From positions 1-22,793 of IMG/VR virus record IMGVR_UViG_3300036790_000092: a stretch of DNA of 22,793 nt; one strand, 5' to 3'. The stretch is from a virus. The position numbers were made by a program, and so were the translations under genes. Below are positions 1-22,793 of this stretch, one piece after another (within the stretch, counting starts at the first letter, position 1; each line of letters opens with the position of its first letter). The notes beneath the pieces were generated by a model. That model worked only from the letters and a program-made list of their open reading frames with translations. It did not search any database and had not been told where the DNA came from.

Positions 1-229
1 ACGATCCCGCGTCCACCGTAAAGATGATATTTGGGCGCGTTTTCGGGTTATTACACCTGTCACGCATCTGCTGCCAACTCTTGTAGGTCGGGCTTGGCTT
101 TGTCCCCGAATTGTGGCCGTGAATCAGGTTCGACTTAGCCCAAATGCGGCTCACACAACGGATCACCGTGGATGCGCCACGGCACGTCGCGACCTTGTGG
201 CAATCCTCGATTGAGCACTCCTTAGCCAC
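1..229 (-). pseudogene. Decayed HNH homing endonuclease, cut by the window edge
   Basis: The reading frame from a GTG at 229 overlaps the end of the upstream glycosyltransferase by 8 bp. It encodes a Cys pair (CSIEDC) and then a segment HGHNSG...SPTYKSW..MRDRCNNP typical of phage HNH endonucleases. The signature YHLYGGRGI that should follow is present, but in another frame. The switch lies near + positions 42-48, where one base seems to be missing in a CCC run of the coding strand. A second break lies upstream: RIHGDPLC, typical of the N-terminal zinc region, is in a third frame around 130-180. This is therefore a broken relative of the intact HNH genes elsewhere in the window. Sequencing error is the alternative, but every neighbouring gene is intact. 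The 3' end lies outside the window. Confidence 0.6.
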
Positions 230-851
230 AGATTTGCCCTGGCGTTCCTAGGCCGTAAACCCAAGTCTCAACGGGGACACAAACGAACCGCGCGGCGATC
301 CGCGAAAGCTGCTGCCACATCCGCCAATCCTCAAAACGCGCGATACTATCCGCGAAATGCCCGTCAACCCAAGGGTCGCCGCCAACCCAATCCGTCGGAA
401 ACCCGCCGATAGCCTCAAGAGCCGAACGCCTGAACAACGCGTTACCATCAAGCAAGTTCGTCGCATCCCAATGCGCGACCTGCTCAACCTGCGACATCAC
501 CGAATAATCATGGCGAGGCTTAGCACCCGTAGCCTCCCACGAATACACCACATCACCCTCAGCAAGAAACGGCGCGATGGTTTCCACATGGTGCGGGAGC
601 CAGTAATCATCGTCGTTTAGTACCGCAACCCACTCCGACGTGACCGTGGACAGCATCGCGTTTTTCGCACGCGTGTACTCCACCTGCACCAACGCCCGTG
701 ACACTGCTGCGGGCTGCGAGCACACTAGCTGACGTTCCACACCGAGTGTTTGCGCGTTCACCGACAAGAGGTTAGCTGCTAGCAGGTTTTCGCGGCCGGG
801 GATCGTGACCGTAAGCACCGTGATAGGCGCAACGGTCACAGTGGTCTGCAT
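222..851 (-). CDS. Family 2 (GT-A) glycosyltransferase
   Basis: A 209-residue protein with the layout of a small GT-A glycosyltransferase, which transfers a sugar from a nucleotide donor. The first beta strand (PITVLTVTIPGR, about residues 9-20) is followed by a metal/nucleotide motif NDDDYW at 79-84 and an acidic FEDW at 173-176, near where GT2 enzymes often carry the catalytic ED. I chose the ATG at 851 because it begins just before the first strand and overlaps the preceding methyltransferase by 16 bp. A GTG at 875 is a longer alternative. It is third in the leftmost operon, after a DNA methyltransferase and a sugar C-methyltransferase, which suggests it transfers a modified sugar. Acceptor and donor are not predictable. 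Confidence 0.8.
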   Translation of the reverse strand: MQTTVTVAPITVLTVTIPGRENLLAANLLSVNAQTLGVERQLVCSQPAAVSRALVQVEYTRAKNAMLSTVTSEWVAVLNDDDYWLPHHVETIAPFLAEGDVVYSWEATGAKPRHDYSVMSQVEQVAHWDATNLLDGNALFRRSALEAIGGFPTDWVGGDPWVDGHFADSIARFEDWRMWQQLSRIAARFVCVPVETWVYGLGTPGQICG

Positions 852-2038
852 ATCACTTGCGGATCCCACGGACACTCAACAGCAATCTTGGCTTCGATGG
901 ATTCACGCCAATTCCAAGGCATAATCCACACAACGTCAGGACGAAAATCACTGAGCGCGCTAGGCGGATACACCGGGATGTGTGAGCCGGGTAGAAACGT
1001 GCCTTGCTTCGACGGGGTGGAATCCACGACGAACTCGACCGTTTCCGTGCCCAAGCCCGCATAGTTGATGTACGTTGAACCCTTTGCGGGAGCACCGTAC
1101 CCGGCGATCCTTAGTCCGTCCTCGCGCAACCGTGACAGCACACACAACGCCCGCGACTTCTCCCTAGGAGGCTCACCCGCGTACGCCGTGTACGTGTCCA
1201 ACTCGCGCAACCCACGAGCCTCCTCCCAACGAAACATGTTCGCTGTAGCCGCCTGCGTCCAATGCTCGCGATCATCCTGGCGGCAAGCGTAAAGTCTCAA
1301 CGACCCGCCGTGAATCGGAAGTTGCTGAACATCGAACACCCGCAACCCGTTATCAGCAAGCACGTTCCACGCTGAACGGTACGAGAAATACGAGAAATGC
1401 TCATGGTAAATCGTGTCAAACTGGTTGTGCTTGATCAGTTCCGCGACATGCGGAAACTCGATAGTGACAACCCCGTGGTCCGCGAGTACCAGTTCGATGC
1501 CTTGCACGAAATCGTGAAGATCCGGCACGTGCGCAAGCACATTGTTCGCCACAACCAGATCAGGACGGTACCCATCGTCGCGTAGTTGTGTCGCTAGGTC
1601 AACACCGAAAAACTCGCTTACGGTAGGAACACCCGCTAACTGTGCGATCCAACCCACGTTAGCGGCAGGTTCGATGCCTAGCACGTCCACGTTGAAACGC
1701 GCGAACTCGCGCAAAAGCGTCCCATCATTTGACGCCAGTTCAAGAACCCGCTCGGGCTGATAGTCCGTCATCATGACCTTAGCGAACATGCGGCAATGCT
1801 CAACCCACGCCTGCGACTGACCCGACAGGTAAGCGTAATCCTTGAAAATGTCCTCCGGTGCGGCGATACGAGGCACCTGCACCAACAAGCACTGTTCGCA
1901 CACCATCGGTTTCAACGGGTAGTGTGTTTCGGGCAATGTAAGCTGTTCTGCGGTCAGGTAGGCGTTAGCGAGGGGTTGGCTACCCAAGTCCGCGAAAACG
2001 TGTGTTAGCGTGGCTCCGCACGCACGACACGAGGTCAT
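836..2038 (-). CDS. Sugar C-methyltransferase (NovU/TylCIII type)
   Basis: A 400-residue SAM-dependent methyltransferase with the full three-part layout of sugar C-methyltransferases. The N-terminal zinc site has two Cys pairs (C4/C7 and C47/C50). The central Rossmann domain has a SAM motif VLELASNDGTLL at about 98-109 and GIEPA at 121-125. The diagnostic YHEHFSYFS is at 211-219, and a C-terminal domain has GYGAPAKG at 313-320. Known members methylate a carbon of a keto-deoxy nucleotide sugar, so a 4-keto sugar made by the epimerase/dehydratases in this window is a plausible substrate (inference). It starts at an ATG in a 4-bp ATGA overlap with the DNA methyltransferase and overlaps the glycosyltransferase start downstream. 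Length matches the family. Confidence 0.9.
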   Translation of the reverse strand: MTSCRACGATLTHVFADLGSQPLANAYLTAEQLTLPETHYPLKPMVCEQCLLVQVPRIAAPEDIFKDYAYLSGQSQAWVEHCRMFAKVMMTDYQPERVLELASNDGTLLREFARFNVDVLGIEPAANVGWIAQLAGVPTVSEFFGVDLATQLRDDGYRPDLVVANNVLAHVPDLHDFVQGIELVLADHGVVTIEFPHVAELIKHNQFDTIYHEHFSYFSYRSAWNVLADNGLRVFDVQQLPIHGGSLRLYACRQDDREHWTQAATANMFRWEEARGLRELDTYTAYAGEPPREKSRALCVLSRLREDGLRIAGYGAPAKGSTYINYAGLGTETVEFVVDSTPSKQGTFLPGSHIPVYPPSALSDFRPDVVWIMPWNWRESIEAKIAVECPWDPQVICRPL

Positions 2039-2688
2039 ACTGCAACCGCCCCAACCGTCCTCAGTAAATAGTCCCCGATATGCTCCGTGTAAGCGGGAGG
2101 AATAGACTCCACAAGTTCGCTCGGCGTCATCCAGTCGATGCCCATAGCCTCACACGCGCTCTTATGATCCGCATAGTGACCGGCTATCTGCCGAGTGTAG
2201 CCATCCTCGATATGACAGTTATCCAGCGCGCCGCGCAAAGTGTGTGGGGCATGACGCGGTTGCATCACCATGAAGCCATCAATCTCGAAGTAACGGTGAC
2301 GGTGCAAGCGAAGGCCGAACATTTCACCGCACAACAAAACATGCTTTGCTATCGGCGCGCGCGGAACGTTCTCCATAACCCATGGGACACTCGCATGCTC
2401 GCGCAACAGGCGGCGGGTAGGCTCGATCAGGTCCGGTAGCGTGTTGGCGTAATCCTGCCCCCGATGTAGCGTGGCAAGGCTGTATGCTTGACATGGCGGC
2501 GATGCGTGAATTGCCTGATACTCGGAGAGGTCTCCTGTAAGGGTTTCTAGCGCGTCCTCTTGGTGAAACTTGAACGGGTAGTTTGGCTGCGGCAGGATAT
2601 CCACCCCAACCACGTCAAAGCCCGCGCGATAATACCCCATTCCAGCGCCGCCAGCGCCGCAAAACAAGTCCAACAGGCGAGGCTTCAT
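2035..2688 (-). CDS. DNA (cytosine-5) methyltransferase, short phage type
   Basis: A 217-residue C5-cytosine methyltransferase. SAM motif I is LLDLFCGAGGAGMGY (5-19), the catalytic SPPCQAYS is at 63-70 with Cys66, ENVPRAP is at 107-113, and HRHRYFEI near 129-136 resembles motif VIII. It is much shorter than restriction-type enzymes (300 or more residues), and no sizeable target-recognition domain is visible between the conserved blocks, as in many phage orphan methylases. No restriction enzyme gene is adjacent. It is the first gene of the leftmost operon, divergent from the rightward pair at 2763-3130. Its likely role is protecting phage DNA from host restriction. A role in building a modified base is possible but unsupported. 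Confidence 0.88.
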   Translation of the reverse strand: MKPRLLDLFCGAGGAGMGYYRAGFDVVGVDILPQPNYPFKFHQEDALETLTGDLSEYQAIHASPPCQAYSLATLHRGQDYANTLPDLIEPTRRLLREHASVPWVMENVPRAPIAKHVLLCGEMFGLRLHRHRYFEIDGFMVMQPRHAPHTLRGALDNCHIEDGYTRQIAGHYADHKSACEAMGIDWMTPSELVESIPPAYTEHIGDYLLRTVGAVAV

Positions 2689-2762
2689 GCCGAACCTAAA
2701 GATTTGATTAGAGCGTGTCTAGGCCCCTTGACAAACCCTAGGCGACGCGCAATACTAATCCC
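2689..2762. promoter_or_regulatory. Divergent intergenic region
   Basis: This 74-base spacer separates the leftward DNA methyltransferase operon from the rightward pair. It holds the rightward promoter listed separately. A TTGTCA on the minus strand overlaps the rightward TTGACA, but no good -10 follows at the proper distance, so the leftward promoter is not identified. The pentamer CTAGG occurs at 2719-2723 and 2738-2742, on either side of the -35, and could be an operator. Confidence 0.4.
2728..2756 (+). promoter_or_regulatory. Sigma70-type promoter, predicted leaderless transcript
   Basis: A perfect -35 TTGACA (2728-2733), a 17-base spacer and a -10 AATACT (2751-2756, 4 of 6 matches). Only six bases separate the -10 from the ATG at 2763, so transcription should start at or next to the start codon. 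No Shine-Dalgarno sequence fits in between. Leaderless mRNAs are common in actinobacteria (established knowledge). Confidence 0.65.
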
Positions 2763-2942
2763 ATGACAACGACACCGCAGAACCTCAGCACCGCAGACCA
2801 GCCGTTCGCAGCACAAATCGAAGCGATGCGCGCCAACTGCTCCCTCACCAACACCATCGAAGCTCGCAAGCGTCTTCTCAAAGCCGCCAAGCGCGCAGGT
2901 CACATGCTGACCGTCGAGCAGGAGCAGTGCATCGCCTCCTAA
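2763..2942 (+). CDS. Small hypothetical protein, leaderless gene
   Basis: A 59-residue ORF on the rightward strand, the first gene of a two-gene island between leftward operons. It is not recognised. The centre (about residues 30-46, IEARKRLLKAAKRAG) is basic and probably helical. The ATG lies directly at the expected transcription start of the TTGACA promoter. Its last 16 bases overlap the start of the helix-turn-helix gene, which points to co-translation. Reality is supported by the promoter fit and by tight coupling to a recognisable protein. The function is unknown, though a regulatory accessory role alongside its partner is possible. Confidence 0.6.
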   Translation: MTTTPQNLSTADQPFAAQIEAMRANCSLTNTIEARKRLLKAAKRAGHMLTVEQEQCIAS

Positions 2943-3130
2943 CCCCCATCGACCTACACAACGCCGAGGCTGCCTACAAGGTGGCCTCGCGTCATTCTGA
3001 GGACGCACGCTCAACGCGAAACGGGCTAGTACGCGAGGCAATCGCGCAAGGCTGGACGTTAGCGCGAATCGCTGAAGCGACAAGCCTCTCGCGCAGTCGC
3101 GTCGACCAAATCGGGCACGGGTCTTCATAG
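2927..3130 (+). CDS. Small helix-turn-helix DNA-binding protein
   Basis: A 67-residue protein whose C-terminal half (about 38-62) reads GWTLARIAEATSLSRSRVDQI, a clear helix-turn-helix resembling sigma region 4 or small phage regulators. The GTG start at 2927 overlaps the preceding gene by 16 bp. An AGGAG lies just upstream but is only 2 bases from the GTG, so translation probably depends on coupling. The stop overlaps the end of the convergent epimerase gene (3125-3130). As the only recognisable regulator in the window, transcribed against the sugar operons, it may control the flanking leftward promoters (inference). Confidence 0.75.
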   Translation: MHRLLTPIDLHNAEAAYKVASRHSEDARSTRNGLVREAIAQGWTLARIAEATSLSRSRVDQIGHGSS

Positions 3131-4066
3131 GTATGTGCAGTCGTCGGACAGCAACCACCGCACCGTACGCTCAACCGCATCCGCAATCGACACCGACGTG
3201 TCCCAGCCCAAGCCGCGAACCCGTGACGAATCCAACACCACAAACGGATTGTCACCAACCCACAACCGTCCCGTATACCTCCGCAACGGATTCACGTTCA
3301 TTATCGACGAGATAAGGTCAGCTGACTGGTCTACGCTAAACGAATCCTCAGACCCGTAATTGTAAACATGCGTGCCAGTGTCCCCATCATGATGACGCAT
3401 CGCCAATAGCACGCCCGCCGCAAGATCCTTCACGTACAAACCGGACTTGCGCTGCTCGCCGTTACCCAATATCTCCAAATGGTCAGGGTCGCGCAACAGT
3501 TTTCGCACAAAATCGATCACATGGCCGTGCAAATACCGTTCACCGATAATCTGCATCCACCGGCCGATGACCGACGTGAAACCGTAACCTTCAGCGTACG
3601 ATGACACCAAACCCTCACCGTACACTTTTGAAGCGCCGTACAAGCATGATTGCACCGGGAATGGGCAGTCCTCCGGAATGGTCGGCATACTTGTTCCGGA
3701 ATACACTGAGCCCGTCGAAGCGAAAAAGACCTTGGTCGTACCAACCTGCTTCATCGCGTCCAACACACGCGCGGTCCCGATCGCGTTCTGCTCCAAATCA
3801 AACATCGGGGACTCGAAACCCCTACGTGCCTCAGCGTTAGCCGCGAAATGGCACACCCAATCACACCCGTCAAAAGCGCGTAGCAGCGTGTCATGGTCGC
3901 GAGTGATATCCGCATGGTAAAACTCTGCGGCAGGATTTAGGAACTCTTTGCGTCCGGTGCGCAGGTTGTCCACCACACGAACCTTGATACCCTCGGCAAT
4001 GAGAAGATCGACTAGGTTGGACCCGATGAAGCCAGCGCCGCCGGAAATGGCTACGCGACGGATCAC
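3125..4066 (-). CDS. NAD-dependent sugar epimerase/dehydratase (extended SDR)
   Basis: A 313-residue extended short-chain dehydrogenase. The NAD-binding GGAGFIG is at 9-15, STGS at 117-120 supplies the catalytic Ser/Thr region, and the catalytic YGASK is at 143-147 (Tyr143, Lys147). This family epimerises or dehydrates nucleotide-activated sugars. It is a paralogue of the SDR at 12383-13264: both have a DF.RKL..DP..LEILG.G block and a C-terminal LDSS..R.LGW segment. It starts in an ATGA overlap with the 69-residue gene and is convergent with the helix-turn-helix gene. Given the heptose genes nearby, a GDP-heptose-derived substrate is plausible. C4 epimerase and 4,6-dehydratase cannot be told apart from sequence alone. 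Confidence 0.88.
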   Translation of the reverse strand: MIRRVAISGGAGFIGSNLVDLLIAEGIKVRVVDNLRTGRKEFLNPAAEFYHADITRDHDTLLRAFDGCDWVCHFAANAEARRGFESPMFDLEQNAIGTARVLDAMKQVGTTKVFFASTGSVYSGTSMPTIPEDCPFPVQSCLYGASKVYGEGLVSSYAEGYGFTSVIGRWMQIIGERYLHGHVIDFVRKLLRDPDHLEILGNGEQRKSGLYVKDLAAGVLLAMRHHDGDTGTHVYNYGSEDSFSVDQSADLISSIMNVNPLRRYTGRLWVGDNPFVVLDSSRVRGLGWDTSVSIADAVERTVRWLLSDDCTYL

Positions 4067-4272
4067 TCAGCCTCACAAGCTTCAAGCATCTCGGCCCACT
4101 CGTAAGGCTGGATTCCAAGATAACCGCACACCGCAGCATCCGCTAGCGCAGAAGCCTCTTCCATCGTCTGCAAGCCCGACGGATAATCGCACGCTCTCCA
4201 ACGAGCTTCGTTTAGACGATCAAGGTCCACGACGTGACCTTCGGTCGTCGTGTAAGTTCCTTCCGTTTTCAC
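4063..4272 (-). CDS. Small hypothetical protein (69 aa)
   Basis: An acidic 69-residue protein locked between two sugar genes by ATGA overlaps at both ends (4063-4066 and 4269-4272), which is strong evidence that it is translated. The N-terminal part (GTYTTTEGHVVDLDRL) could form a short beta hairpin. The rest, rich in Ala and Glu, is probably helical. No family is recognised. It is one of many small proteins that alternate with sugar enzymes in this island. Confidence 0.65.
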   Translation of the reverse strand: MKTEGTYTTTEGHVVDLDRLNEARWRACDYPSGLQTMEEASALADAAVCGYLGIQPYEWAEMLEACEAE

Positions 4273-4997
4273 CCGTTCTCCTTGGGTCGAATATGTGTGC
4301 GCGAAGGAATAGGATCATACACCGAAGGCAACGCCAACAACGCATCGAACTCCGCACGCAACTGTTCCTCCGTCATACCACGCAAACGTTCGTGATGCGT
4401 GCCGCTGCCCTTCGCGCGCTCACTCTCAGGAAGGCGCGCGATCCGGTCGGCGCTCTTACGTAGGAAATGGTCGAACCCGCGATACTGTAATTCGCGTGAC
4501 TCAAGCCAACCGAACACCCCGCCAGAAAGTGAACAATCATGGTTCCCCACATCAACCGTCACACCATCGACAGGACGAAACACCACTTTCGGCAGGCGTT
4601 CCGGCGTGAAACGTCGCGTGTTCCAATCATTGTGAAGGTACCGTGTCGTGTAAAGCTTGTCGATGCTCGCAGGAACCGCGCTAAGCGACTCTCTTAGGGT
4701 GCGACCGTCAGGCGAATAAGGATACTCGTCGGCGTCGAAAGGAATCACCCAATCGGCGCCGTAGTTTCTACTCGCCATGCGGACCAGCGAATTCATTACC
4801 TCAACCTGACGGTTGGTCTCGTCGTCATGCGGCCAAACAAGAACCTTAGTCCCTAGTGCCCACAGTATCTCGCGTGTGCCATCCGTTGACTGATCGGCGA
4901 CAAGGATAAGGTCAACACCCTCGGCGAGCATGTGACGAAACGATGACTCAACGATGTCAACTTCATCATGTGTCATTGACGCGGCGACTAGGAACAG
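4269..4997 (-). CDS. Family 2 glycosyltransferase, probable CTG start
   Basis: A GT-A glycosyltransferase resembling the Glyco_tranf_2_4 group. Counting from the first ATG (4976), ADQSTDGT at 27-34 and FDADEYP at 80-86 form the nucleotide and metal sites. Starting at that ATG would remove the first beta strand. The frame stays open upstream and encodes LFLVAAS just before it, but the only possible start codon there is a CTG at 4997, preceded by a purine-rich GGGGACAGG. No Shine-Dalgarno sequence precedes the ATG. I therefore place the start at CTG (inference), with 4976 as the conventional alternative. It overlaps the end of the FkbM methyltransferase and the start of the 69-residue gene. Confidence 0.82.
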   Translation of the reverse strand: MFLVAASMTHDEVDIVESSFRHMLAEGVDLILVADQSTDGTREILWALGTKVLVWPHDDETNRQVEVMNSLVRMASRNYGADWVIPFDADEYPYSPDGRTLRESLSAVPASIDKLYTTRYLHNDWNTRRFTPERLPKVVFRPVDGVTVDVGNHDCSLSGGVFGWLESRELQYRGFDHFLRKSADRIARLPESERAKGSGTHHERLRGMTEEQLRAEFDALLALPSVYDPIPSRTHIRPKENG

Positions 4998-5611
4998 AGC
5001 ACCTGTCCCCAGCCACTAAACGAACCCTCAACCGACGTGAACCCGCTAAACCACTCGGGATCCACCGGCCGAGTCCACCAAGGCTCATGCATCGACACCA
5101 ACAGCGGGATACCACGCTCAGCACAATACGGGGCTGCGTGTTCGAGCACGTCGCATTCGCCGCCCTCGATATCCATTTTCACCAAAGACACCGAATCAAG
5201 CGGGTCTAGCAGGTCGCGGAAAACGTGGCCTTGCACTACCTCGCCGCCCAGTGGGCTCACGTAACTCATGGAGTTGCCGTACTCGCCGCGCTCGCGCAAA
5301 CCTACGGGCATCGTCGCCACGGTCACCGCAACGTCGATCGTTTCCACGTCCTCTGGCGCGTTCTTAGCGACATTCCCGCAAAGATACCCGAAGGCCACAG
5401 GATCGGGTTCTACCGCCAGCACCGGGCCTCTACGCGCCGCCCACAAGCTCACAGGCCCAATCCACGCGCCCACGTCCACCAACGTGGCGTTCTCGCGGGC
5501 GAACCTGTCCACCACGTCCAACGTGTACTCCTCCCACGACGGCCACAACCGTGACCAGAAATCGTCGGGAGCGTCCACATCCCATGTTACACCACGACGA
5601 GAAACGATCAC
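4988..5611 (-). CDS. FkbM-family methyltransferase
   Basis: A 207-residue SAM-dependent methyltransferase. SAM motif I is LVDVGAWIGP (44-53), with an acidic ribose-binding EPDP at 68-71 and the family hallmark KMDIEGGECDVLE at 145-157. FkbM relatives commonly O-methylate sugars or polyketides, so methylation of a sugar in the phage glycan is the likely role (inference). The GTG start lies in a GTGA overlap with the 59-residue gene upstream. The downstream end overlaps the probable CTG start of the next glycosyltransferase. Length is typical of the catalytic domain. Confidence 0.88.
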   Translation of the reverse strand: MIVSRRGVTWDVDAPDDFWSRLWPSWEEYTLDVVDRFARENATLVDVGAWIGPVSLWAARRGPVLAVEPDPVAFGYLCGNVAKNAPEDVETIDVAVTVATMPVGLRERGEYGNSMSYVSPLGGEVVQGHVFRDLLDPLDSVSLVKMDIEGGECDVLEHAAPYCAERGIPLLVSMHEPWWTRPVDPEWFSGFTSVEGSFSGWGQVLCS

Positions 5612-5787
5612 AGATAACCGTATTCCACGTCGTTGGCAACCTGCTCAAACTCACGCGCGATAACGTCGATAGGCACGTCAAGTTCGAGCAGTTCCGCAGC
5701 GCAATCTCGCAGACCGTCATAGATCGCCTGCTTCTTTTCGCCTCGCGTAGCTCCAACTTCATACTTTACTACTGCTCGGTACGTCAT
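5608..5787 (-). CDS. Small hypothetical protein (59 aa)
   Basis: A 59-residue ORF starting MTYRAVVKYEVG and ending EYGYL. It has a good Shine-Dalgarno GGAG 8 bases before the ATG, and its stop overlaps the FkbM start as GTGA. The N-terminal strand followed by a helical, acidic region (roughly residues 18-52) suggests a compact alpha/beta fold. No family is recognised. Reality is supported by the ribosome-binding site and the coupled junction. Confidence 0.65.
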   Translation of the reverse strand: MTYRAVVKYEVGATRGEKKQAIYDGLRDCAAELLELDVPIDVIAREFEQVANDVEYGYL

Positions 5788-5809
5788 GGCGGGTTCTCCG
5801 TCCGCTCGA

Positions 5810-6106
5810 TTACACAGTCAATGACCTAGAATACTCAGCCTGCAACAAACACGGGCGCGAACAATAATGTCCGTTGCGGTCACTAAGGGGAAGGTCAATC
5901 TCCAACTTGCGGCAGTTCGCGCAGCGCACGCCTTCCTCGTAGCAGTAGTCTAGCGCGAACGCATCGCATTTAGGGCACACCGCAACATCAGAAACGGGAC
6001 CGTCGCTAGGATCCTCCTGCCTGCCCGTCCAACCACATTTCTCGCAGTAACACGCGCACGCCGTTTTAGCGTCAAGCCTTTCTACGATGACAGGCCAGCG
6101 CGTCAC
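5810..6106 (-). CDS. Double zinc-ribbon small protein
   Basis: A 98-residue protein with two Cys clusters. C21/C24 with C44/C47 (CEKC...CPKC) forms a zinc ribbon, and C62/C65 (CANC) with C82/C86 forms a second. Such proteins bind zinc and often contact nucleic acid or other proteins; the role here is unknown. The GTG start overlaps the stop of the basic 70-residue gene (GTGA at 6103-6106). Twenty-two bases separate its stop from the ATG of the next gene, and that spacer carries the next ribosome-binding site. Confidence 0.72.
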   Translation of the reverse strand: MTRWPVIVERLDAKTACACYCEKCGWTGRQEDPSDGPVSDVAVCPKCDAFALDYCYEEGVRCANCRKLEIDLPLSDRNGHYCSRPCLLQAEYSRSLTV

Positions 6107-6315
6107 TTACGGTTTAGTTTACGCGCAGCCTTCGCAGCCTTGCGCTTAGCCCTACGCTGCTCATCCTCAAACGCCTGCGCTGCCTTCATCAACGCTGCGA
6201 CCCTAGCCGACACTTCGACCAGCTCGCCATTCTCCGAAGCACGTTTCATCCGACGCCGCTTCTCTTGCGTCATCGGCTCATCGTACTCAAAGATTTCTCC
6301 TGTACGCGTATCCAC
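6103..6315 (-). CDS. Small highly basic protein (70 aa)
   Basis: A 70-residue protein starting MDTRTGEIFEYDEP. A long helical part follows, ending in a Lys/Arg/Ala-rich tail (about residues 47-70), which suggests nucleic-acid binding or a coiled coil. The GTG start has a GGAG about 10 bases upstream in the 15-base gap after the acyltransferase gene. The stop overlaps the zinc-ribbon gene. The N-terminal pattern resembles small proteins I recall from actinophages. No function is known. Confidence 0.65.
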   Translation of the reverse strand: MDTRTGEIFEYDEPMTQEKRRRMKRASENGELVEVSARVAALMKAAQAFEDEQRRAKRKAAKAARKLNRK

Positions 6316-6330
6316 TTGGCGTGTTCTCCT

Positions 6331-6894
6331 TTACGCAGTCTCAAGCACCCTCGCAGGCACACCAACCACCGTCGCGCCCGCAGGCACATCGCCCAACACC
6401 ACCGCACCCGCACCAACCGTCGCCCCATCACCAATCGACAACAAATTGCATATCGTTGCACCCGCACCGATAAACACGTCGTCACCGATAACCACGTCAC
6501 CACAAATCGTGACACCAGGGGCTATCGTACAAAAATCACCGACAGTACAACGGGTCATCGAACACGCATAGTTGACGTGCGTGTGAACACCAAGCGTAAC
6601 GTCGCACAACAGCACGGAGCGCGGGGCGATCACACACCCGTCGCTGATCTTCACGCGAGGACCGCGCGCCACCGAATCATCAATAAGGGGCAGCGCAGGA
6701 TTAGGCCAACGCAACGACATTTCACGGCGAGTAGCGGACTTGTTCACACCAAGCAGCACGCGGTCAAGCGGGTTTACGTCCAACCGTTCGTCCAATAGTT
6801 CGTCAACGACGGTGAGTTTGCGACCGCATCTTTGTGCTATCGCCTGAATGTCGCGGGAATGGCTTCCTGCGCCGACAAGGATCGTTGCGGTCAA
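6331..6894 (-). CDS. NeuD/PglD-like sugar O/N-acyltransferase (left-handed beta helix)
   Basis: A 187-residue protein combining a short N-terminal Rossmann-like part ([11 protein letters not shown], 5-15) with a hexapeptide-repeat beta helix from about 82 to 183 ([26 protein letters not shown] and similar). This is the NeuD/PglD layout; those enzymes acetylate amino or hydroxy groups of nucleotide sugars. In PglD-like proteins the catalytic His sits in a motif like DHDC before IGDF. Here the aligned stretch reads MTRC before VGDF (about 113-116), and the nearest His residues are H104 and H106. Activity may use one of these, or the enzyme may be altered. The start is in a 4-bp overlap with the gene upstream. 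Confidence 0.85.
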
Positions 6895-7250
6895 CGCACT
6901 GGCTCCCAGTGAACGCTGATACCTTTTGCCCTAGCCCGTCCGGTGAAGCAGCGAGGACATAGCGTTCCAGGCACGCCTAGATACGCAAGATCGCCTGCGC
7001 GCTCTTCCCACCCAGACTCGCCCGCAACCTCGTTCCACAATTCATCACTAGCATGCCAATACGTATCGCCAAGAGCGTCGCCGACGCGGTGACCACAAGG
7101 ACAAATCTCGCAGGCGTAACGACAGACCAGCGAATGCCAAAGCCCGCGAAGTGCCGCTCGGCGATTACGCCACACTCGGCGCGTCCGCCACTCAAAACGC
7201 ACGACGCGCCTGAACTCGCTCCAGTTCGTATAGCGCTTTGGGTCGCTCAC
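6891..7250 (-). CDS. Small zinc-binding hypothetical protein (119 aa)
   Basis: A 119-residue protein with an Arg-rich N-terminal half and a probable zinc site formed by CEICPCGH (about 46-53) and a later CPRC (about 97-100). I chose the GTG at 7250 because it forms a GTGA overlap with the methyltransferase stop and has AGAGG 5-6 bases upstream. A longer frame from 7295 would run 49 bases into the neighbour. No family is recognised. It is one of the Cys-containing small genes interspersed among the sugar enzymes. Confidence 0.65.
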
Positions 7251-7816
7251 GCGATCCTCTCGAAGATCAAGCCGGACCTTACGAAAAACGTCCAAGCATT
7301 ACGCTCCACGATCGCGCGTGACTCAAACGACTCCAACTCCAACAGCCGATAGCCACGATCCTCAAGGTGCCTAACCCAATACTCGGGAGGCTGACAGTTC
7401 ACATGATGATACCCAGGTTGCCCCGGAAGCGCGTGTGTAAGCGCGATCACCCGTCCGTTAGCGAGCGTGTCCAACACGTTACCCACAAACTCCGGTGAAA
7501 CATGCTCGACAACCTCAGCACAGTGAACAAGGTCAACGGGACGCGTATACGGGCCTGCACGCAAATCCCACAGTTCGATCGGTGCGACAGCGTTCTCAAC
7601 GTTTGCGCGCAACCCGTCAAACCCGTAAGCGTCAACACCGTGCCCAGTGAACCACCCAACACAATGGCCTTCACCGCAACCAACGTCAAGCATCGACGAC
7701 ACGTCGAAACGGTCGATAAGGTACTGCCATAGTGCGGGATGCCATGTTAGCGGGTCGCCACCTATGCCGTTACCACCGAGGGACGGGTCGTTAGGATCGG
7801 TCGCTAGTTCGTTCAT
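7247..7816 (-). CDS. Class I SAM-dependent methyltransferase
   Basis: A 189-residue Rossmann methyltransferase. SAM motif I is LDVGCGEG (43-50), an acidic YGFDG lies at about 64-68, and AEVVEHV (100-106) is the post-II motif common to small-molecule methyltransferases. The ATG at 7816 was chosen because it forms an ATGA overlap with the 70-residue gene upstream; the longer frame from 7858 would overlap more. With the FkbM and C-methyltransferase genes, this is the third sugar- or metabolite-type methyltransferase of the island. The substrate is unknown. Confidence 0.85.
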   Translation of the reverse strand: MNELATDPNDPSLGGNGIGGDPLTWHPALWQYLIDRFDVSSMLDVGCGEGHCVGWFTGHGVDAYGFDGLRANVENAVAPIELWDLRAGPYTRPVDLVHCAEVVEHVSPEFVGNVLDTLANGRVIALTHALPGQPGYHHVNCQPPEYWVRHLEDRGYRLLELESFESRAIVERNAWTFFVRSGLIFERIA

Positions 7817-8025
7817 TTTCCGTGCATGGGAAAGTTGGGCCAATGATCCAAGCCACACGTCTCGCAGCGTGGCGGCCCTTCCCAGGAGGTAGGAACGTCA
7901 GGGGTCCAACGCACAATGCCCTCGCGGTCAACATACAAGCGCCCTTGCGTTACGGTGCCATCAGGCTCGCTGCGGCCGACACCGTATTCGAGGTCGTGAA
8001 GCTCGCGTAAGTCTCGCCTAGACAC
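7813..8025 (-). CDS. Small hypothetical protein with one Cys pair (70 aa)
   Basis: A 70-residue protein with the probable strand TQGRLYVDREGIVRW in the middle and CETCG near the C-terminus. The GTG start at 8025 has GGAGG about 7 bases upstream and overlaps the preceding glycosyltransferase by 8 bp. Its stop overlaps the methyltransferase ATG. No family is recognised. The single CxxC could be half of an intermolecular zinc site. Confidence 0.62.
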   Translation of the reverse strand: MSRRDLRELHDLEYGVGRSEPDGTVTQGRLYVDREGIVRWTPDVPTSWEGPPRCETCGLDHWPNFPMHGK

Positions 8026-8608
8026 GCCAGCCCTCCGCGCGATTCACGCCAATATGCTCGACCTGCGGAGTCTCGCCCCAAACGTCGAAACGCCAGCCCG
8101 CATCAACCAAAGCGTCCGTGATCGACCGTTCCAAACCGTCGAAACGCGGATCAGCCATCGCCACCCTAACCGCCTCCGCTTTCACTAAGTGAGGATTCAA
8201 TGAATACTGGTGGCCGTACCGGACCTCACCCCACGCCTGCTCCTCCCCGCTCACAGGCTGCCGCCTAAGCACAAGCTGCGCCAAGTCCGAGTGAGCGTCC
8301 AACCTCGCGCGCATCCCGTCCAAATCCACCGGACATGTGAACACGAAATCGTCCTCAACGTGAAACACATACTCAGCGCCCGTCGCCAACGCGTAACCCC
8401 ACGCCGTGCGAACCGACGCGCCAAGTCCCTGTCGCGTAAGATGGTTCAGCGTTGGATAGCCCAACGCGCAAACCCAGTCACAGTAGTTAGGGTCGCCCGA
8501 GTCATCAACAATGAGTGGAGCGAAGTCGGGGATCATTTCCTCGGCTGCCATGAGCATGCGCTCACAATACTCTAACCGACCGTCGCTTATGACGACAAAC
8601 GCGATCAC
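8018..8608 (-). CDS. Small GT-A glycosyltransferase
   Basis: A 196-residue glycosyltransferase-like protein. The first strand FVVISDGRLEYC (4-15) leads to VDDSGD at 34-39, and a DXD-type metal motif HVEDDF is at 83-88. The later region (RYGHQYSLNPHLVKAEA) fits the acceptor half of compact GT2 enzymes. The GTG start lies in a GTGA overlap with the nucleotidyltransferase, so a donor-making and a donor-using enzyme appear to be coupled. It is shorter than typical GT2 proteins, with no membrane segments, and so is probably cytosolic. Confidence 0.78.
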   Translation of the reverse strand: MIAFVVISDGRLEYCERMLMAAEEMIPDFAPLIVDDSGDPNYCDWVCALGYPTLNHLTRQGLGASVRTAWGYALATGAEYVFHVEDDFVFTCPVDLDGMRARLDAHSDLAQLVLRRQPVSGEEQAWGEVRYGHQYSLNPHLVKAEAVRVAMADPRFDGLERSITDALVDAGWRFDVWGETPQVEHIGVNRAEGWRV

Positions 8609-9111
8609 GCCAAGGTCATCCTAGCATGCTCCAACGCGTCAGGTGAACCAACCTCCACCCACGACACAGGACTCAACCACCGATGCCACGAACCCCGTGC
8701 AAGCCAATGATCACGGCAAGCCCCGAAATCGCTCTCAAACCGTGAGAACGCGTCCAACGCCAACCGGCTGCACCCCGACACCCCCGCGTCCACGCCATCA
8801 CGAAACGCTGTGGCACCAATGCACGTTGTCGCGAACCATGCGCGACGAAACTCTGTAAGATCAACCGGCAACAAAGTGTCACCATAAACGACGATAAACC
8901 GTTCGCCAAGAAACGGCGCGGCCTTCCTTAGCGCCGTCAGTGTCCCCTCGGTGCCCCGGCACAACACCACAGTCGTGTGGTCCTGCGTGTCCAGCCACTC
9001 AAGCTGATGCAACATGAACGGCCTATCACCGACGGTCTGCCAGCACTTGTTGATCGAGGATTCGGAGCGGGTGAACTCGCCGCCACACAAAATTGCTACC
9101 GCGAGACTCAC
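8605..9111 (-). CDS. Divergent sugar-phosphate nucleotidyltransferase (HddC-like)
   Basis: A 168-residue protein of the NTP-transferase fold. The strand LAVAILCGG (3-11) is followed by GGEFTR at 10-15 in place of the usual GGxGTR loop, then K22, the RPFMLHQLEWL helix, a metal-binding YGD at 76-78 and the C-terminal WVEVGSPDAL (151-160), equivalent to the IDIGTP motif. It lies beside the GmhA-type isomerase and HddA-type kinase, so a guanylyltransferase making GDP-heptose (HddC role) is the best guess. The changed phosphate loop and small size (relatives usually have 220 or more residues) leave its activity uncertain. The GTG at 9111 was chosen for the GTGA overlap and an upstream GGAG. Confidence 0.72.
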   Translation of the reverse strand: MSLAVAILCGGEFTRSESSINKCWQTVGDRPFMLHQLEWLDTQDHTTVVLCRGTEGTLTALRKAAPFLGERFIVVYGDTLLPVDLTEFRRAWFATTCIGATAFRDGVDAGVSGCSRLALDAFSRFESDFGACRDHWLARGSWHRWLSPVSWVEVGSPDALEHARMTLA

Positions 9112-9332
9112 GCCGAAAATGCTCCGATCAAGGTACGCTCTACATCGAAGCCATGCGCCCAATCTTGCGTATAGTCACACTCCAAGCATACCCATCCCCA
9201 ACAGGTCGGCACGAGATTGCCATGTGACGAATCGCGACAAGTGTAAGGATGCATTCCTTGCCATTCTTGTCGAGCTTTGAGGTTTGCGACCTGATCATTC
9301 GTCCAAGGGGCGCGACTTATGTTCGCGTTCAC
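9108..9332 (-). CDS. Small zinc-binding phage protein (74 aa)
   Basis: A 74-residue protein starting with APWTNDQVANLKARQ and containing HPYTC, CRDS, WVCLEC and YTQDWAH. The Cys residues fit a small zinc ribbon. The pattern resembles a small protein I recall from actinobacterial phages and prophages, without known function. The GTG at 9332 overlaps the isomerase stop as GTGA; a longer frame from 9431 would run 100 bases into that gene and is rejected. It sits between the isomerase and nucleotidyltransferase genes of the heptose route. Confidence 0.72.
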   Translation of the reverse strand: MNANISRAPWTNDQVANLKARQEWQGMHPYTCRDSSHGNLVPTCWGWVCLECDYTQDWAHGFDVERTLIGAFSA

Positions 9333-9874
9333 GCTTGTAATCCCGTCACAATCGCGTGGAGAATAACGCCCGCTACGCCCTCCGAATGTGGGGTAATCCT
9401 CTTGGGGTACAGTGGCGGAACTATCACACACTCGTCAGCGAGCCGCGCAGTCTCTCCACCATCACGCCCAACGATCCCCAACACCGTCGCCTTACACGCC
9501 TTAGCGTACAACACGGCAAGCGAAATGTTGTGTGACACGCGCGGACTCCCGCCACCAACCGAAAACACCAACACCGCATCGTTCTCGTTGATGCGACTCA
9601 CCTGTAGAAACGAATCAAGCGACCGCTCCCAACCGTTGTCGTTAGTGCGAGCCGTAACCTCCGCCACATTATCCGTAGGCGTCATCGCGTCAATAGCGCA
9701 CAGCTTGCGAAAATCATTTACCGCATGCGACGCTGTAGCAGCACTACCCCCCACACCGAGAATGAACAAGCGACCCTGAAGGTTTCTTAGGCGTTCCGCT
9801 ATCCTGTCGATAGCGTCAACGTCTAATGCGTCGAGGATAGCGTGCGTTTCCGTGATGTAGTCGCGGGAGGTCAC
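9329..9874 (-). CDS. gmhA: SIS-domain sedoheptulose-7-phosphate isomerase (GmhA type)
   Basis: A 181-residue SIS-domain isomerase of the type that converts sedoheptulose 7-phosphate into D-glycero-D-manno-heptose 7-phosphate, the first dedicated step of heptose synthesis. The sugar-phosphate loop GVGGSAATASHAVNDFRK (40-57) matches the GNGGSA loop of GmhA. FSVGGGSPR (104-112) replaces the usual STSGNS loop, and GIVGRDGG is at 133-140. The C-terminal helix carries E165 and H173, where GmhA has catalytic His. This variant is, from memory, the SIS isomerase found next to HddA and HddC in capsule clusters. The start overlaps the 106-residue gene (4 bp). A transaldolase that can make its substrate is encoded three genes upstream. 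Confidence 0.85.
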   Translation of the reverse strand: MTSRDYITETHAILDALDVDAIDRIAERLRNLQGRLFILGVGGSAATASHAVNDFRKLCAIDAMTPTDNVAEVTARTNDNGWERSLDSFLQVSRINENDAVLVFSVGGGSPRVSHNISLAVLYAKACKATVLGIVGRDGGETARLADECVIVPPLYPKRITPHSEGVAGVILHAIVTGLQA

Positions 9875-10191
9875 TCGCGCTCCATGCTAACGTGAGCGCG
9901 TCCGAACCGATCAACATGCACATTGATCATCCACTCGTACGGACAACCGTCTGCATCATGTCCTAAGCCGATCCACCAGTCTCGGTCGCCCATTTGTTCA
10001 ATGTGCAGCCAATTATCGATGACAAGTTCGTCAAACTCGACAGGCTCCGCAAACTGCTCGCTACAGATATCGACCTGGCCACCCGTCTGGTAGCTGCCGA
10101 CCGTTGCACGTCCAACGTTTGCCCGCTTGTGCGCCAAAATGCGCCAAGAGAATCCGGGCCAAAAACGATCCTTGCGTTGCTTGACCGTCAC
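9871..10191 (-). CDS. Conserved-looking small phage protein (106 aa)
   Basis: A 106-residue protein between the kinase and isomerase genes, with a GTGA overlap upstream and a 4-bp overlap downstream. The region FDELVIDNWLHIEQMGDRDWW (about 52-73) followed by WMINVHVDRFG suggests a small beta-rich domain, and it resembles short proteins I recall from actinophages. No catalytic motif or Cys cluster is visible. The basic N-terminus (MTVKQRKDRFW) and acidic centre give a charged layout. Function unknown. Confidence 0.68.
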   Translation of the reverse strand: MTVKQRKDRFWPGFSWRILAHKRANVGRATVGSYQTGGQVDICSEQFAEPVEFDELVIDNWLHIEQMGDRDWWIGLGHDADGCPYEWMINVHVDRFGRAHVSMERE

Positions 10192-11120
10192 AGGATCACG
10201 CAGCCGTCATGGTCGAAACCAAACACCAACTCGCGAACACCCACCGACACCATCACACTACGCAACCGCTCCACGTCATCCGTCACAAACAACAAGAACC
10301 CGCCGCCACCTGCGCCGACAAGCTTACCGCCAAACGCGCCACCCTCACTGATACCACGCTCGTACAAGCCGTCGATATGCGCGTTAGAAATCTTCGAGGA
10401 CCGCCGACGTTTCGCCTGCCAATGCGCGTCAAACAAGCCCCCCAACCGTTCAATGTCGCCGCTCTCCACGCACTCTTTAGCCGACCACGCATCCCGTGCT
10501 ATCACATCCAAGCCCTCGGTGGATTGCACCGACAGGATCTCGTCAGCATTCCGAGCGAACCCCGTGAAAAACAGCAGCAACGACCGCTCTATCGACGGGT
10601 CCGCAACAACGGAGTCAGCGTACACGCTCCCCGACGACCTGAATGTAAGCCCTTGTACCCCGCCGTAAGCGCACGCGTACTGATCCTGCCTGCCCCCAGG
10701 ACGCCCAAGCACATTCAATTCGATAACGGACGCAAGATCCGCTGCCCTGTCACGCGAACAATACTGACCGCTGTACTCCGCCAACGCTTTGCACAACGCA
10801 ACCGTGAACGCGCCCGACGAACCCAAACCCGTGCCAGCGCTCACATCAGCGAGTGACGCAACCTCCACATGCGCAGGCGTATCAAACAAGCGCAAAGCCT
10901 CGCGCATGATCGGATGGCGAAGTTCGCTCACTGTCTCGGCGTGTTCCGCTTCAACGTACTTCAAACGATAACCGTCATCGAACGTCCGATTCACCGCCGC
11001 ATACACATATGAATCTATCGCGGCGGTGACGGTGAAACCGCCGTTAGCCGCCACCCACTCTGGGGCGTCTAGGCCCCCGCCACCAAGCGGGATTCGAAGA
11101 GGACATTTAGCCACGATCAA
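10188..11120 (-). CDS. hddA: GHMP kinase, D-glycero-D-manno-heptose 7-phosphate kinase (HddA type)
   Basis: A 310-residue GHMP kinase. Motif 1 is KCPLRIPLGGGGLDAPEW (5-22) as in HddA, the ATP loop SAGTGLGSSGA is at 94-104, GRPGGRQDQY at 139-148 is the family substrate region, and motif 3 GGKLVGAGGGGF is at 264-275. HddA phosphorylates heptose 7-phosphate at C1. The product, after loss of the 7-phosphate, is joined to GMP by HddC. All kinase motifs look intact, so this is probably active. It is slightly shorter than typical HddA (about 340). It is coupled to the transaldolase upstream by a 4-bp overlap. No HddB/GmhB phosphatase is visible in the window. Confidence 0.88.
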   Translation of the reverse strand: MIVAKCPLRIPLGGGGLDAPEWVAANGGFTVTAAIDSYVYAAVNRTFDDGYRLKYVEAEHAETVSELRHPIMREALRLFDTPAHVEVASLADVSAGTGLGSSGAFTVALCKALAEYSGQYCSRDRAADLASVIELNVLGRPGGRQDQYACAYGGVQGLTFRSSGSVYADSVVADPSIERSLLLFFTGFARNADEILSVQSTEGLDVIARDAWSAKECVESGDIERLGGLFDAHWQAKRRRSSKISNAHIDGLYERGISEGGAFGGKLVGAGGGGFLLFVTDDVERLRSVMVSVGVRELVFGFDHDGCVIL

Positions 11121-11809
11121 AGCGACAGGCCAGCCGCCAAAGCATCATCACGAAATTGGATCACAGTGTTACGCGAAAACTCCAACAAATCAAAGTTTGT
11201 CAACGCATCATACTTCGCAAGAATCATCGGAGGAACCGTGATAATATCCCAGCCGTGCGCAGCAGCCTGCGTGATGTTCAACGGCTCACGCACACTAGCC
11301 CAAAGCAACTCCACGTTATCAGGCCGGTACTCCACAAAATCGATAAGGGGGGCGGGGTCTATTCCTGTGTCAGCGATGCGTCCTGCGAACACGGACACGA
11401 TCCCGCCGCGAGAACTTTCAAGCGCCGAGATAGCATTCTCAACCTGTCGCACGGTCATAACCGCCGTTACGTTCACGCGCACGTCATCCTGCGACAAGCC
11501 CGAAATCAGATCAAACGTTTCACTACCACCGCACGTCATCACCGGGATCTTCACGTAAATACTGTCACGCACGCTATCGCCGTACTCGGAGATAACCATA
11601 GCCTGATCAGCCATCTCGTCAAAATCGTCCGCGACAACCTCAACGCTCAACGCATACTCAGGAAACCGCTCGACGGCTTGGCGAATCCACTCCGCGTAAT
11701 CCGTCACACCAGCCTGACGGCAAAGTGTCGGATTCGAAGTGAATCCTGTCACTCTGTCGCGTAGTGTTTCCATTATCGCAAGATCAGCACAATCCGCGAA
11801 AATCTTCAC
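11117..11809 (-). CDS. Transaldolase (small TalC/FSA-like type)
   Basis: A 230-residue transaldolase-family barrel. GFTSNPTL (22-29) matches the family signature, the Schiff-base lysine is Lys87 in YVKIPV, VNVTAVMT is at 112-119 and VFAGRI..TG at 140-149. Transaldolases form sedoheptulose 7-phosphate from erythrose 4-phosphate and a three-carbon donor, so this gene can feed the GmhA-type isomerase in the same operon. The size matches the small TalC-like group also known from cyanophages. The GTG start has AGGGGA about 8 bases upstream and lies in a GTGA overlap with an 18-codon ORF. Fructose-6-phosphate aldolase is an alternative within the family. Confidence 0.85.
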   Translation of the reverse strand: MKIFADCADLAIMETLRDRVTGFTSNPTLCRQAGVTDYAEWIRQAVERFPEYALSVEVVADDFDEMADQAMVISEYGDSVRDSIYVKIPVMTCGGSETFDLISGLSQDDVRVNVTAVMTVRQVENAISALESSRGGIVSVFAGRIADTGIDPAPLIDFVEYRPDNVELLWASVREPLNITQAAAHGWDIITVPPMILAKYDALTNFDLLEFSRNTVIQFRDDALAAGLSL

Positions 11810-11862
11810 TCGGAGAGTCCCCTACGCACCGATACCGACCTAAGAAGCTTACCGCGCTTCAT
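11806..11862 (-). CDS. 18-codon bridging ORF
   Basis: The peptide MKRGKLLRSVSVRRGLSE is encoded between the 65-residue gene and the transaldolase. Its ATG overlaps the upstream stop (ATGA at 11859-11862), and its stop overlaps the transaldolase start (GTGA at 11806-11809). The fit at both ends suggests that it passes ribosomes from one gene to the next. The peptide is strongly basic; its own function, if any, is unknown. It could be chance, but a second ORF of the same length and arrangement occurs at 13261-13317. Confidence 0.45.
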   Translation of the reverse strand: MKRGKLLRSVSVRRGLSE

Positions 11863-12056
11863 ACGGTTTCACCCGAAAGCGACACGGGCAGGTCGAAGAG
11901 AATCCGAATCGCCTCGGATGCGAGCGCATCGCAACCGGCTTCACATATCTCCCACGGCTCCGAGTGCCCAAGCGCCCCGTGCAGACGAATAGAGAGGCCC
12001 CAATGGCGCTCAATCGGTATGCGATCGATGTGGAGTACTTTGCCGCTTTGTCCCAT
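11859..12056 (-). CDS. Small hypothetical protein (65 aa)
   Basis: A 65-residue protein starting MGQSGKVLHIDRIPIERHW. A strong Shine-Dalgarno GGAGGAG lies about 8 bases before the ATG at 12056, which decides this start over a GTG at 12098. Two Cys (CEAGC, about 39-43) sit before a helix. The stop overlaps the 18-codon ORF leading to the transaldolase. Because 72 bases and a full ribosome-binding site precede it, it is a likely fresh initiation point for the whole heptose segment downstream. No family recognised. Confidence 0.65.
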   Translation of the reverse strand: MGQSGKVLHIDRIPIERHWGLSIRLHGALGHSEPWEICEAGCDALASEAIRILFDLPVSLSGETV

Positions 12057-12128
12057 TAGCGGTACTCCTCCGACACCCACAAAGTCACGACGACACACGC
12101 TTTGCCTCGTTCTGGTGGCGGGTGGGAA

Positions 12129-12386
12129 TCAGGCGTTTGCATTCGTACTCGTTTCACGTATCAATGCGTCGTCACCCGCGTCCAAGTGCAAACCGATACG
12201 CGCAGCCCACGTGCGACACTCCCAGTACGACGCCTCGACGTCTCTCTGCACGTCCGTCGGTAGCACCGAGGGGTAGCGGTGGGCGATCTCGGAGAGCACG
12301 CTGTCGGCGCCCGTGAGAACCGCACGCGCGACAATTAGCAACTTCTCTGCGGTGTCGGTCTGCGGTTCCGCGCTTCGGCGGCTCAT
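12129..12386 (-). CDS. Small hypothetical helical protein (85 aa)
   Basis: An 85-residue, mostly helical protein (AEKLLIVARAVLTGADSVLSEI at about 13-34 and a second helical part with YWECRTWAARIG). It starts in an ATGA overlap with the stop of the second epimerase/dehydratase. No membrane segment or motif is convincing. The first helix is amphipathic rather than membrane-spanning. Function unknown; it follows the alternating pattern of enzyme and small protein. Confidence 0.62.
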   Translation of the reverse strand: MSRRSAEPQTDTAEKLLIVARAVLTGADSVLSEIAHRYPSVLPTDVQRDVEASYWECRTWAARIGLHLDAGDDALIRETSTNANA

Positions 12387-13264
12387 CCCTGTACCTCCGT
12401 CTCAGCTACGGAAACGACCAAGTTCTCCAAGGCCCATCGCATAGCCTCACGCGACGACAACGAAGGCTCCCAGCCAAGCGACCTGATCTTCGACGAGTCC
12501 AAACGAACCTCCGTCACATCACCAGCCCAACCAGGCGCAAACGAAAGATCAACAAACCCGCTCGGTGTGACAACCCCCGACGCCATATCAGCAATCTCGC
12601 GTACCGTCAACTGATCGTCACTCGCCACGTTGTACGCTTCAAACGGCGTGCTCGGACCGTACAACGCGACCTGCATCGCTTCGATAGCGTCATTCACCGA
12701 CAGATAAGACTTGCACTGGCGCCCGTCACCAAGAATCTCCAACCTAGTCGGGTCGGCACGCAACTTTCGCATGAAATCATACCCAACGCCGTGCGTTTGC
12801 CCCGGCCCGACGACATTGGCGAACCTGAACGCTATCGCGCGTATCCCGAACATGTGGCTGTAAGCGCACAGGAGCGATTCTCCCGCGATCTTACTCGCAC
12901 CGTAGGGACTTACAGGGATACACGGATCTGTTTCGCAAAACGCCTTAGACGCATCCACAGGCCGCCCGTACACGCCACTACCCGACGCGTACAAGATCGT
13001 CCGCACACCCGCAAGCCTAGCCGCCTCACACACATTCGCCGTCAACACCGTACCCTCGTTGAAATCAACCATAGGATCGACTGCGGCAGCAGCAATATCC
13101 GCGTTACTCGCAAGATGTACCACTGTCTCATGCCCGCGCATCGCCGCTGTCAACGCTGCGAGGTCGTGTGCGTCGTTGCCCTCGCGCAAATCGAAAGACA
13201 CTGCACCGATAGTCGCGCAAAGGTGCGACCCGATGAAGCCGGACCCGCCGACACACAGCGTCAT
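12383..13264 (-). CDS. NAD-dependent sugar epimerase/dehydratase (second copy)
   Basis: A 293-residue extended SDR. The NAD loop GGSGFIG is at 6-12, ASGSGVYG at 93-100, and the catalytic YGASK at 121-125 (Tyr121, Lys125). The true start is the ATG at 13264, which begins directly before the first strand and overlaps an 18-codon ORF by 4 bp; the frame runs further upstream without SDR features. It is similar to the SDR at 3125-4066 in the substrate region (DF.RKL..DP..LEILG.G) and at the C-terminus (LDSS..R.LGW), so the two may act in sequence or on related sugars. It acts on a nucleotide sugar, possibly GDP-heptose (inference). Confidence 0.88.
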   Translation of the reverse strand: MTLCVGGSGFIGSHLCATIGAVSFDLREGNDAHDLAALTAAMRGHETVVHLASNADIAAAAVDPMVDFNEGTVLTANVCEAARLAGVRTILYASGSGVYGRPVDASKAFCETDPCIPVSPYGASKIAGESLLCAYSHMFGIRAIAFRFANVVGPGQTHGVGYDFMRKLRADPTRLEILGDGRQCKSYLSVNDAIEAMQVALYGPSTPFEAYNVASDDQLTVREIADMASGVVTPSGFVDLSFAPGWAGDVTEVRLDSSKIRSLGWEPSLSSREAMRWALENLVVSVAETEVQG

Positions 13265-13317
13265 GCCGTACCGAGGAACTGATCCAGGCCGAAGCTGCCT
13301 TGGTCGGGAAGCATCAT
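13261..13317 (-). CDS. 18-codon bridging ORF (second)
   Basis: The peptide MMLPDQGSFGLDQFLGTA fills the 50-odd bases between the 65-residue gene and the epimerase. Its first ATG overlaps the upstream stop (ATGA at 13314-13317), and its stop overlaps the epimerase start (ATGA at 13261-13264). Length and geometry equal those of the ORF at 11806-11862, but the peptide sequences are unrelated, which suggests the act of translation matters more than the product. Confidence 0.45.
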   Translation of the reverse strand: MMLPDQGSFGLDQFLGTA

Positions 13318-13511
13318 CGACCTGCCTCGATCTCGCGGTCCTCGTAGTCCCAGCCCGCATCCCACTCCCAGCGGCTGCCGGGGTAGGTGTAGGGGTTCTC
13401 CGTGCGTGCGACGCTCGCGCCCCTAGCGATGGCGCCAAGCTGCCACGGCATGCTGGGCGTGGGAGGCTTGTAGAGCGGCGGCAGAGAGGTGCTTTGGCCC
13501 GGAAGCGTCAA
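13314..13511 (-). CDS. Small Pro/Tyr/Trp-rich hypothetical protein (65 aa)
   Basis: A 65-residue protein starting MTLPGQSTSLPPLYKPPTP and ending in an aromatic, acidic tail (WEWDAGWDYEDRE). The TTG at 13511 was chosen because it forms a TTGA overlap with the stop of the small membrane protein and has a G-rich stretch upstream. A longer frame from 13565 is possible. It looks mostly disordered. Function unknown; the coupled position just after a membrane peptide could mean a shared role. Confidence 0.55.
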   Translation of the reverse strand: MTLPGQSTSLPPLYKPPTPSMPWQLGAIARGASVARTENPYTYPGSRWEWDAGWDYEDREIEAGR

Positions 13512-13621
13512 TGGAGCACCCCCGTAGCGATTAGGACGATGGCCGCGACGGCGAGCACGCCGCACTCGACCATGAAGATCGTCGTGATCTGGGGAAAGTT
13601 CCTTTTGCGTGATTGTGTCAT
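13508..13621 (-). CDS. 37-residue single-span membrane peptide
   Basis: A 37-residue ORF. A basic N-terminus (MTQSRKRNFPQ) is followed by one hydrophobic segment (about residues 12-36, ITTIFMVECGVLAVAAIVLIATG), predicting one membrane helix with the N-terminus inside. A strong Shine-Dalgarno GGAGGAG lies 8 bases before the ATG. Its stop overlaps the next gene as TTGA. It is the only clear membrane protein in the window. It might anchor partners at the membrane; a holin role cannot be claimed from one helix and this location. Confidence 0.65.
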   Translation of the reverse strand: MTQSRKRNFPQITTIFMVECGVLAVAAIVLIATGVLH

Positions 13622-13734
13622 CGCGGGTTCTCCTCCGCTACAAAAGATTATCGGTGCCCCTCCACGCCCATCGCAGAGAGGCACCAAGGGCCGCTCGCCC
13701 TACACGCGCACCCTAGCACCCCTACCCCGTGGTG
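13622..13734 (-). promoter_or_regulatory. Intergenic region with possible leader structure
   Basis: This 113-base gap is the longest within the sugar island and lies before a strong ribosome-binding site, so a new transcript could begin here. On the minus strand it holds a GATAAT (13647-13652) as a possible -10 without a good -35, a small AGGGC/GCCCT hairpin, and a GGTGCC/GGCACC inverted pair about 21 bases apart. None is decisive. Confidence 0.3.
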
Positions 13735-14424
13735 TCAAGCCCAAGGCGTTTCGCCCCTGATCACCCGCGCGTCCACGCTATCCTCGCGATACCTTTTCAC
13801 ATCGCAAGGCCCAAGCCCATCATCGACCGGATGAAACGGGTAACCCGCCTTCGCCCAAGCCCTCCACGCATGCGAATCCGCGTCACGCCACAAACCCTTC
13901 GCGGTCGGAAACCCGCCGCACTTCAAAAACACTTCACGCCGCACCATCACACTATTGTAATCCACACGGTGAAACGGATCATCGAGAACAAGATGCGCCG
14001 AACGCAACCCGCGCTCACTATCAAACTCGTCGATCATCAACTGCGACCCGTACACAACATCATGACCCTCGTCGAGCTTCGCAACCATCCGCTCAAGCCG
14101 CTCAGGCAAATAGTAATCGTCACCCGCCAAGAACGTCACAAACTCGCTGTCCGTGTTTGCTACACCCCAATTCACATTCGCGGCATACCTGCACGACAAC
14201 CTACGCTGACCCAACGTAGTGTTAAACCGCTCATACTGCACACGCTCATCATATGAAGCGTCCAAACAAATCTGCTGCACAAGCGGATCGGACGAACCAT
14301 CATCAAGGATGATCAGCCTGAAATTCTCGAAAGTCTGATCAAGCACGGACTGGATGGACTGTGTAAGCCACTCAGCACAATTGTAAACGGTCTGGATTAC
14401 CGTGACCCGAGGGAATTCACTCAA
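13735..14424 (-). CDS. Family 2 glycosyltransferase
   Basis: A 229-residue GT2 enzyme of classic form. The first strand VTVIQTVYNCAEWL is at 7-20, ILDDGSSD at 39-46 binds the nucleotide, and FLAGDDYYLPERL at 98-110 carries the metal-binding acidic pair. W183-R-D-A-D is in the acceptor/catalytic region. The TTG start at 14424 lies in a TTGA overlap with the HNH endonuclease stop and has GGAG 5 bases upstream. The gene ends before a 113-base gap. Of the six glycosyltransferase-like proteins it is the closest to textbook GT2. No membrane segment. Confidence 0.87.
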   Translation of the reverse strand: MSEFPRVTVIQTVYNCAEWLTQSIQSVLDQTFENFRLIILDDGSSDPLVQQICLDASYDERVQYERFNTTLGQRRLSCRYAANVNWGVANTDSEFVTFLAGDDYYLPERLERMVAKLDEGHDVVYGSQLMIDEFDSERGLRSAHLVLDDPFHRVDYNSVMVRREVFLKCGGFPTAKGLWRDADSHAWRAWAKAGYPFHPVDDGLGPCDVKRYREDSVDARVIRGETPWA

Positions 14425-15011
14425 AGTTCTCCGTTCCCCATTTCCTTGGCCGCTGCTTTTCGTGCTTCGTTGTATCCATATTGGTAGACATCAGAACAGG
14501 TCTTACAACGTCGGCCACCATCCCAAGTAGGAATGATGTTCTCCGGTGTGAACTCGTGCCCGTTCTTACAATGCGTTTGTCGCGCCGCCCGCGCACTTGG
14601 ACTTTCACCACGCAAAATGTTCTCGTGGTGCGTCACGGCTTCTAGGTGATCGGGATTCACACACTTTGTCACCTTACACAAGTGATCTATCTCATGGCCC
14701 TCCGGAATAGGTCCCACAAGCCACTCATATGATAGCCGATGAGCCGCATACGACGGTTCGCCAATATAAAACCGACCATAACGATGTGCTGGACTCCCAG
14801 CAAAAATCCAACACTGACCCAAATCAGGGCGCACCCCTGAGATCGGTCCGTTTTTATCTACTTTCCCCCAAAAGCGATCTTCGGGCGAAGGCTTTGGGCG
14901 TGGTGGCGGCGAACCAAGAGGGTCGCCATACAGGCGAAGACGACGATAATGACGTTCGCATAGACCACGCTTCCTTGCCTTCTCGTCGCATTCCCCGACC
15001 TCGCAATCCAC
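14421..15011 (-). CDS. HNH endonuclease (HNH_3-like)
   Basis: A 196-residue HNH endonuclease, probably a free-standing homing enzyme. The N-terminal CxxxxC...CxxH zinc site (C3, C8, C18, H21) precedes a GDP turn. The nuclease core is AAHRLSYEWLVG (89-100), EIDHLC (107-112) and CVNPDHLEAVTHHEN (117-131), with the expected His and Asn. A second zinc ribbon (C148/H152 with C169/C172) closes the protein. The GTG start has GGGAG 7 bases upstream and lies behind the promoter at 15045-15073. It is coupled to the glycosyltransferase downstream by a TTGA overlap, so it is now part of the sugar operon. Confidence 0.9.
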   Translation of the reverse strand: MDCEVGECDEKARKRGLCERHYRRLRLYGDPLGSPPPRPKPSPEDRFWGKVDKNGPISGVRPDLGQCWIFAGSPAHRYGRFYIGEPSYAAHRLSYEWLVGPIPEGHEIDHLCKVTKCVNPDHLEAVTHHENILRGESPSARAARQTHCKNGHEFTPENIIPTWDGGRRCKTCSDVYQYGYNEARKAAAKEMGNGEL

Positions 15012-15022
15012 CTAGATTCTCC

Positions 15023-15046
15023 CTATGTTCGCTTTACACGACATAG
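15023..15046. repeat. Inverted repeat over the -10 and start site
   Basis: CTATGT (15023-15028) and ACATAG (15041-15046) form a 6-bp inverted repeat with 12 bases between. The right arm overlaps the -10 of the promoter at 15045-15073, and the left arm lies in the early leader. It could be an operator half-site pair or a leader hairpin. Confidence 0.35.
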
Positions 15047-15073
15047 GATACAGGAAATCAATGGCACGGTCAA
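15045..15073 (-). promoter_or_regulatory. Sigma70-type promoter for the HNH-glycosyltransferase genes
   Basis: Read on the minus strand, -35 TTGACC (15068-15073, 5 of 6), exactly 17 bases of spacer, and -10 TATCCT (15045-15050, 4 of 6). Transcription should start about seven bases further on, giving a short leader that contains GGGAG before the GTG at 15011. It lies in the 65-base gap after the 164-residue glycosyltransferase-like gene. Confidence 0.65.
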
Positions 15074-15076
15074 GGG

Positions 15077-15571
15077 TTATCCACAGCAATTATGCGTCGG
15101 GCGAAGGTCACCCAAATGGTCCACATGCCCGTGAACACAAACGTGGACGCCCTTGAGCCTTAGCGCGTTCTGGATCGCAAAGTCCTGAGTACACCAGAAT
15201 CCGCGAGTGTGCGTCGGGTCCTCATACTCCCCTGCCGCGACAATCACATCCGGGTGCGCCAACATGAACTCCCGGCGAAACCGGGTGCAACCAAGACCCG
15301 TGTAATTCTCGCTTCCAAGATAACGGTACTGTGCGCTACACCAACCATTCGGACAATCCACGAAAGCATCAAGAGTGCTAGGACCGATACGGATGTCCTG
15401 CTCGACAATCGTCACATCATCGTCGCAACGCCACAACTCCGCCAGCAACCGATGGTACGCCGTGTCACTACCCGACACGTCATGCAACTCCACCGCGTAC
15501 CCCGAGGCGCTGATCGCCTCGTAAACACCGTCCTCAAGATGCCCAGCAACAAACGGGAGAATCACGCGCAC
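15077..15571 (-). CDS. Glycosyltransferase-like GT-A protein (copy 1 of a pair)
   Basis: A 164-residue protein starting MRVILPFVAGH. VTIVEQDIRIGPSTL (about 53-67) provides a strand followed by an acidic E-x-D site like the DXD of GT-A enzymes. YTGLG, WC and a C-terminal VHVCVHGHVDHLG recur in the gene at 15955-16449, with which it shares length (164 residues) and motif order: a paralogous pair. The GTG at 15571 was chosen because it overlaps the previous stop (TAGTG); a longer frame from 15646 lacks support. The family is not one I can name; glycosyltransferase is inferred from fold-like motifs and context. Confidence 0.65.
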   Translation of the reverse strand: MRVILPFVAGHLEDGVYEAISASGYAVELHDVSGSDTAYHRLLAELWRCDDDVTIVEQDIRIGPSTLDAFVDCPNGWCSAQYRYLGSENYTGLGCTRFRREFMLAHPDVIVAAGEYEDPTHTRGFWCTQDFAIQNALRLKGVHVCVHGHVDHLGDLRPTHNCCG

Positions 15572-15915
15572 TACGAACCCACCCGCGCGCCATCCGGATC
15601 CCACACAAACTCGCCCACAGGAAAATGCGCCTGACAGCCAACGCAATACGTCGCACCATAGAAACTAGGATCACGTGCATACGTCTCACACAACGCCAGC
15701 CCCATGTGCGTCTCAACTCCGCAGCCAAGGGAAGCCAAGTTCTGCTCCGTACCGCCAACGCCCACATGAACGTACTTTCGGCGAAGCGGGCGAACAAAGC
15801 CCTTCGCGCGCTCCTCCTCGCTGAGCACAAGGTAAACCTCAGCCTGCGGAGCCGGATCCTCAGGACCAGTGTAATGCGTCAAGCGAGGGTCAGCAGGGTC
15901 CGTCGTCAGTGCCAC
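15571..15915 (-). CDS. Conserved-looking phage protein with Cys pair (114 aa)
   Basis: A 114-residue protein with KYVHVGVGG, a central TYARDPSFYGATYCVGCQAHF (about 78-98) and FPVGEFVWDPDG near the C-terminus. The CVGC pair with C65 and C76 may bind zinc. The pattern resembles an uncharacterised protein I recall from many actinophages and prophages. The GTG start has GAGGAG 5 bases upstream, in a 39-base gap after the previous gene. It separates the two paralogous glycosyltransferase-like genes. Function unknown. Confidence 0.75.
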   Translation of the reverse strand: MALTTDPADPRLTHYTGPEDPAPQAEVYLVLSEEERAKGFVRPLRRKYVHVGVGGTEQNLASLGCGVETHMGLALCETYARDPSFYGATYCVGCQAHFPVGEFVWDPDGARVGS

Positions 15916-15954
15916 GTATTCTCCTCAGTCGCCTTTTCTACTGTGACAGTAGAA

Positions 15955-16449
15955 CTACCAATGATAATGCGCAACCTCACCATGCAAATGAACACGCCCC
16001 ACACAAGCATGACTTATCGCCGTATCCAAATGCGACCAATGTGACTCCGCAAGAGCACCAACACGACACTCCGGCGCGATCTTACAAAACCCTATACCCG
16101 TGTAATCGCACCAAGAAGCATCCGCGCCAACCCACTCGCCGCCCGCAGGAGGCTTCAACCCCGTCCGCTGAGCATAATGCGGATCGGCCTTCGATGTGCT
16201 CGGCCAATACAACTGATACTTGAAACTACAAAACCGATGCTTGCACCCCAAAAGCTCCGCGACCAAATCATCGGACACTTCCATATCGTGCTCCACATTC
16301 ACGATAACGCGCCCGTTATCCCAAACGCTCGCAAGACCCCGCCAATACGAGTCGTCGCCGTCTATCGGGATGTTATACGTCTCGAACCGCGACGAACACC
16401 ATCCTGCCTCGCCCGCAAGGTAACTTGTTACAACGAGAGGTTCAGACAG
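15955..16449 (-). CDS. Glycosyltransferase-like GT-A protein (copy 2), probable CTG start
   Basis: From a CTG at 16449 this frame encodes 164 residues, exactly the length of its paralogue at 15077-15571. SYWRGLASVW and VIVNVEHDMEVSDDL align with AYHRLLAELW and VTIVEQDIRIGPSTL. WCDYTGIGF and VHLHGEVAHYHW match later blocks. The first ordinary start codon, a GTG at 16302, would cut away the first third, including the first strand, so CTG, which overlaps the end of the upstream gene, is the better call (inference). The EHD site is the likely metal-binding motif. The substrate is unknown. Confidence 0.68.
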   Translation of the reverse strand: MSEPLVVTSYLAGEAGWCSSRFETYNIPIDGDDSYWRGLASVWDNGRVIVNVEHDMEVSDDLVAELLGCKHRFCSFKYQLYWPSTSKADPHYAQRTGLKPPAGGEWVGADASWCDYTGIGFCKIAPECRVGALAESHWSHLDTAISHACVGRVHLHGEVAHYHW

Positions 16450-16717
16450 CGAACGAACTGCCCGAATTCAAACCGCTCATCGACGAACTAATGCCGGTAG
16501 TATCGATGCTAGTCTGCGTGATCGTGCCACCCACATAGTTAGGGTAATACGACGGCGGAATCACACTCCAATACGGAGAATACGGATACGTCCACGGATA
16601 AGGATTATACGGGAACGCGTGATGACCGCCCCTCTTACAATGATCGCAATACCCGCACGAAGGGCACACATGCGACTGCGGCCCTTGCAAATCATTATCA
16701 ACATTCGGTGAATTCAC
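16442..16717 (-). CDS. Cys-cluster, Tyr/Pro-rich protein (91 aa)
   Basis: A 91-residue protein with four regularly spaced Cys (C18, C21, C24, C27; CPSCGYCDHC) followed by a Tyr/Pro/Trp-rich stretch (36-61) and a Ser/Thr/Gly-rich tail. The tight CxxCxxCxxC spacing could bind zinc or an iron-sulfur cluster. The rest looks extended. The GTG start has GGGAG 6 bases upstream. Its stop region holds the probable CTG start of the next gene. No family recognised. Confidence 0.65.
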   Translation of the reverse strand: MNSPNVDNDLQGPQSHVCPSCGYCDHCKRGGHHAFPYNPYPWTYPYSPYWSVIPPSYYPNYVGGTITQTSIDTTGISSSMSGLNSGSSFAV

Positions 16718-16728
16718 TTGATCTCCCT

Positions 16729-16938
16729 CTAAAAGCCCCGTGTCGAATACCCAGGAATGCGGCGTGGCGTAAGCGGATGGCTCGACGTTCCAAACATCGC
16801 CGCAAACTCAACCGAGCAGCGAAGGGGAGGGCGACGACACTCTACCGCGTCAAGTCGCTCCTCAAGCTCGCACACACGCTGCACAAGCGCCTCAACCTGC
16901 CCCACAAGAGCCTGCACCTCAATCTTACTCGACGCCAT
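16729..16938 (-). CDS. Small coiled-coil protein (69 aa)
   Basis: A 69-residue protein. Residues 5-34 (KIEVQALVGQVEALVQ and on) show heptad-like spacing of Leu and Val and predict a coiled coil. The C-terminal half is basic and Pro-rich. GGAG lies 5 bases before the ATG. It is the first gene of the leftward sugar island, divergent from the HNH gene at 17015. Function unknown. Confidence 0.6.
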   Translation of the reverse strand: MASSKIEVQALVGQVEALVQRVCELEERLDAVECRRPPLRCSVEFAAMFGTSSHPLTPRRIPGYSTRGF

Positions 16939-16953
16939 CGCTCTCCGTTTCCG

Positions 16954-17006
16954 CTAACACTGCACTAACATTCACTACTTGAAACCTTAGACCAGATCGG
17001 CTAACA
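16954..17006. repeat. Three CTAACA repeats in a divergent promoter region
   Basis: CTAACA occurs at 16954-16959, 16965-16970 and 17001-17006. The first two are 11 bases apart (one helical turn) and the third overlaps the -10 of the rightward promoter. This arrangement fits a regulator binding site, but six-base repeats are short enough to arise by chance. Confidence 0.3.
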
Positions 17007-17007
17007 T
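16979..17007 (+). promoter_or_regulatory. Sigma70-type promoter, predicted leaderless transcript
   Basis: -35 TTGAAA (16979-16984), a 17-base spacer and -10 TAACAT (17002-17007). The ATG at 17015 is eight bases past the -10, at the expected transcription start, so the HNH mRNA should be leaderless. The geometry is nearly the same as at 2728-2763. Confidence 0.55.
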
Positions 17008-17014
17008 GGTACGC

Positions 17015-17674
17015 ATGGAAACATCACAAGGCTGTTACGTTGACGAAGGGAACGGGCCGTGCAGCGGCAAGGTCGTTGCGCATGGATTGTGCGGCAAGCA
17101 TTACCAGCGCTGGAATATCAAGGGTGACGTGTTCGACGCAGGATGCAGGACCAAACCCGTCGTCGCCATAGGCGAAACCCATGGACGCCTTACGATTCTT
17201 GCGGAAGCTGGAACTAACAAGTGGCAGCAACGCTTGTACCTTTGCGAGTGTTCGTGTATTGACAAGACTCAAAAGCTTGTCGCAGGCTTCGCCATGAAAA
17301 ACGGGTCCGTGCAATCATGCGGATGCTTACAGCGCGAACTCTTCACTAATCGCAAGCACGGGATGCACGGTACCCCAGAATACACCGCATGGCAAAATAT
17401 GCTCACACGCTGTCGCGCCAAACTAGGCGACCCTGATTGGGAACATTATGCCGGGAAGGGCATTATCGTGTGTGATGCATGGGAGCCACAGCGTGGTGGT
17501 AGTTTTGAACAGTTCTACACCGACATGGGGCCGCGCCCAGAGGGACGTATGTCTATTGACCGCGAAGACCCTCACGGAAACTACGAACCGGGAAACTGTC
17601 GGTGGCTATCGCTTAGCGAGAACGGCCGTCGCGCGCACCTCGGGCTCCCCCACAAGGAGGGGAACTACCACTAA
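17015..17674 (+). CDS. HNH homing endonuclease on the rightward strand
   Basis: A 219-residue HNH endonuclease with a Cys-rich N-terminus (C7...C16...GLCGKHYQRW at 24-33), a middle CECSC...SCGC segment typical of phage HNH proteins, and the nuclease block TAWQNMLTRC...HYAGKGIIVCDAW followed by NYEPGNCRWLS. It resembles the leftward HNH at 21509 in architecture. The ATG at 17015 is preferred over the one at 17006 because it coincides with the predicted transcription start. It has its own promoter and runs against the flanking operons, as an inserted selfish gene would. Its stop abuts the convergent connector stop at 17675. Confidence 0.9.
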   Translation: METSQGCYVDEGNGPCSGKVVAHGLCGKHYQRWNIKGDVFDAGCRTKPVVAIGETHGRLTILAEAGTNKWQQRLYLCECSCIDKTQKLVAGFAMKNGSVQSCGCLQRELFTNRKHGMHGTPEYTAWQNMLTRCRAKLGDPDWEHYAGKGIIVCDAWEPQRGGSFEQFYTDMGPRPEGRMSIDREDPHGNYEPGNCRWLSLSENGRRAHLGLPHKEGNYH

Positions 17675-18352
17675 TTATGCGATGCCGTACTGAGTGTACG
17701 TCTCGATCAGAGAGGCCACACGATTCGGAACAAGCGGGAACAAGGTGTTATGAGGGTCGATATCGCCACCGTAATCCTGGCGACCACCAGCAGCAAAAGA
17801 CCGAGAAGCCTGCTGCTCGTTCGTCCACCAATACTTCACCAATTCCCGCGCCGCCTTACGCAAAGGCGGAGGCACCGGCTGGTAACCCGCTGTCCACAAA
17901 ACCTCCAAGTTGCCCAAACCCGGGAAGGTGGGGCGAGCGACCAATCCCGCAAAAGAACGTGTCAAACGACCTCGCAAGGCATCAAGTTGATACACCTGAG
18001 CACCACCAGCCTGATTTTCTGGAATCTGCTGAGTAAGTACCTGTGGACCGTTTGATCCCCACCACTCCACGAAGGCCAAGACGGACAGCACGGGGTAGTA
18101 TGGCAACTCCACAAAAGCCCCAGAATATCCTGACCATCCATCAAACCTGCGGAAAAACGTAGTCTCGCCAATAGGGCGACCGATATAGTCCTGGATCCAC
18201 CAGCACGCATCATCCACATAATCCTGCAACAACTGATCCCGAGTAGTGTCAGCTGACGGGATTTGAAGATAGGACTTTACGTCGGTTATATCGATGAAGT
18301 TCGCCCATTGCGGCGGCTGCTCAACAAACTGATTGGCGAACTGTGTACTCAC
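17675..18352 (-). CDS. Head-tail connector (HK97 gp6-like adaptor)
   Basis: A 225-residue protein with features of phage head-tail adaptors: an N-terminal DITDVKSYLQI (22-32), LLQDYVDDACWWIQDYIGRPIGE (about 41-63), a hydrophobic strand around LPYYPVLSVLAFVEWW, and a C-terminal PPLRKAARELVKYWW helix. HK97 gp6-like proteins form a ring under the portal and join head to tail. Its position a few genes after the major capsid protein fits that role. It is the last recognisable virion gene before the sugar island. The start lies just 2 bases from the upstream stop. Confidence 0.8.
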   Translation of the reverse strand: MSTQFANQFVEQPPQWANFIDITDVKSYLQIPSADTTRDQLLQDYVDDACWWIQDYIGRPIGETTFFRRFDGWSGYSGAFVELPYYPVLSVLAFVEWWGSNGPQVLTQQIPENQAGGAQVYQLDALRGRLTRSFAGLVARPTFPGLGNLEVLWTAGYQPVPPPLRKAARELVKYWWTNEQQASRSFAAGGRQDYGGDIDPHNTLFPLVPNRVASLIETYTQYGIA

Positions 18353-18354
18353 TA

Positions 18355-18690
18355 CTAACCCCCGTAAGCCTGCTGCGGCAAAAGCGTTCCTAAATCAACG
18401 GTTGCAGTGTTCGTGGGAACGGTGATCGCAAACGTTTCCTCGGATGCCCCGAGAATACGAAAATCAACCTGCCAAGTAGTGTTCTGCGGAACCGTAGCCG
18501 TATCGTTGTTAGGCGTCAGTGCTTGTGACAGATGTCCTGTCGCGTCAAGATTCGCGGTAACCTCAGCTGGGACAATGCTTGTCGTGCCGTTTGTCATACG
18601 CCCAGACAGTCGGAACGTCAAACTGCCGCTAGCGGGCGTCGAATTTGCGTTGAGAAATAGATGCGTGACGACACATGAGCCGAATGCCAC
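18355..18690 (-). CDS. Putative beta-rich virion protein (111 aa)
   Basis: A 111-residue protein with alternating polar and hydrophobic residues and many Thr/Ser/Asn: ASGSLTFRLSGRM, VTANLDATGHLS, FRILGASEETFAITVP, TVDLGTLLP. This pattern (a G-x-L-T-F strand, then an LDA-x-G hairpin and a final VDL) resembles small beta-sandwich domains I recall in phage fibre or minor virion proteins. With the connector next to it, a head-surface or neck component is likely but not shown. The start overlaps the previous stop by one base. Confidence 0.55.
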   Translation of the reverse strand: MAFGSCVVTHLFLNANSTPASGSLTFRLSGRMTNGTTSIVPAEVTANLDATGHLSQALTPNNDTATVPQNTTWQVDFRILGASEETFAITVPTNTATVDLGTLLPQQAYGG

Positions 18691-18917
18691 TAGCGTATCT
18701 CCATCACAGGCGGACCCGAAACCTCAGCCGTACACGATCCGCGCAACACAACCAAACGCCGTACTTTCGCTGCAGACTTGCGTGCGGGTTCAGGTTCAAC
18801 AGCATCATCGAAGGCAACGTCAGGTTCGTTCTCGACGTGCTTGTATTCTGTTACCGTAATGTCGTCGCGGTCAATGCGCGTGTTGCCAGTCCACTTGCCC
18901 ATAACTGTTCCCCTCAC
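18690..18917 (-). CDS. Small hypothetical protein (75 aa)
   Basis: A 75-residue protein with GKWTGNTRIDRDDITVTEY near the start, a Lys/Arg-rich stretch (ARKSAAKVRRL) and a probable C-terminal strand. Two starts are credible: a GTG at 18917 that forms a GTGA overlap and has GGAG 6 bases upstream, and an ATG at 18902 with AGGGGA about 7 bases upstream. It lies within the capsid-to-connector segment, so an assembly role is possible. No family recognised. Confidence 0.58.
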   Translation of the reverse strand: MRGTVMGKWTGNTRIDRDDITVTEYKHVENEPDVAFDDAVEPEPARKSAAKVRRLVVLRGSCTAEVSGPPVMEIR

Positions 18918-19309
18918 TTTCTCCGCTCCGGGTCCGGGTCAAACCCGAAAGGTGCGGCAGCATACAATTGTGCTCGCAATGGTTCAGGCCACTTGTCGAA
19001 CGGTTGACCCCACGGGTGCCGACACCACGATGACCGTATCGCCGCACCACACAAGCAGCATTCACCATCAGGTTTCGCTGGTGCCTCTTTAGTATTGGCT
19101 ATTTCGTTCTCCTCTTCGAGTGCTCGTATCGCATCCCACTCTTTAGCGTACCGTTCAAAATCAGCGAAATTGCGGCGTGATGTTGCCTCGCCCGCGTCTA
19201 TGGGATCATTGTTTGATGACCATGTGGGGATAAGGCAGTCAGGGCATTTGCGGTACTCACCGGTTTTGGGCCAGTTTGTGTTGCACTGTGAACAGCGGTA
19301 AGACGGCAC
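18914..19309 (-). CDS. Zinc-ribbon phage protein (131 aa)
   Basis: A 131-residue protein starting with a clear zinc ribbon (YRCSQC...CPDC, C6/C9 with C22/C25), an acidic helical middle (FERYAKEWDAIRALEEEN at about 51-68) and a second Cys group CCLCG...WCRHPWG (about 84-99). The layout resembles an uncharacterised protein I recall from actinophages. The GTG start lies seven bases after the previous stop. It is encoded in the virion segment but has no obvious structural signature. Confidence 0.65.
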   Translation of the reverse strand: MPSYRCSQCNTNWPKTGEYRKCPDCLIPTWSSNNDPIDAGEATSRRNFADFERYAKEWDAIRALEEENEIANTKEAPAKPDGECCLCGAAIRSSWCRHPWGQPFDKWPEPLRAQLYAAAPFGFDPDPERRK

Positions 19310-19315
19310 GGTTAC

Positions 19316-19594
19316 TCATTGCACCCGAACAGGTTCATGCCAACGTCCCTCACCATCGCCCTGTTGACGGCTCGTAGCCCAATAGGTGAAGTTACCGTCA
19401 ACGAACACCTGGCCGTTTACCGCCGTGTCCTCAGTGGGATCATCCGACCAAACCTTGCAGATCAGCAACGGCAGCACGTCACCAGCCTTATGGCCGTTCG
19501 CGCTGTTATCGATCAGCTTGCTTCCACTGTAGATCGCGGCTGCATCACCTTCGGTTAGTATGTACTGCACGATGCGTCCAACAGACGGAATCAT
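19316..19594 (-). CDS. Conserved-looking small phage protein (92 aa)
   Basis: A 92-residue protein starting MIPSVGRIVQYILTEGDAA, with AGDVLPLLICKVW and NGQVFVDGNFTYWATS, ending GEGRWHEP. This is a compact beta-rich pattern that I recall as a very common uncharacterised actinophage protein. GGAG lies about 10 bases before the ATG at 19594. It directly follows the tRNA region and may be translated from the same transcript as the capsid gene. No catalytic residues stand out. Confidence 0.72.
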   Translation of the reverse strand: MIPSVGRIVQYILTEGDAAAIYSGSKLIDNSANGHKAGDVLPLLICKVWSDDPTEDTAVNGQVFVDGNFTYWATSRQQGDGEGRWHEPVRVQ

Positions 19595-19631
19595 GTGATG
19601 TGTTCTCCTTTCTTGTTGCCTAAAAGCGCCG

Positions 19632-19648
19632 TGTTGTCTGACGCAACA
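19632..19648 (-). terminator. Small hairpin before the 92-residue gene
   Basis: TGTTG and CAACA pair around a 7-base loop. There is no T-run directly after it, and the ribosome-binding site of the next gene follows closely, so a processing or leader hairpin is as likely as a terminator. Confidence 0.3.
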
Positions 19649-19678
19649 AAAGCGTCGATTTGTGCAGGTTACCGTTTA

Positions 19679-19695
19679 TACACGTTTAGCGTGTA
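19679..19695 (-). other. Perfect 6-bp hairpin after tRNA-Gln
   Basis: TACACG, a 5-base loop and CGTGTA form a perfect stem 20 bases downstream of the tRNA-Gln 3' end. It could mark RNA processing or weak termination, or serve as an operator. Confidence 0.35.
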
Positions 19696-19715
19696 CTATC
19701 CATCATCCAGACAAC

Positions 19716-19787
19716 TGCGGGTCACGGATTCGAACCGCGACAACGAGGACCAAAACCTCGCGTGCTTGCCAGTTACACTAACCCGCA
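19716..19787 (-). tRNA. tRNA-Gln (anticodon TTG)
   Basis: A canonical 72-base cloverleaf. Acceptor TGCGGGT pairs with ACCCGCA over 7 bp, with the U1-A72 pair typical of bacterial tRNA-Gln. The anticodon arm CGAGG-TTTTGGT-CCTCG gives anticodon TTG (reads CAA), and the T arm is CGCGG-TTCGAAT-CCGTG. CCA is not encoded. It is the last of three closely spaced tRNA genes and may supply a rare Gln codon during late protein synthesis. Confidence 0.9.
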
Positions 19788-19791
19788 AAAC

Positions 19792-19877
19792 TGGTGCTGG
19801 GAGCGGGACTTGCCAAAAGCACCTACCCGCACATTGCGTCCCTTGTCAGGCCGTCTCTCACATTGGACTACCCCAGC
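19792..19877 (-). tRNA. Aberrant tRNA-like gene with T-loop insertion and encoded CCA
   Basis: Acceptor GCTGGGG pairs with TCCCAGC (one G-U), followed by A and an encoded CCA. TA and a GTC/GAC D-stem follow the 5' acceptor as in a tRNA. The T-stem GCGGG/CCCGC is intact, but its loop has 18 bases instead of 7: the expected TTCAAGT is interrupted by about a dozen bases that themselves form a TGC/GCA stem. No normal anticodon arm can be drawn; the best has a mismatch and no U33. It lies 8 bases from tRNA-Gln and 3 from the Met-like tRNA, so it belongs to the array but may not decode. Confidence 0.45.
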
Positions 19878-19880
19878 AAT

Positions 19881-19955
19881 GGCGGGGGCGGGAGTTGAAC
19901 CCGCAACCTAAGGATTATGAGCCCTTGGTGGCACCCTGCTCCCCGCAGCCCCGCG
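19881..19955 (-). tRNA. tRNA-Met-like gene (anticodon CAT) with unusual D arm
   Basis: The anticodon arm AAGGG-CTCATAA-TCCTT (anticodon CAT), five-base variable loop and T arm GCGGG-TTCAACT-CCCGC are canonical. The 3' acceptor CCCCGCC pairs over six positions with either CGCGGGG (full 75-base form, ending at 19955) or TGCGGGG (67-base form, ending at 19947), with a 1-72 mismatch in both cases. Such a mismatch recalls initiator tRNA, but the three G-C pairs of an initiator anticodon stem are absent. The D arm is poor in both forms. It is either a divergent or a partly deleted tRNA. Confidence 0.55.
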
Positions 19956-20193
19956 CTGAGCATCGAAGCCCAGGCTCGCACCGTGCTACACAGCCACGGC
20001 GAAGCGTCACCTACCAGCGGGTGTTGATGTTACGGTCAACGAGAGGAACAGTCGGCTTGCCCTCGCCGCCGTAACAATCCCCGCTCGCCGAAGTTGCATC
20101 GGCGGTGCGTGTCACATGACACGGCGCGCTCGCAGCGGGTACCTTCGATTGAGGGAGGCGTCCCCCAGCGACCCCTAGCCCGCATAGCGGGAA

Positions 20194-20236
20194 ACGCGAG
20201 GCGACGAGTCGAACGCCGCTACATCCAATCTCGCGT
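20194..20236 (-). other. Acceptor/T-arm minihelix resembling a tRNA without D and anticodon arms
   Basis: ACGCGAG (5' side) pairs perfectly over 7 bp with CTCGCGT. Immediately inside the 3' strand lies a 6-bp T-stem with a canonical loop: GCGGCG-TTCGACT-CGTCGC. Only ten bases stand where the D and anticodon arms should be. It could be a deleted tRNA, a tRNA mimic or an RNA-processing element. Confidence 0.4.
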
Positions 20237-20244
20237 GATCCTAC

Positions 20245-20262
20245 TCCACCGACACAGGTGGA
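20245..20262 (-). terminator. Hairpin directly after the major capsid gene
   Basis: TCCACC-TGTGTC-GGTGGA starts at the base after the capsid TGA. It is a perfect 6-bp GC-rich stem with a 6-base loop but no T-run. It may attenuate transcription or protect the 3' end of the capsid message, lowering expression of the genes beyond. Confidence 0.45.
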
Positions 20263-21516
20263 TCAACGTAGCGCGCTCGTATACCCTGCCCCAACAATCG
20301 ACGCAACCCCGTTCGCGTGACGAGCAATAGCCGCGCAATATTCACGCAAAATCACAACTACTTCCAAGTCCCCAGCAAGGTTCGTCTGCGGATACACACC
20401 CAAAAACGGGTCGTCCTCCATCAAAACCACCGAATCAAACGGAGCGCCAATCACAATCTGTGTCTGATTCGTAGTACCATAGTTCGGCAAATTATCGTCA
20501 GAAAACCAAAGCACGCCACCAGGCATCACCGTGCCCGTAAACCTTGACCACACAGGCACCTGCAACGAATCATTGTCATCCGCGCCCGTAGCAATCGGAA
20601 AACCCGGGGCGAACTGTGGCACAAGAATAGGACGCTGCTCACTGTCAACCTGACGCGTCGCATACGAATACAAATCCGACGTGGAAAACACGTGCGTCGG
20701 ACGCAACCGCGTCCCCGCCGTATCCGTAAGCACCTCCCTAGCACTCGCCATATCCTGATACAAACCCGCCGTCGAATACGACCCCTGCCCCGACACCACA
20801 GGCCCCGCACCCAACGCCACACCAATCACATACACATCAACCTGCTGATCCAACTGCTGCCTAAGCTGCTTCCCCACAAGCCGGTCAAATGTGCCGCCAC
20901 CACCAAACCCGCGATCATAAATCTGCTGCGTAAGAGTCAACTGCCCCGCAACCGTCTGCACAGCACCCGACCCCTGCAAACCCGTACTCGGATCCGTTTC
21001 GCTAACCGACTGACCCTCCACCTGCTGCGTCGTGCTCGTCGTACTAGTAAACGCAGGCAGGTAGATTTGAAGGCCATACGCAGGAAGACTTAGTTTATCG
21101 CATTGGTCTGCAAACGCACGTGTAATTCCCCTAAATGGCGCCCACTCGTCCCACATAAAGTACGGCGATACGAATGCTGCACCACCACCACCCGACGCGG
21201 ACACGGTGATGCCACCACCCGTCGGCAAATTCCGCAATTCCTTCATTGCGGCCCTAAAGGCTTCAGCGTGTTTCCCCGCGTCAGCACCACGGTACTGGGC
21301 ACGAATGACGCGCTCCGCACGCCTTCCCTCAGACGACCGCTGCTCAATCTCGTAAGCCAACTCTTTACCATATGCGGTCATACGTTCACTCACAGCACTA
21401 TTATTTTGTGTGCCATTCATTGCAAGCGAAGTAAGGTCGTGGACAAAGCTCCAAGAAGAATTCGGCCCGTAAGTCCGAGGTTCGTATATCACTCGGGTAT
21501 CTGAAACTTCAGTCAT
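20263..21516 (-). CDS. Major capsid protein (HK97 fold)
   Basis: A 417-residue protein with the features of an HK97-type major capsid protein: a helical, charged N-terminal part (about 40-95, ERMTAYGKELAYEIEQ and following) that may serve as scaffold, a central GGGGAAFVSPYFM (113-125), and a C-terminal PNYGTTNQTQIVIGAPFDS...EDDPFLGVYPQTN block typical of the axial domain of actinophage capsids. The C-terminus is clearly homologous to the partial protein at 22489. The start has GGGAG 6 bases upstream, located inside the 3' end of the HNH gene, which overlaps by 8 bp. A hairpin follows the stop. Confidence 0.85.
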   Translation of the reverse strand: MTEVSDTRVIYEPRTYGPNSSWSFVHDLTSLAMNGTQNNSAVSERMTAYGKELAYEIEQRSSEGRRAERVIRAQYRGADAGKHAEAFRAAMKELRNLPTGGGITVSASGGGGAAFVSPYFMWDEWAPFRGITRAFADQCDKLSLPAYGLQIYLPAFTSTTSTTQQVEGQSVSETDPSTGLQGSGAVQTVAGQLTLTQQIYDRGFGGGGTFDRLVGKQLRQQLDQQVDVYVIGVALGAGPVVSGQGSYSTAGLYQDMASAREVLTDTAGTRLRPTHVFSTSDLYSYATRQVDSEQRPILVPQFAPGFPIATGADDNDSLQVPVWSRFTGTVMPGGVLWFSDDNLPNYGTTNQTQIVIGAPFDSVVLMEDDPFLGVYPQTNLAGDLEVVVILREYCAAIARHANGVASIVGAGYTSALR

Positions 21517-22162
21517 GCAGCACTCCCTTTGCGAGACATGCCTCTAGTTGTAGTTCAATCCATGCCTCGCGGGACAAGTTGCCGCGAACATCGTCTATGC
21601 GTCCCATCAGTGCACCTTGTAAACAGATCTTAGGCCGCTGATTCGCGCATTGTTCAATCTGTGTTTTCCATTCACAATTATCAGGCGAGTACGGGCCGTC
21701 ATTGTCGGTACGGTCTAGGCTGTGCGTCGCGCGGCCACTTGCGTAGGTCCCCTCTGGGCGAGGTGCCATGTCGTCCAAGAAATTTAGAAACCCTTCGGGA
21801 CCAAGCCAACGGTCACAAACATAAATGCCTCGACCGCCGTAGTTATGATAAGAAGGATGTCCTTTGTTAGAACAGCGCTCAAACATTCCCGACCACACCT
21901 TATATAGCGGGTGAGTACTGCCTCGGCCTTTCGGTAGACGGTTACCTCTCGGGTTTTTGGGACTCTCAAAAACACAGTTGCCGCACGATTGCCAAGTACC
22001 ATTACGAAGGGACTGGCCATTGACAACCGCATCGTTACCGCAATCACAGTGACAATTCCACTGTGTAGACGATTGACCACTAGGATGAAATTTCCGAAAT
22101 CCTAGGCTAACCACTTTTAGCTTACCAAAACGTTGATTCGTTAGGTCAATCAAGGGAGGCAT
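21509..22162 (-). CDS. HNH homing endonuclease between two capsid genes
   Basis: A 217-residue HNH endonuclease. An N-terminal LTNQRFGKLKVV segment is followed by C-x-C-x-CGN and SCGNC Cys groups, the nuclease block PLYKVWSGMFERC...YHNYGGRGIYVCDRW and DNDGPYSPDNCEW. This is the intact version of the motif broken at the left edge. The ATG at 22162 was chosen because GGGAGG lies 4-5 bases upstream; a GTG at 22180 is weaker. Its last codons carry the ribosome-binding site and first bases of the capsid gene. It is probably an inserted selfish gene tolerated between two capsid genes. Confidence 0.9.
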   Translation of the reverse strand: MPPLIDLTNQRFGKLKVVSLGFRKFHPSGQSSTQWNCHCDCGNDAVVNGQSLRNGTWQSCGNCVFESPKNPRGNRLPKGRGSTHPLYKVWSGMFERCSNKGHPSYHNYGGRGIYVCDRWLGPEGFLNFLDDMAPRPEGTYASGRATHSLDRTDNDGPYSPDNCEWKTQIEQCANQRPKICLQGALMGRIDDVRGNLSREAWIELQLEACLAKGVLHD

Positions 22163-22238
22163 GTCGCCTCCCGTTGACACGACCTGCTGCTACTGCTACG
22201 CTGCTTCACGTCGAAGCCTCCAGTTAGGTTTCGGCCAC

Positions 22239-22267
22239 GGGGCCGGACGATGACACGTCGCGGCCCC
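22239..22267 (-). terminator. Strong GC-rich hairpin after the 47-residue gene
   Basis: GGGGCCG and CGGCCCC pair over 7 bp. Inside, GACG/CGTC adds four more pairs after a one-base bulge, closing a 6-base loop. It begins two bases past the stop codon of the 47-residue gene. No T-run follows, so it may be a U-less terminator or an mRNA-stabilising structure ahead of the HNH and capsid genes. Confidence 0.5.
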
Positions 22268-22268
22268 A

Positions 22269-22412
22269 CTATTCGTTGCTGTCCTCTTCGTCCTCCACCA
22301 ATTCCAACAAAGCCTTCACAGTCAACTCAAGCTTACGCCTGAGCCGCCGCTCGTTCATCCACAAAGCCCTGTAGCCCCATTTCGGGACCAGTTGTGTTCT
22401 CCGCAAGTTCAC
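22269..22412 (-). CDS. Small charged helical protein (47 aa)
   Basis: A 47-residue ORF starting MNLRRTQLVPKWGYRALWMN, then a charged amphipathic helix (ERRLRRKLELTVKALLELVE) and an acidic tail (DEEDSNE). AGGAG lies 5-6 bases before the GTG at 22412. It sits between the terminator of the capsid paralogue and a strong hairpin. The basic-then-acidic helix could be a coiled-coil assembly factor, but nothing identifies it. Confidence 0.55.
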   Translation of the reverse strand: MNLRRTQLVPKWGYRALWMNERRLRRKLELTVKALLELVEDEEDSNE

Positions 22413-22488
22413 ATGTTCTCCTTGTTCGATCAAAAGGTGAGGACGCACAAAGCGCCCTCACCCACGACCACTACAAACCTACTACCAG
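22413..22488 (-). other. Intergenic region after the capsid paralogue
   Basis: These 76 bases hold the terminator hairpin with its T-run and the ribosome-binding site of the 47-residue gene. I see no promoter that clearly restarts transcription here. Confidence 0.5.
22431..22462 (-). terminator. Rho-independent terminator after the capsid paralogue
   Basis: Read on the minus strand, GGTGAGGGCGC (22452-22462), loop TTTGT, GCGTCCTCACC (22436-22446) form an 11-bp stem with one G-U pair, followed directly by TTTTG. This is the best intrinsic terminator in the window and lies 27 bases after the capsid-like stop. It should reduce transcription into the HNH and second capsid gene. Confidence 0.8.
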
Positions 22489-22793
22489 CTAGTCGGTGTA
22501 CGTGATAGCACCGAGGCCAGTACCAGTGATAGAAACCACACCAGCAGCATACCGAACCAGAACGGCCAGGTACGAAAATTGCTGGCAAAGGACCAGGAGC
22601 GACCCGGCCAAAGTCTGGGGGACCACCCTAGTTACAGGGGTACCCTCATACACAAACACTTCGGAAAGATCAGCCACAATAGCCTGATCCTGATTTGTCG
22701 TACCGTTATTCGGAATGGTGGCATCAGTACACACCGGCAGACCGCCGAAACGGTAACCAGTGAACCCTTCGATGCCCTCGTCACCATCAGACG
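22489..22793 (-). CDS. Second capsid-like protein, 3' part only
   Basis: The frame is open to the right edge; only the last 100 or so codons are visible. GFTGYRFGGLPVCTDATIPN, GTTNQDQAIVAD, a VFVYEGTPVTRVVPQT block and VVSITGTG align with the C-terminal part of the complete capsid protein (PNYGTTNQTQIVIG..., VYPQTN, VASIVGAG), with gaps but the same order. It is therefore a paralogue rather than a duplicate of recent date. It could be the main subunit, a pentamer protein or a decoration variant. A strong terminator follows the TAG stop. Confidence 0.8.
   Translation of the reverse strand, partial: SDGDEGIEGFTGYRFGGLPVCTDATIPNNGTTNQDQAIVADLSEVFVYEGTPVTRVVPQTLAGSLLVLCQQFSYLAVLVRYAAGVVSITGTGLGAITYTD

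Follow-up and report, generated by a model that had tools for sequence, protein, structure and literature searches.

Two diverged HK97-type capsid genes in one phage lineage, with a possible T4-like division of the shell outside the T4 family

The window, by which we mean the whole stretch of DNA analysed, is an entire virus record of 22,793 bases (IMG/VR record IMGVR_UViG_3300036790_000092), which is why the capsid gene at its right edge is truncated at the contig end. Read along the minus strand, the right end carries this partial capsid gene (MCP1), a hairpin, a 47-aa ORF, another hairpin, an HNH gene and a complete capsid gene (MCP2). On the 3' side of MCP2 follow a region with two tRNA genes, small ORFs, a head-tail adaptor gene and a long sugar-modification block. 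The main features are:

22489..22793 (open frame 22489-22791), minus strand: MCP1, HK97-type capsid protein, C-terminal 100 residues (phrog_2263, E = 5.2e-7)
22436..22462, minus strand: GC-rich hairpin of 12 bp followed by TTTT, a candidate terminator or attenuator directly 3' of the MCP1 stop (-25.4 kcal/mol)
22269..22412, minus strand: small charged protein of 47 aa with a GTG start (64% identity to an ORF of contig L138, E = 8e-14)
22239..22267, minus strand: second GC-rich hairpin, 5' of the HNH gene (by folding)
21509..22180, minus strand: free-standing HNH endonuclease, probably a homing endonuclease (phrog_374, E = 1.4e-52)
20263..21516, minus strand: MCP2, complete HK97-type capsid protein of 417 aa with a shortened N-terminal pro-region (phrog_2263, E = 1.2e-13)
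17675..18352, minus strand: head-tail adaptor, downstream in the head module (phrog_442, E = 1.4e-20)

A reading made from the sequence alone, without database searches (the sequence-only reading), had described two tandem, diverged capsid proteins sharing C-terminal blocks, with a hairpin, a small gene, a second hairpin and an endonuclease between them. All of these are real: the hairpins by their folds, the small gene by its counterpart in L138 and the endonuclease by its family match. The best local fold at the first hairpin was equalled in stability by none of 40 shuffles. The 47-aa ORF is probably a real gene because L138 has, between its own capsid genes (L138:9310-9447), an ORF 64% identical to it over 47 aa; no counterpart was found in contigs other than the window and L138. 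The L138 copy overlaps, in another frame, the end of an HNH gene of a different kind. In the window, the stop of the HNH gene overlaps the start of MCP2 by 8 bases.

The MCP1 fragment and MCP2 align with 43% identity over 79 aa and two gaps (E = 1e-13). The shared TNQ, PQT and V.SI.G.G blocks fall within this alignment, and both proteins match the same PHROG, 2263 ('major head protein'). Against Pfam, MCP2 had no family above its cut-off. A search of viral contigs and cultured phages with MCP2 as a single protein returned nothing close, so relatives of the family had to be found by searching with alignments. These contigs (L numbers) supplied the full upstream gene that the sequence-only reading had asked for: full-length MCP1 in relatives has a complete N-terminus and is 508-554 aa long, and its C-terminus in L138, L089, L139, L143, L144 and L145 is 54-70% identical to the window fragment. 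MCP2 of the window has orthologues in 10 contigs (43-60% identity).

The L089/L141 locus holds a full-length upstream protein of 551 aa and a downstream protein of 437 aa in tandem; in L089 these match phrog_2263 with E = 7.9e-28 (MCP1) and 2.9e-10 (MCP2). The partial protein of the window is 54% identical to the upstream protein of this pair and only 33% to the downstream one, to which the complete window protein is 49% identical. Given these cross-identities, the two window proteins belong to separate lines of descent. Overall identity between MCP1 and MCP2 is about 30-36%. No prophage carrying MCP1 or MCP2 turned up in searches of bacterial and archaeal genomes, and all tblastn matches among cultured phages were to Mycobacterium phages, with no T4-like record.

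Both genes are present in 11 virus contigs, and the MCP2 frame is open and full-length in all of them. They stand in tandem in ten (the window, L138, L139, L140, L141, L143, L144, L154, L160 and L161) and 11 kb apart in one, the 128-kb contig L152, where the order is reversed: MCP2 precedes the terminase gene, and MCP1 follows that of the protease. Positions 618-17264 of L171, taken from the same contig, read MCP2, terminase, portal, protease, neck and MCP1, with a match to the phrog_850 RNA-binding protein family 3' of MCP1. Three contigs have MCP1 only. One of these (L159) ends inside MCP1; MCP2 is absent from the 28.9 kb of L145 and from the 72 kb of L162, where portal, protease and adaptor genes accompany MCP1; these phages may do without MCP2, or may have it beyond the ends of the two fragments. 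No contig with MCP2 alone was among the family contigs found. Nor did other family members show a second capsid copy (in 105 such loci the sequence extended 3 kb or more downstream of the capsid gene), and the 57 cultured relatives that matched did so at one place per genome.

A phylogeny, also proposed in the sequence-only reading, was built as two trees with other members of the family. Both recover MCP2 as a single clade (support 100/100) on a long stem (1.15-1.37 changes per column) and set MCP1 and MCP2 together apart from all other family members. The MCP1 rows were not resolved as one clade in a rooted sense in the second tree, so MCP2 may derive from within MCP1. Contig L162, which lacks MCP2, groups beside L138, which has it (93/81), making loss or relocation of MCP2 in L162 the simpler reading. 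Estimates of dN/dS are 0.16-0.30 for MCP1 and 0.16-0.37 for MCP2, indicating purifying selection on both where tested, and both genes are retained between lineages down to 43-49% identity. Judged from these trees, MCP1 and MCP2 come from one old gene duplication within the phrog_2263 family.

An AlphaFold2 model of MCP2, predicted from an 89-sequence alignment with cultured-phage rows left out, reached a pLDDT of 80.7 and a pTM of 0.83. Its best Foldseek matches in the PDB are all HK97-type shells (E = 1e-10), among them HK97, D3, actinophage and gene-transfer-agent shells. MCP2 is thus predicted to keep the whole HK97 fold, from the N-arm to the C-terminal strand.

The N-terminal pro-region is where MCP2 is shorter. 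In phage Omega a delta domain of 155 residues is removed, as shown by N-terminal sequencing (PMC3706429). Mapping that cleavage site onto both proteins leaves 186-233 residues before the equivalent position in MCP1 and 97-161 in MCP2 (97-144 without L143, whose start is uncertain); cleavage of either protein at this position is a prediction from the mapped site. Relative to MCP1, MCP2 lacks the first 80-110 residues of the pro-region. Loss of the entire delta domain was considered and rejected: about 100 residues before the published Omega site (PMC3706429) persist, which restricts the missing part to those first residues. In eight MCP2s this part is replaced by a short motif of the type FTPEQQAEVNRIIGERLARDR, and seven of the N-terminal motifs match head scaffolding PHROGs 14063 or 2303 (E = 1e-6 to 4e-3). 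The motif is absent from MCP2 of the window and of L138.

Elsewhere, fixed differences between MCP1 and MCP2 concentrate in the A-domain. Counting columns conserved within both proteins, 14 of 28 differ in the A-domain and 5 of 47 outside it (odds ratio 8.4, p = 2.6e-4); this p-value is an approximation, given that the rows share ancestry and that the domain borders were drawn by eye on the predicted model. The bias keeps its direction at three conservation thresholds and with four other domain boundaries, and none is seen when MCP1 is compared with other relatives or when two other clades are compared with each other. All four A-domain changes that could be polarised happened in MCP2. MCP2 differs at only 4 of the 42 MCP1-conserved columns of the P-domain, pro-region and N-arm. 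A-domains meet at the centre of a capsomer, and the pattern is the one expected if MCP2 had taken on a capsomer of different symmetry. In T4, mutations that let gp23 replace gp24 (gp24-bypass) include sites in the A-domain of gp23 (PMC9958956).

The interval between the genes may bear on how much of each protein is made. Directly 3' of MCP1, 8 of 12 contigs have a hairpin unmatched by shuffles; after MCP2, 1 of 10 has one (p = 0.011). The hairpins after MCP1 share their position and are unrelated in sequence; most have no T-run, nor is this run conserved. All six contig pairs that could be compared show less synonymous divergence in MCP1 than in MCP2, as a higher expression of MCP1 would lead one to expect. 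In most contigs MCP2 is preceded by a ribosome-binding sequence of its own. Hairpins and synonymous rates together suggest that MCP1 is made in excess over MCP2. The same interval holds a tRNA gene in L141 (L141:9792-9863) and tRNA T-arm-like sequences in L139, L140 and L143, which may mark an old integration or recombination site.

Most tailed phages build hexamers and pentamers from one protein, T4 being the standard exception (PMC3185693). We propose that here too the head would be built from two HK97-fold proteins, the products of one old gene duplication. MCP1 would be the abundant lattice (hexamer) subunit and bear the long N-terminal scaffolding pro-region; MCP2 would assemble together with it in few copies and close the five-fold vertices, the part that gp24 plays beside gp23 in T4. 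The hairpin after MCP1 would reduce MCP2 expression, and the HNH gene would be a passenger. We infer, then, that both proteins are in virions, with MCP2 in low copy number and at the vertex. To this independent T4-like division, with MCP2 in the vertex role, we give a probability of about 0.52. That there is a two-protein lattice of some kind, with MCP2 at the vertex or at another specialised position, seems to us clearly more probable than not. The sequence-only reading had listed a hexamer/pentamer division, a decoration variant and a gene displaced by homing. The first fits best and has gained new support from the pair in 11 contigs, the age of the duplication, the shortened pro-region, the focus of change on the A-domain and the hairpin after the first gene; the assignment of MCP2 to the vertex within it is our proposal from sequence.

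Homing is among the least probable alternatives. It would have HNH genes import a foreign capsid gene or displace part of the original one, leaving a second copy without a lasting role. HNH genes do adjoin the pair in the window, L138, L139, L144 and L161, and free-standing HNH genes are a known feature of Cluster J phages (PMC3706429). The interval after MCP1 is indeed a repeated landing site for HNH genes, yet these differ in kind and in side: the window has a phrog_374-type gene there, L138, L161 (in two frames) and L145 have a different type, and relatives of the window gene stand after MCP2 in L139 and L144. L141, L154 and L160 carry both copies too close together for an HNH gene to fit between them. 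The HNH genes are passengers, since the pair exists without them, and their presence and absence between relatives fits mobility. Because they come and go, homing does not explain the pair; moreover, MCP2 is sister to MCP1 and no distant import, and its dN/dS, like that of MCP1, speaks against a copy without a role. We reject homing as the origin and consider it very improbable. Decay of one of the two duplicates is rejected too, and seems equally remote. The few contigs with MCP1 only would suit it, against which stand the full-length, open MCP2 frames, purifying selection where tested and the retention of both genes between such diverged lineages.

Other readings keep both proteins in use. 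MCP2 could be a shell protein that co-assembles with MCP1 at some position other than the vertex, sharing hexamers, surrounding the portal or being swapped in for a different head size. The predicted retention of the full fold suits this, as does a pair that is conserved, under selection and outlasts the loss of synteny; divergence in the A-domain would suit any change of capsomer environment. Against it, hairpins and synonymous rates point to a lower copy number of MCP2, which suits the 55-60 copies of a vertex protein, and gp24 of T4, the best-studied case of a second, diverged subunit with the HK97 fold, sits at the vertices (PMC9958956). We regard this reading as rather unlikely; even so, nothing measured here, all of it from sequence, separates a vertex subunit from one at another specialised lattice position. 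Less probable still, and in our view quite doubtful, is that MCP2, though descended from a capsid gene, has left the lattice and acts as a decoration protein, an internal protein or something like a scaffold. The scaffolding-like starts of seven MCP2s point that way, and some contigs lack MCP2, as might happen with a dispensable decoration protein. The predicted whole fold makes the decoration variant of the sequence-only reading unlikely, however, and the few changes in the P-domain, pro-region and N-arm are those expected of a subunit still in the lattice.

The T4-like division that we prefer shares several features with gp23 and gp24 themselves. T4 also has two diverged HK97-fold proteins in one phage, a pair attributed to gene duplication (PMC9958956, PMC3012670), and its minor protein has the shorter pro-region, gp24 losing 10 residues and gp23 65 (PMC9958956). 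A head protease gene is present here as well, and the absence of MCP2 from some contigs recalls the dispensability of gp24 in bypass mutants (PMC9958956, PMC3012670). The two pairs are nevertheless not homologous: MCP1 and MCP2 group together beside the phrog_2263 family, with no sequence homology found to T4-like phages (Straboviridae and relatives), and their duplication lies inside that family of HK97-like phages. They are also more similar to each other (about 30-36% identity, against about 20% in T4), and the vertex position is only proposed here. That they work like gp23 and gp24 while standing outside the T4 family has, in our judgement, marginally better than even odds. The stronger statement, that a two-protein HK97 shell with its own vertex subunit arose here a second time, independently and in phages unrelated to T4, and that a short scaffolding-like motif took the place of the first part of that subunit's pro-region, falls a little short of even odds.

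If the proposal is right, the MCP1-only contigs would correspond to gp24-bypass phages of T4 that arose in nature. With a second lineage, in which the pair can be unlinked and MCP2 has apparently been lost at times, the origin of dedicated vertex proteins would become a matter of comparison instead of a single case, and the A-domain changes are a sequence-level prediction open to testing. When capsid genes are counted or capsid sizes predicted from metagenomes, the possibility of two shell proteins in one phage should be considered.

HK97 itself makes both hexamers and pentamers from one protein, unlike the pair described here. Its gp5 resembles MCP2 in predicted fold, and the head genes share the order terminase, portal, protease, capsid. 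The closest cultured comparison is with Omegavirus and other Cluster J mycobacteriophages, whose capsid proteins (Omega gp15, LittleE gp13, Courthouse gp14) belong to the same family, phrog_2263. There the N-terminal delta domain is removed in maturation (PMC3706429), corresponding to the pro-region mapped here from sequence. These phages differ in having a single capsid gene, and mass spectrometry of Omega virions lists one capsid protein (PMC3706429). Like the present contigs, they have sugar genes near the head genes and HNH and intron insertions in the capsid region (PMC3706429).

Intron-like inserts interrupt MCP1 in three contigs (L161:6822-8060, L140:3169-3926 and L159:6792-6916). The L140 insert matches group I introns weakly (37.4 bits, E = 2.3e-7, under the gathering score), and L161 carries two near-identical inserts of roughly 240 bases each at two places in the one gene. 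Two further HNH genes lie in the window at 17006-17674 and 14421-15011, one of them on the plus strand, against its neighbours. The sugar block of the window, an insertion close to the head genes like that in Cluster J phages, spans 222-14424 and encodes a SIS-domain isomerase, a GHMP kinase, a transaldolase-family enzyme, two NAD-dependent epimerases, a C-methyltransferase, a hexapeptide transferase and a glycosyltransferase, a set that resembles nucleotide-activated heptose or deoxysugar synthesis. At 2035-2688 the window encodes a short protein of 217 aa, like a C-5 cytosine DNA methylase, that covers the first third of the Pfam model only.
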